This document shows, piece after piece, positions 1 to 64,000 of a stretch of 64,000 bases of DNA. Under the pieces are notes generated by a model. That model did no database searches. It saw only the letters and a program-made list of their open reading frames with translations, and was not told where the DNA came from. The stretch comes from Berberis thunbergii (Eukaryota; Streptophyta; Magnoliopsida; Ranunculales; Berberidaceae), in the NCBI GenBank assembly GCA_003290165.1, contig QNQO01002086.1:1-64000 (forward strand), written 5' to 3'. The number at the start of each line of letters is the position of its first letter. Position 1 is the stretch's first letter. A program made the position numbers and the translations under genes.

Positions 1-564
1 AAAAAATATTGTTTCCAACAAAATAAAAAAACGTTGCCAATAGTGTGACAATTCTCAATGAAATATTACTTTGTTGCTATAAATTAATAAACGAGCTTTA
101 ACAAGAAAAAACCTAATGGAAAAAATTATCAATCATTATCAACGAACCGAATCGTTACTAATTATGTGATTATTGTCTAGGAAAACAATTTCCTTACTAA
201 AGAGGTATGAATAAGATTTAATATTCGTTAACAAGGAAAGTGATTTGTTGTTAAAATTAGTCTTCTTTAGCAACAAAATATTTCATTCCAGATGATGTCA
301 TAATTACCAAGGAACAAGTATTTTGTGGCCATAAAAATAACTTTATTGTTAAATCAATTTGGCGAAAAATTGGGTTTGGAGGGAATGTTTCCTGCCACCT
401 ATTTAACAAGGAATGTTTCCTACAAAATATATTTTGTTGGAAAACAGTAACAAATTTATGGCTTTTTCAAGGAAAGTTTTTATTCGTTGACAATGCTACA
501 ATATTAACAAGGAAATCAATTTTTGTAGCAATAATTTGTTAGTAAAGATAGATTTCTTGTAGTG
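1..564. mobile_element. CACTA (En/Spm) transposon, terminal part
   Basis: Positions 553-564 read TTTCTTGTAGTG, the reverse complement of the canonical CACTA terminus CACTACAAGAAA, so the element ends at 564 and runs off the left edge of the window. The preceding 550 bases are AT-rich and hold many degenerate copies, in both orientations, of a motif like AACAAGGAAA / TTTCCTTGTT. That is the usual subterminal repeat region where the element's own DNA-binding protein acts. No coding sequence is visible. The partner end and the 3-bp target duplication (expected TTC, 565-567) cannot be checked. Confidence 0.8.
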
Positions 565-1280
565 TTCTTAGGTAAGCCAGTGTAACCGGTACAATAGGGA
601 AGCCAAAAATGTGTGATTCTGTGTAGTCCCTCTCAATTCTGTGTACTCTGATGAAATGCTAGTCTCCCTTTGATTTAATAAGCCTTTCAAAACCTTGAAA
701 CCATTGAAAACCACCTCAAGGCCTTACTTATGGTCTTAATTCTTTTTACCAAAATGGAGATATTTTAAATTCATAAATAATAATTCACACTGAGAACAAG
801 ACATGACCATTCAAATTAGAGATAATGCAAACTATTGTTAAGTAGCTAACGGGTGCTAGCTAGCTAATTGATAAAAATTATACTCGGAATCTTAGATCAT
901 ATCACAAGTCCAAAGTTCAAATCTTGCTAAAAGCATTTAAAATGGTTCAAGGATAGATTTAAAAGCTGTAAAATCGAAGCCTACTGTTAATTGTGTTATG
1001 TTTGATTCTGAATATGGGCTTGGAAATTTTCGTGTTTTAAAAGATACCATAAACACCCATATCTAATCAATATTTTTCTAAAACTTGTGTGGAAAAAGGT
1101 CCCAAACTCACTCAGTCCCAAGGACTCAAGAGTAGACACCGAAGGTTTGGTTTGAGCTGAACATTTCGATTCTAATGTGACTTATGCATTTTACATAAAA
1201 ACGTTAAAAAATGTTTTGAATTATTTTAGAGAGCAATAAATGCAATTCCACCAACCAAAGTTAATTTCGTTTTGCAAAAA
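565..1280. other. Intergenic spacer, nothing recognised
   Basis: AT-rich sequence between the CACTA end and the MULE. I see no long open frame, RNA gene or repeat structure. Confidence 0.6.
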
Positions 1281-1680
1281 AAAGGCGAAAACTCTAGATA
1301 GCGGAGCGAGGGAGCCTCCTCCGCGCGTTTAATTAAATGCGGTCCTCAAAACCCAATTTTTTGCTCCCCCCACAAAATTCTCTTTCCCTCCAAAATCACG
1401 AAATCACACTTCTTGCTCCCTCCAAAAATAGAGCTCCCTCCTTTTTCCCAGATCTAGACGAAATTTTACCCTTTTCTCAAAAGAAATCGAAGACGAAGAT
1501 GAAGATTAACATTAACTCAGGCGAAGTCAAAGAAATCAAAGCTTTGGGAGAGGGTTTCCATGGGGAAGACAATGATTAACTTAGACGAAATCGAAGTTTG
1601 GAGAGCAGTCCAGAGAAAGCTTGTCAAAAGCAAAGGGTGTTGCAGATTTCACTACACTAGCTACGTCAATAAGTTCATAG

Positions 1681-1815
1681 ATTTCAATTGCAATCGATTT
1701 CACTGATTAGGATTCAATCCCGATAAGTGTAATATATTTCACTATGTGTAGATCTACACTTATCGATTTCAATTGCAATCGATTTCATTGATTAGGATTC
1801 AATCCCGATAAGTGT
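1681..1815. repeat. 50-bp direct repeat, two copies
   Basis: Positions 1681-1730 and 1766-1815 are the same 50-base sequence with one mismatch, separated by 35 bases. Short variants of ATTATGCTTGTAT recur from 1870 to 2175, so this part of the MULE has grown by local duplication. Confidence 0.85.
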
Positions 1816-2270
1816 TGATCTTGGAATGAATTCAAGGACCTCGTAGACTTCAATTTCTCCTCCAGCAACCCATTATGCTTGTTCAGTTCCTCAAATTTCT
1901 CTTTAAGAGTTCCAACCTCAGAGAGGATCAAATGATCAAACCCATTATGCTTGTATTGCTTGAAAAATAGATAACAGTTCCTAGGCATAGAGGACCTCAT
2001 AGAAGCATAAGAGTTTCATACAAGCATTGTATTGTATTGTATTGTAAAAGCATAAGAGTTTCATACAAGGACCTCAACGACTCTTAATGATCAACCTATT
2101 ATGCTTGTATCTCTTCTCTATGCCTAGGAACTCTTATGCTTGTAATGCTCTTTGATCAATCCATTATGCTTGTATTGTTTGAAAAATAGATAAGAAACTA
2201 ACAATAAAAAATTTGTATCTCAATGTGCAGACTTGTCTTTCAACACCCTTCCAGCCACCTGGTAGTTTTA

Positions 2271-2650
2271 GACTATCCAAGGTAAGTGTACTAGGGTTGT
2301 TTCTTTCTCAAAGTTTTTGGGTAATGTTAGGTTCATTTTGTTACTTTAGTTATCATTTTTTTTTGTTACTTCTATTGTATATTCTATTTAGCTGGAACTG
2401 CATGTATAACAACTCTGGTGGATACTTAGTTGCAGCATTGTTCCCCAAAATAGACTATACAAGGTTATTATACTAGGGTTGTTTCTTTCTAAAAGCTTTT
2501 GGGTAATGTTAGGTTCATTTATTACTTTAGTTATCACTTGTTTTGTTACTTATATTGTATAATCTATTTGGCCAAAACTGCTTGTATAACAACTCTGGTG
2601 GATCCTTAGTTGCAGCATTGTTTTCCAAAATAGACTATACATAGTTATTG
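2271..2650. repeat. About 181-bp tandem duplication upstream of the transposase
   Basis: Unit 1 runs 2271-2452, unit 2 runs 2453-2632, and a third begins at 2633 but diverges within about 25 bases. The shared landmarks GTACTAGGGTTG, GGTAATGTTAGG and CAACTCTGGTGGAT appear in order in both full units. It directly precedes the transposase start, so it may duplicate part of the MULE promoter or 5' leader. Confidence 0.85.
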
Positions 2651-2717
2651 TACTAGGGTTTTTATCTATGCCTCTATGTTTTAACCGTTGTTGTATATTA
2701 TAACACATATTTCAAGA

Positions 2718-5074
2718 ATGGATAGTGTAGAAGGTAATGAATGTATGTTGGTGGAAGAAAATTTAGAAGAGACAAGGGAATCTACAGATGGAATGGAATT
2801 CATCAATCTTGATAAGTTCGAACTTTATTATCATGATTATGGTAATAAAAAAGGATTTCCAGTGAAAGTAATGATCACTAAAAAAGATGCTGATGGAAAA
2901 CCTAAATTCATTCAACTTTCATGTGGTTGGTCTGGGAAGCAAAAAAGTAGAGAAAAAAATGTCTTGGGATTGCGTGGGTCGAGCAAATCATGTGGTTGTT
3001 TGGCTAAGATTAGAGGTCATATACAGCGTGATGGAACAGTTTTAGTGAGAAGAGTTACACTTAATCACAATCATGAGTTAAGCCCTGGTAAATCAAGTTT
3101 TATCCAAAGAATAGAACTATGAGCTCGTATGTTAAAAAGAAGCTTGATTTTAATGATAGGGCAAGTATTAGACCAAATAAGAGTTTTTCGGCATGTGTGG
3201 TTGAAGCTGGTGGGCATGATATTTTGTCATTTTTCCAAAAAGATTGTTACAATTATTTGGACAAAATGAGGAAGTTGAGACTTGGTGAGGGGGATGCAAT
3301 GGCACTCCATAACTACTTCCAAAAAATGCAAGCTAATAATGTTGATTTCTTTTATATGATGGATTTGGATGATGAAGGTAGGTTGAGAAATGTTTTTGGA
3401 CTGACGCACAGAGCAGATCAGCTTACAAGGAGTTTGGGGATGCTGTTACTTTTGACATTACATACTTAACAAATAAGTATGAGATGCCATTTGCTCCTTT
3501 TGTTGGGGTGAATCATCACGGTCAGTCAATTCTTTTGGGATGTGGATTGATATGTGGTGAGATCGTTGAAGAATTTGTTTGGGTTTTTCAAACTTGGCTC
3601 GTGTGTATGAATGGTAATGTTCCCTCTGCTATAATCACTGATCAAGATAGGTCAATTAAGAGGGCCATTGAAATTGTATTTCTCAACACACGACACAGAT
3701 GGTGCTTGTAGCATATTATGAAGAAGTTGCCCGAAAAGCTGTCCGGTTGCAATGAATATGAGACGATCAAGTTTGCAATGCAAAGAGCAGTTTATGATTC
3801 CCTGTCTCATGATGAGTTTGAAGAAAATTGACATGGTTTTATTGATAAATATAATATGCATGAAAATGATTGTTTGAGTGGATTATACTTTGAAAGAATG
3901 CGTTGGTTGCCAACATTTCACAGAAATACTTTTTGGGCAGGGATGTCTTCAATTCAAAGGAGTGAAAGCATGAATGTTTTTTTTTATGGTTATGTGAATT
4001 CGAAGACCACTTTGAAGCAATTCGTAGAACAATATGAGAATGCACTACGAAGTAAGGTCCAAAAGGAAGCTGAAGAGGACTTTAAATCTTATAACCGAAG
4101 GATTCATTGCATTACTTCTTATGCAATAAAGATAAAATTTCGAGATGCCTACACTACAAATAAATTTAGGGAGTTCCAAGAAGAGATAGCAGGGAATCTA
4201 TGTTGTAGAATTGTTGGTGAAGTTATGGATGGGAGTGGCTTTGAGTGTTGCACTGTTAGACAAGACTTGGTGATAAATGATAGGCAACGATCGGTCAATT
4301 TTATAGTCTCTTTTAATGTTGTCAACTTCACCATCAAGTGTAATTGTCAATTGTTTGAGTTCAGATGGATCTTATGCAAACATGTATTGAAAGTCTTGTT
4401 TGAAAGAGGGATTCATGTTATACCTGATAAATATGTTCTTCGGAGGTGGAGGAAAGATGTTAAGATGGCTCATACAAAGGTTAAAATTGTTTTTCAGATT
4501 GGGGAATGAAGTCTGAAAATGCGCGATTTGAAAAGATGTGCAATGCCTTCTACGAAATGGCTGAGCCGCTGAGGATGAAAATAAGACATGCCAAGTTCAA
4601 AAATGGATCACTTTGAAGATGGAGCAACTTAAAAATTTTTATGGTGACGAGCGTGTTGATTCACAGGGGTATTTGGAAGTGGGCATTACTACTGCTAGTT
4701 TTGGCATCCAAATTCATAGTTCATTAGCGGCTCGTAGCAAAGGACGACGGTCTAATTCAATGATGAAATCCACAGTCGAGAAGATATGTAAAATGATACA
4801 AAGGAAAAAAAAAAGGAAATACACACAAAAAAATCAGGCCATTGAGACTAATCTAGTATGTTTTGCAATGTGTTTTATGAATGTATATTTTCTCAAGTCA
4901 AGAATAGTGAGTTTTATTTACAAATGTTGTTTGTTGGGTTTACAGTGTATGCCTTATGTTATGCCTCGTGAAAGCAATGTGATGCCTTATGTTATGCCTC
5001 GTGAAAACAATGTGATGCCTCGTAAAAGCAATACACAGGTGTGTTTGTTATATTTACAAGGTATGAATCAGTAA
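2718..5074 (+). pseudogene. FAR1/FHY3-like MULE transposase, broken by frameshifts and stops
   Basis: The conceptual product has the three-part layout of FAR1-type MULE transposases. First comes an N-terminal FAR1 zinc-binding domain (2800-3110) with the C-x-C and HNHE residues. Next is a DDE transposase core (about 3190-3960) with the segment GVNHHGQSILLGCGL (3508-3552) and an SIQRSESMN motif. Last is a SWIM zinc finger (about 4339-4385), where CNC precedes CKH. A basic tail follows (4760-4850). I preferred the Met at 2718 because the acidic N-terminus starts there. The frame shifts near 3118, between 3400 and 3480, and near 4500. Stops at 3709-3711 (TAG) and 3829-3831 (TGA) fall where relatives have Trp. 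A host FAR1-related gene is the alternative, but the surrounding terminal repeats favour a transposase. Confidence 0.85.
4949..5035. repeat. 33-bp tandem repeat
   Basis: Positions 4949-4981 and 4982-5014 are two copies of a 33-base unit differing at one base, and a partial third copy follows. It lies at the decayed 3' end of the transposase gene and encodes repeats of the type MPYVMPRESNV in one frame. Confidence 0.9.
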
Positions 5075-6405
5075 GTATGTTTGCCCACTTGTGATTTGTA
5101 TGTTTGTTGTCGTTAAGGATGATAATACGGGTTCACACTATTTACAAATTGGAAGAATTGATCATTTCTACTCGCTCCTCTCACAGGTACATATTTTGTA
5201 TTTTGTATTTTGTATGTTTGTCTTTTGTAGGTTTGGTTGTTTGTTATATGTTTTGTATGCCTCCTATTATTTATTTTTGCAGACGCCAGTTTCAAGCAAC
5301 GAAATGGACTATACAAACTATAGGTTATGATCAGGTTGGTTAATTTGGTAATTGTGAATTAACTTAACCATGAATGCACAAACCATGCAGCTGATCAAAT
5401 GCATTTTTGTTTGCATTGAGATTCAGCGCGGATGAATTGTTGAAGACTTGCATGGACTTTCCTTTTATTTTTATTTTTTTTTCGACTTGAATGTTGAGAT
5501 CCAGGTTGGTTTATTTTTGTCACCGAAGATTCACGAGGTATGCAAATTGTTCATTAAAACATTATGCAAGTATTGAAAACTCGTATTGGAGTCCTCTACT
5601 ATTTAGGGAAAGGTGATGATAGATACACTTGCTAGTAGTCTTGATGCCCACACTCAGCATATGGCTATGTTACAGTTTTGTGCTGGGTATTCTTTACACC
5701 TGCAGTAAAACAAGCTAGTCTTAAATAATTTCGCATATTATTTGTACACATTTGCTTCGGATGAATCCTGTAGTATTCAGATACACATGAATTTTTTTAT
5801 ACAATATCAAGCCAAGACCTTTGTTTGAAGCTTGTTTTGTCTTTGCCTTCACTTAGTTGGCTGACAACAATTCTTATATAGAAAGTTTATACTAATTTTT
5901 TTTAATACTTTGGTGTTACATGCAAAACAGTCTCTTCAATGATCAAACAGAGAAACGAAATGTTAAAGTACTGGATTTTCAAGATCTGTCTGAAACTTTT
6001 ATCAGTTAATCCATTGTTATGAGAAGTTCTGTTTGATGTTCAAAACTTGCAAAATGTGTCTTGCATATAACACATGCTCTTTGAGAGGTTCTGTTAAGAA
6101 TTCAACCTCTTTGGAACAACTTAATCATATAACACATGCTCTTTCACTTTTGATAAACAGGCAATGCAGCTGTGCCTTGACGCTTGGGGAGATAATGAGA
6201 TCATGTTTAAAGGAATCTGCTTCTGCACCACAGGAATAGGAATTTTGTTATTGCACTTCCCTATCGGGTTTTTTTGTCGAATTCTTGATGTCTATAGACT
6301 ATAGCTGCAATTTTATTACATTTTCTGGCAATTTCCATTTTTTTTATTACATCAGCAGTTATTCCACTTGGATGCCTTGCAATTTCTATTCTTGATCGTT
6401 TACCC

Positions 6406-6463
6406 TGGTAGGTACTGCATATAATATGGTACCATGGTAGGTACTGTATATAATATGGTATCG
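6406..6463. repeat. 29-bp tandem duplication
   Basis: TGGTAGGTACTG(C/T)ATATAAT occurs at 6406 and again at 6435 as adjacent 29-base units. It sits in non-coding MULE sequence upstream of the ATPase fragment. Confidence 0.85.
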
Positions 6464-6613
6464 ATGTGGAGTAGTGAGCCTCCAGTACCACTAGGGAAAG
6501 AGTTTCTGCAGACTGGACTGGACTGCCCTCCATTTTGTGCACTTTCGATATTAATTTTTTTTCGCTTGACTATTAGTGTGTATAAATCGTAGATTTTTGT
6601 TTTTAATCAGTTA

Positions 6614-6885
6614 AGTTTCCATGGTCTGGTGAATGCCCAAAATCCTTTTGTTTTGTCCGGGACCAAAGTACAGGATGAATCATGCAAGATGCTGGTGACC
6701 ACTGTGGGGATGAGAACCCAATGGGGAAAGTTATTGGCTACCCTCAGTGAAGGAGGAGACGATGAGACTCCGTTGCAAGTCATACTAAATGGAGTAGCAA
6801 CTATCATTGGACAGATGGGCCTATTTTTCGCTGTAGTGACCTTTGCAGTCTTGGTACAGAGCCTCTTTAGCAGAAAGATTCATGA
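6614..6885 (+). pseudogene. Captured fragment of a plasma-membrane-type Ca2+-ATPase (ACA)
   Basis: One open stretch reads NPFVLSGTKVQDESCKMLVT, then TVGMRTQWGKLLATLSEGGD, and continues through ETPLQV and LFFAVVTFAVL. This is the actuator region and following membrane segment of plant autoinhibited P-type Ca2+ pumps of the ACA8/9/10 type, which export calcium across the plasma membrane. Only about 85 of the roughly 1,070 residues are present. The catalytic DKTGT phosphorylation site and the calmodulin-binding N-terminus are absent, so it cannot pump. After KIHE at about 6885 the reading becomes unrelated, perhaps at an old exon or capture boundary. It lies inside the MULE on the same strand as the transposase. 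Confidence 0.85.
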
Positions 6886-6960
6886 AAGGACCCAATGCAT
6901 GTGTGATGAAAGGTATGTGATGATAAGAAAACAAGGTTATTCCTATAGCTTGCTGAAAAG

Positions 6961-7040
6961 CAGAGATGACTGTTGCTACTTTGGTAAACACTTGGTGCTG
7001 AAAACCAGAGATGACTGTTGCTGCTTTGGTAAACACTTGG
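6961..7040. repeat. 44-bp tandem duplication
   Basis: CAGAGATGACTGTTGCT begins adjacent units at 6961 and 7005. The second unit is cut short near 7040. It is local duplication within the MULE, just past the ATPase fragment. Confidence 0.9.
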
Positions 7041-7337
7041 TTTGGTGGCAAGTGGCGTGATTTCTCTACTACCCTACAATATGACTCGGATTTATATCTG
7101 ATGTGAGGATCTTTTTTAGTTATTAAAGCTTAACAATAAAGCTGTGTTTTGATTGGAGAGAAGTATGTTCAGGAGGGCTTGCTTCATTGTGCTGTTACAC
7201 TTCCAAAGAAAACATGAAAATTTCAGTGTTTGGTTCTACCAGAAATAATTACTGTTCTTTACTAATACAACCTGCTTTAATAAAAATGTTGAGACAATTT
7301 CGTTGGTAATTATATTGCTTCATTGTGTTGTTATTGC

Positions 7338-7420
7338 TTCTTTACTGATTTAGGAGCAAAGATTTCATGAGCAACCTGATTCTTTACTGATTTAGGAGCA
7401 AAGATTTCATGAGCAACCCG
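7338..7420. repeat. 42-bp tandem duplication
   Basis: TTCTTTACTGATTTAGGAGC begins identical adjacent units at 7338 and 7380. It lies between the ATPase and beta-xylosidase fragments. Confidence 0.9.
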
Positions 7421-7570
7421 CTAATCCCTCGCCAAACTGCTAATCCTAGAATTACTGTTTCATGAGGGGCACCAACAAACTGCTGGGAACACTTGTGATT
7501 GAAGGAACTTCCAATGCAAAAAGGAAAACATTTGTGCTCAAACAAAGATAGAAAACACACTGGGGAAGCC

Positions 7571-7935
7571 ATGAAAGAAAACATTATTTTACATCTTTGC
7601 ATCTTAGTTCTAGTGATTCCCTGCATCTCACAACAATATGCATGCGACAAGCATGTAACTGACACAAGTACGTTAGCATTCTGTAACACCTCGCTATCTT
7701 ACAGTACTTGTGCAACAGATCTTGTGTCCCGCCTTACTCTCCAAGAGAAGGTGCAACAACTTGTAAACACTGCCACCTGTGTCAAGGCTTGGTGTTCAGA
7801 GCTATGAGTGGTGGTCTGAAGCACTTCATGGTCCTGGGGTACATTTCAATGAAACAGTGCCTGGTTCAACTAGTGTTCCAGCAGTCATCATATCTGTTGC
7901 AACCTTCAATTCATCTTTATGGTACAAAATAACCA
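7571..7935 (+). pseudogene. Captured first-exon fragment of a GH3 beta-D-xylosidase (BXL type)
   Basis: The frame starts with a hydrophobic signal peptide ([20 protein letters not shown]). It then reads FCNTSLSY and [19 protein letters not shown], and after a frameshift near 7795 continues [20 protein letters not shown] and ATFNSSLW. This order matches the N-terminus of plant family-3 glycoside hydrolases of the BXL type, secreted cell-wall enzymes that remove xylose or arabinose. The fragment stops after about 120 of the roughly 770 residues and lacks the catalytic nucleophile. It lies in the MULE downstream of the ATPase piece and on the same strand. The frameshift and truncation make it non-functional. 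Confidence 0.85.
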
Positions 7936-8260
7936 ACTTTATCAATTCACAATAACCATAACATCTCGGAACATAATTCATTTACTCAAATTCACTACCA
8001 ATACTCATCTCTAAACATAATTCATTTTCTCAAATTCTCTTCACAAGTACATTATAAAACAAATTTAAATCTCACATATAACTCAAAAGATTAGAAAAGA
8101 TCAGTAAAAGAATCAATATAATTACCACTAACATATTGTTGATCAAGTTCCTTGTAAAAACCAAGGATCGTTGACTTGGGTTTCATCTCTTTGATCATGA
8201 GTTTGATCACCACGACCCTCGAGAGCATTGTTTGGTTGGTTAGGTTTCACATCTTCATTA

Positions 8261-8496
8261 TCATTTTTTTCTTGACTGGTGCTCTCTTCTCGCATTGTGT
8301 TCTATTCTCGCCTCGTGCTCTATTCTCACATCTTCTGATCGCACCCACAGGCTGTAATTTTCATAAGCTGTTTCAGCTGATGAGAAACCCTTGTACATGT
8401 TACCCTTGTACCCGTCTACTTGTAATAGACAACCTGGTCAAGTCATATACACTTCAGGTACACGGCCACGATAAACAACATAGGCTTTGTATGTCA
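8261..8496 (-). pseudogene. Captured RNase H1 N-terminal (viroplasmin-like) domain
   Basis: Read on the minus strand from 8496, the frame gives KAYVVYRGRVPEVYMT, a stop, then QVDGYKGNMYKGF and SSAETAYENY. This is the small RNA/DNA-hybrid-binding domain found at the N-terminus of eukaryotic RNase H1 and in caulimovirus inclusion proteins (Pfam family Cauli_VI). The stop (TCA on plus, 8438-8440) stands where relatives have the Trp of the DSW/TW motif. A CAG acceptor-like sequence lies just upstream of the Met. The following charged tail ends at 8261. Its position inside the MULE, antisense to the transposase, suggests capture of a plant gene. I see no other caulimovirus-like sequence. Confidence 0.75.
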
Positions 8497-9035
8497 TTCC
8501 TGCGTTGACAAAAAAAATTACATCAGATTGAATAATTTCATATAAACTCATTTACCATTTGAAATAGGGTAACTGAGATTTAATAATTTTCATTTGAAAA
8601 TCTAATTGCTAGCAGATGAAAAAAACAATGATCCAAATAACAAAAAAATTCCAACAACAAAGATAAAAACTTTCATAACCTAAAATAACCAACATTAATT
8701 TCTTCCGTCAAGTCGCAAAAACAAACATGCAACCCTAAAATTTCTTCAACCAATCCACAAAAACCAAAGTCCATATTCAATAATTGCTAGCAGAAGAAAT
8801 TGAAGCTATCTATCACATAATGGAATCAAAATAGATAGAGTAGGTTGTGTGACCGATTTTTGCTGGTTAGAGTTCTGCCCCAATTGAGAGTATAGGTAGA
8901 GTGGTGGGGTTTATAGGGTTGTGTAACCAACAATCATTTTAGGGCCAGCCTCTAATCGGCCTGAAATATATTTAGAGTTCTTTGATTTCAAAAATTTAGG
9001 TAGCCTCTAAGTGGTCAGTCTCGAAAATTCATCAT

Positions 9036-9299
9036 GATAGTCCAACCCTAGAAACCCGCCACCTAAAATCAACACAAATCAAAGAAGAAACCCTAGATCA
9101 AGAAACTCACCTCTTGAAATCAACATGAAATCAATGAAGAAACCCTAGATATAGAAACCCACCATCTGAAATCAACACGAAATCAAAGTAGAAACCCTAG
9201 ATCTAGAAACCCATTACTAGAAATCAATACGAAATCAAAATAGAAACCCTAGATCTAGAAACCCACCACCAGAAATCAACAAAAAATCAAAGAGGGACT
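9036..9299. repeat. 52-bp tandem array
   Basis: GAAACCCTAGAT starts at 9087, 9139, 9191 and 9243, an exact 52-base period, with partial units on both sides. Each unit reads roughly AGAAACCCTAGATCTAGAAAC, then a CACCA-rich part, then GAAATCAA. The array lies in the right subterminal part of the MULE. It is followed at 9355-9660 by a second, looser repeat region built on GAAGACGAAATCGAAGA. Confidence 0.9.
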
Positions 9300-9783
9300 T
9301 TGAGAACTTCAGAGGGACTTACCTTTTCTTCGAAGATACCTTTTCTTCAGAGAGAAAATGTTGAAAACGAAATCGAAGAGGGACTTGAAGATGAAATCAA
9401 AGATGGACTTGAAGACGAAATCGAAGATATACTTGTAGAAGATGCTGAAGACGAAATCGAAGAGGTCCCTCGAGCCTTTGTAGTGTTGAGAGCCTTTGAA
9501 GCTTTTCAAATAGGGACTGATGGACTTGAAGAAAAAATCGAAGACATACTTTGAGAAGATGTTGAAGAAGAAATCAAAGAGGTCCCTCGAGCCTTTGTAG
9601 TGTTGAGAGCTTTTGAAGCTTTTTGAATGGGGATTGGGGAGAGTTGGGGATTTTCAAATGGGGGAAGGGACTAGGGAGAGGGTTGTTTTTGGGGAGAGAG
9701 TCTGTTTGAATTTTTTTTTTAAATCTCCCTTTTCTCTGTAAAACACGTGTGACGGAGGCCCTCGCTCCCTAGAAAGGCTGAAA

Positions 9784-10616
9784 AAAGGCAAAGTTGTGCA
9801 AAGTGACGGAGCTCAAAGTGTTGTCCATGGTACTTTTGAATGTGGAAGAAGTAACTATAATGTCATATATACTCTTTGAAACATATCCAGCACTTCAAGT
9901 CCTAGTCCCCTTCCAAAAAAAAATAGGAAAAGGAAAAGGAAAAAAGAAGAAGAAGAAAAGAGCAATCAAAAGTATATGAGTAAGTTTAGCTAGTCAAGTT
10001 TTGGTATTTTTATACTTGTTACTCCTTTTTAAAACACAATCACAAACATCATCTATAGAAGGGGTAGAAGTGTAAAAGAGAAAGAATAAAAAATGTAAAA
10101 AAAAATCAAAATATAACTAAAAAATGACTATCAAACTTGGCTGGTAAGACTTACTCAAGTATATAATAGATTTATATACTTTAGCATTTAGCAATGCATG
10201 CCATTTGCAAAACTCGGTATGATTTGAAGGCTATTCAAAATTTACGGAAAAACAGTCTTATCTTTTTTATGAATGCGTGTGTACTTTTTGTTTGAAATAA
10301 AATCATGTTTGCTGTGGGTAAAGAAAGTGTATGTATTAAGGATCACTTGTCTTTTTTGCATGGAAAATGGAAAACACGCCAGTAGTTTTTGCTTCTAATC
10401 ACCTAACCAACGGCATCAAAGGTACACGAACTCCGAGTTGCACTCAGGACGCAGACATCTCATTACACCACTTATAATGTGGTCGATGGAGCGACGGAGT
10501 AAATTGTTGTCCGCGTTATTTTAAGCGCGTCTCGATGATATATAATCTGTGTTTAATGATCATTTGATAAAAATATTATGTTAAACAAGTAACCTGCTCT
10601 TATCGATTGTCTGAGT
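9784..10616. other. Intergenic spacer, nothing recognised
   Basis: AT-rich sequence between the MULE and the hAT-like element. The short purine-rich open frame at 9794-9979 is lysine-rich low-complexity sequence and not convincing as a gene. Confidence 0.6.
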
Positions 10617-11595
10617 TAGGGGTGGGCACGGGACGGGATGGAATGAGATATACTCATCCCTATCCCATCCCGTTCATATGGGATCGGGATGGAAAAAACC
10701 TCATCCCAAACGGGTTCGGAACGGAACGGGATCAGCGTGCTGCATGTGACTCTTGCGAAGAGTATCATCACATAAGAGCGTGAAAAATAATTTTCTTATA
10801 ATTAGATATAGATGTGGCATGCAAATATAAGGGTAGCCACTAAATCTTCTAACAATGAAGTCGAGTGGGCTGACTCTTAGAAAATGACATAATAAAGGGG
10901 ACCCACTAAGAGTATTGTGTCGCTGTGATGGTCTCCCAACTGATTTTACAATTTCATTACTGTGGAAAACAAAATTCATGGTTCCTTGACAAAATGAGAT
11001 TTCATGTTTTGTTAGGAAAGAAATATAGACCTATCGGTGATGCTCTAACATAATCATAATGGTTTACCATCAATACATATATCGTAATTAAAAAAAAATT
11101 ATTTTTACAGTCCGAGGCATCTCAGATTCTTGGCTCTGCCCCTGAATGTTCCCTTCTGAATATGTATTACTCATTTAATTGTTATTTTTCATCTTCACTT
11201 GAGTATTATCAATATTTGGAAGTTAAATAATTAGAACCATTTTTATTGGGAATCCAAACAACAGTTTGCTATCTTTCTCTTGCTTAATGAATATTTATTT
11301 CTTGAAATAACATTTCTGTTACCACTGCAAACACCATGAGTTTATGTCAGTCATCTGTAAGTTTATACATAAATAAATAAAAATATCAATAAAAAATATT
11401 AAAAAATTAGCTCTGGACGGGATTGGCGGGATTGAAAATCTTCATCCCATCTCATCCCACCTCATTCTAGATCTGGACGGGATGTGATCGGGATGAAATT
11501 ATTCAATCTCATTAAGACTCGAAAAAATTGGGACAGGACGAAACGAAACGAAATCGAAACAGAATCGAAATTGCGGGATGAAATGCCCACCCCCA
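10617..11595. mobile_element. Non-autonomous hAT-like element
   Basis: The left end TAGGGGTGGGCA (10617-10628) and right end TGCCCACCCCCA (11584-11595) are inverted repeats of the type seen in plant hAT elements. The subterminal regions are rich in GGGACGGGAT / ATCCCATCCC in opposite orientations. The 8-base flanks GTCTGAGT and ACCTGATT match at five positions, consistent with an old 8-bp target duplication. No transposase frame is visible. Confidence 0.65.
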
Positions 11596-12003
11596 ACCTG
11601 ATTAGCTAGATTTTGGTTATTGTTTAATGCCTTTTGATAATGTTCTACACGCTCCTTGTAGTGCAACCAGCCCGCTCTACTTCCAGGGATAAAAAGATAA
11701 AAAATCAAGACATTAAGAGGTCTTAATGATTTGGCAGATATTTTCATCTTTGTATTTATTACCTATTGACAAATACCTCAAGATTCATAAATATGCTTAA
11801 CTATCACCCTTAAAAAACCACCGAACAAATTTGATGACTATTATAGTACACATACAAATTGTGGGATGGTCAGGGACAGCTACAAGAGAACTTTTAAAAG
11901 CTGTTCAAAAAAAAAAAGGACTTCTTTTAAGAGACTTTTGTTACTTGTAAACTTTATTTCTCAATCATGAATTGGAGATGAAAACAAGGAAAATACGTTA
12001 AAC
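11596..12003. other. Intergenic spacer, nothing recognised
   Basis: AT-rich spacer ending with TAAAC (11999-12003), the left target duplication of the copia element. Confidence 0.6.
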
Positions 12004-12541
12004 TGTTCTGGAATGATATGGATGTCCTTTGGAATATTGCGGATGTGAGGTGGCATCATGTGAGGAATCCGATATTGTGAGGTGTCAAGTTCATATATAT
12101 TCATTGAGCAATTCTAAATGTCGAGGAAATAGGCGAGGAAATGGGCGAGGAAAGACACGTGGCGGGGTGGGGACCGTCCACCCAGCTCGAGATGCGCACA
12201 CTAAAATGATGACACGCATCTCAAACGGGGTGAACAGTCCCCACCCCACCACGTGTCTTTCCTCACCCATTTCCTCGCCTGTTTCCTCAACATTTAGAAA
12301 CTCTCATATTCATTTGATTTGCCTATAAGTAGGCTACGTTGTAAGATGTAGCATGAATGATTAAAACCTTTGTACTACGTGTGCGATCCAGAAAATAGAA
12401 AAGTGAATACATGATTATTTTCATTTTGAATTAGTTACTCTGATGTATAAATAAAAAAGCGAATACCTTTGTATAAATAGGCTATGTTGTAAGAGTGAAT
12501 TAGTTACTCTATGAATTTTTCATTTTCGTTTATTTTCAACA
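12004..12541 (+). repeat. 5' LTR of copia element
   Basis: It is 538 bases long against 260 for the 3' LTR. The extra length is a 200-bp MITE plus its 9-bp duplication (12106-12314), and a local duplication around GTATAAATAGGCTATGTTGTAAG and GAATTAGTTACTCT (about 12430-12510). TATAAATAGGC in this part is a likely LTR TATA box. Confidence 0.92.
12106..12305. mobile_element. 200-bp MITE with ~90-bp terminal inverted repeats (MULE-type)
   Basis: Almost the whole element is an inverted repeat. The left arm GAGCAATTCTAAATG..., with its repeated GGCGAGGAAA and GACACGTGG, pairs with the right arm, where only scattered transitions break the match. It is flanked by a perfect 9-bp direct repeat ATATTCATT (12097-12105 and 12306-12314). 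The uninterrupted site is seen in the copia 3' LTR near 26570-26582. Nine-base duplications with long inverted repeats point to the Mutator superfamily. Transcribed from either side, it would fold into a near-perfect hairpin. Confidence 0.92.
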
Positions 12542-12599
12542 CGTTATCAGCACGAAGCTCTGACCAATTGAGGGTACAAAGTTTCGATCAATTGAGTGA

Positions 12600-12830
12600 T
12601 ACATGATTATTATATTTCACTTTGATATAAGGGCATTTTGAGCACCTCCTTCTCTTTTATATTTCACACGAATGCCCTTATATATTTGAGCACTTCCTTC
12701 TCTTTTATATTTCACATGATAATTATATTTGTGTGAAATATTTGAATAATCATGTGAAATATATAAGGGCATTTGAGCACCTCCTCTTTTAGGTTGGGTA
12801 ATTTTCACCTCCTTCTCTTTTCCAAACTCT
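12600..12830. repeat. Direct and inverted short repeats in copia leader
   Basis: The segment GAGCACCTCCTTCTCTTTTATATTTCACA recurs in direct orientation (about 12638 and 12688), and parts of it (GTGAAATAT, ATAAGGGCATTTGAGCACC) recur between 12730 and 12785 in inverted or direct orientation. No open frame is supported. It probably belongs to the 5' untranslated part of the copia element. Confidence 0.7.
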
Positions 12831-13067
12831 TTATTTAAAAGAGTATAAAGGTAAATTATTCAAACTAGAGCTTATATTTTATTAAATTTTAAAGTGATTG
12901 TTTCCATGATATATATTACATCCAGTGGATATTGCCTCACAAAAAAACATTATTTCCATGACGGTATTTCTTGCTAAAAATTCAACTTTTGTTTAAATCT
13001 CAAATCCCTCAGTATCACACATGTGTTGCAATGAGTGATTCTTGCTGGCCTGGGCCCAGCTGCTTCA

Positions 13068-13113
13068 GGGGGGGGGGGGGGGTGAAGTGTACATTTGCCC
13101 CCCCCCCCCCCCC
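13068..13113. repeat. G15 tract facing a C16 tract
   Basis: Fifteen consecutive G (13068-13082) are followed after 15 bases by sixteen consecutive C (13098-13113). The second tract marks the start of the first 1.1-kb repeat unit, and C tracts recur at the start of units 2 and 3. The pair can form a hairpin or, on either strand, a G-quadruplex. Tract lengths may be affected by sequencing error. Confidence 0.85.
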
Positions 13114-15599
13114 AGGCAACAACCTCGCCCCTTTCCCAGGCCAGCTAGAATTGGGGGTGTTGCAATAGAGGTTAGAATAATAATAGTCTTTCACTTCAAC
13201 TCATGTGATATTTATTAGATACCATTGACAATGATACTGATAATTTGACAAATTATAAATTGGATTTCATCATGTATACACCACTCACATTAGGAGAAAA
13301 ATTCAACCCACCAGAATAACCAATAAGAGAGACCCAACATTGAGATAACAATTAATACCTCATCAGTTTCTTCCTTTTCTTCTCTTGACATTGATCATCT
13401 CAAAAATTTCCATATAAAGAAACAACGAATGGTGAACATGGCTAGCTAACAGCGTCGACTCTCATCTAGAGGTCTTTGAAGGCCGAACTCCAGCTCACTA
13501 TAGGCAGAATAGCCAGGTTTCGAAAAGTCAAAAACCACGCCAAACTCATCGGCACTAGTGCCCTCGTATACCTATGCGTTGTGCTCAAGTACCTTGTTGG
13601 TGAAGTTCTCGAGCTTGCTCATGGTTTCAAATTGATTAGTTTGTCATCAAACTATTAGAGTATTTTTATTAAATAACGTTCAATTTGTAGGCCTCTTTAC
13701 TAGGACTAACCGCAAATATCCCCAGCATGTTTATCTGTAGCAGCTCCCACCTCTTTGTATTGTTTATATTCTTCATTGGTTTATCTTAAACCCCATCACC
13801 TTTGTTGAAAATTGGGTAAAGAGACCTGACATAGAAAGTTAGGAAAATTAGCATGCTAAACATCAGACTATATGCAAGAGACCAACCTGTCTTTGAAACA
13901 ATGAGTTTTTCCTAGTGGTTTTGAGAAATGAAGCCAATATAAAATAAAAATATGGATGGGAAGTTAAGTGGTACTAAATTAAGTTTATTTAGCTGATATA
14001 GGTAGGTGTGCCCATGTGTTCTTACTGACGGGGGGGTTAAATGTTGTATTGTATGCCTTCAATGTTGTTTTTGGTTTCCTAGGTGGAATTCCTTCCTACC
14101 CGTGGTAACTTTAATTCATCAAATTACAAGTATTAGTATTTCTTATAACCACTTTGATGTCAGACATGAATCTTTTAACAAGTATTGCTACTTCGAGTAG
14201 GTAAACATTAAAGCTAGAATTGCCCCCCCCCCTCCCAGGCAACAACCTCGTCCCTTTCCCAGGCCAGCTAGAATTGGGGGTGTTGCAATAGAGGTTAGAA
14301 TAATAATAGAGTCTTTCACTTCAACTCATGTGATATTTATTAGATACCATTGATAGTGATACTGATAATTTGACAAATTATAAGTTAGATTTCATCATGT
14401 ATACACCACTCACATTAGGAGAAAAATTCAACCCACCAGAATAACCAATAAGAGAAAGACCCAACACTGAGATAACAATTAATACCTCATCGGTTTCTTC
14501 CTTTTCTTCTCTTGACATTGATCATCTCAAAAATTTCCATATAAAGAAACAACGAACGTTGAACATGGCTAGCTAACGGCGTCGACTCTCATCTAGAGGT
14601 CTTTTAAGGCCAAACTCCATCTCACTATAGGCAGAATAGCCAGGTTTCTCAAAGTCGAAAACCACGCCAAACTCATCGGCACTAGCGCCCTCGTATACCT
14701 ATGCGTTGTGCTCAATTACCTTGTTGGTGAAGTTCTCGAGCTTGCTCATGGTTTCAAATTAGTTAGTTTGTCATCAAATTATTAGAGTATTTTTATTAAA
14801 TAACGTTCAATTTGTAGGCCTCTTTACTAGGACTAACCTCAAATATCTCCAGCATGTTTATCTATAGCAGCTCCCACCTCTTTGTATTGTTTATATTCTT
14901 CATTGGTTTATCTTAAACCCCATCACCTTTGTTGAAAATTGGGTAAAGTGACCTGACATAGAAAGTTAGAAAAATTAGCATGCTAAACATCAGACTATAT
15001 GCAAGAGACCAACCTGTCTTTGAAACAATGAGTTTTTCATAGTGGTTTTGAGAAATGAAGCCAATATAAAATAAAAATATGGATGGGAAGTTAAGTGGTA
15101 CTAAATTAAGTTTATTTAGCTGATATAGGTAGGTGTCACTACTACAAATATAGGCTTGCATAGCGCTTAAAAATAGGCTTAGATAGCGCTTTTTAGCGCT
15201 ATCTAAGCTACCGCTATGGTAGCTTAGATAGCGCTCAAAAAAGCGCTATGCAAGGCGCGTACTTGAATAGCGCTTCGTTAGATAGCGCTATGTAAGCGCT
15301 AATTTTTTTTTTTAAATTAGCTTGCATAGCGCTTTTATGAGCGCTATTTAATTTTGTTGATTTTTTTTAATTTTTTTTAATTTTTTTTTTTTTGATTTTT
15401 TTTTTTGATTTTTTTTAATTAGCTTCTAAAGCGCTATTTAATTTTGGTGAATTTTTTTATTAACTACCATATAATATTTTTTATATAATATTTAATATAA
15501 TAATGACAACGTTCAATCAATCAATAAAGACACAACATGATAACTAACTGTTTCTCATTCATTCAAAATATAATTTAAGCATTCATAGAAAATTGTTAA

Positions 15600-15760
15600 T
15601 ATGCTATCATATATATACACCAGCTTTTTTGGCCACGAAATGAAATGGCCAACAGCTTCTCCTACAGTCCTAACTTCGTCTGTACATTGCGGCACCGCTG
15701 AATGTTTCTCAGATTCTACCGCCACTTCAAATTGTATCCTCGCATAACCTGAAATTGCAT
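15600..15760 (-). pseudogene. Possible CACTA-associated protein fragment (DUF8039-like)
   Basis: The minus-strand reading gives ARIQFEVAVESE, then AVPQCTDEVRTVGEAVGHFI and SWPKKLV. The pattern P-x-x-TDE-x-x-TVGEA-x-G-x-FI-x-WP-x-x-LV resembles a domain common in the second gene of plant CACTA elements, which I believe is DUF8039. Only this segment remains. The assignment is from memory of the motif and could be wrong. Confidence 0.45.
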
Positions 15761-15831
15761 CATGGCATTGTATAAGTATAACAACACACACACACTAAGT
15801 CGGTATATAAATCTTAACCTGAAATACAAGG

Positions 15832-15987
15832 ACACACCTATTACTGCTACTATATATATGCAAACCACTGCCAAACACAAAGGGTTTTGTATCAGTAAGA
15901 TAAATGTAAATGACTAAAGGTCCAACTATATTTCTTGATAGCATCCTTCTCAACTAATATATATATATAGTAGCAGTAATAGGTGTG
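15832..15987. repeat. Inverted repeat, ~27-bp arms
   Basis: CACACCTATTACTGCTACTA (from 15834) is repeated in inverted orientation as TAGTAGCAGTAATAGGTGTG (to 15987), each extended by a TATATATA run, with a loop of about 95 bases. This could be a small MITE or foldback inserted in the captured CURT1-like sequence. Confidence 0.8.
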
Positions 15988-15997
15988 GAACTTACCC

Positions 15998-16058
15998 CAG
16001 AATAACCAATTCCAACGAGCTCAAGAACTCCGGGAACTAAAGGAAACCTATTAATGGC
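15998..16058 (-). pseudogene. Captured exon of a CURT1/CAAD-type thylakoid curvature protein
   Basis: On the minus strand the exon reads AINRFPLVPGVLELVGIGYS(G). It is bounded by a CAG acceptor and a GTAAGT donor. The motif P-x-x-P-x-x-LELVGIGYSGWF belongs to the CAAD domain of CURVATURE THYLAKOID 1 proteins, which bend grana margins in chloroplasts. It is one exon only, separated from the helicase exons upstream on the same strand, so at least two genes contributed. Confidence 0.7.
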
Positions 16059-16379
16059 CTGCAGAAACAGAATGCACAAATTAAACTTTCGTTCAATAAA
16101 TATCATACAAGCTATCAATAACTCTTAAGCTCGCATATAACAGATATAACAGCCAATTCAAGAGATATCCAGTTAATTTTTTCTATTATAGTTTCTTCCA
16201 AAAAAAAGGATGATATCCAGTTAAAATATTGTGTTTCATGGAACAAAAACTCACTCGTATATGAAGGCATGCATGTGCATGTGTGTCAAATAACGGTGAG
16301 GCTTCTATTAAGATTTAAGCAACACCATTTTTTCTTAACGAAAAGGCCAAATTAAATTTACTTACTCAAGCAGCAAAAT

Positions 16380-17325
16380 CTGTTGCAATAAGAAAGTCCA
16401 CTTCCTGCTTTCTGAAAAGCTCCAAAGCCTATAAAAACGATGAGATAGCTTAGTAGAACAGAATTACAAGAATACAACGCCAAATAGGCTATCCCAATGA
16501 CGCATGCCCCAAATGAAAATCAATATTAAAACTACAATAAAATCAAGATAGTTGTGTGAAAAAAGAATTCTTCAGCAAACATCATTTTAACATATTCTTT
16601 TCTATTCTTGTGAATGTGCTCATCAGAAGGGAGACAGATCGGGAATCCCAACAGACAAATTAACTCCATAACATCAATACTTGAAACTAGATAATTCTAG
16701 AAACTATGTTCACCATAAAAATGTGGCATATAAGTTGATTATATGATAAGGATACTTACATCCAAACGCTGAACTTGAGTAAGATTGCCATGAAGCTCAG
16801 CAGCTTTGAAACCAGCTAATCCAAACAAAATTTTTAATCTATGTGCAGCTTGTTTTGTTCCACTGCACATTAAATCAAAAGCATACTGTCAGAATTTGAA
16901 TGAGTTGGTAGCTAAAATACACAATAAATGAATAAAGAAATTCTATTGGCTGCTTGCATAAATTCATTAGGACAATGTTTTCTTTGGAAGAAAATAATTA
17001 ATAGGTTGGATGATCAGACATCAATAACTACACTTATAGTAGTCTAATTCCATGAAGCCTGATTAGCACCCGTCTATTCAAGATCATGTTATCCAATCAT
17101 ATATATTTTCTCAACTATATTAGGCATTAGTCCATTGCTAACAGATTAAAGCATGAGCATTTAAACTGAACATGCTACTTGGGAAACATAAAAAAAAGAC
17201 AATAAAATGTTGAACTTTTGGAATCAAACCTAAAGATAATCACTCTAGAAGTGAATGTCCTGGAAAACAATGCAAGCAGAACCGCCTCCTGATTTACTTC
17301 ACGCATCCGGCGTATCCTAACTACC
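16380..17325 (-). pseudogene. Captured DEAD-box RNA helicase (RH28/DDX27-like) exons
   Basis: Three minus-strand exons in the right order encode the helicase C-terminal RecA domain. About 17325-17240 reads RRMREVNQEAVLLALFSRTF and SRVIIF. About 16862-16770 reads GTKQAAHRLKILFGLAGFKA, then AELHGNLTQVQRL. About 16432-16385 reads ALELFRKQEVDFLIATD before a stop where family members have VAARGLD. The sequence is characteristic of the plant RH28 / DDX27 branch, nucleolar helicases of large-subunit ribosome assembly. The introns are still present, so capture was at the DNA level. The N-terminal ATPase domain is missing. Confidence 0.85.
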
Positions 17326-17808
17326 CTGCATGAAAGCAATAATATGTGGAAACAGTTGGATCAACTTTATCTGAAATAGAAATACAGGAGGATAGTCACA
17401 ATGATGATATATAAAAGCATAATACATGGAGGGTAGAGGCCAAGTTAATATGACATCTGCTCCCAGGGGATGACACTTCTTGGGGCTTATAGGACATGTG
17501 AAGATCTCACTGTTAGAATGAGATCATCCTTGCAAATATCAACTTATTCACAGACATACTACAAAGGGATACATGTTAAATGAGAAAGTGGGGTCCTTAG
17601 GAAAAAGAGCTCTGCTCTGTGGCGATTTGAGGGGTACTACTGGAATTTTTTTCTCAATTGAATCCTTTCAATCTTAACCGTTCCAAGAGTTTGGGAAACA
17701 ATATCCACCATTGAACAATTAAAACCTAGAGCAGCCGCCGTATATTTATTTGTTTCCTTTTAATAATCTACTTTAATTGATTGCAGAAGTTCCTAACTGA
17801 GGGAAAAG

Positions 17809-18325
17809 ATGAAAACAGGCAATTTGCTTATAGTTGTTCTGCTGAATGTAGTTTTCTTAGCAGTTGTAAGTCCTAATTATTTATCTGTATTTACTTTTCA
17901 TAATATTCTTAGTGTTTAGCTTTTTGTAATATTGTTACTTCGTATATAATATACTATATATAAGTTATAATTGCTTTTATTAATTTTTGATGAATTGCTT
18001 ATTCTTCCGCTGCAATGCTAGATTTCTGCTGTTCCCCAAACCTGTCCAGCTAATCTTGATGGTGGTTGTAAAGATTCCGATGAATGGGAAGAGGAATTCT
18101 TCCCTGGTATCCCTAAAATCAAGTATGAGGTACTATATTCGGATCCATTTGTGCAAAAACAGTTCAAGAATATAACTGAGTATTTTCCACATGTTAAACT
18201 TTGTAGATAGTATCAAATTTTTATGATTTTTTTTTCTTTTACTTATTCAGGGACCTACTAGCAAGAATCCACTTTCATACAAATGGTACAATCCTGACGA
18301 AGTGATTCTTGGGAAAAAGATGAAG
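17809..18325 (+). pseudogene. XYLA: Captured first three exons of plant xylose isomerase
   Basis: Exon 1 (17809-17865) encodes a signal-like start, MKTGNLLIVVLLNVVFL. Exon 2 (18022-18129) encodes TCPANLDGGCKDSDEWEEEF and FPGIPKIKYE. Exon 3 (18251-18325) encodes GPTSKNPLSYKWYNPDEVI and LGKKMK. Donors (GTAAGT, GTACTA, GTTTGT) and acceptors (TAG, CAG) are all visible. This is the N-terminus of plant xylose isomerase, which interconverts D-xylose and D-xylulose. The catalytic barrel is absent, so the fragment is inactive. It is on the strand opposite the helicase and CNOT10 pieces. The frame is intact across all three exons, suggesting recent capture. Confidence 0.88.
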
Positions 18326-18879
18326 GTTTGTATCAATGTTTTCATACAAATTTTACAAAAATTCATCACACCGTGTGATAAAACAGAAAATTAGTATGAA
18401 ATACACACCTTGGAATTCTTGCACAAGTTTCTGAAGCACATGCAATTAAATTCAGCTTCCCACACCAAGAAACAGCACTGAAAATTACACATGTAACCTT
18501 TCAGTCACCAACTCACATAACGAAAATAGCCAACAATTCCTAAATGGATTTTAGATTGAATAAATAAATAATGAAAAAAATAGTCTGATTAAAGCTTAGG
18601 GCATTAGCAGAAAACCCCAACTCTGTCTACAATTCCAACGGAGCACCAAATTGAGGTCAAAATTCACTCGAACTTCATCGATATCCTTGTAGGTCTTACA
18701 ATTCAGCCAACTGTAAGACAAACTCTTGTTTTGAAGCAAACCCATTGCAATGCTTACAAAACTGATCACTTAAGCCAACTGGGAACACCATAATTCAACT
18801 AAAACAGACCCAAATTGCTTCACGTTAAACTCCAAAGACCCCAAAATTAATCAAATTAAACAAAGCATGACGAAGGGGT

Positions 18880-19110
18880 GTGACCTGAAATTTCTACGAA
18901 GACCTGGAACGCTCATCTTGTGCTTACGATTGGAGGGGGGTTGTTTGAGACTGATACGAAACACAGTTGCAGGACACACTGAGGGCTCCTCCGCTGAATC
19001 ATCTTTCATGGATACAGCTTCTTCTTCTTCCGCTTCCTCCTCTTTGATGGATGATACCTTGGAGCAAAACTCGAAAGAGCCAAAGCTCGAAAGCGAGAGA
19101 GAGTGAGAGC
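18880..19110 (-). pseudogene. Probable captured 5' exon, unidentified
   Basis: The minus-strand frame contains MKDDSAEEPSVCPATV and SVPGLRRNFRS after a CT-rich leader (19090-19200 on plus is GAGAGA-rich). The layout looks like a 5' UTR plus first coding exon of a plant gene, but I do not recognise the protein. A GT donor near 18885 on the minus strand is plausible. It may belong with none of the neighbouring fragments. Confidence 0.35.
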
Positions 19111-19399
19111 GGTGGAGTGAGGGAGGCAGGGGGAGCAATGGAGAGAGTGAGAGCAATGGAGATAGGGAGCAGGGCGAGAGAGAGGGAGGGAGTTTGTCAT
19201 TTTAAGAATAAATCAAGCACAAACTTGTCCTCTGTCAGCCAATAACAGTTTAATGCAGTCAACCAAACTATGACCTAATGATGCATTTTTAGTGGGAAGT
19301 GGGAGGCAAGGGTGAGTAATCCTGGATATCCTAATTTACCATTTTGATTGGAGTTGTGCTAAAAATCATTTTGGTAGGTATTTTCAATTCTACGACAAA

Positions 19400-19860
19400 T
19401 TGTCCCTCCAAGAAATATCTGTGGCCCAGTAACATCAAACGCCATGGATGAATCATTCTTAGTAAGTTCAACCTCACGGAATTGTACAAACAGCAAAAGC
19501 CAAACAAAATTTTTCTTTTGTTTCCTGGCCCTCACTTTACTGGAAACAATGTTATTAAAACAAAAAATTACCTGCAGAGAAGAAATCGTTTCAGCTGCTT
19601 TGCCTCTATCAGAAAATGCATCAGCAAGTTGGGCTTCCAAGCTTTCTATATGCTATAGAAAAAATCATATCATATCATAACCCAAAAGGTAATGCCAAAA
19701 CTGAATTACTGGCTCCCACATGTTTTTTAAAATTTAAGAATAACAGATACACATCTCACAATCTTCTGTTTACCTTTTGATATTTAGAAGAAAGCTCTGC
19801 AATTGAAGCTAGCCTTTTCTCTTCGGCAGTTTGCAACAACCCTTTTGTTTCTCCTAACAT
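19400..19860 (-). pseudogene. Captured exons of a coiled-coil protein, unidentified
   Basis: Minus-strand exons read MLGETKGLLQTAEEKRLASI then AELSSKYQK (19860-19786), HIESLEAQLADAFSDRGKAA then ETISSLQ (19652-19570), and FREVELTKNDSSMAFDVTG (about 19490-19430). Heptad-like Leu spacing marks a coiled coil, and GTAAAC and GTAATT donors follow the first two. I cannot place the parent gene with confidence. These pieces share the strand of CNOT10 exon 1 just upstream, so a fused transcript is possible. Confidence 0.55.
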
Positions 19861-19945
19861 CTGAGGAAAGTTGAGTACCACAAGGATATAAAAAAATGTG
19901 CATATATAAAATAAGACTTCATAAAAAATAATTTCCCATCTATTG

Positions 19946-20106
19946 GATGAACATTCCCCGAACCTCTTAGACTGGAACAATAGAGCAGCTTCTTTAGCAA
20001 GGCCGGCGGTGACAGAGATAAGCCCATCTTCATCACCTCCTCCGGAAGAAGACCCCCCATCTCTAGCAGAAGAAGAACCCGAAGACACCAAATCTCGCGA
20101 ATCCAT
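19946..20106 (-). pseudogene. Captured first exon of CCR4-NOT subunit 10 (CNOT10-like)
   Basis: From the Met at 20106 the frame reads MDSRDLVSSGSSSARDGG, a Gly/Ser linker, then GLISVTAGLAKEAALLFQSK and RFGEC. Plant CNOT10 proteins start MDSRD, then a low-complexity stretch, then an SVTA-LAKDAALHFQS-RF-EC segment that begins the TPR region. CNOT10 is a scaffold subunit of the CCR4-NOT mRNA deadenylase. Only exon 1 is present. A purine-rich leader with the original 5' UTR character lies upstream (20110-20400). Confidence 0.75.
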
Positions 20107-22107
20107 CCTATTCTTCCTCTTCTTCTTCAGATCGAACCAATTCAGATCGATAGTAAACGACTGGAGAAACCAAAAGAAACAAACACCCAAAAAAGAAAAA
20201 AGAAAAAAACCCTCGTTGAAATCTCAGTTGGGGAAGCAAGTCGACTGACTCAAAGGGGGTCTGAGTGCTATCCAAGTTGGTTCAAAGCCCTAACTAAGGA
20301 TTTGGATTGCATTGAAGAGTGATTTCTTCTTCTCAGTCTCTGGGATGGGCTCTCAGATTGCAGAGAGAGAGAGGGAGAGAGAAAGGGAAAGAGACGAAGA
20401 CGAGAACTTTAAAATGAGAAAAAATGAAAAAATGAGGGTTTGTGATTTTAACCGTCCGATCGTATCAAGATCTGAAAAAATGAGATTTAATTTGATATTG
20501 GATTAAAATCGAAGCGCTATCCTAAATGTAAGTAGCATAGCGCTTCCAAAGCGCTATGGTAGCTTTGGTAACGTTTTTTCTCATAGCGTTTTTTAAAGCG
20601 CTATTTAAGACATAACTAAGATAGCGCCTAATTGAAAAAAAAAATTAAAAGCGCTATTGTAGCGTTTTTTTTTTTTTTTTTTTTTTAAAGACAAATAAGC
20701 GCTATCCTAGTGCCCACTTGGATAGCTCTTTAAAAAAGCGCTATCTAAGTGGCGTTACCTAAGCTAATATTTGTAGTAGTGTGTGCCCATGTGTTCTTGC
20801 TGACAGGGGTGTTAAATGTTGTATTGTATGCCATCAATGTTCTTTTTGGTTTCCTAGATGGAATTCCTTCCTACCCGTGGTAACTTTAATTCATCAAATT
20901 ACAAGTATTAGTATTTCTTATAACCACTTTGATGTCAGACATGAATCTTTTAACAAGTATTGCTACTTCGAATAGGTAAACATTAAAGCTAGAATTGCCC
21001 CCCCCCCCCCCCACGGCAACAACCTCACCCCTTTCCCAGGCCAGCTAGAATTGGGGGTGTTGCAATAGAGGTTAGAATAATAATAGAGTCTTTCACTTCA
21101 ACTCATGTGATATTTATTAGATACCATTGACAGTGATACTGATAATTTGACAAATTATAAGTTGGATTTCATCATGTATACACCACTCACATTAGGAGAA
21201 AAATTCAACCCACCAGAATAACCAATAAGAGAAAGACCCAACACTGAGATAACAATTAATACCTCATCGGTTTCTTCCTTTTCTTCTCTTGACATTGATC
21301 ATCTCAAAAATTTCCATATAAAGAAACAAGGAACGGTGAACATGGCTAGCTAACGGCATCGACTCTCATCTAGAGGTCTTTTAAGGCCGAACTCCAGCTC
21401 ACTATAGGCAGAATAGCCAGGTTTCTCAAAGTCGAAAACCACGCCAAACTAATCGGCACTAGCGCCCTCGTATACCTATGCGTTGTGATCAAGTACCTTG
21501 TTGGTGAAGTTCTCGAGCTTGCTCATGGTTTCAAATTAATTAGTTTGTCATCAAACTATTAGATTATTTTTATTAAATAACGTTCAATTTGTAGGCCTCT
21601 TTACTAGGGCTTACCTCAAATATCTCCAACATGTTTATTTGTAGCAGCTCCCACCTCTTTGTATTGTTTATATTCTTCATTGGTTTATCTTAAACCCCAT
21701 CACCTTTGTTGAAAATTGGGTAAAGAGACCTGACATAGAAAGTTAGGAAAATTAGCATGCTAAACATCAGACTATATGCAGGAGACCAACCTGTCTTTGA
21801 AACAATGAGTTTTTCCTAGTGGTTTTGAGAAATGAAGCCAATATAAAATAAAAATATGGATGGGAAGTTAAGTGGTACTAAATTAAGTTTATTTAGCTGA
21901 TATAGGTAGGTGTGCCCATGTGTTCTTACTGACGGGGGTGTTAAATGTTGTATTGTATGCCATCAATGTTGTTTTTGGTTTCCTAGGTGGAATTCCTTCC
22001 TACCCGTGGCAACTTTAATTCATCAAATTACAAGTATTAGTATTTCTTATAACCACTTTGATGTCAGACATGAATCTTTTAACAAGTATTGCTACTTCGA
22101 GTAGGTA

Positions 22108-22938
22108 AACAATAGAGCACAAGTGTTGTTTACTTTAAAACGAGCTTACTTAAATTAACGTTTGTGAAACAAAGCAGATCTGGTATGAAAAATAAAGTCA
22201 ACTATATGTGTATTTTATACATCTAACCATATAAATTTTGCAAAAACTATTTATAGTGGGTTTTACTTCTTAAGTGACATGTCACATGCATCACACACCT
22301 CATAAAGACTTATTCTATTGACCAAGTGGTGCAACTCTTATGGGTGAATAACTTATACATTAGATGGAAACTTCCGAAGTAGTAGCCCTAGAAGTGATAA
22401 TCGCAGTAATCACTCCAGAAGAGGTAGTAAAATAATCGCTCTAACAGAGGTGATTATGAAAATTACTTCAGCAGAGGTAGTCAGAATACTTACCACATGG
22501 TTTAAAGATCTTGTCTGGTACAATAATAAAACTGCAAAGGATACTAGTCACATGTTTGTCATGTACCAAAAAAGGCAGTAGAGAAATATCAAGATTACAT
22601 TAAAACCAAAGAAGGCGATTTTAATACAATGGGAAGATAATAATCCCTATTTCTTTTATTCTTTGAATTTACTCACGTTGCAGTAAAATCAAAAGTCTTA
22701 ATTTACTCATTGTTTTGAATTAGTTACTTATATACTTATAACTTAAGACAAAGTAAATGATCAAAAGAAAATCATGGTATCTAATATTTTCTGTAGTAAG
22801 TGTCAATTTTAGCTGTAAAAAGGATAAAGGTAGAGAAAATGAAAAACATAAATACCCCTGAGTATGAGGCCGTTCTAGAGAGATAACCATTAGTTAATGT
22901 AATCACTTCAGCAGCGGTGGTTACCATCATGTTGCTAC
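22108..22938 (+). other. Decayed copia gag region
   Basis: This stretch has no usable frame but lies where gag is expected, between the leader/repeat region and the protease. Short runs built on AGAAGAGGTAGT and CAGCAGAGGTAGT are scattered at 22380-22490. I assign it by position only. Confidence 0.4.
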
Positions 22939-25665
22939 ATGTCTAATACTTATTTTATAAATCACCTCAAGAAGTCTAAAACACCTACTACTTGTGAAAC
23001 ATATGCAATATATTATGTTTTATTAGATTTATTTACCGCATACATTTCCTTTGAAGGTATGGTTTATAAACTGCAAATGATGAGCAATCAAATTTGTTTA
23101 ATTGTTAGTGCCACTACCCATAATTTATTGACCAGTCAGAACATTTTCTAAACACTGGCCTTTACGACACAAATGGTGTTTTTATCATAGCTGGACCTAT
23201 GCAATTTCTTGATGGATCTAGAAAGACCCGCCATTTATTATTGCAGTTTTTAAAGAAACTTGTTGTATGTCAACATATATACATCACATCTAATGTTGGA
23301 CACCTGAAACTTACATTAGAAATATATGTATAAATCCTGAAGCTTACACTCAAGATATATGCATTACATCTAATGTTGAAAGCTTGAAGCTTCATGGTAA
23401 CCATTCTGTTATATGTCTTCACCTTGTTGAAAGACTTTTACTTATATAGTCTAGACTACCTAATAGTATCTAAGAACATACAATATTGCATATTGCTAAA
23501 TTGCATAGTGTCATTCTATTCCCACCGTTAAGGGGAGATATGAAGATAAAACGGTGTAGAATTAGAATACTTTCATTTTGTCTCATCCGGACTGTAAAAT
23601 CATATGTGTTAGCTATGAGTACACATTCTCCCTACAGGACAAAGTTTTAAAAAAAAATGCAACTAGTGAATCTACAACATGCTAGAAGCATGAAAGACAT
23701 ATGCTCGAATATGTATCCCTAAAGGACAAACTTCGAATAAGGCAATTAATGTATCTATTGCATGTTAGAAGTGTGGTAGACTTATAGGTTCCAAAGATTC
23801 AACTCTTCGAAAAAGGAGAATTTGTAAAATTCATGCCCTAATGCTCCTGAATAAACAATGCTTGAAACTTTTGCAGAAGTTGTACATGCACAAGAAGAAG
23901 TTGTACATGATGCTCCAGTAGTAGCATTATATAACGCTCCTGAAGAGGTTATGGCTCCAGTAGTAGCAATATATAACACTCCTGAAGAGGTTATGGCTCC
24001 TGCAGTAGCATGACATAATGCTCCTAAGGAGGTTATGTTTAAAAGCCCTGGAAGTGTCTCATATCACTGCAGTGACAATGAAAGCCTTGGAAGAGGCTTA
24101 GGTACTTGATAATAATCAGATCTCAATATATTCACAGGAAATGTGATATCAAATGAAATGGTCATCGATGACGTATTCACATATATGGTAGCTATCAAAT
24201 TATTAAAAGGGCAATGATACTGATATTAAACCACGTGTCTATAAAGTCAACAAATAAATAATTGGCCAAATAACAATATATTGTCCAAAATGGCATTGGG
24301 CCCGTCAAAACGAAAATATATTGTCCAAGTGGAATTGAGTTTCCTTGAGAAATGTGGTATATTTGAACTTATAGTACAAACACTTCAGTGTGTAAACCTT
24401 GTTGGTTTCAAACGAGTGTTTGTAGGAAAAACAAATGGGATTATCAGATATATGCAAGATTCGTGGTACAAGGGTTCCCGTAGCAACTTAGCATTTGATA
24501 AAATATATTCCCGGTTATGGATATAACTACATTTCTATTTAGTATTGTAGTTTCTGAATACGTGATATACGAATTATGAATGTCGAAATTACTTATGGGA
24601 ATTTAGACACAAATCTCTGAAGGATTTACATTATTAGACACAATTATTTACATGAAAATCCCTTAAGGATTTACTTTGCCTGAAACAAAGTCATTGCTCA
24701 ATATAACTAGAACATGTTTTATATTATTTGAACCATTCTAGAAGAATGCAATATAATTGTCTTAGCAAATATCCATGTAAGAAATGTTATGGAAATTTGA
24801 CAATCATTCTTATGACATCATTAACTATTTTTGTCATACTAGCAGTTTATGTAAATATAACTCTTATTGGACCTTGAAAATATTGTTTGCAATTAAAGAC
24901 CTTGGAAGAAAAGCTTTTGTCTTGACCTGTAGATTGACTAAAGTACTAGTGGAATGTTGGCTTATCAACCGAGGTATATTGATAAAGTTTGTAACACTTT
25001 TAACATGAACGACTCTCATCCACTTAGTATGTTTATGGTCGTCTGATCTTTAGATATCAATAAAGACTTGTATCAACCAATTAAAGGATACTCGGTCCTG
25101 AAGTACCATATGTGAGTATCATTGGTGCATTGTTATATTTAGCACCAAGTACATAACCTGATATAGTTTTTTTTTTTGTGCATTTACTAGCAAAGTATAG
25201 TTTTTGCATAGACTTATAGATATTTGCATGACATGACACATATATCATCATGGGATCATTGATATGAGTTTATTCCTATGATTTAACTAACCATTTCCCA
25301 CCTAGTTGACTATGCAGATTTATGTTCTCTATTTGACCCTCATGAGGGTTACTCACAGGTAGACTTTGTATTTATGAGTTACAATATAACTATTTCTTAG
25401 GTGTCAATTACACAAACTTATTGATCAGTCAACTACAATATTTGACAACAATGTTGCATGTATTGATCAAATGTAAGAAGACTTCATCAAAGGAGATTGA
25501 ACGAAACACATTCCAATGCAGTTCCTCTATCCACATGAGCTTCAGAAGAACAATGTGGTTGAATTCAAACAGAGTTAGTATAGTAACAACTCTACAAATC
25601 TCTTCACCAATGCATTCTACATCAATATTCCAGAAATTGGTTTACAAGATTAATATGTGTTAACT
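22939..25665 (+). pseudogene. Ty1/copia pol remnants: protease, reverse transcriptase, RNase H
   Basis: Fragments appear in the copia order. At about 23086-23150, CLIVSATTHNLLT corresponds to the D-x-ATTHT-IL region by the protease. At 24281-24526, LQCVNLVGFKRVFVGKTNG and IIRYMQDSW match the start of copia reverse transcriptase (VGYKWVFVRK then IVRYKARLV). At 24820-24870, AVYVNITLIG stands in place of the catalytic AVYVDDM, so the active-site aspartates are lost. At 25025-25140, HPLSMFMVVRSLD and IGALLYLA match the connection region. At 25435-25660, frames equivalent to HELQKNNVVEF and TSIFQKLVYKI match RNase H. Integrase is not recognisable. Stops and indels occur throughout. Confidence 0.85.
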
Positions 25666-25689
25666 TAGCAACCAGTTGTGCATAGATAA

Positions 25690-26467
25690 GAAGGAGTATC
25701 CGGAAGTATACCCGATAAGCATCCAGAAGGATCTATAAGAGCATCTAGAAATATATTCGTGATAGTATCATGAAGTATATATTCTTGAAAGTATCCTGAA
25801 GTATACTATATTTGGGCAAGCTGTACTCTTTTTCCTTGATGGCGATTTTATCCCATTGGATTTTTCCATCAAGGTTTTAATGAGACAGCAATATCCAGAA
25901 GTATAGCCCCCGGTGTGCACCCAAAAGTATGTTAAGAAAGCATCCAAAAGTATGCTACAGATCATATATGTTGTGTTTGATTTATGCGCGCTGTACTCTT
26001 ATTCCTCGACAAGGTTTTTCCCATTGTATTTTCTTATCAAGGTTTTAATGAGACATCATTATGCGCATAGAGCATCCTGAAGTATTCAAAAGTAGTAGTT
26101 GTACTCTTTTTTCCTTCGACACGATTTTATCCCATTGGGTTTCTTGTCAAGGTTTTAACGAGGCAGCACTGAAGTAACAATGATGGTAATACAACCCTCA
26201 TTACATAAGGATATACTCATGTACTCCATAAGAGACTTGAGTTTTAATGCCACTTTCAGAAATCATTGTTTGTACTAGACTAAGACGATTTACAATCTCA
26301 TCCCTTTGTTGTGATTATCAAAAGGAGAATTCTATAAGAGGGACTTGATTTTGCAAAAGACTTTGTAGAAAATTTGCACGTTGTACTCTTTTTCTTTCAC
26401 TGAGGTTTTGTTCCATCTAACAGGACTTAAGTACATCGACAACATGAGATGAACATCCAAGGGGGAG
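25690..26467 (+). repeat. Copia 3' untranslated repeats and polypurine tract
   Basis: A motif of the form TGTACTCTTTTTCCTT, followed by ATCCCATTGG and AAGGTTTTAA(T/C)GAG, recurs at about 25828, 25990, 26100 and 26380. Between the copies are repeats of ATCC(A/T)GAAGTAT. This is typical of copia elements between pol and the 3' LTR. The tract AAGGGGGAG at 26459-26467 abuts the LTR and is the likely plus-strand primer. Confidence 0.8.
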
Positions 26468-26727
26468 TGTTCTTGAATAATATGGATGTCCCCTGGAATA
26501 TTGTGGATGTCCACCTCATGTTGAGGTGGCATCATGTGAGGAATTGGACATTGTGAGGTGTCAAGTTTATATTCATTTAATTTGCCTATAAATAGGCTAT
26601 GTTGTAAGATGATGTAGCATGAATGAATAAAACTTTTGTACAATGGGTGAGATCCAGAAAATAGAAAAGTTAATGAAAAAGTGAATTAATTACTCTGTGA
26701 ATTTTTCATTTTCATTTATTTTCAACA
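26468..26727 (+). repeat. 3' LTR of copia element
   Basis: It is 260 bases, TGTTCTTGAATAAT to TTTTCAACA, followed by the target duplication TAAAC (26728-26732). It contains TATAAATAGGC (about 26587) as TATA box and AATAAAA (about 26617) as a polyadenylation signal. It keeps the MITE-free version of the 5' LTR. Confidence 0.95.
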
Positions 26728-26732
26728 TAAAC

Positions 26733-27147
26733 CTCTTAGTAGACACAAATTTGCTTATAATAGAGCTATCAGATTCGTTTCTTGTGAGGCCAAAAAGAAA
26801 TCGGGATAGTTGAAAGATCTAGCTATAGAAAGTTTTGAGCTAGACTAGAAACGAGACACCTTGCATGAACCGGAGTTTGTTTGTTCGGCAGAGTGGCTCT
26901 TGGGAGGTGTTGTGGCAGAGTACTTTGGGCTAATTCAGACCACAAAAAATCAGCCCACTTCAAGCCTTTCTTGGTTAGGAAAAGTCTATCAAATCCAATA
27001 AAGTCTAGTAATTTTGTCGGGTAGTTGTATATTCTCAAAAAAATACTAAAGACATTCTCAGAAATTAAGACTTTGATGACACGTAGCAAGGTAGAAAAAT
27101 GATAAATAAATAAAATAATTAATACACTAACTCTCAATATATGTTTG
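26733..27147. other. Spacer between two retrotransposons
   Basis: No recognised feature. The segment ends with the target duplication ACATC (27148-27152) of the next element. The 137-residue frame on the minus strand is not convincing as a gene. Confidence 0.55.
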
Positions 27148-27152
27148 ACATC

Positions 27153-27765
27153 TGATACATCCAAATTTGTCCTTGTTGACTTTGACCTGCAAAAATGAGC
27201 AGTGGTGAACCAGAGACCACCGTTTTGGTGGCCCAAGGCACTCCGATGGTAAAGTCAGACACTTGAAAGAAGATGGACTAGACTGATAAAATTAGGGTTG
27301 CATGTGTGTACCTTTCTCATCTGTTTTGTTCACCTTATATCATGAGAATGTTTTACTCCTTCATTGACTCTACCTTTAAGTGCGTGATGGAAAGAGGAGA
27401 TCTCGCTTAAAATCTTTCCTTATCAAGTAAAGTCCATGGAGGGTTCTTCACCCGTCTACGATTAATCTTCTTTGGTACTTGGCTCTTTTTAGGACTCAAT
27501 GCATACTTGGACCTAAAATAGCCTAAATGGACCTTGGGTCTGCTATAGTCCAAAGGTTTATATCGAGGCCTTATTGTCCTAGGCCAAACTTTGAAATTTT
27601 TATCGCATTGGGCTTGCATAATCTGGGTTTGAGTACCTCACTTACAGGCTGTGTAGAAATTAACTTGGACCTGGCTTGAGTCTGGTCTGTCTAGGCCTTC
27701 TCCCATAGGGTTGATATGTGTCACACATTTGGCAGTGGTTGGATGATTGTTTTAATGTCTCATCA
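27153..27765 (-). repeat. 3' LTR of outer Tat element
   Basis: It aligns along its whole length with 58115-58718. Shared landmarks include CTTATATCATGAGA, TTTTACTCCTTCATTGA, AGCCTAAATGGAC and AATCTGGGTTT. It is interrupted by nothing. The stretch after it (27766-27873) is the element's own 3' region, cut by the inner Tat element. Confidence 0.93.
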
Positions 27766-27873
27766 GTTACAGTTACTCACCCTAGTTAGTGGCTGCATAC
27801 AAGGGCACTAATTCACTATACATGGGGCCTCATGCAACGCCATGATGGTATATTTTGGCGTCTCTTCGATTTT

Positions 27874-28567
27874 TGCATAACAATTATTGCAGTTGTTTTC
27901 TGCTCCTTGCTTTGACCTAGTCCCGCTAACCTACTGACTTGCACAAGTAACACACGTGAGCCACGGACCACCCTTGTGGTGGCCGATGGCACTCTGATGT
28001 TAAAGTTAGACATGGATCTAAGGAAGGTGTAATGTTGTAAACAAGGAATTTGTATTGTAACTTAGCTTACCAACCTCGTGTCTTATTTATGGTGCAGGAG
28101 TCTTGGTTCTACCAGGCCATCGAAGGCGTAGTTTAGGAAAGAGGTCTTTGTGATATCCTTCTCTAATTAGGAGTCGTGTTGTAGGAGGGAAGTTCCATGT
28201 TAGTCCTGTGCTCCTAGATACACGGGAGATAGTTCCCCATCAAAGAGGAATTCGTAGAAGGAAGTTTTCCCGCGTGAAATGTACTATGGTATTTGCATCA
28301 TAGTTGGATGGAAATAACTGTTGTAATTTCATGTCTGAAGTTGATCCTCGAGATACTTGCCTTAGTAGGACTTACGGGTATTGAGGATAGTTGTGAGACA
28401 TGTGGGCCTAGCATGCTTTAAGAGTTCGGGTCTGTCTGGCGGACTGAATTAGGCGGGCTTGGAGCTACTTGGGCCAGATCAATGTTGGGCTGACGCCAAG
28501 GCCCATAATTCTTTGAAATCATCATGACAGGTGTATGGCTCAGGGATGTGACCACTTTTGTGTATCA
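27874..28567 (-). repeat. 3' LTR of inner Tat element
   Basis: It aligns with 36457-36723 plus 38403-38815. Shared landmarks are CACAAGTAACACAC, GTGGTGGCC, ATTAGGAGTCGTGTTGTAG, GATCCTCGAGATACTTG and GTGTATGGCTCAGGGATGTG. The right boundary (TGTATCA, 28567) is sharp because the polypurine tract follows. The left boundary is uncertain by about 15 bases. Confidence 0.88.
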
Positions 28568-28728
28568 TCACCTACTCCCCCCGAGTCAGTGGGCATTAAG
28601 TTGGTCCACTGACTATGAAAAAGTGACTGTACCGTGGTGGTGATTGAACTCAAAGCATTCATCTCGAGCGGTGCATGACATTAATGGGTACGCGACTACT
28701 CAAGGAGGGAAAGTAAGATTTGTCTTCC

Positions 28729-28736
28729 TATAAATA
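28729..28736 (+). promoter_or_regulatory. TATA box for the antisense frame
   Basis: TATAAATA stands 93 bases upstream of the antisense ATG at 28829, on the plus strand, opposite to the retrotransposon's own direction. Its placement fits a start site near 28760 and a leader of about 70 bases. Confidence 0.55.
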
Positions 28737-28828
28737 TTTTTCGCTTCAATGAAGATTTTCTCATTCTTTTCTACACTGTTATTTTGAGCCATAGTATCGC
28801 AGTGAAATTTGATTCGTTCTTCCTACCG

Positions 28829-30525
28829 ATGGCTGACAATGTTGAACTTTCTCCCAAGGATCTGCTATCTTTTAGTTGCGTCAAGTTTTTCGAATTTAGC
28901 TTAGTCGACGAAGCTGAGTTGATCAGGTTTCATAGTTTGTACCGTATTCTAGGAGATTTGGAAATTGTTTCCGCATTTGGAAGTTTGTGCCTGACTACAC
29001 CCCCTTAGGGGTACATAAGTTTTCACAGAAACATGTTTGAGTTTGGGCTTTAGTTTCCAATACCAGATGACGCCTAGCGCTTCGTTCTTAATTTTTATAT
29101 GTCTCCTACTCAAATGGCTCTGAGCGGGTTCAAGATTCTGCTTGCTATTCTTCTGAGGGCTCATGACGATGGTCTCCGTTTGACCTCGGTGGTGATCCAT
29201 CACTTGATCACTGCTCGATTGGACCCCAGGGGTCTCTGCATATTAAACTGTTCTTCTTGTCTATGCTTGGTGGCGGACGACGCTGAATCTTGGGAAAGCA
29301 TCGATTCTTGGCTTCGGTGGATTCAATGTACTTCAAGTTTGGGAGTCATAGAGTGTCCCGATACTTCTAGTTTGATCTTGGTGAGTTTCTTAGCTGCTGA
29401 CATATTTTATGAATATCCTTTATGCGGCGCTGGTTTTGACGTTATTCCTTTGTTTCAGGGAAGTTTGTCGTTCCGTCTCTTAGCGAGGAAGAGAGACGGA
29501 TAGAGAGGGAGTTCCTCAAGGTCCCTTTGACATCAGTTGAGGAGGTCATAATGCCAAGCAATGTTATGTGTAGTGGGTTGTTGCGGTGTTCTCATGGTGT
29601 TCGCCCCTTGCTAGGTTCATTGGTTGAGGGGGTTGTCAATCATCATACGAGGAAGAGAAGTCTGGCCCTGCCCAGCCCATCCAAGCTTGCTGAATTGGAG
29701 GCGACTATGCCTCTTGTCGTTGTTCTGAAAAAGAGGCAACCCTCTGGTAAGGTGAATTCTCCCATTAGGATGTCGCTATCTGCACAGGCGGCACCCTCGA
29801 AGGTTGTAGCTTCCTTACAAATGCTTCTACTTCCCTTGTTGACTCAGAGGGGGAGGAGGTTCGACTGCGCATCGATGTATTGCATCACCGTTGTCCTGAG
29901 ATGGTCGCTATTGCCCTTGAGCTGTACAGTCCTGTTTCGCTTAACTCCGACGCTCGCGGAAGAGTTATCCCTTTGGAGAAGGCCTTAGTGGATCTACGAA
30001 TGTCATATTAAGATGCCCTCTATCGGGTGGCTTCCTTGAATGGTCAACTGCAGAATTCTGGTACTGCTACGAGCCTCGGGCTTGTGGGGGCCGCAACCTC
30101 TGTCATCGAAGTGGAATTTACTGGTATGAGATCTCAACTGAGGGCGACCAAGTTCGGTTTGCGTCTTCTCACGGTGAACTAAGGCAGACTAGGGCCGAAC
30201 TGGAGCCATTGAACTACAACAACTAGAGTTTGCAATTGACAAGGGGTTTCATTGCATTCGTGAGGCGGAACGACTGTTGGAAGAGGAGCATTCGCACTAC
30301 GCAACCCTGGTGGGTGTGATGGACTTCGATGTGTAAGGCAGGAGGCCATTGATCTCGTCCGAGGTTATTTGGGGTAGGATGGAACTTTTGAAGCTAATCA
30401 GAGAAGAGCATCCTAGGGTCGATCTTGATTTTGCCCGCTACAGGATAGCTGCTTTCGGACCGATTAATCGACGGGAGGGCTCTTGCACCGCAGGACTAGC
30501 TCCTGAGGAGGATGTTTCTCCTTAA
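28829..30525 (+). pseudogene. Antisense additional ORF (aORF) of inner Tat element
   Basis: Plus-strand coding sequence runs opposite to gag-pol between integrase and the 3' LTR. It starts MADNVELSPKDLLSFS and continues FHRNMFEFGL, a stop, FPIPDDA, a stop, RFVLNFYMSPTQMALSGFKI and LLAILLRAHDDG. A globular N-terminal part of this kind, with a Met-Phe-x-x-Gly segment followed by SP-Q and a hydrophobic helix, is common in plant proteins labelled putative plant transposon protein or gag-like. A lysine-rich linker (29640-29780) and a charged, probably coiled-coil tail (29990-30450) follow, ending at TAA near 30525. The stops at 29051 and 29075 are TAG where Trp is likely. Its function is unknown. 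Confidence 0.75.
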
Positions 30526-30778
30526 AATGGTTGTAATGTTCTTTCCTGAATAGACAAATATTTTTTGAATGAAAGTATTATTTTGCCCCGTATTGTCGTG
30601 TTCATTTTAGATGCTTTGTAGATCATAGAATTTTTACTATTGGGCAGAACGTCTGTCTTTGTCAATCAAAATATATTGCTGCTTTGGATCGATGTCGTTG
30701 ACCTTGTGACAGAATATGGGTTAATCAACAGAATTCATCATTGGTCGCGAGTTGACAAGGCTCCCTCGATCATTATCT

Positions 30779-31980
30779 GGTAGGTACGACGATCATTGTT
30801 TGTTGGAGAGCAATGACCCCTTGGCGAGGCATCGTCATCAATGGACAAGCACTGACTAGACTCCCACATCCTCGATCGTCGTGATTCACAGGTAGAGAAC
30901 TAGGCGGTGGGTATCAGAAGTCGACGTTAGGAGTCGCGAACTAACTAAGCTTACCTGGTAAGTTCGACGATCATTGTTTGTTAGAGAGCAATGATCCCTT
31001 GTCGAGTCGTCGTCATAAGCAGACAAGCGCTGAGTAGGCTCCCACTTCCACGATCGTCATGGACCACGCATAGCGGACTAGGCATTGGGCACCAGAAGCC
31101 ATCATCATCAGTTGCAACCTAACTAAGCTTACCTGGTAAGTTTTGTGGTCATTGTCTGTTAAAGAGCAATTATCCCTTGGCGAGTTGTCTTCATCAGTGG
31201 ACAAGCGCTGACTAGGCTTCCACTTCCTCGGTCGTCACGGTCCGCAAGTAGCGGACTAGGCGTTGGGCAACAGAAACCATCGTCATCATTCGCGAACTGA
31301 CTAGGCTTACCTGGTAAGTTTGGCGATCATTGTCTGTTTGAGAGCAATGATCCCTTGGCGAGTCTTCGTCATCAGCGGACAAGCGCTGAATATACTCCCA
31401 CCTCTTTGACTGTCGTGGTACGTGCACAGCGGACTAGGCGTTGGGCACCAGAAGCCGTTGTCATCAATCACAAATTGACTAAGCTTACTTGGTAAGTTCG
31501 ACGATCATTGTTTGTTGGAGAGCAATAATCCATTGGTGAGTCATCGTCATCAGTGGACAAGCACTGACTAGACTTCCACTTCCTTGGCCGTCATTATCCC
31601 CACGTAGCGAACTAGGCGTTAGGCACCAAAAGTCGTCGCCATCAGTTGCGAACTAACTAAGCTTACCTGGTAAATTCGGTGATCAATGTTTATTGGACAA
31701 CAATGATCCCTTGGCGAGTAGTCGTCATCAGTGGACAAGTGCTGACTTGACTCCTATTTCCTCGGCCATCATGGTTCGCGTGTAGCAGACTAGGCATTGG
31801 GCACCAAAAGCCATTGCCATTAGTCCCAAACTGACTAACCTTAGTTGGTAAGTTCGGAGATCATTGCCTATTGTAGAGCAATGATCCCTTGGCGAGTCAT
31901 TGTCATCAGCAGACAAGTGTTAACTAGACTCCCACTTCCTTGGCCATCATGGTCCACGCATAGCGGACTATGCGTTGGGT
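30779..31980. repeat. 178-bp tandem array in the Tat 3' region
   Basis: Units begin with GGTA(A/G)(G/A)T at 30779, 30957, 31135, 31313, 31491, 31669 and 31847: six full units with exactly 178 bases each and a seventh of about 134. Each carries GATCATTGTTTGTT, GAGCAATGATCCCTTGGCGA, CGTCATCAG(C/T)GGACAAG, GCGGACTAGGCGTTGGGC and AACTAAGCTTACCTGG. The units differ by substitutions but not by net length. The array lies between integrase and the antisense frame, where Tat/Ogre-type elements are known to carry tandem repeats. Confidence 0.95.
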
Positions 31981-32074
31981 TGATATCGAGTCTAGCCATA
32001 GTCGGGCTTGTCGAGGGTTGTAACGGACGGCAGTGGAAGTTTTGGTAAAAGCAAAATATTGTATTGATAATATT

Positions 32075-33050
32075 TTCTGAGACGCTCTACATTCCCTGGT
32101 CGTTTAAGCTCATTGCCGTCTGCATTTTTCAGCCAGTACGTTCTCGGCCTATTGACCTTGGTGACTCTATAAGGTCCTTCTCAGTTTGGGTTTAGCTTTC
32201 CCGCACCGACTTTTTCGGTGTTCTGCTGGGTCTTCTTGAGTACCCAATCTTTCACCTTGAACTAGTCTGGTTTGACCTTCTTGTTGTAATATTGCGCCAT
32301 TCGTTGTTTGTAGGTAGCTGTCTTGGCGAAGGCTAGATCTCGCATCTCGTTGAGGAGGTCTAGCCCTACGCGCAAGGCTTCATCATTACCGCCCAGTCTG
32401 AACTCCTCCGTTTGGAAGATTGGTAGCTCGAGTTCTACCGAAACCATAGTTTCTAACTCGTATGATAAGGCGAAAGGTGTATTTTTGGTAGGGGCTCTTT
32501 TGGTTGTCCGATATGCCCAGAGTATTCCCGGTAGCTCTAGACCCCATTTTCCTTTGGTTGCGTCGAGCTTTTTTATGGCATTTATGATCGTCCGGTTGGT
32601 AACCTCTGTTTTGTCGTTGGCTTGGGGTGCCCTGGCGAAGAGAAGTGGTGATCAACACTCAAACTTTTGCACAGTTTCTTGACCTTGCTACCCTCGAACT
32701 GGGTTCCGTTGTCGCTGACCAATATTCTGGGAATGCAAAATCTAAAGACGATAGTGGCCCATATAAATTTTTTGATCTGGACCTATCCAATTTTGGATAA
32801 GGGCTCGGCCTCGACCATTTGGTGAAGTAGTCGATGGCCACAAGAAGGAACTTTTTATCGGCTGATGCCAGAAGCGGTTCGACGATGTCCATTCCCCATT
32901 GCGCGAACGGCCACAGACTAGTAATCAAAGTCAGTGGCTGGCTGGCATATGCGTGTATGGCGCGAACCTCTGACATTTGTAGCATTTGCGGACAATATCT
33001 TTAGCGTCTCGCTGCATGGTCGGCCAATAATACCCTATTGTTAGGGCTTT
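32075..33050 (-). pseudogene. Integrase of inner Tat element
   Basis: On the minus strand, RKCYKCQRFA (about 33010-32970) is the end of the HHCC zinc domain. At about 32930-32800, LTLITSLWPFAQWGMDIVEP, then KKFLLVAIDYFTKW, is the catalytic core with its first Asp. At 32447-32262, SVELELPIFQTE and ATYKQRMAQYYNKKVKP are the C-terminal part. The tail ends near 32075 after DWVLKKTQQN and GPYRVTKV-like sequence. At least two frame changes (near 32790 and 32655) break it. Confidence 0.88.
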
Positions 33051-33329
33051 ATGGGCGAGGGTTCTCCCGCCCGGATGATTCTCGCACATATCACTGTGGA
33101 TTCTTTACAAGACCTGGCTTGCCTCTGAAGGTGATAGACATTGAAGCAGTGGTCCCGTCACTGATCTTTTGTATAACTTGTCATTTAGGAGAGTGTACCT
33201 TGTTACTTAGTTTTTTAGTTTTTTAGTCTTCTTGCTTTGACCTTCTCTATGTCATTTAGGCTCCAGTTGCTATGTATTCCAGTATAGGAGTCATCCAATT
33301 TTGATGTGTTTCGTAGCGTAGACATCTCT

Positions 33330-33860
33330 ATGTTATTCTTTATTGAGGCTTGATTGCTCTTGGTATTCAATGAGGCCATTGGAGAGTTTGTCGGAGGCTG
33401 GGGCTTCTCCGGCTAGCACATCAGCCCTTTTGTTGTCGTCTTGGGAGCACTCTATGAGTTCCCAGTTCTTAAACATGCCCATTATGCCAAGTACCTTGTC
33501 GCTGTAGGCTATCATGCGGGGGTTTTTTTTTGTTGAAGTCCCCTTTAACTTGGTTGAAGTCCCCTTTAACTTGGTTGACTACCGGTCTTGAATTGTTGTA
33601 TGCTGTTAGGTGATCTATATTGATCCCTAATGCTAGCTTTAGGCCGGACAGGAGGGCTCGTATTTGGCATCATTTTTTGAAGCGGGGAAGCCGAATCTGA
33701 CTGCTTTTTCTAGGGTAAAGCGGCTAGGAGAACAGAATGTGATCCCGACTCCATTTTTAGTCACATTGGAGGACCCGTAGCAGCGTAAGATCCATGCTTG
33801 GACAATTGCATCCGAGGGTTGGTGGTTTGTCTTCATTTCTTCACTGGTAGTGAACTTAAC
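33330..33860 (-). pseudogene. Second (archaeal-type) RNase H of Tat lineage
   Basis: The minus-strand reading gives W-x-LRCYGSSNVTKNGVGITF, then CSPSRFTLEKAVRFGFPASK and NDAKYE (33800-33650). Further on it gives SDKVLGIMGMFKNWELIEC and QDDNKRADVLAGEA. The pattern DGSSN-x-x-GSGAGI, then FPASNNEAEYEAL and NKRADALA is that of the extra RNase H domain that distinguishes Tat elements. Here the first catalytic Asp appears replaced (CYGSSN). Frames are interrupted. Confidence 0.82.
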
Positions 33861-33869
33861 AATGAAATT

Positions 33870-34320
33870 TGCCAGTACATGGGCTTTAATGGCGGTTATT
33901 GGAGCATAGTTTATGTCAGACTATCCGAGTTCCATGGACCATTTCACCATCTTGCCCAATAGCTCGGGCTTATGTAATACCGAACGAAGTGGATGCTTGG
34001 TTAGGACCGTTATAGAGTGGGCCTAAAAATAAGGCCTTAGTTTTCTGGAGGATACGACCAGTGCCAGAGCCAACTTTTCCAGGTCCATATAGTGTTCTTC
34101 TCCTTCTACGAGGGTTTTGCTGGTGTAATACACCAGTTTTTGGGTCCCCTGGTCGTTTCATAAGAGGGCTGAACTGACAGCATGCTTGTAAACTGATAGA
34201 TACAAGTAGAGTGGTTCCCTATCACAGGTTTCGAGAGTAGCTCTGGACTCCCCAACAATACTTTCAAGCTTTCATTCCAAGACAATCATTTCCAAGACAA
34301 TCATTTCCTTCCTCTTAGTA
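33870..34320 (-). pseudogene. Canonical gypsy RNase H region
   Basis: Minus-strand sequence reads ALLWNDQGTQKLVYYTSKTL, then VEGEEHYMDLEKLALALVVS, and continues to SITVLTKHPLRSVL (about 34165-33975). This corresponds to the connection and RNase H domain of Ty3/gypsy pol, directly after reverse transcriptase. Stops and indels are present. Confidence 0.8.
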
Positions 34321-34379
34321 TCTTAAAGAATGGAAGGCATTTGTCGAACGACTTTGATATAAATCTATTGAGTACTGCT

Positions 34380-34975
34380 GCCCTCCCCGTCAGGCTCTAA
34401 ACGTCTATGATGTTCGCCATGGCTTTTATATCGAGAAAGTCCTAAATCTATTTTGGGTCGGTTTCGATTCCCTTTTTGTTCACAATATAGCCTAGGAATT
34501 TTTCACACTCAAATCTGAATGTTCACTTTTGTAGGTTGAGCTTCATTTAGTATTTTCAAAGTTGGTTGATGCTTCGGAGATATCACGCATGTGGTCGGGG
34601 CTGCGGAGGCTTTTGACCAGCATGTCGTCTATGTAAACCCTCATGTTTCTGCCGATCAGTTCTTTGAACATTTGGTTAACTAGTCATTGGTATGTAGCAC
34701 CTGCGTTCTTTAAGCCGAATGACATCACCCTATTGCAGTATATTCCCTTTTTCGTCATGAAAGAGGTTTTGTCTTGATCTGGGGGGTGCATCAATATTTG
34801 GTTGTAGCCTGAATAGGCGTCCAAGAACAGTGTTCGCAGCCAGTCGGGGTATCGTGCTTCCTTTATCATGCCCGCATTGGGTAAATGTTGTACCTCTTCA
34901 TTTTTTATCGCGTTCCTTATGGGTGCTACGGGCCTCTTCTTCTGCCTAACGGTTTTCCTTGAGGGGTCCACCTCT
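34380..34975 (-). pseudogene. Reverse transcriptase of inner Tat element
   Basis: The minus-strand frame 34971-34684 contains LFLDAYSGYNQILMHPPDQD, then KTSFMTKKGIYCNRVMSFGL and KNAGATYQ, a hallmark gypsy RT block. The catalytic motif VYIDDMLVK follows at about 34641-34615, after a frameshift, with both Asp retained. LNPNKC-like and later thumb sequence are degraded. Upstream, K-x-RPVAPIR and EVQHLPNAGMIKEARYPDWL are recognisable. Confidence 0.9.
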
Positions 34976-35130
34976 AGGCTATGGTGATTATCGATGGGTC
35001 GATCCTAACCATGTCTCACATGGTCCATGCAAAAATGTATTGGTTACGTTATAGCAGCTCTGTGAGTTGGTTCACCAATTCTTTGTTCAAGCAGGAACCG
35101 ATCTAAATAGCCTTGCTGCTGTGAGGGCTA

Positions 35131-35660
35131 TCAAGGTAGATTGTAACGGTCTCTTCCTCTGGTTGTTCCATTGGCCCTACCTCGAGGGCTTATTGGTGCC
35201 TCATTATTCAGGGTCGGTTGTTCTCCTCCTACACTTTGGGTAGAATGGAGGGTCATCTTAACTGCTGGCCTAGCCGATAATTGAGAATTGCCAGGTGGCA
35301 GAGTCGTCATGTACTGGCATTCCCTGATAGCAATCTGGTCGCTTCTCAATGTACTAACCACTCGGTTCGTTGGATACTTCACGCACTGGTGTAGAGTGGA
35401 GATCGCCGTTCCCATCTGGTGTATCTAGGGTCTCCCTAGAACCGCCTTATACACAGAAGACACGACGATACTATGAACTATTGAAACAATATTTTTTGAG
35501 TTGATTCCTCTCCTGCTGTTGCAATTAGTTGTATCTTTCCCATAGGGAATCGTCTCTTGCCCCTGAAGTTGATCATCGGACGATTATTAGGGTCAAACCT
35601 ATCTCTTCTAATTGCAAGCTCCGGAACGTATGGAGAAACATGACATTCATCAAGCTCCAT
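35131..35660 (-). pseudogene. Protease region of inner Tat element
   Basis: Minus-strand frames give HVSPYVPELAIRRDRFDPNN (35640-35580), then after frame changes STLHQCVKYPTNRVVSTLRS and DQIAIRECQY (35395-35300). The latter matches the stretch after the aspartic protease (GRPWLH, then STLHQ-LKYPT, then G-QIAARECY) that links protease to reverse transcriptase in Tat elements. The DTG/DSG active-site triad is not clearly visible. Confidence 0.75.
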
Positions 35661-35686
35661 GTGTCAACTAAGGACCTTTTTACCTC

Positions 35687-36247
35687 CTAGCCTGCCTGGG
35701 AAATTGTTACCACCAAGGCGTCATTGTGCGGGAGTTGTATGCCCTGGAGGTCTTTTTCGGTATATACTAGTGGCGCGGAGGGGCCTTGCTTTCGATCATA
35801 CGATATCAGCCACTTGTCGCATATTGCTTGGATCATCATACCTCGGATAACTCTTTTCCCGAATCTGTTGGATAGTTCAGACTCAGAATAGGCTCCATGA
35901 AACACGCATATCCTGTTGACCGATTGCTCCATCGGTTCGATTTCTCTTAGGGCTGCATGTTCTTCTCCTAAGGCGATGAAGCTCTGCACTTCCTTGGTTA
36001 GGTTTGTCATACTTGTTGGAGGGTATAGTTTCATAAAGTTGTAGAACTTTCCTTTTCGCAGTCCGTTAATGAAGGTTGAGACGGCTGTTATGTCGTTGCA
36101 CACATTGAATGTGGTTAACTCACTGTTAAAGTGGGTCAAATACGTTTTTAGTATCTCGTCAGGTCTTTGCTTCATTGATGCGAGCGTCTTTATTATTGAC
36201 AAAGCCTGGCGTATGTAAAACGATTGTGGATCAGACTCGGGATCCAT
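35687..36247 (-). pseudogene. gag fragment of inner Tat element
   Basis: A 186-residue open frame on the minus strand starts MDPESDPQSFYIRQALSI and contains QRPDEILKTYLTHFNSELTT, then GLRKGKFYNFMKLYPP and LTKEVQSFIALGEEHAA. The Q-x-PDE-L-x-Y-x-x-RF pattern is the retrotransposon gag capsid domain. A typical N-terminal gag segment is missing, and the frame ends inside what should be the nucleocapsid. It lies 190 bases downstream of the primer-binding site, short for a Tat leader, so an internal deletion is likely. Confidence 0.85.
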
Positions 36248-36436
36248 TGGTGTTGTCGTAGTTTAGAAAGCGCCAACTTGATGTTTATGTGTTACCCGCG
36301 TTATCGAGGGTGGTAAAACAGCACCAAACTGAGTGCTCGACGCTTCCCTTTACTCTCTCTCATTGCGAGATTTAGTCACCATCTCTCTGTTTTTTGAAAG
36401 GAGACAATGCTAGTGAAAAGTTAGGAACTTTGTCGT

Positions 36437-36454
36437 CCCCACGGACGGCGCCAA
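36437..36454 (-). other. Primer-binding site, inner Tat element
   Basis: Minus-strand TTGGCGCCGTCCGTGGGG follows the 5' LTR end after two bases. It is close to the complement of the 3' end of plant tRNA-Asp (TGGCGCCGTTGCCGGGGA), the usual primer of this branch. Confidence 0.75.
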
Positions 36455-36456
36455 AC

Positions 36457-38815
36457 TGATGCAATCATTTTTCGCTCCCTGCTTTGACCTAGTTTTGCTG
36501 ACCTGCACAAGTAACACACATGAGCCATGGAACACTGTTGTGGTGGCCAATGACACTCCGATACTAAAGTCAGACAGGGATCTGAGGAAGGCGTAATGCT
36601 GTAAATAGGGAATTTGTAACGTACCTTAGTTTACCAACCTTTTGTCTTATTTATAGTGCATGAGTCCTTGTTCTACCAGACCATAAGGCGCAGTTTAGGA
36701 AGGAGATATTTGTGGAAACCTAATGCTCTATTTTAGTAGCACACAACTTAATACCCATACTTTGTGATTGTAGTATAGAATAAGTAGGGATCGTTCTGGA
36801 CCGTGGATTAGAGGGCTTGCCAATTAACACTAAGAATAGCTAAAAGACAACTAATAATCTAATTAATAAAACAATGGGGGATTGGATTTTCTAAATTAAA
36901 TTATGAAAATAACTACAAAATTAATATACAGATAATAAAACTAAAAGGGATAGAAAAATGAGAAAATAGCTAAGGGTTTAGCTCCACACACCAAACATAT
37001 GTTCATAAATCAATATTCAATAATCACTTGCTAACTCGTGAGAGACAATGCTCAAGATACACCGTGACCGCACTGCATTAATTTTATTATTTTTCCAAGT
37101 TCGTTGAATTAAACTAAGTGTTGCTTTCAAACTATTCTTATCATGCTATCTAAATAGGAATCGCAAGTTAAATAACAATCTAAGATCCTTAAGTTTTGTG
37201 GAAAATATGAACACTGACTAGGCAATTACAAGTATGATCAACATCTTTCTCTTACCTATGTATTTACTTAACCTTACCAACGTTCCTTGGTATTTACTAC
37301 TTGTGAGTACAAGATTATAACAATTAGGTGAAACTCTCCTATATTCTAGCCCCGGATCCTAGCATGCTTACTAAGTTGGCCACCTTAACAAACATACAAA
37401 GAAAAGTTCTCTATAAAGAAGTTAAGCAAAACACAATCACTAATAGCAAGGAAGATTAAATTCAATTAATTTATAAAATACATGTTCGGGGCTTCGAATC
37501 CACCCCTAACTAAGAGGAGTTTAGATAGACATATTAATTATGTTCGAATAACAATACATAATTAAAATTAAATGAAAATAAGAGAAATAATTAAGAGATG
37601 AAACAAAACACCGCCGCCTGATCTGTGGTGGTAGAGAGAGGAATGCTGGGTGCGGATAGCAGAGAGGAAGAGAAATAAGTTTCTCCTCTTCATGATCTCT
37701 ACTTCTTCGTCCTGCTTCATGACCTCTCCTTCTTCGTTTTCCTTTCACGATCTGTCCTCTGGTGAGAAGAGGTTGCGAGGAAGAAGGAAGGAAGTGGATT
37801 GAGTGGTTGTTAACGGGTGGTGGTGATCAGGGAGTCATGATTCAATCAGGAGGAGAGAGAGATGAAGACGGTGAAGGGGGTTTTTCGATGATGGTTGTAG
37901 TTGCTGATGGACTGTTGCAAGAAGGAGGGGTTTGTGAGAATGGGGTTCGATTGGGTTTAGGGTTGATGATGGATGAAAGGTTGTATCTAGGTGTTGTGAA
38001 GGAGAAGAGGATAACGGTTAAAGGGCTTGTTGTGGAGGCCGTGAATGCGAGGGTTGTTGGCTAGCATAGGTGATGGAAGCTGTGGATGGATGAAGGCTAT
38101 TGCTGGATGGATGGATGATGGGTGACGACTTGCTGTGGTTGCAAGCGTCCCTGCTTCAGGGCAGGTATTGTCCCTTTTATAATTGTTTTCTTCTCAGTTT
38201 CCTTCTTTGGTGATTTCCTTGTTTGTGTAGTTGCCTTGTGCAACTAGCATTTCTAAATTGCCAATTTGCTTGTATTTTAAAATCTTGTAATTGGAAACCT
38301 ACACAAACACGAAAATAACAATTAGTATCATAATTAACAAGTAATAGCTATATATATATATATAAATATGGTACTAAAAATAACCTAATTATGCCTCTAT
38401 CAAAACCTTATTTAATTAGGAGTCGTGTTGTAGAAGTGAAGTTACCTATTAGCCTTGTGTTCTTAGATACGCGGGAGATAGTTCCCAATCCAAGAGCAAT
38501 CCATAGAAAGAAGTTTCCCTGCATGGAATTTACTCTGGTATTTGCTTCCTAGTTGGAAGCAGAAAGCTGTTGTAATTGCATGTCGAAGCTGATCCTCGAG
38601 ATACTTGACTTAGTAGGACTTAAGGGTATTGAGGATAGTTGTGAGACGTGTGGGCCTAGCATGTTCTAAGAGTTTGGGTCAATCTGGCAAACTGAAATAG
38701 GTGGGCTTGAAACCGTTTCAGTCAGATCAGTGTTGGGCTAACATCGGGGCCCATAATTCCTCGAGATCATCATGACACGTGTATGGCTCAGGGATGTGAC
38801 CGCTTTTGTGTATCA
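36457..38815 (-). repeat. 5' LTR of inner Tat element, split by an insertion
   Basis: The LTR proper is 36457-36723 and 38403-38815 (about 680 bases). Between them lies a 1,679-base insertion. The outer edge TGTGTATCA|TTGGC matches the edge of the other LTR. Confidence 0.9.
36724..38402. mobile_element. 1.68-kb insertion in the LTR, unclassified (solo-LTR-like)
   Basis: The insert begins TGCTCTATTTTAG and ends CCTCTATCA. It is flanked by an imperfect 8-bp direct repeat, AAACCTAA (36716-36723) and AAACCTTA (38403-38410). The corresponding uninterrupted site is seen in the other LTR near 28147-28170. The TG...CA ends suggest a solo LTR, but the duplication is longer than the usual 5 bases. The interior is AT-rich to 37500. 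A GA/TGG-rich block (37600-38150) follows, with a 100-residue plus-strand frame (37762-38064) rich in Gly, Glu and Val. I see no transposase or gag. Confidence 0.65.
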
Positions 38816-39039
38816 TTGGCAGTTAATACTGATGCGACTATTGGGTTATTGCTTCTCCCACATGTTAAGCCTGGTTTGAGGGAGTGTGATATTTTTACTT
38901 CCTAGAGCTTTGACCTGTGTTCCATCTCCAAACCTTTCAAGTTAGATCAAGTAAAACCTTCATTTTTTTTCCAATCATGTTTGGAAAATAGGCAGCTTGA
39001 CACCAATCGTTATATGACTTTTTTAAGGAGTCACTGATT

Positions 39040-41620
39040 ACGGAGGCAACCTGGTCGAACTCCGCCGACAATATCAGTTTCCTAATAATTTGAAGTCGTC
39101 CCTTCTTTTGGTAGATGACTTTTTAAATCTACCGAGGGAGGGCTATGTCTTTTTGTACAAGGCCATGTTCAAAATTGGTATGTGCTTCCTCGTCCTTGAC
39201 GCGTTTCTGTCATACCATGGTATCTTTTGGCCTAATTGACGCTGGATGGAAGACCCTGATTACAATTCTGATCAAGGCGAAGGAGGTTGGGCTCCATTTG
39301 TTGACAAAGGTGTTGGATTCGTTGAATTCCATCAAGGTTAATCCGAATGTGGCTTGCTCTTTGAGATAGCCTTCCAATCTGGGCAAAATTCCAGACAATT
39401 TCAATAATTAGCATAAGTACTACATTTTTGCTTCTGAAGATTCAGGTACTTCTCTTGTGATGACCGGTTGATCCAACACAATTTCAAAAATCTATTAAGT
39501 TCCTTGGTTCCTCTTTTTTTTATTTCAATATAATGTATGTTGTCGTTCTATTTGCCGATTGCTCACAATCAGGGGCACATGAATCGATTACCCTCTCTAC
39601 TGATATGGAACAGGTGAAGTCTCAATTTCTCACTCTACTAGTGATGCCTATTTTGGAGGTTTTCAGGCTGGAGAACATCTGGTGGAGCGACTTATTCTCC
39701 ATCAAGGATGGTAGCTTAGAGTGAACTTTGACTGCTTTGGTAGACTCGTTTTCAAGGACTAAGGGCCAAGCTTCAAAACCGAAAAAGAAGAAATTGGTGA
39801 AAATGCCTAGCCCTTCAAAGAAAATGGCTCTAGAGGGACTGGTTTCTTCAGTCTGTCTATCGATAAAAAATCAATATTGGAGTTGCCCAGACTGCTCATC
39901 CCGCCTTGCTGACTGCCCAGGAGAATGAGCTTGTGGAGCTTGATGTGGTTGAGGTTCCTAGTCGGATAGTCTTCTTCATAATGCTCTGAAAGCTTTTGCT
40001 GAGCAAGTTCCTCCCGTTCCTTCTTCTGCACTGACTGCCATGGAGAAAGAAATGTCTCGTCATGCAGGGATAGACGATCCCAACAAGTTGAGCACAAAGG
40101 AGGTTGATCTTTCTTCAAACAAACTCCTTCAAGCCATACTTGAGAATTCTATCAATTCTAGAGCAGGGTAGTCTGCTTTGAGGAACATTGCTTAATCCCT
40201 CTGTGGATCCAGGGGTTGGCAAGCCGGGGCAGAGTTAGTCAGCCCTGGTGTTGATGATAGTTGATCTGCCAACTGAGCATATGCATGAGTCCCCATCCTT
40301 TCATTATAATCCACCAAAAAATGTCTCGTCCAACTCCTCCACCTTCTGCTGCTGACAAGGGAAAATGTATCGCTAAGTTTCCCCCTCCTTAGCCATTGCA
40401 AGTGGAAAAGCTAAAATGATCCCTAACCCCAAGGCCCATCACCCTGATGCTCGAGCCAATTTTCTTGTCTGCGTTGATGGCAAGCATGTTTGGCATCATG
40501 AGGTGAATCACAAAACGTGTTCCATCCATCACATGAAAGACTGGTTCCACTGGCTGATTAACCAAACGACGCTGTCGGAGAGGTCTGCGGGGGCATCTTG
40601 ATAAGGGATAAAAGCACATGATGCTAGTAAGTTAGTAATATGTCTTTTGATCTAACTTTTGTTATAGTTTCTACTATGGTTAGTGTTGATAGCTTTTATT
40701 TTCTGATCAGATAATGGCCCACATGAGCTATGTTGCCATGATGGGGACTGAGGTGGAAGTTGGTTGAAGTAGAGTTTATGCCTTAAAGAGGGTGTTTGTT
40801 GAGCAACATGTAAAGCTTTCAGACGCTATTTTTGAGGTGGATTCTCTGACAAGGAAGTTAGCTGCCCCGCCTAATTTGGAGACTCAATTGATAGAGGCTC
40901 ATGAGATTTTGGACAAGGTGAAGGCTGTCCGATATGAGGACTCAACTGAAAGTGACTGAGGAATATTTGGACAAGGCGATGGTTGCCTAGTCCGATTTGA
41001 GGACTCAACTATAAGATTTTCAAGAGAGTTGGGACATGGCAGTGGCTGAGCGGACCGTGATGGTTGACCAACTAAAGTCTATTTTGAAGGTCGTTGCTGA
41101 CACTCAATGTGTTCTGGAAGGGAAACGTGCAGAGGCTAGTCATCAGAGACGTCTTCGTGAGGAGTCTTAGGTACATATGTTCCATATCACCCATAAGCTG
41201 GATTTTGAGCATGCAAGCCATGGCGAGGCTGGTCGTAGGCTGGCAGATTGTGAAGGTAGGCCACCCAGGGCTAATGAGAAGCTAACCAATTCGAAAGCGC
41301 GGTTGAAAGCTTAAGAGAAGGAACTCCTCAAGTTCGCGTATACTATTCAATTCAGCCAATTTATCGTAGGGAGGAAAGAACTACTCAATCTGATTGAGCA
41401 AGATCATGAGGACTAGAACATTTCTACTTATGAAAGGTTGGTCTTTGGGCGCTTCAAGAAACTGAACAATTATTCCCTTTCTTTAGGTGGTACTGAAGCT
41501 GACCCGAATATCACGGATTCCACCACTAGTACTGATGTCCAAGAGTTTGTCGCTGCTCCTGATGTCCCAGTGCCCGCCATCGATCTTGATGTCCCTACTG
41601 AGTTTAGTCCCGCCCCTTGA
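39040..41620 (+). pseudogene. Antisense additional ORF of outer Tat element
   Basis: The plus-strand coding remnant lies opposite to gag-protease, in the same relative place as the frame in the inner element. Near 39115-39240 it reads DDFLNLPREGYVFLYKAMFK, then IGMCFLVLDAFLSYHGIFW. After a frame change it gives AGWKTLITILIKAKEVGLHL. This parallels the inner frame (HRNMFEFGL, FPIPDD, SGFKILLAILLRAHDDG), so the two are distant relatives. A lysine-rich linker (39750-39830), a charged coiled-coil part (40770-41430) and a Pro/Asp/Val-rich tail ending DVPTEFSPAP (41620) follow. Several stops and frameshifts are present. Confidence 0.65.
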
Positions 41621-41827
41621 GGGGAGTTATTGTAGTGAACCTTCTTTTGATTAATGAGAATCGCATTTTCTTGTCTCATATTTGTGTTGTCATTTGCATA
41701 CTTGCCATCTTGATATTTATTCAGACTAGGTTGTGTAGATTAATAAGTTACCAAGATTTTTCAGTTATGACTGGACTTAGATAATTGAGGTTGCCTTAAT
41801 CCAGGGTGGACTAGGCTAAACTAAAAT

Positions 41828-42350
41828 CATCTTGGTCCGAACAAACTCAACTTCTATAGTAAAGCGAATTTAATCCTGAAGAGGACTTAAGTTGTAGAGA
41901 AGTCATCTTGGTCCGAATGGACTAGACTTCGATATTAAAGTGAACGAAAAGTCTTCCTGGTCCAAATGGACTATACTTAAGCTGCAGAGAAGCCATCCTG
42001 ATCCGAATGGACTAGACTTTACTAATAAAGTTAACCTAATCTTGAATAGGACTTAAGCTGCAAAGAAGTAATCCTGAATAGGACTTAAGCTGCAAAGAAG
42101 TCGTGTTGGTCCGAACAGACTAGACTTTGATAATAAAATTAACTTAATTTCAAAGAGGACTTAGATAGACTATGTTACTTAGATGCGGCAAGTCGTCATC
42201 ATCCTGAATAGGACTAGACCAGGCTACTATGCACCATCCTGGTACTTTAAGACGGACCAAGTCACTTAGATGTGGTAGGTCGTCGTCATCCTGAATAGGA
42301 CTAGACTCAATCGCTATGTGTGATCATGGTCTTTAATACGAACTAGGTCT
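41828..42350. repeat. Irregular tandem repeats in outer Tat 3' region
   Basis: Blocks of CATC(C/T)TGGTCCGAATGGACTAG, ATAAAGT(T/G)AAC and GGACTTAAGCTGCA(G/A)AGAAG recur at intervals of roughly 75-110 bases. They occupy the same position, between pol region and antisense frame, as the 178-bp array in the inner element, but the sequence is unrelated. Confidence 0.8.
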
Positions 42351-42445
42351 ACTCCTGTATTATAGTTGTATATGAAATGAATTTTTTTTAAGAGAGTACC
42401 TTTATTGATGATGCTTTTTTTAAGTGGTCTACATTCCATGGTCTT

Positions 42446-42823
42446 TTATTTTTTTAAAAAGTCTTTCCACTCAGGTTCTCTATAAGCCCTTGGCCAATTG
42501 GGTTTTCTTAAAAAGGCTTGGGCTGCAATAACTATTTGCCCGATTGTTTCATTGTTGTGTAGTGACATTCCCTTGCTGCAGACTAGACTCCCCTGATCGT
42601 CCCACTCTGTCATATGCGGGTATTTAAGGCATTGATGCTGAGTAGAGACCACTACTCCCTTTTGATGAAGCCAAGGTCTGCCAAGGATAATGTTGTACGT
42701 AGAGAGGGTGTCTACAATTACAAACTCTGTCAATAATACCTTTTGCAGCTCTAGTTCCCTTGCTATCACGGGCAGTCTGATGCTTCTTACCAGATAACAT
42801 CGCTCGCCAATAAAGTTGATCAT
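42446..42823 (-). pseudogene. Protease C-terminal region of outer Tat element
   Basis: An open frame of 125 residues on the minus strand contains TEFVIVDTLSTYNIILGRPW, then LHQKGVVVSTQHQCLKYP. The Y-N-IILGRPWLH, then STQHQ-LKYP pattern is the end of the gypsy aspartic protease and the linker to reverse transcriptase. After it, reverse transcriptase should begin, but the frame ends at 42446 and repeats start, showing the pol deletion. Confidence 0.85.
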
Positions 42824-42864
42824 GGCCTAGTTGTGTGACTTCAGTTCTTCTCCTTTTAGTTGTA

Positions 42865-42980
42865 ACTTTTTTTTAATCCCTTAAACTCCTATAACCCCAG
42901 ATGCCGCCGACTGGGTTCAATCTTGTGACCTAGTGATACCATCAGCCACTGCTCAATCACTAAGCCATCACAACTTTGGC
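42865..42980 (-). mobile_element. tRNA-derived SINE
   Basis: A 116-base insertion is flanked by a perfect 19-bp direct repeat (TCTTCTCCTTTTAGTTGTA at 42846-42864 and 42981-42999). On the minus strand it starts near GATGGCTTAGTGATTGAGC, resembling a pol III A box. About 40 bases on comes AAGATTGAACCC, resembling a B box. It ends in an A run (plus-strand T8, about 42867-42876). Long target duplication, internal promoter boxes and A tail define a SINE. Confidence 0.88.
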
Positions 42981-42999
42981 TCTTCTCCTTTTAGTTGTA

Positions 43000-43560
43000 T
43001 CCTGCGGAATGCTTCCAATAAAATGCAAGGATTGTGTTTTCGAAAAATTTCACAAAAATTTTCATTTTTTGAAAATTATGTAAAGAAAAAAGAGGCAAAA
43101 AAAAAAGTTACACTGAGATTTTTTTGTAAAAATAAAAAAGTAAAAAAATAAAAATCAGCTACTAAAAATTACATTTTCGAGGGTTTTTTAAAAAACATTT
43201 CGATTTTTTTTTTTTTTTTTGTAAAATTTGGAGTTTTTCTATGTATCATTTCTTCTAATTTTATTATTTATGGTTTTTGAAACCACCTCCTAATTTTCAA
43301 ATAATCATTTGTTTTATTTATATATTGATTTTTGAAACCGCCCCCTGATTTTATAAATATATATGGATTTCATGTTTGCTTCATTTCGTGGTATTTAGGC
43401 TTCATTTAAATTGTAATAGATTCACGTAGTTGCATTTATTCACATATTTCAAATACCCTCGAAATTCATTATATATATTCGTGTATCCTCGAAATTTTTA
43501 CATTTTTTCTTTACATGCCGCAATATTTTTTAAAAGCACGAGACCGAAATTGACTCGAAA
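43000..43560. other. AT-rich stretch of unknown origin in gag region
   Basis: About 560 bases of very AT-rich sequence with homopolymer runs (A10, T20) interrupt the retrotransposon between protease and gag. There are no TIRs, target duplication or frame that I can support. It may be another old insertion. Confidence 0.45.
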
Positions 43561-44656
43561 AACAAAATCAAAGTCCTTGCATGACATTAGCTGAGTAGCT
43601 TACGTCCACCAATGATCAATTGACGTTCGACCTTGTTATTTCGCTCGATATAATTGGGGAATAGTTATGCGGGGTAGTGGTTTCCCTGCATGTCTTGCAC
43701 AGTGAATGTCACATTAGGGGATGGGTGCTCTATTTGAGCATGCTGGATAAGGTGGTATTCGTAACGAGACCCAATCCGCAGTTCTCAGACCGATATCTTT
43801 CTTGACCAGTTGGACTATCCTGGTTCGTCGCATGCACCGTGTAGGCGTATATTAAGTTTGTAGTCTTTTCTTCGACCTCTTGCACATACTCTTCATTCTA
43901 TTTCCATCGGGATTGCTTTTTTACCAAAGCCCACAATTCTTTCAGCCTCCCTTATGGGACCCATTATTCGATCTCATTCCTGAATATTTGGTAGTCTTGA
44001 GTATTGTGACCATTGGCTTTTTGATAAGAGTAGTACTTGTTCTTATCGCGCTTTGACGGGTCGCTCTTGAGCTTAGAAGGCCATTTAAAATCCTCCCAGC
44101 TCTTCATGGTGGAAAGGATTTTGGAGAAACTAGCGTTGAATGGAGTGTAGGCATGGTACTTCGATTTGACATAGTTGGTGGCTTTGTCGGGTTTTACCCT
44201 GTCACTTTGTCTTCTTTTGGATCTGTCTTCCTCTTCGTGTTTTTTCTTCTATTCCTTGTCCTCGATCTTGGAGGAGTGTCTAATCTCATTCTCACCCCTT
44301 TTTTCTGCCGCTAACATCTCCTCAAATAATGATTTATTTTGCGCACTTTTCAACAAGTCTGCCATGTCTTTTAAAGGCTCCAATGTGAGGAAATTATAAA
44401 ACTGACCTCCCTGGAGGCTGGAAGTGAAGGTAGTGACAAATGTGTCATCACTATAATTGTCGATCAGGGTCAACTCATCATTGAACCGAGTCATATAATC
44501 CTTGAGGGTCTCACCATGCTTCTACATGAGGCTGAGCAGATAATGATGCCATTTTCTGATTCGTTAGTCCTTCACCAACATCTGGAACAAATTGATAGAT
44601 CTTGTTTGGAGGCAGTGGAACTAGGTCAATGCAGCCTTCTTTAGGCTGGTAGGGAA
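43560..44656 (-). pseudogene. gag of outer Tat element, C-terminal part
   Basis: The minus-strand reading from 44656 includes HGETLKDYMTRFNDELTLID, then SLQGGQFYNFLTLEPLKDMA and LFEEMLAAEKRGENEIRHSS. Further on come KSDPSKRDKNKYYSY and KANGHNTQD, where a CCHC-like knuckle would lie but its Cys residues are largely lost. The sequence stops abruptly at the GAA target site of the CACTA element and resumes at 55011. Confidence 0.8.
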
Positions 44657-44799
44657 CACTACAACACAAATGCTCATTGATAGCATATGCCAATAGCGTT
44701 TTTTTATAAATGTGTTATAAAAAGTAAATTTTGAATGACTTAGAAAATGAAAAATGATATAAAAATCTGGCGGGCGTTTTGGCGCTCTCCCAAATGTTT

Positions 44800-45260
44800 T
44801 TTGTACTTCGCGACTCTCTCCTCTCCCCCATTTAGTACACTAAACCACAGAGCTCGCCTCTCATCTCCTTCTCTCTCGCCTCTCTCTGCTCGACCTCTTG
44901 CTCGTCTCCTTCTTGCTCTTGTTATTGCCCTAAAACATAGCAAAATCAAAAGAACACAACAATCCTTCACTCCATTTTCTTCTGCAAGCAACATACCATC
45001 CTTTACTCCAATCTTCTTCTGCAAGCAACAAACCATCCTTTACTCCATCTTCTTCTGCAAGCAACAAGTATGTGCTCCTTCAATCTTCTTTTTATCTCAT
45101 CCAACGCCATTATCTCTCTCTGCTTTGGTTCCATTTAGATCTGGATTCTACCATTCTTTCTTCTCTCCAATTTCTTTTTCTCACCCCTCCATTTCACTTA
45201 CTCAAGAACAAACTACTTTTCAAGCAAGCAAAGTGAAGAGAAAGTGAGTTGATTTGAGTC
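44800..45260 (+). other. CT-rich 5'-UTR-like sequence with 36-bp repeats
   Basis: This segment is rich in CTCTCTCTC, like plant promoters and 5' leaders. CTTCTGCAAGCAACA occurs three times at about 36-base spacing (44979-45066). An open frame (44747-45247) crosses it but is low complexity. It may be a captured promoter/leader that drives transcription through the gene fragments downstream. Confidence 0.45.
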
Positions 45261-45429
45261 GAAGCGGAGGAGTTGTGACGGTGAGAACTAGCGAGTGATT
45301 GTGGTGGCAGAATTGGATGCATCGGTGGTGCACCATCAATGCTGGTTCTCAGAGATCTAGAGTTTCCAGATCTTAGCTTCATGTTCTTCTTCTTCTTTGT
45401 GTCAATTTTGAGTTTCTTAATCAGGCAAA

Positions 45430-47050
45430 AATGGCAGAATTGGGTCGAGAAGAAGAAGGAGATCATGCGCCTTGTGGCCATGGCATCGGAGTAGGCGGCA
45501 AGGGCCGAGCTTGAAACTGCATCAGAGTACGGAGCTGTTTTCACCGTTCGCCGGACTCAATGTGTTGTTTGTTAATGCGCTACCACCACCAGGTGCTTTA
45601 GATGTAAAGTTGTTCGGTACTGGTGAGTTTTCCCCTTTTGCTTTTGGGTTTAGTTTCGTTGTTGGGTTTTCAATTGCTTGATTAATTCGTGATAATTGCT
45701 TTGGTTTCCTGCATATAATTGGGTTTTCTTCTTTACATAATAATGGAATCGAATAAGTAATTTGGTTTTCATTCGATGGTGACTTTGTTGCTTATAATCC
45801 TTAGTGGGAGTTTATTATTTGGTCATGGAATAATGTATGATCTTAGTTTATCAGAAATGAATTATTTTTGAACATTACTTAGTTGTGGTTGGATTTATTT
45901 TGCCAGAAAGGAATTATTTTTAAACGTTACTGTTTTTGAAATGGTTGAAAATCTTTCTTGAATTTAGTTTATCAGAAAAAAGGAGACTAAAACTACTTAG
46001 TTTCATACACTTATTGTCATTTCTCCTGTTGGTTGTGTTTACCGATGTAGCATTTTTGATGACTTTTTTTTGTACCATCCACATGTTTTATGGCTGCAAT
46101 GGGAAGAAGGGAACCACCTGGCTGGTAATCTTTGTTTACGTGTTCTTTTATCAATAAAACTGCAATGAAAAAAGAAGAGGGTGTATATTGATATTCATTC
46201 AAAAGAAGAAAACTAAAATGGCTAGGATATAATAGGCATATTATAGGTGAAACCAACATGGCTAGGGTATAGATCTTTGTTTAGTGATGAAGGAAGAAAA
46301 TTGTAAAGATGGTATGTCGAAAATTCTATAAAATATAGAACATTTTATAATCTATAGTTTTATCTTGGATTTTTTTTCCACCTTCCTCCCATACATAAGA
46401 AGATACTCTTAAAGTATATATCGTCATGTTTTTCAAAGACGGTGACTTTGATTTTTATGTTTAGTCAATGAAAAAGATTTTGTAATTAAAGTGAATTTTC
46501 TATAGATGATTATTATTACATAGAAAATATTCTTCTAAACTTAATAAGATTGTTTGCTTCTTCTCTTGAGAGATTTTCTTTCGTTTTCAAGTATTGCTTG
46601 CCTTGTAAGTTGTCAATAGCATTGGAGGAGGGGCCCCAAGAGGAATCTAATTGGATCCGTATCTGAAGAGTTTGCAAGATCTCAACTAGGCAAACACCTT
46701 TAATCCCTAGCATCATAGCTACAATAGTTGAGAGATCTTTATATGATTATGATAAGATGCTCTACTGTTCAAAGAAAGTAAGCATTTGAGGATTAGAAGA
46801 ATCCCCTCACCCCAAACAACACATGTTATGTATTTTATCTACTTCCTTCCTTTTACTCATGGTTCCCAATCTTCATATTGTTCTTCTTATATCTTTAGTG
46901 TTTTAGACTTTTCGTCAGTTATATTTTTACTTGACCATACTTCGGTTATCAAGTTATAGCCACTTTGTCTTTCAGTGACAGCTCTAACAATGAGGCTATT
47001 GTGGTTGAAGACACTCTCACAGAAGATGAAAAGTCAGCTCTCAAGGTAAA
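45430..47050 (+). other. Possible captured exons, unidentified
   Basis: Two segments look exon-like but I cannot name them. At 45430-45640 there is G/C-richer sequence with a donor-like GGTGAGTTTTCC. At 46977-47045 the frame DSSNNEAIVVEDTLTEDEK, then SALK, is bounded by CAG and GGTAAA. Sequence between is AT-rich and intron-like. Confidence 0.35.
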
Positions 47051-48102
47051 ATATTAAAAAACTGGATGCAATCTCTTTTTCCCCCTAATTGTGATATGTT
47101 TGAATATTTGAATATTCATTTGTATAGTGGACTCATTCAAATTTTGTTTTTCTAATTCTGAATACATTTGGATAAAATGCACGACAAGGAAAGGGATCAA
47201 GCATAGTTGAGTTCTTGAAGAGTACCAATTCAACAAATTTCTTTAAACAATACTGAATGTTAGGAGTTTGGATTGATGGAAGGAGTCCTTCAATAACAAG
47301 AAGAAAACAATTAGAATGTACAAGCAAGATTTGTTGCTTAAGAGAGTAAACAATAATTCTATCGATGTCCTCTATGCCACCAACTTTATGAGTCTCATTA
47401 TTCTTTTCTAATCATGATATTGGAGGAGAAAATCAGTTTCAAATATACAAATTGTGACAAACGCGCATAGTATTTTCATTATATTTTTCCTTGTTCTATG
47501 CCAATGAATAACGTGTAAAAAGAAATCAAATACCACCCTTTACCAATTAGCTCTAAAAAAATGCATTTTCTTATTTTTGAAGTTTTTAGTCAACTATTTT
47601 TACACACTTTTTTGGGTTTTTCACCAAGCCAAATATATATCATAAAAAGAAAAAGAAAAAAAAGTTCACACAACACCATATGATTGAATGATTAAATATT
47701 CAAACACCTTAGCATGAGTGATTAAAATATTCCCATTACTGTGTTTGATGTTTGTGGAAATTATATTGCATGTAGACCATTGGCCTCATCATCATTTTGA
47801 CTTCTATAGCCGACTTACAAATTTTTATTTCAATTTCCTCTCTTGGCACAAAAGCAGAGTATATTCAGCAAGCTCCAAAGCTCATTCTGTCAGATACAAA
47901 CAGTTATTAAGCATCATGACAGGCTCAAGCTAATTCCTCCTATAACAAGTCCTAAACGCATAATCTTCGGAAGTTTCTTTTCTTCCCCATATCGTCATTG
48001 TTATAACTCTTTGGTATTGATCACCATATTTCATCAGCTTTTGATTTTGTCATTGAAAGATCGCGCAATCTGGTCCCGTTGAGTGAGACACCATTTTGTA
48101 GC

Positions 48103-48226
48103 CATGGCGGGTGCAGCGGGGGATAAATCATTGGAGGAAACTCTTACATGGGTTGTTGCTGCTATTTGCGCTGTGTTTGTGCTCATTTATGTACTCATTG
48201 AACATGGAATTCATTCTCTTGGACAT
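48103..48226 (+). pseudogene. Captured first exon of an MLO gene
   Basis: From ATG at 48103 the exon reads MAGAAGDKSLEETLTWVVAA, then ICAVFVLIYVLIEHGIHSLG, and ends at a GTAAGT donor. MLO proteins are seven-helix plasma-membrane proteins, and this is their extracellular N-terminus and first membrane helix (SLEETPTW, then EH-IH-LG). The original 5' UTR seems to be included (about 47950-48102). No other MLO exon is seen downstream. The frame is intact. Confidence 0.85.
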
Positions 48227-49117
48227 GTAAGTTTTGAGTGTTTAATGTGTTAGGAATTCAACACCTACAAGATATGGGTTCTGATTTAGTTTCTTGTTTT
48301 GTATGGCAGTGGTTCCAGATTTTCTTCATTGTTAGGCATCATTTCAAAACAGGCCTACCTTTAACGTCTTTTTAACATACCACCCTTCTCTTCTACAAGA
48401 CGAATGTCTTTTACAAAGCCTAGATATTTCGAAATTTTCATTTGATAGATTATGGTTTAATAACCATTCATCAGCTGCACAAGATCAGCTGGCTTGTATT
48501 GTGCAACTCAGCTTAAGCAAAGCTAATCCAATCTCATCACTCACCTCTAAACAATTCAAAAGCACACCAACTGTCCCCTGTCAAATAAGAGGTACGGGTT
48601 TGTTGTTTAGGTTTTGAGTATTTTTAATTGATTCGGGTTTACCTGTCATGTAAACTGATCTTATTATTTTAAATGTTTCAGGTTCATATAATCAACCCTG
48701 CGTTCAAATTCTATGGATGAGCAATTAGGTTGCAAAGATTTGATTGTTGGCGGGTTCATATACATGATACTACTATTCAGAGTTAGAATAAGAACTTGTT
48801 TGATGCTAACTGGTTTTAGAACTTGTGCCTCTAATTAGGCGTCGTGTTATGCATTCCAATCCTCGGAAGTACACATCTATCCATAGTTTTACTCGCATAG
48901 TTGTTAAAATTCAGTAAACTATATGGTCGTTGATTGATAAGATTACGAACATGATCAACACAAGGATGACATGATTATGCCTATAGCTATAGTGATAATC
49001 TAAAACTTTCTTACAAATCCATGTTGTGACTTGATCTAATTAAATTGTTCGTTCGAAGAAAACCCTAATTTTGTAATTTGTTCTTAATTAATATGTATTT
49101 TTTCTTTTCATTTCTAG

Positions 49118-49221
49118 CATGTTGTAGGGACTTGGAATGTCGGAGGAAAATCACCCCATGAAGGCCTAAACTTGAGAGATTGGTTAAGAACACCTGCTTC
49201 AGCTGACATTTATGTGCTTGG
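49118..49221 (+). pseudogene. Captured exon of type I inositol polyphosphate 5-phosphatase
   Basis: The exon reads [20 protein letters not shown], then [15 protein letters not shown], between a TAG acceptor and a GTGAGT donor. WNVGG and DIYVLG(FQE) are the first conserved blocks of the plant inositol 5-phosphatase catalytic domain, which removes the 5-phosphate from inositol phosphates and phosphoinositides. The next exon, with the catalytic FQE and beyond, is missing. Confidence 0.82.
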
Positions 49222-50335
49222 GTGAGTTAATTTTTTCAAACAACTCTACCAACCTTGTCTTTGTTCATTACTTCAATCACTTGCCTCACACACCACACTT
49301 CTATCCATCCCTATCTATTTTTCATAAGACTAAGACAACTGATTTTTCATGAATATATATATTTTGAATATTTATTATGTTGGTTGTGTTTTTAGATCTA
49401 GATTTTGTTCTCAGGGATTTTGGTAGATAAGGATGCTTGAGAAGGTGATTTTTCTTAGAAACCCTTCCCAATTGCTTTTTTTTTTCTTCTATGATTCAAG
49501 TTCTAAGATGATGAAACATAACATAACTACTTTGCTCAAAAAGTGTTTGGATCAACCAAGGGGAGAGCTTCTTCTCGTATGATTCAGGTTCTTGTATTCA
49601 TTTTGCGATTGATTTAGTTATGGCTTTCATTTCAGTGGGAATGTTAAGTTGGTGATGGCAATTTTCAGCAGTGTGTGGTGCTCTGCTGGTGCTGTTTTCC
49701 TCAGCAAGGTTCATATTCTGGACTGCACTGCAGCTGTTTTTTATGCACAGTGTATTTGGCTCTATCTCAGAAACAAAGCTTTATAAACTTTGTTTTTTTG
49801 GCACAGCTGGGGCGTAGAGATGTATGGCAGCTGGGACTCCTGAAAATGACATGTTGACTTGGTTGATTTGTTATGGATCCGAAAGGAAATGACTAAGCAT
49901 GGTGCACTCATTGTTCCCTATCCCCTATATGCACAATGTTGTTGTTGCTTGCACATGATTTTGATATTTTCTAGTTGTTGCCTTTTTGTAGTTAGGTAGT
50001 GGTGGTGTTGTGTTTTCTTTGTTCTGTTTGATTTTTTTTCTTCTTATGGCCAATCTTATTAGACATGCATGATGTTTAATACCCTTGTATCATCTACATG
50101 TTTTTTTTGCTTCCCAATCTTAATACTTCTCAAATTTTTTTCATTATTTGTTTTTTCTTATTCAAATTTGATATATGTATATCTAACACTTAATACGGAT
50201 GAGTGGGGGTTTTGAAGGATCCCCAAACATTTATGATTCGCTTTGATACTTAGATTGCAGGAAAGTATCTAATGCTCAATATGGATGCATGGTTCTATCC
50301 TCTGATATCTTTTTCCCCATATGGATTGTTTGTAG

Positions 50336-51083
50336 GGATACCAAAATTCTCCTGGAATTATACCCTTGGCAATCAAGGATGTGTTCAACATAATTCAAGA
50401 TGTAAGTCTAGACAGTTGATATTTGAGGCATTCATATACCTGTATTATTTATGTATGAATATTAACTTTTTCAAGCTTTTAAATGACATGGCTATTTTGA
50501 TCTCTGGCGGACTCCTGGAAGAGAGTTTTTACTTCGTGTGTCATATCTTGAGATCTATAATGAGGTTAGTAGTCTGGAGTGTATATATTTGCTTCTAAAC
50601 CAACATGTATCGTTTATGCTAAAACTTTTTGCGAGTGAGAACTACTTTTGTCTTTACATATGACCCTTGGATTTTTTCGCGTCTGTATAATATTTTTGTG
50701 TCTGTATAATCTTTAGATTCAGGTCTTTGTTTACAACCATATATATTTTGATATTGTAATGAGGTTAGTAACCTATAGAAAATTCATCTGATTATGAAGC
50801 TTATTTTTATTCCAATTCAGGTGATAAATGACTTGCTTGATCCAACAGGACAAAATTTGCGTGTAAGGGAGAATGCTCAGGTTTGAAGATGAACTTGTGT
50901 ATTCTTATTTTATAACTTTTCAACATTAAGTTAAATGTTTGTGCAAGCAGTTGCTGCATATCTTTTGTTCCATAGAATAAGGTCCTGATTGGTTCTTGAT
51001 TATGCCAAGTTTTGCAGGGCACATATGTTGAAGGGATAAAAGAAGTAGTTTTATCCCCTGGGCATGCACTTTCTTTCATTGTA
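50336..51083 (+). pseudogene. Captured kinesin-7 motor exons
   Basis: Four exons in order encode part of the kinesin motor: SPGIIPLAIKDVFNIIQD (50336-50401), TPGREFLLRVSYLEIYNE (50511-50564), VINDLLDPTGQNLRVRENAQ (50821-50880) and GTYVEGIKEVVLSPGHALSF (51018-51083). Introns remain. Donor GTAAGT and acceptors CAG are visible for most, but the acceptor before the second exon reads GG instead of AG. The sequence matches plant kinesin-7 (CENP-E-like) motors. P-loop and switch motifs are not included, so no motor activity is possible. Confidence 0.88.
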
Positions 51084-51524
51084 CTCGTTCTTATGCATGG
51101 TCGTTATCTATGTGAAGTTTTAAATAAATTTAATGAAAATATATTAAAGAAATTTCTAGTTATTTTTCATTTTAGTTTTTCTTTTATGTTATTCAAGTAA
51201 GATAGATTTATATTTTTGTATCTTGTAACATACTAATATTATAGTATTTTTATCGAGATAACTTGGAATATAAAAATAGTGGGTAAATTTAAGAGAGATT
51301 AAAAATTTGTGGAGTTTCTAAGTTTGGAAATAGAGAGAGAAAGTTGGAGAAACTTTTTAACAATGGTGGATTTGGACAACTTTAGCTCTAGAAAGATTCT
51401 TGCATTAGGGCAATGTTAGGGTATTTGATGGAAACCAAATTTTTTTTTTGGCCAGAGAATCCTCAAGTTTTGCATTATAATATATGGACAAAGACTTATC
51501 TACCACTTGTTTTATTTTTTGAAG

Positions 51525-52391
<867 letters not shown>

Positions 52392-52916
52392 TTGCTTTCT
52401 TTTCTAATTGAACTCCATGCTTGTTTCTTGAGGATGATAAATCACATTGTGCTTCTGTTGTTATCTGCCTATATTTACTTCTATCAAAGACATGGATTTT
52501 TAAATGTATGGATCATATTGGAAGTGTGCCTTTTTCTGGGCTTGCCTGTTTTGATCTGATTGCTTTGCATACATCTAAGGAAATTTGTGGTGGTAAAATC
52601 ACGTTCCTTGATTCTGTTCCATTTTCAAAGCTTCCTCACGAAATAAACCAATGATGATGTCATGTTTGAGCATATGCAAGTAATTAATGTTTGTTGGACC
52701 TCAAAACTATATTTAACAATTGATTCAAGCATTGCCTCCTATCCCGGTTAAGGAAACACAATAATGGTTGCCTCTGCTTGTTATTAAGAGATTAATTCAA
52801 TATGAGTTGGTGGTGTTGCATGATATAAGCGGGTTTCCAACATTAAAATTCAAGGCAACTTTACTTGGGTGGTGTTGCATGATATTACGGGTTGAGGGTT
52901 TATTTGCATATATTAT

Positions 52917-53003
52917 TCTGAATGAGGAATACCCTGAACCTAAAAAACCAGTTTTACTTCTAGGATGGGGTCAATGGACTAATATTCAGAAGAAGAAAGG
53001 TAT
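52917..53003 (+). pseudogene. Possible captured exon, unidentified
   Basis: The reading EEYPEPKKPVLLLGWGQWTN, then IQKKKG, ends before GTATGC, a plausible donor. The composition looks like a real exon, but I do not recognise the protein. It lies between PICKLE and UTP4 on the same strand. Confidence 0.4.
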
Positions 53004-53230
53004 GCCATCATGATACTTACTGTTATTACTTGTAGGCAGTGGGTGAAAAGAAGTAAGTATTACTTACTGTTATTACCATTTTTGTGAAGAAATTGATCAG
53101 TGTTCTTTTAATTAGAACCTGACTTGATGATTATAAGAATCGGGTAAAGAACTGGTGCAGCACTCTAAGGTAAAAAGCGAATCAGGTTTCTGTGATTATA
53201 TGCGTCTGCTGCACTCTAATTTTCCGATCC

Positions 53231-53413
53231 TTAAAGTCAGATGGTTTCAGGTTAGGGACGCTTGTAAGTGCAGATAGTAGTGGTAGCATGCAATTTTGGG
53301 AAAGTCAGCATGGAACTATGTTGCAGACACATTCTCTCCATAAAGGTGATGTCAATGCATTAGCAGCAGCTCCTAGCCATAATAGGGCGTTCTCTGCAGG
53401 TTCTGATGGTCAG
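53231..53413 (+). pseudogene. UTP4: Captured UTP4 (cirhin-like) WD40 exon
   Basis: The frame reads [20 protein letters not shown], then [20 protein letters not shown] and [13 protein letters not shown], closing with a GTAGTT donor. These are WD-repeat blocks of UTP4, a subunit of the t-UTP part of the small-subunit processome in the nucleolus. Only two of the many repeats are present. The frame is intact. Confidence 0.82.
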
Positions 53414-53652
53414 GTAGTTGAATCTGACTTCCCCTATTTGTTAGTCAGATTGAATTTTGTGATGAGCTTTTCCCCTGTCAATGTCATATCATATATTCAT
53501 CTAAGATGAAGTTGTCTTAAATATGCCGTGCGCTTTCTCTTATTTGTACGTCGGATTGAATTTTGTGATGAGTTTTTCCCTTGTCAATGGCATATCTTAT
53601 ATTCATCTAAGATCAAGTCGTCTTAAATGTCCTGTGTTTTCTCTCTGTATCC

Positions 53653-53912
53653 TTGGAAGGCTTTTGCTATGATCCAAGCAACAAATACTAGTCTATGAGT
53701 TCTTACCAGGTGGTTCACTGTCTGATAATCTATACGGTAAGCTGCTCTAAGAAAATATATTTCTTTCTGTTATTTCCCCATTTCTGAAAGTATGGCTCTA
53801 TGTTATATCTTGTGCATCTCCATCTGTTAAACAACTGTTTCAGGTCAAAACAGTAAAAAGGTAACATTAAGCTGGGGCTGCAGACTGAAAATCGTTGTTG
53901 ATGCTGCAAAAG
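53653..53912 (+). pseudogene. Captured receptor-like kinase exons
   Basis: Exon 1 (53653-53736) reads LEGFCYDPSKQQILVYEFLP then GGSLSDNLY and ends at GTAAGC. After a 107-base intron, exon 2 (53844-53912) reads GQNSKKVTLSWGCRLKIVVD then AAKG, followed by GTAAAT. This is subdomains V-VIa of a plant receptor-like kinase (G-C, then LVYEFLPGGSL, W-RL-IA-DAAKGL). The ATP-binding Lys and catalytic Asp lie outside the fragment. The exact RLK subfamily cannot be told. Confidence 0.8.
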
Positions 53913-55010
53913 GTAAATTTCTTATACGTCTTAGTTCTTATGGAAATAGTTTCACTTAGGCTGCACTTTACTAAACACATACACGCATATGTCAACAAAT
54001 GTTTATATTTCCATGCTACTTGGTGATATTAGAGAGAGAATCCACATAGGTGATGTGATATTAATGCAGATCAACACACCACACACATCTGTTAGGCCCC
54101 ATATACGATTCACATACACTAGGCGAAAGAGTAGGATGATGGTTTAACAGATTGTTTTGGTTTAACAAATTGTAACTGATGTTAAGGACTTTCAGGGAGT
54201 GATCAACAGAATGTGAATGTTCCAGTTGTTGCTGATATAGAATGTGAATGCTTCAGTTGTGAATGCTCCAGTTGTTACTGAGGTAATATGCTACAGATGG
54301 TGGAAAATGCAAGTGCTTAAGTGTTGCAGAGTGCTCTGTCAGATGGTGGATGAGAAGGGTTCTTCAATATTCTGTTAGTGGTTAGAAGAATGTTCTGTTA
54401 GAAGAGTAATGCTCTGTTAGAAGAATAATGCTATGTTAGTTGCTCTGACCTCTATGAGGTATGAGTATAAATAGGAGAATGGCAATAACATTGGGATTCA
54501 TTATTTCACACATTGTACAAATCAGCAAATGCTTATTAGGAGATTAAGGCATCTCGAACAGCCTACATCATTCAGTTCATATTACATTGTAATTCACTCT
54601 TTCGAGTTGTATCTTGTAATTCCAATTTCAGCATTGTCAATACAATTTCTGTTCCAGCAATTGATTGTTGAAATCTTCTAGTCTTCCATATATTCCTCTC
54701 TTTGGCTTCTGTTATAAATTTTGCTTGAACTGCTTCTAAAACTTATAAGATGTAATGAAAAGTCATTTGATAGCAAAAAAAAAAAAAAAAAATTCTATGT
54801 ATAAATACCATAGCGTTTTTAAAACATTATAAAAGGATCTACCATAGCGTTTTTAAAACGCTATAAAAGGCTAATTTTCTATAGCGTTTTTAAAACGCTA
54901 TAATAGACCCAGGGTCTATTATAGCGGCGGCAGACATAGCGGTTACTAAAACGCTATGGTATCCTACCATAGCGTTTTTGAAACACTATCAAAGGGCTTT
55001 TTTTGTAGTG

Positions 55011-55524
55011 GAAAATCCGACACAAGACGATTTCTGAACCTTTCTTTAGCGCCATCACATGGCGGTAATGGCGTAGGTGGTCAGATGGATTTGTAGTTCC
55101 ATCATAGAATCATGGTTTAGGGGACTGGACTTATTTGGCAAAGGTGTGTTCATGATATGCTCATAGACTTGAGGGACTATGAGATTGTATAGGACGTCCA
55201 GGTTGGTAGCCCTAGTAGGAGTGGATTCTTGATGGCAGCCCTATCAACCCCTGGTGCGTAGTCTTCTCGAACTCCTTCATTTCTTAGGTTCCCCTTGTGA
55301 TTGGCTTTCTGTTCCTCGATAGGGATGTTGCCCCTTTCATGAACATGATCCCTGTCATCCTCTTGAGCCAGAGACCTTTCTGGGCTGTCGTTATTATTTG
55401 ATGGCGGTTGTCATTCTTGGGCAAGTCTCTCCACCACCCGAGTGAGATGATTCATATGAACCAAAATCTGATCTATTTGGGGATCCGTCGTGGCCCCTTC
55501 GATAGTAGGGCATGTATTTGTCAT
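55011..55524 (-). pseudogene. gag of outer Tat element, N-terminal part
   Basis: On the minus strand from 55524 the frame reads MTNTCPTIEGATTDPQIDQI then LVHMNHLTRVVERLAQ, a stop, and a charged stretch DRDHVHERGNIPIEEQK. It runs into the GAA site where the CACTA element begins and continues after 44656 with the capsid domain. The distribution of Glu, Arg and Asn is typical of the disordered N-terminus of Tat gag proteins. Confidence 0.75.
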
Positions 55525-55624
55525 GCTTTTGCGTTTGAATAGTTTCGATCTTGCAAAAGGACTTTTTTGGCTGAAGCATTGGTCAACTTTACATTATTGT
55601 TGTTAGCTCGATATCTGACGTTGG

Positions 55625-57288
55625 TAGGGGTGGGCAAATGGGTCGAGGCACCGCAGATCCAAACCGAACCAGACCGTTTTGTGCAAAACAGTCCGGTATT
55701 TAAGATGTAAATTAGGAAACAATCCAGATCCATAATAGAACAGATCTAGTCTGGTTCCAAAACTTTGTATTCAAATGGTTCGGTTTCAACCCATTTGATT
55801 ACAAAGTTTTATAATTTTTTTATTTTAACAGTTTTGAACCCTAATGCCTAATCTCTTCTTCCTTGTCTTTTACAGCAAACTCACACTCACTGTCATCTCC
55901 CTCTCTCGTCCTCTCCATAGTTGATTACTTGATTCAAACGACCAGACCAGAGTCAAAATCTTGTTCATCACAAGTCACAACTCAAAATTTTCTCCCTCTC
56001 TCTCTTTATTTTCCTTTCATTGTCCTATGTGTACATCCTTCTCTTTCTCCTTCATTTCAATTTCATTTCCAGAACGAAGATAATTGGAGCAATTACAGAG
56101 TAGAAAGGGAAAACAAAACATAATCCATCTTGAAATAGAGGAGGAGGTGAAGGTACTATTGGGTAAGGGAGTGAGAAAGGAATTTGTAGGTCTTGGTGGA
56201 AGGAGCTTGTTTTGGATTTATGAAATCGTATGACCCATCTCTTAGTTTCCTTAAAATTCTCTACGAAGACGGCGATTTCGATGAGTTGGATTTCACTGAA
56301 CTCCCTCAACTTCTTTTGGATCAACCCAATGTTCCTATCTCCATTTCCAACCACCACAAGCAGATCCACCACTTTACCTCTGCTAGACCTAAGAAAAAAC
56401 GTCGGCTTCTTCAAATTATTCTCCAAGTAATTCTGACCAAATCCTAGCACTAACACAAAAAACCCTACAACAATAAGTTACACTTTTGCAAACCCTAGAC
56501 CATGAACATGAAAATAATGGGCATAGAGGGTTGGAAGTGAATGTTTCACCCCAACCACCTAACGATGATGATTTGGGGGAAACCACTAACATCACTCAAA
56601 GTTTCCAAATTGAACACAATTTGAAATAGAATCTGGAGTTAAGGAGGAAAAGACACTAGAAAAAATGGGGACGTTGTAATTTTTTATTTTGAAAAAGGAA
56701 CACTTGCTTCGCAATAAAACAAAAACATGGGCGTCGCAAGAAAAGAAGACAACTTTCTGAAAAGTTAAATACCACAACGGATACGGTTTTGAGAAGGAGT
56801 TCCACCCATCCCTCGCCCCTTTACCTCGCTCCCTCCCTCGCTCTGTGGCAAAGCTCTTACCATCCACTTTGTTTCCTACTAGCAATAATGATTGCATTTT
56901 CTGCATTTATATGCTGTCAAATGAGAAGAGGCTTTGGCAATTCGTCTCCATTTGCTTTCAGCTTCAAGTTCTTTCTTTGTTTTCATTTACTTTGCTGGTA
57001 TTCGTTTTCTTTTCACCTGCTATCTATCTTTGCAAAATTGGTTCAGTCTAAATTTTTGTTTCCTTACCTCAAAGAGGCTTGGTCTATATATTTTTTTGCT
57101 TACATTGAAGAGGTCAAGTTAGGTTCTTCCAATAAATAGATGTGCAAGAAGTGCAGGACCCAAACTGTTCAAATAAGGTTCTGTCCCAATATTCAAAACG
57201 AGGGAATTTGGTTCGGATCAATTAAATTTAAACGGTTCGAGTTAGGTTAACCAAAATTTGGAACCGATCCAGACCGTTATCACCCCTA
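55625..57288. mobile_element. hAT-like element with a captured chromatin-protein fragment
   Basis: The left end TAGGGGTGGGCA (55625) and right end ending ATCACCCCTA (57288) are inverted. Subterminal segments share AACC(G)AACCAGACCG and AACCGATCCAGACCG. A duplicated right end at 58014-58025 keeps the better version TGCCCACCCCTA. The flanks GACGTTGG (55617-55624) and GGTGCTGG or GGTGTTGG (57289, 58026) agree at five or six of eight bases, consistent with an 8-bp target duplication. The element sits in the untranslated leader of the outer Tat element. No hAT transposase is visible. Confidence 0.72.
56155..56447 (+). pseudogene. Captured Tudor-like fragment in the hAT element
   Basis: The plus-strand frame MKSYDPSLSFLKILYEDGDF, then DELDFTELPQLLLDQ, preceded in another frame by GKGVRKEFVGLG, resembles the Tudor-like segment (V-SYDP-x-GFFKI-YEDGD-EELD--EL) of plant DDT/PHD proteins such as PTM. 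A basic PKKKRR run follows. A frameshift near 56205 splits it. The family assignment is tentative because only one small domain is present. Confidence 0.55.
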
Positions 57289-58460
57289 GGTGCTGGTAAC
57301 CATGTTTCAGGACTCTACCGATTCAACAGAGTTTGTACTTTGCTTTAAGGAAAATTTTTGTTTCCCACGAACGACACTAAATTGATGTGTCCAAATCCAT
57401 CCCTGTTGACTTTGACCTACAAAATGAAGTGGCGGTGAACCAGAGACCATCATTGTGGCGGCCTAAGGCACTTCGATGGTAAAGTCAGGCACATGAACAA
57501 GGATGGAGTTAGATGGATAAAATTAGGATTGCATGTGTATCTTTCCCATCCGTTTTGTTCACCTTATATCATGAAAGTGTTTTACTCCTTCATTGATTTT
57601 ACCTTTGAGTGCGTGATAGAGGGATGATATCTGGTTTAAAATCTTTTCTTATCAAGTTATGTTCATGTAAGAGTTCTTCACCCGTCCACGACTAATCTTT
57701 TATGGCACTTGAATATCTTTAGGACTCAAATGAGAAACTTTGGCAAATTCGTCTCCATTTGCTTCGAGGTTCAAAGTTTTTTTTTCCACATGTTGTCTAT
57801 CTGTGCAAAATTGCTTTGGTCTAATTTTTTCCTTACCTCGAAGAGGTCAAGTTAGGTTCTTCCAATAAATTGATGTGCAAGAATCGACGAGACCGTTCCA
57901 AATGGTTTGAGTTATGTTTGGTCCCAATGTTCAAAATGAGGAAATTCAGATTGGATCCATTAAATTTAAATGGTTTGAGTTAGGTTCCTCAAAATTTGAA
58001 TCGATCCAGACCGTGCCCACCCCTAGGTGTTGGTAACCATGTTTCAGGACTATCGGTTCAACATAAAAGATTTGCTTTAAGGAAAATTGTTGCTCCCGAC
58101 AGACGACACCAAACTGATGTGTCCAAATCCGTTCCTTTTGACCTGCAAAATGAGCACTGGTGAACCATAGACTATTGTTGTGGAGGCCTAAGGCACTGTG
58201 ATGGTAAAACAAGCACTTGAACAAAGATGGAGTTAAACTGATAAAATTTGGATTGTATGTGTGTATCTTTCTCATCCGTTTTGTTCACCTTATCATGAGA
58301 GTGTTTTACTCCTTCATTGATCTACCTTTGAGTGTGTGATGGAGGGATGAGATCTCATTTAAAATCTTCTCTTGTTAAGTTATGTCCATGTAGGGTTTTT
58401 CACCCATCCTGATTGATCTTCTATGTCACTTGGCTCTCTTTAGAACTCAATACTTAATTG
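56919..58460. repeat. Tandem duplication of hAT end plus Tat leader/LTR
   Basis: Unit 1 (56919-57728) contains the right part of the hAT element, the Tat leader with primer-binding site, and the first about 346 bases of the LTR. Unit 2 (57729-58460) repeats the same order and then runs on into the full LTR. Paired landmarks include GGTTCTTCCAATAAAT, CCATGTTTCAGGACT, GCTTTAAGGAAAATT and TGATGTGTCCAAATCC (57383 and 58115, 732 bases apart). The joint is at ACTCAA|ATGAGAA (57728/57729). Confidence 0.9.
58095..58112 (-). other. Primer-binding site, outer Tat element
   Basis: Minus-strand TTGGTGTCGTCTGTCGGG lies two bases after the LTR end, similar in place and sequence to the site of the inner element and the tRNA-Asp type. 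A decayed copy is at about 57363-57380 because of the tandem duplication. Confidence 0.65.
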
Positions 58461-58718
58461 GACATAAAGTAGCCTAAATGGACTTTGGGCCTACTAGTCC
58501 AGAGGTTTGTATTCAGGCCTAATTAATTGTTCTAAGCCAAACTCCGAGATTCTTACCGCATTAGGCTCACATAATCTGGGTTTGGCACATGACTTATGGG
58601 TTGACTAAAAATGAACTTAGACTTTGCTTGGGACTGGTCTGTTCGGGCCATCTCCTATTAGGGTTGACATGTGTCACATGTTTGGTTGTGGTTGGATGAC
58701 TACTTTGATGTCTCATCA
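58115..58718 (-). repeat. 5' LTR of outer Tat element
   Basis: It is 604 bases, TGATGTGTCC to TGTCTCATCA, followed by the target duplication ACATC (58719-58723). It aligns with 27153-27765. A 346-base partial copy lies at 57383-57728. Confidence 0.93.
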
Positions 58719-58865
58719 ACATCAAAACAAAGATTAAAATCCATAGTTGTTTACTTAATTTAGAACTTTCTGAATTGCTTTTAATTAGAAGATGAAAACG
58801 CACTGACGAGATGATCCAATTAGACTTCTAAGTCTAGTTACAACAAAAAACAAATAGGCAACGAC

Positions 58866-60085
58866 TACTCCACACCACCATTGAGGTTTTTTTTTTCACA
58901 CCACCCAAAAAATTGATTCAATTGACACTGATTCTCAAGCTCATCAAAACATGAAAATTGTAGTACTATGAGTTATCTAATAAACACAGCTTGAATCACT
59001 TGATAATGTTTTGAAATGAGCAAGTTATTTTCATTTTACTAAAATCGCGCAAATCTGTTTGGCAATGAAAATGAGATAGTTCCCTGATTTTTGGCTAACT
59101 TATATGCTCGATTGAGACCCATTCTCAACATTATTAACACACAAATATTGTAGTACTCTGAGTTACTTAATAAACACAATTTGAATAACTTGAAAATGTT
59201 TTGAAATGAGCAAGTTATGGTCATTTTACTAAAGTCGCGCAAATCTGTCTCGCAATGAAAACGGGATAGTGTCCCTGACGTTTGGCCAACTTATGTGCTC
59301 AATCGAGACCGATTCTCATGTTGTTCAAAACAAAAAAAATTGTAGTACTCTGAGTTATCTAATAAACATAACTTGAATCACTTGAAAATATTTTGAAATT
59401 AGCAAGTTATGGTCATTTAACTAAAATCGCGCAAATTTGTCTCACAATGAAGATGAGATAGTGTCTTTGTCGTTCGGCCAACTTATATGCTCGATCAAGA
59501 CCGATTCTCAAGTTGATCAAATACAAAAGTTGTAGTACTCTGAGTTATCTAGTAAACACAACTTGAATCACTTAAAAATATTTTGAAATGAGCAAGTTAT
59601 GATCATTTTACTAAAGTCGCGCAAATCTGTCCAAAAAAATTTGTTGTTCGCCCAGAACAATGCGAGTTTTTGCAAAAACCTCGCATTGTTTTAGGCTAGA
59701 TTTTTTTATAAATATCTTCTGGAGCAATGCGAGGTTTTTGGGAAATTTATTTTTCAGAAATTGTTTGAGGAGGTTGTGATTTGGGGTTCGATTTTTAAGG
59801 GTTTCAATTTTGAGGGAGAGAGAAGAGATTTTCGAGGAAAAGGGAAGAGATTGGTTTTGATTTTGCAAGAGATTCGAGGGAGGGAGAAGATTTGAATGGG
59901 AGAGGGGAGGGGAGACCTGAGTTTCGATTTGAATGGGGAGGGGGAAAATTAATGTTGGTTTTTGGTTTATATAGGTAGTGTGGAAAAGTATGGTGGTGTG
60001 GAAAAAAAAGTAGGTAGTATAGGAGAGTAAAATAATGTAAAAAAACAATTATGATGGTGTGAAAAAGCACTTATGATGGTGTGAA
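58866..60085. mobile_element. Possible non-autonomous element bounded by CACACCA tracts
   Basis: The left part has CTCCACACCACCATTG and TTTCACACCACCC (58868-58912). The right part has the inverse GGTGGTGTGGAAAA and GATGGTGTGAA repeated three times (59990-60083). Between them are a ~190-bp tandem array and a GA-rich block. No clear target duplication is found, so the boundaries are guesses. Confidence 0.4.
58911..59640. repeat. About 190-bp tandem array
   Basis: AAA(A/G)TCGCGCAAAT(C/T)TGT recurs at 59041, 59231, 59423 and 59613 (spacings 190, 192, 190). Each unit also has GACCGATTCTCAA, TTGTAGTACT(C)TGAGTTA(T/C)(C/T)TAATAAACA and TTTTGAAATGAGCAAGTTATG. There are three full units and a partial one at the left. 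It is unrelated to the 178-bp array. Confidence 0.93.
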
Positions 60086-61290
60086 GTATTTGTTGGCAAT
60101 CAAATATGGTATGGTGAACAATACACTACTAGTTGGTTTCACATTGCAAGAACCGCAAAAAACTACGTAATGTAATTTTCAACAATACGGACGTCAAAAG
60201 AAGAGCAATGCAGTAGTTGTTGGATTCACATTTATTATTGTTTCAATTGTATTTAATTTACCATTTACTGGTTCTAGTTTACAGATAGACAAATATCTCC
60301 AAAATCATAAATATGCCTACACACATATCAAGTACTCTCTTATATAGTCCTTATAGTGAAATTAAGTCTTCTACTGCTAGCTTTACAAGGAAAAATTAAG
60401 AGTAATATTTTTTAATCACCAAAGAAGAATGTGGTCAATGATTTGTAAGAAAAAAAAAATTTATTGGTTGGATTGTGAATGGTATTTTGAAAGAAAAAAA
60501 AAAGGGTTTCCATGCTTAATCTTGCTAACACAACATGATTTTGGGGAAAGATGATAAGGAACGAGGGTTTAATTGGAGAAACCCAAAGCTCCTCTGCTCG
60601 CATATCAATATGTATGAAGATTTGCAGCACCCCTGCCAGGTGGACATGAACTGGGTATGGCATTTACTCATCACCAACATCCGATGATCACATACTATTC
60701 ATCCTCTTTGATATTGTAATTTTATCAGTAGAGAACTCAATTATTAGACACATAAACTAGCCACTATGGTAGGGCATCGGTATTGTAATCAATATTCTTA
60801 ATTTTATATGCAATATGCTTTTATTAAAAAAAAAAAAAAATAGTGACTATTGAGATGCTCCTACCGTGTTACTTTTGCACTTCCGAATTCTTCTAAGTTG
60901 AGTTTAGGATATACTATGCCATTTCATAAAACCTCCATTAAAACCACAAGTGCATTATTTTCATGTCCATAGAAGAAATAATTTATCTAAAATTATAAGT
61001 TCAACAAGGGACTCACACTCACTAATCTTTGCTACTGCTATCACTGTTCATCTTACTTGACCTCATTCCCTACTACAATTCACATATTTGACTGGAGAAA
61101 CTAGGCGTGAATAACAAGTTTTACCAATTAGAAGAAAAAATTGATCCATTGGTGGGTGATCAAACTATGATCAGACTCCTTAAGCTAGCCCTTAAATCAC
61201 ATGTATGTATGTCTAATACAAGCATGCATTTAATTGGAACAGTTGGTAGATAAAACCCCATTTACTCCATCACCCTTTTCTTTCACCATA
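60086..61290. other. Intergenic region upstream of CYP77B
   Basis: AT-rich sequence with an A15 run (about 60826-60840) and no convincing gene. The last few hundred bases probably include the P450 promoter. I cannot support individual transcription-factor sites. Confidence 0.55.
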
Positions 61291-61292
61291 AA

Positions 61293-61302
61293 TATATATA
61301 TA
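61293..61302 (+). promoter_or_regulatory. TATA box of CYP77B
   Basis: TATATATATA followed by GG lies about 55-60 bases upstream of the ATG at 61356. This places a transcription start near 61325 and gives a short leader containing CACTTCACTTACACC. Confidence 0.65.
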
Positions 61303-61355
61303 GGTAATGCAACTTCACTTACACCACTTTACTTCCAACTTCACCTGCTAAACAA

Positions 61356-62891
61356 ATGGAACTCATAGACCTTCTCCTCCTCATCTTCACACCACTTCTC
61401 CTCCTCCTCTGGTGGCGATACTGGTCCGTCACTGGCGGTGGTCCTAAGAACCTCCCACCAGGGCCACCAGGGTGGCCACTAGTTGGAAATTTAGCCCAAG
61501 TCATTCTCCAAAACCGTCCCTTCATGTACATTGTACGCGATTTACGTACCAAATATGGCCCAATCTTCACCATGCAAATGGGTCAACGCACACTCATCAT
61601 CATCACCAGTGCAGACCTCATCCATGAAGCCCTGATCCAAAAAGGTCCCTTGTTTGCTAGTCGACCTGCCGATTCACCAACTCGTCTCCTATTCAGTGTT
61701 GGCAAATGCACTATCAACTCAGCTGAGTATGGTCCTCTTTGGCGCACATTACGCCGGAACTTCGTAACTGAGATCATAAACCCTGCTAGGATCCGACAGT
61801 GTAGTTGGATCCGTGAGTGGGCAATCCAAAACCACATGGCTAGACTTAAAATCGAGTCAGTGGAGAGTGGTTCAGTTGAAGTAATGAGTAACTGTAGACT
61901 CACTATATGCAGTATTCTGGTCTGCATTTGTTTTGGTGCCAAAGTGTCCGATTCACTAGTTAAAGATATCGAAGCGGTTCTAAAAGATGTCATGATGATT
62001 AGTACTATGAAACTACCGGATTTTCTTCCCATCTTTACGCCATTGTTTGGAAAACAGCTAAAGGAAGCCAAGTTACTGAGGCAAAGACAGATGAAGTGTT
62101 TGGTTCCTCTGATAAGGAGTCGAAGAGCATTCGTTGAAGGTGGAGGAGTAGATAGCAGCAGGAAAGGAGGTTTTGAAATGGTGAGTCCAGTTGGTGCAGC
62201 ATACGTCGACTCATTGTTTGGGCTCAAGCCCTTGGGCAGAGGCAAATTGGGAGAGGAAGAGTTGGTTGCATTGTGTTCTGAAGTCATGAATGCAGGAACT
62301 GATACTAGTGCCACTACACTAGAATGGGCATTACTTCACTTGGTGTTAGACCAAAAGATACAATCCAAGTTATATGAAGAGATTGTTGCATGTGTAGGAA
62401 AGAAGGGGAACATAAATGAAGAACAAGTAGAGAAAATGAGTTATTTGGGTGCAGTGGTGAAGGAGACATTTCGGAGACACCCACCAAGTCACTTTGTATT
62501 ATCACATGCAGCAACCAAGGAGAGTGACTTAGGAGGGTATACAATCCCAGCCGATGCAAACGTTGAATTTTACACGGCATGGGTAAATGAAGACCCGAGC
62601 GTGTGGAAGGATCCAAGTGAGTTCAGGCCAGAGAGGTTCTTGGAGGGTGATGGGGTGGATGTGGATGTTACAGGGTCTAGGGGTGTGAAGATGGTACCAT
62701 TTGGAGCTGGTAGGAGGATTTGCCCTGCAATGACCCTTGGCACATTGCACGTTTACTTGATGTTGGCTAGGATGGTTCAAGCCTTCAAGTGGGTGCCTGT
62801 GCCTGGTTCACCACCTGATCCTACTGAGACTTTTGCCTTCACTGTTGTCATGAAGAACTCTCTCAGGGCACTCATCTTGCCTAGGTCATGA
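61356..62891 (+). CDS. CYP77B1: Cytochrome P450, CYP77B family (CYP77B1-like)
   Basis: An intact, intronless 511-residue frame of normal length for the family. Residues 1-25 form a leucine-rich membrane anchor (MELIDLLLLIFTPLLLLLWW), followed by the proline hinge PPGPPGWPLVGN. The I-helix oxygen-binding motif is AGTDTS (about residue 313), the K-helix is E-TF-R (ETFRR), then FRPERF, and the heme-binding loop is PFGAGRRICPA with Cys as iron ligand. Ala replaces the common Gly after CP, which I recall as normal for CYP77B. Blocks such as MQMGQRTLIIIT, INSAEYGPLWRTLRRNFVTE and SPPDPTET-AFTVVMKNSL support CYP77B over CYP77A. CYP77 enzymes sit in the ER and oxidise fatty acids in mid-chain; Arabidopsis CYP77B1 is reported to epoxidise unsaturated fatty acids. 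The Met at 61356 directly begins the anchor, and no in-frame upstream Met follows the TATA box. Confidence 0.92.
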   Translation: MELIDLLLLIFTPLLLLLWWRYWSVTGGGPKNLPPGPPGWPLVGNLAQVILQNRPFMYIVRDLRTKYGPIFTMQMGQRTLIIITSADLIHEALIQKGPLFASRPADSPTRLLFSVGKCTINSAEYGPLWRTLRRNFVTEIINPARIRQCSWIREWAIQNHMARLKIESVESGSVEVMSNCRLTICSILVCICFGAKVSDSLVKDIEAVLKDVMMISTMKLPDFLPIFTPLFGKQLKEAKLLRQRQMKCLVPLIRSRRAFVEGGGVDSSRKGGFEMVSPVGAAYVDSLFGLKPLGRGKLGEEELVALCSEVMNAGTDTSATTLEWALLHLVLDQKIQSKLYEEIVACVGKKGNINEEQVEKMSYLGAVVKETFRRHPPSHFVLSHAATKESDLGGYTIPADANVEFYTAWVNEDPSVWKDPSEFRPERFLEGDGVDVDVTGSRGVKMVPFGAGRRICPAMTLGTLHVYLMLARMVQAFKWVPVPGSPPDPTETFAFTVVMKNSLRALILPRS

Positions 62892-64000
62892 GGGGTACCC
62901 TTGGTAATTTCGTATCACTCTCCTCTTCTTCTATCTCTTATATTATAGTTTTGAAGGAATTGTACTTTTCGTTTGTTATTACTTTCTGTACGTGCAGTCT
63001 GAATGTCTAGCTATATATCTGGTGCTATAGGTTGGGAACTTAAATGCTATATATTGTGTACTAGGGTTTAAGGGTAAGAATTAATGCAAGAAAGACGGTA
63101 GATGGGGTGGGGAGTCTTTGATGTCCTAAATTACCAAATGGTCTGAACTGTGGTTTGACTATTTATTATTTGTGTTCAATGTTCAGTGCTCAGTTTATGT
63201 TTATAAGTAGAAGTTGTGTTTTTGTTACTTTGCTCACTCAAACACCTACTCAGCATGGTCCTTAATTGTGCCTGGAGAGGGTGTCCAACACGTGAATGTC
63301 AAATTTACTCTTCGCTTTGGATTTCAAGAAAAGATGGAGAGAGAAGTAGAGTTGGCACTCAACATGGTGGACACCCTCCCCATGCTCTAATCAGTCTTCT
63401 TTCACACCCCCCTCAAACACACCAAAATGGATATTGGATTAGCTGGTCTTGTGACCAACATCCCACTTCAAAGCACAGAACATTATTCACTTAGCCAATA
63501 TAGTCAGAAGCACTTGGAGCAAACCTAGAGCATTAAGGACTTCAACTACCACATGAAGTTACCCCATCCAATTTTTGAATGATACTGGATAGTTTGTGTA
63601 TGTATGATGTTTTTGAACCAAAGTTGGAACAGGCAAATTAATAATCACAATATATGGAAAATGTAATAAAAGAGAAAAACAGGATTTCCAATGGGATAAA
63701 CAAAGGCTTTAACATTTCCATCATCATGAAGTTCAGCATCACTAAAAAAGACTTTTAAGCGACCACATTCTTGTTCCCCTTTGTTTTCTAATGTTTAACA
63801 TTTAAAACACTAATTCTTAGTACTTTATCTATTGGCTATATTAGCCAAAAACTCTTTACCACGTACTCGTGCGCAAGTTTGTAATATGGATTTTGTAGGT
63901 AAGTTTCGCTTAATATTTCTTAACAAAACTGAATACATAAATAAATAGAACTAAATTCTTCATCGATAGTTCAACATTGACAAAGTCAATTCACTCTTGC
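62892..64000. other. Downstream region of CYP77B, one small inverted repeat
   Basis: The 3' UTR probably lies within the first 250 bases. GAGAGGGTGTCCAACACG (63275) and the inverted GGTGGACACCCTCCCC (to 63382) form a foldback of about 110 bases that could be a small MITE. The 92-residue frame at 63216-63494 spans it and is probably chance. Nothing else is recognised to the window end. Confidence 0.5.

Follow-up and report, generated by a model that had tools for sequence, protein, structure and literature searches.

In soybean, the CACTA element Tgm-Express1 of the wp allele carries exon and intron pieces of five genes within 5.7 kb, and these fragments behave as cassette exons (PMC1947982, accessible text); a word search of the same accessible text found no statement on the orientation of the fragments. 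In maize, Pack-CACTAs held the most distinct loci, according to the part of PMC8903248 that is accessible. CACTA elements of Chenopodium contain host fragments too, there in the 5′ part, from one source gene each and upstream of a domain within the element's own coding sequence (PMC8978399, accessible part). Here, we describe a CACTA-type element of Berberis thunbergii, element 1, found in a window of 64,000 nucleotides (the whole stretch of contig QNQO01002086.1 that was analysed).

Like Tgm-Express1, as far as the accessible text of PMC1947982 describes it, element 1 contains serial exon and intron pieces of unrelated host genes, so the likeness proposed in an earlier sequence-only reading of this DNA is upheld. 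Unlike Tgm-Express1, which sits in the intron of a gene, it draws on at least seven genes, spans 10.4 kb, lies in retroelement-like sequence and is known from DNA alone. It shares with the Arabidopsis and maize Pack-CACTAs, in the accessible part of PMC8903248, its non-autonomous character and its coding pieces from several loci, and with those of Arabidopsis its CACTACAA ends, but it comes from a different host lineage. No such domain as that of the Chenopodium elements was found in it. The closest relatives of element 1 are soybean Tgm-Express1 and the Arabidopsis/maize Pack-CACTAs. We claim no record for its gene number, and our literature search found no paper joining at least four of CACTA, MLO, PICKLE, kinesin and gene fragments.

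The sequence-only reading had proposed a single CACTA element of about 10.35 kb with perfect ends and a GAA target duplication. The element and its duplication, present at both borders, were confirmed. The ends do match, but the inverted repeat extends over 8 bp only. The element has these marks of the CACTA superfamily: termini of the CACTA...TAGTG type (CACTACAA at 44657 and TTGTAGTG running to 55010), a 3-bp target site duplication (GAA/GAA) and motif repeats near the ends, four on the right and a single half-motif on the left (Table 1). Between these ends lies host coding DNA of seven genes, which is what distinguishes a Pack-TYPE element. The short inverted repeat and the unequal number of subterminal motifs (1 left vs 4 right) count against the Pack-CACTA assignment, as does the fact that much of 44750-47950 has no assigned identity. 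Asymmetry of subterminal motifs, 4 vs 24, has been reported in soybean Tgmt* (PMC2613891, accessible part).

Table 1. Positions, within the window, of the two elements and of the features of element 1.
Feature	Position	Strand	Observations
Element 1, very probably a non-autonomous Pack-CACTA	44657..55010	.	10,354 bp; CACTACAA...TTGTAGTG ends, GAA either side
Left target site duplication, GAA	44654..44656	.	
Right target site duplication, GAA	55011..55013	.	
Element 1 left end	44657..44702	+	8-bp TIR and one TAGCGTTTT subterminal motif
Element 1 right end	54806..55010	.	TIR and four TAGCGTTTTTAAAACGCTA-type subterminal repeats (at most 2 mismatches)
Exon-like open stretch, AG/GT borders	46976..47045	+	possible eighth fragment; no match in protein search
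MLO exon 1, ATG to donor	48104..48226	+	Pfam Mlo 6.7e-9, above cut-off; donor GTAAGT
Inositol polyphosphate 5-phosphatase exon	49118..49221	+	PDB OCRL E 0.0042; Pfam 0.11, below cut-off
Kinesin-7 exon a	50336..50401	+	joined exons vs CENP-E 1.5e-12; tblastn with P0234
Kinesin-7 exon b	50511..50564	+	acceptor GG instead of AG
Kinesin-7 exon c	50821..50880	+	
Kinesin-7 exon d	51018..51080	+	homology stops within exon
PICKLE/CHD3 exon a	51525..51622	+	frameshifted
PICKLE/CHD3 exon b	51742..51878	+	Pfam SNF2 1.3e-9; PDB CHD4 4.8e-10
PICKLE/CHD3 exon c	51976..52192	+	frameshifted; Pfam SNF2 0.0009, below cut-off
PICKLE/CHD3 exon d	52275..52390	+	frame change and stop
UTP14 exon piece	52915..53010	+	E 1.1e-6; 84% over 32 aa to P0121; Pfam alone 0.24
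UTP4 exon, WD40	53251..53413	+	PDB human UTP4 E 2.1e-10, single stretch
SYMRK-like receptor kinase exon a	53660..53736	+	frameshifted
SYMRK-like receptor kinase exon b	53844..53912	+	
Element 2, second Pack-CACTA, multi-gene	15137-20781		captured exons on both strands; 15-bp TIR

Six unrelated host genes had been proposed as sources, and all six families were matched; the count is nevertheless at least seven (MLO, inositol 5-phosphatase, kinesin-7, PICKLE/CHD3, UTP14, UTP4 and a SYMRK-like kinase), as the UTP14 piece had been overlooked. Its E value comes from a search against 5.8 billion proteins, and a composite of chosen unassigned pieces (45285-53010, this piece included) returned one protein, a UTP14, from 6543 candidates. 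The kinesin exons are recognised when the four are joined, whereas taken singly they give Pfam values of 0.19 and 0.21 only; likewise the two joined receptor-kinase exons match SYMRK at 4.8e-6. The PICKLE exons also match plant PICKLE proteins. For the UTP4 exon, human UTP4 ranks fourth, three other WD40 chains scoring better.

Introns are retained between the kinesin, between the PICKLE and between the kinase exons, which bears out the earlier proposal that capture was from DNA. Four exons (PICKLE a, c and d, and kinase a) are damaged by a frameshift or stop. No transposase domain reached the Pfam cut-off in any of the 82 open stretches of at least 45 aa in element 1; this is expected of a non-autonomous element, since transposase defines the autonomous CACTA members only. 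Taken together, these observations make it very probable that element 1 is a decaying non-autonomous Pack-CACTA transposon, a mosaic of captured host exons. Its coding frames are broken by frameshifts and a stop, so it is no new gene. Nor is it a new system: gene-capturing elements of this kind are known, and element 1 is a rich case of them.

How was such a mosaic built? Pieces of host genes were probably taken up at the DNA level over several steps, either because neighbouring insertions fused and lost their inner ends, or through faulty gap repair. The transposase of another CACTA element would then have moved the mosaic into retroelement-like sequence, where it presumably fell into decay with no selection acting on the coding frames. 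The fusion route is without direct support in element 1, because interior subterminal motifs, the scars that capture might leave as inner CACTA ends, are not above chance (2 and 1 one-mismatch matches against 1.8 and 0.65 expected). Any transcript across the element could splice into mosaic RNAs, as with Tgm-Express1, and these would be mostly non-coding or truncated.

The Pack-CACTA assignment of element 1 is favoured by the presence, about 24 kb away, of a second, distinct element of the same kind, for which the empty site is preserved in sibling repeats and thereby proven. In this element 2 we take one fragment to be RH28-like helicase (Pfam 0.045, PDB 0.077) and another to be a CNOT10-like N-terminus, for which PDB gave no support; it also holds a CAAD match, to which we presume the name CURT1 applies. 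Elsewhere in the window, at 61356-62891, lies an intact P450 whose listed matches (120 of 859) do not exceed 84% identity; they include Thalictrum (80%), Nelumbo (81%), Coptis (80%) and Macleaya (84% over 89% of the query), values that make a basal eudicot the probable host.

The sequence-only reading placed all fragments on the same strand, and every identified fragment, UTP14 included, is indeed on the plus strand (7/7; p = 0.016 assuming independence, judged post hoc). This arrangement is weak evidence, and element 2 bears its captured exons on both strands. Among open stretches of at least 45 aa, none of the 36 on the minus strand had a Pfam match above cut-off (best CxC2 0.015, PDDEXK_2 0.067), against two of 46 plus-strand stretches (MLO and SNF2), a control that is itself weak since Pfam misses most short exons (2/10 exon pieces above cut-off). 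Capture at second hand, in a few steps, from another mosaic element such as a Helitron or an older Pack element would need no rule to account for the common strand. The orientation common to the seven fragments and the chance level of inner CACTA ends both agree with it, but no positive sign of another element was seen, its ends not having been sought systematically, and we consider such an origin rather unlikely. It is less likely again that the element is a source of small RNAs touching seven parents, or a camouflage of host-gene sequence against silencing. In favour of these readings, fragments on one strand could yield sense RNA, and camouflage has been proposed as a role of the gene pieces that CACTA elements capture (PMC8978399, accessible part). 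We hold it very doubtful that this CACTA family gathers or keeps exons mainly in its own 5′-to-3′ sense, so that splice-ready cassette exons from seven genes would travel together like a train; if it did, any gene with the element in one of its introns could acquire chimeric exons.

Another possibility is an exon-shuffled expressed gene, with a promoter at the left end, a spliced chimeric mRNA and a selected product. Besides the common strand of the seven identified fragments, most splice borders are intact (11/12 acceptors and 12/12 donors, counts that are not independent as the exon ends were placed by us). The junction of MLO exon 1 with the 5-phosphatase exon is in frame, and a direct junction of MLO with kinesin exon a is also open. 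Close to the left end there is one TTTGGCGC site, along with a stretch resembling a TATA box, and the two may be promoter features; TTTGGCGC also occurs at 61738. However, the full chain modelled from the MLO ATG ends after 94 residues, within kinesin exon a, and four exons carry a frameshift or stop, which lends no support to the earlier idea of a useful chimeric transcript. The composite of known exons found 5321 proteins, the best 120 being 119 PICKLE/CHD proteins and one kinesin; over both composites, each of the 121 best proteins, of 5322 found, matches a single source gene only. An expressed gene of this type is highly improbable.

The decaying Pack-CACTA looks to be flanked by retroelement-like sequence on the minus strand. 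The left flank resembles 36184-35981 (43% identity over 68 aa, E 8.9e-12), whose ORF gave a Retrotrans_gag match of 0.067, below the Pfam cut-off, and when element 1 was removed in silico a gag-like frame was stop-free across the junction for 43 aa. This frame and homology are weak support for a single insertion, because a different frame stays open for 70 aa at the same junction, the homology concerns one flank only and Pfam recognised neither of the two gag-like pieces (left flank and 36184-35981). No solo LTR (TG...CA, 5-bp duplication, at least 200 bp) starts within 53916-54401, and viral contigs searched with a 25-base subterminal motif held 0 relatives. That the ends are there by chance or reflect an assembly join, with no single element, is barely credible: the TIR is only 8 bp, the duplication only 3 bp and the frame over the joined flanks not decisive, but termini and GAA duplication coincide, subterminal repeats adjoin the right end and one motif the left, and the two flanks presumably resemble one minus-strand retroelement.

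In conclusion, the earlier observation of a multi-gene capture element is confirmed, with corrections, and its interpretation as a whole is partly supported. Element 1 adds a case of CACTA gene capture with at least seven source genes, and another multi-gene element lies only some 24 kb from it. Should the family prove large in this genome, it would offer good material on fragment gain and strand bias, which isolated cases like Tgm-Express1 leave unsettled.

The 10,354-bp element studied here (element 1) is a real non-autonomous Pack-CACTA with pieces of at least seven source genes, a kind of element already known. The main claims of the sequence-only reading were right, and all six host genes that it named are present; it overlooked one, an exon piece of UTP14. 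The first bases are CACTACAA and the last are TTGTAGTG, with GAA flanking both sides; the ends, described as perfect, are indeed of CACTA type, but they form an exact inverted repeat of just 8 bp. The right end has four related subterminal repeats of type TAGCGTTTTTAAAACGCTA; the left end has a single half-motif.

On both sides, the DNA around element 1 resembles a retroelement on the minus strand. To the left it is 43% identical, over 68 residues, to 36184-35981 (E 8.9e-12), a stretch whose ORF matches Retrotrans_gag below cut-off (0.067), and when element 1 and one GAA are removed, a gag-like frame runs stop-free across the junction for 43 residues. The support given by this frame is weak, because a second minus-strand frame across the emptied junction is open for 70 residues, the gag-like homology is confined to one flank, and neither of the two gag-like pieces is recognised by Pfam.

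Features of the window, with the captured genes in their order along the plus strand
Feature	Position	Strand	Evidence
Element 1	44657-55010
TATA-like stretch, TTTGGCGC site and CT-rich tract, just inside left end of element 1, facing captured exons	44736-44830
Exon-like stretch, gene not assigned	46976-47045
MLO exon 1, own ATG included		+	Pfam 6.7e-9
Inositol polyphosphate 5-phosphatase, one exon		+	OCRL, E 0.0042; weakest identity of cargo
Kinesin, four exons		+	Best match CENP-E (a kinesin-7), 1.5e-12 for joined exons
PICKLE/CHD3, four exons		+	Pfam and protein matches
UTP14, exon piece		+	E 1.1e-6 against 5.8 billion sequences; 84% over 32 residues
UTP4, exon		+	Human UTP4, E 2.1e-10, single stretch
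Tandem duplication in element 1, directly downstream of UTP4 exon	53429-53644		~106 bp, copies 84-86% alike
SYMRK-like receptor kinase, two exons		+	4.8e-6 for joined exons
Element 2, multi-gene Pack-CACTA, 5,645 bp	15137-20781
Tandem array split by element 2	13095-22118		Units ~1.12 kb, ~96-97% alike
FAR1/MULE-type protein pieces, then E1-E2 ATPase fragment; perhaps a Pack-MULE	2688-7057		FAR1 9.6e-11, SWIM 6.3e-6; ATPase 6.7e-8
Tandem repeats, period ~178 bp	30773-31979		~77-80% alike
Open P450 gene, 511 aa	61356-62891	+	Pfam 1.9e-91; matches listed are CYP77-type; identity at most 84% in best 120 of 859 matches (top: Thalictrum, Nelumbo, Coptis, Macleaya), pointing to a probable basal eudicot host

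The WD40 exon is assigned to UTP4 as its probable source; in its search human UTP4 is outranked by three further WD40 chains in which more than one stretch matched (several repeats). Introns separate the kinesin, PICKLE and kinase exons, and capture was therefore from genes and not from mRNA, in agreement with the earlier claim of capture from DNA.

That all fragments share one strand also held, for seven of the seven identified (p = 0.016 if orientations are independent, a post hoc value for fragments that possibly arrived in groups). Among all open stretches of at least 45 residues, Pfam matches above cut-off numbered 2/46 on the plus strand (MLO, SNF2) and 0/36 on the minus strand, a weak control because most short exons escape Pfam. 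Element 2, the second Pack-CACTA, speaks against a one-strand rule since it holds captured exons on both strands: xylose isomerase on the plus (7.3e-10) and, on the minus, a CAAD exon above the Pfam cut-off (8.9e-9), presumably of CURT1 type. Further pieces of element 2 are provisionally labelled helicase-like and CNOT10-like. Its ends are identical over 15 bp (CACTACTACAAATAT), with TGT on each side and many AGCGCTAT/ATAGCGCT repeats close to both, and its empty site is intact in two sibling tandem units (115/117 and 113/117 bases).

No transposase domain was found in element 1 by Pfam in open stretches of at least 45 residues on both strands. It is therefore most likely a passenger, on whose ends the transposase of another CACTA element would act. 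The capture model favoured in the literature (PMC8903248; review PMC13317346) is that neighbouring insertions fuse and the inner ends are lost. Within element 1, inner transposon ends do not exceed chance, and the capture route may therefore differ from fusion; faulty gap repair, or second-hand uptake of a ready mosaic, would be alternatives.

The TATA-like region just inside the left end may act as a promoter, or it may have come in with a captured gene as its 5′ part. Its TTTGGCGC site is one that we take to be E2F-like; the 8 bases of this site recur at 61738. With exons lettered along the plus strand within each gene, 11/12 exons retain the acceptor AG (the exception is kinesin exon b, which reads GG) and 12/12 the donor GT. 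These counts are not independent, the exon ends having been set with splice sites in mind. They omit the kinesin exon d donor, since homology stops before that exon ends, and the MLO exon 1 acceptor, since coding begins there; the UTP14 piece (borders not defined) and the unassigned exon-like stretch are also outside them. Two PICKLE exons (a and c) and one kinase exon (a) are frameshifted, and in PICKLE exon d the frame changes, with a stop. In a modelled chain from the MLO ATG, the 5-phosphatase exon is in frame, and translation ends after 94 residues at a stop within kinesin exon a; when MLO is joined directly to kinesin exon a, the modelled frame remains open. Element 1 is thus partly splice-ready and encodes nothing long, and a protein product from any chimeric transcript is unlikely; the chimeric transcript and the small RNAs put forward in the sequence-only reading are candidate products. 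In soybean, as described in PMC1947982, the captured exons of the CACTA element Tgm-Express1 are spliced in many combinations by transcripts crossing it. By analogy, mosaic splicing of this kind could occur in Berberis thunbergii, if any transcript crosses element 1.
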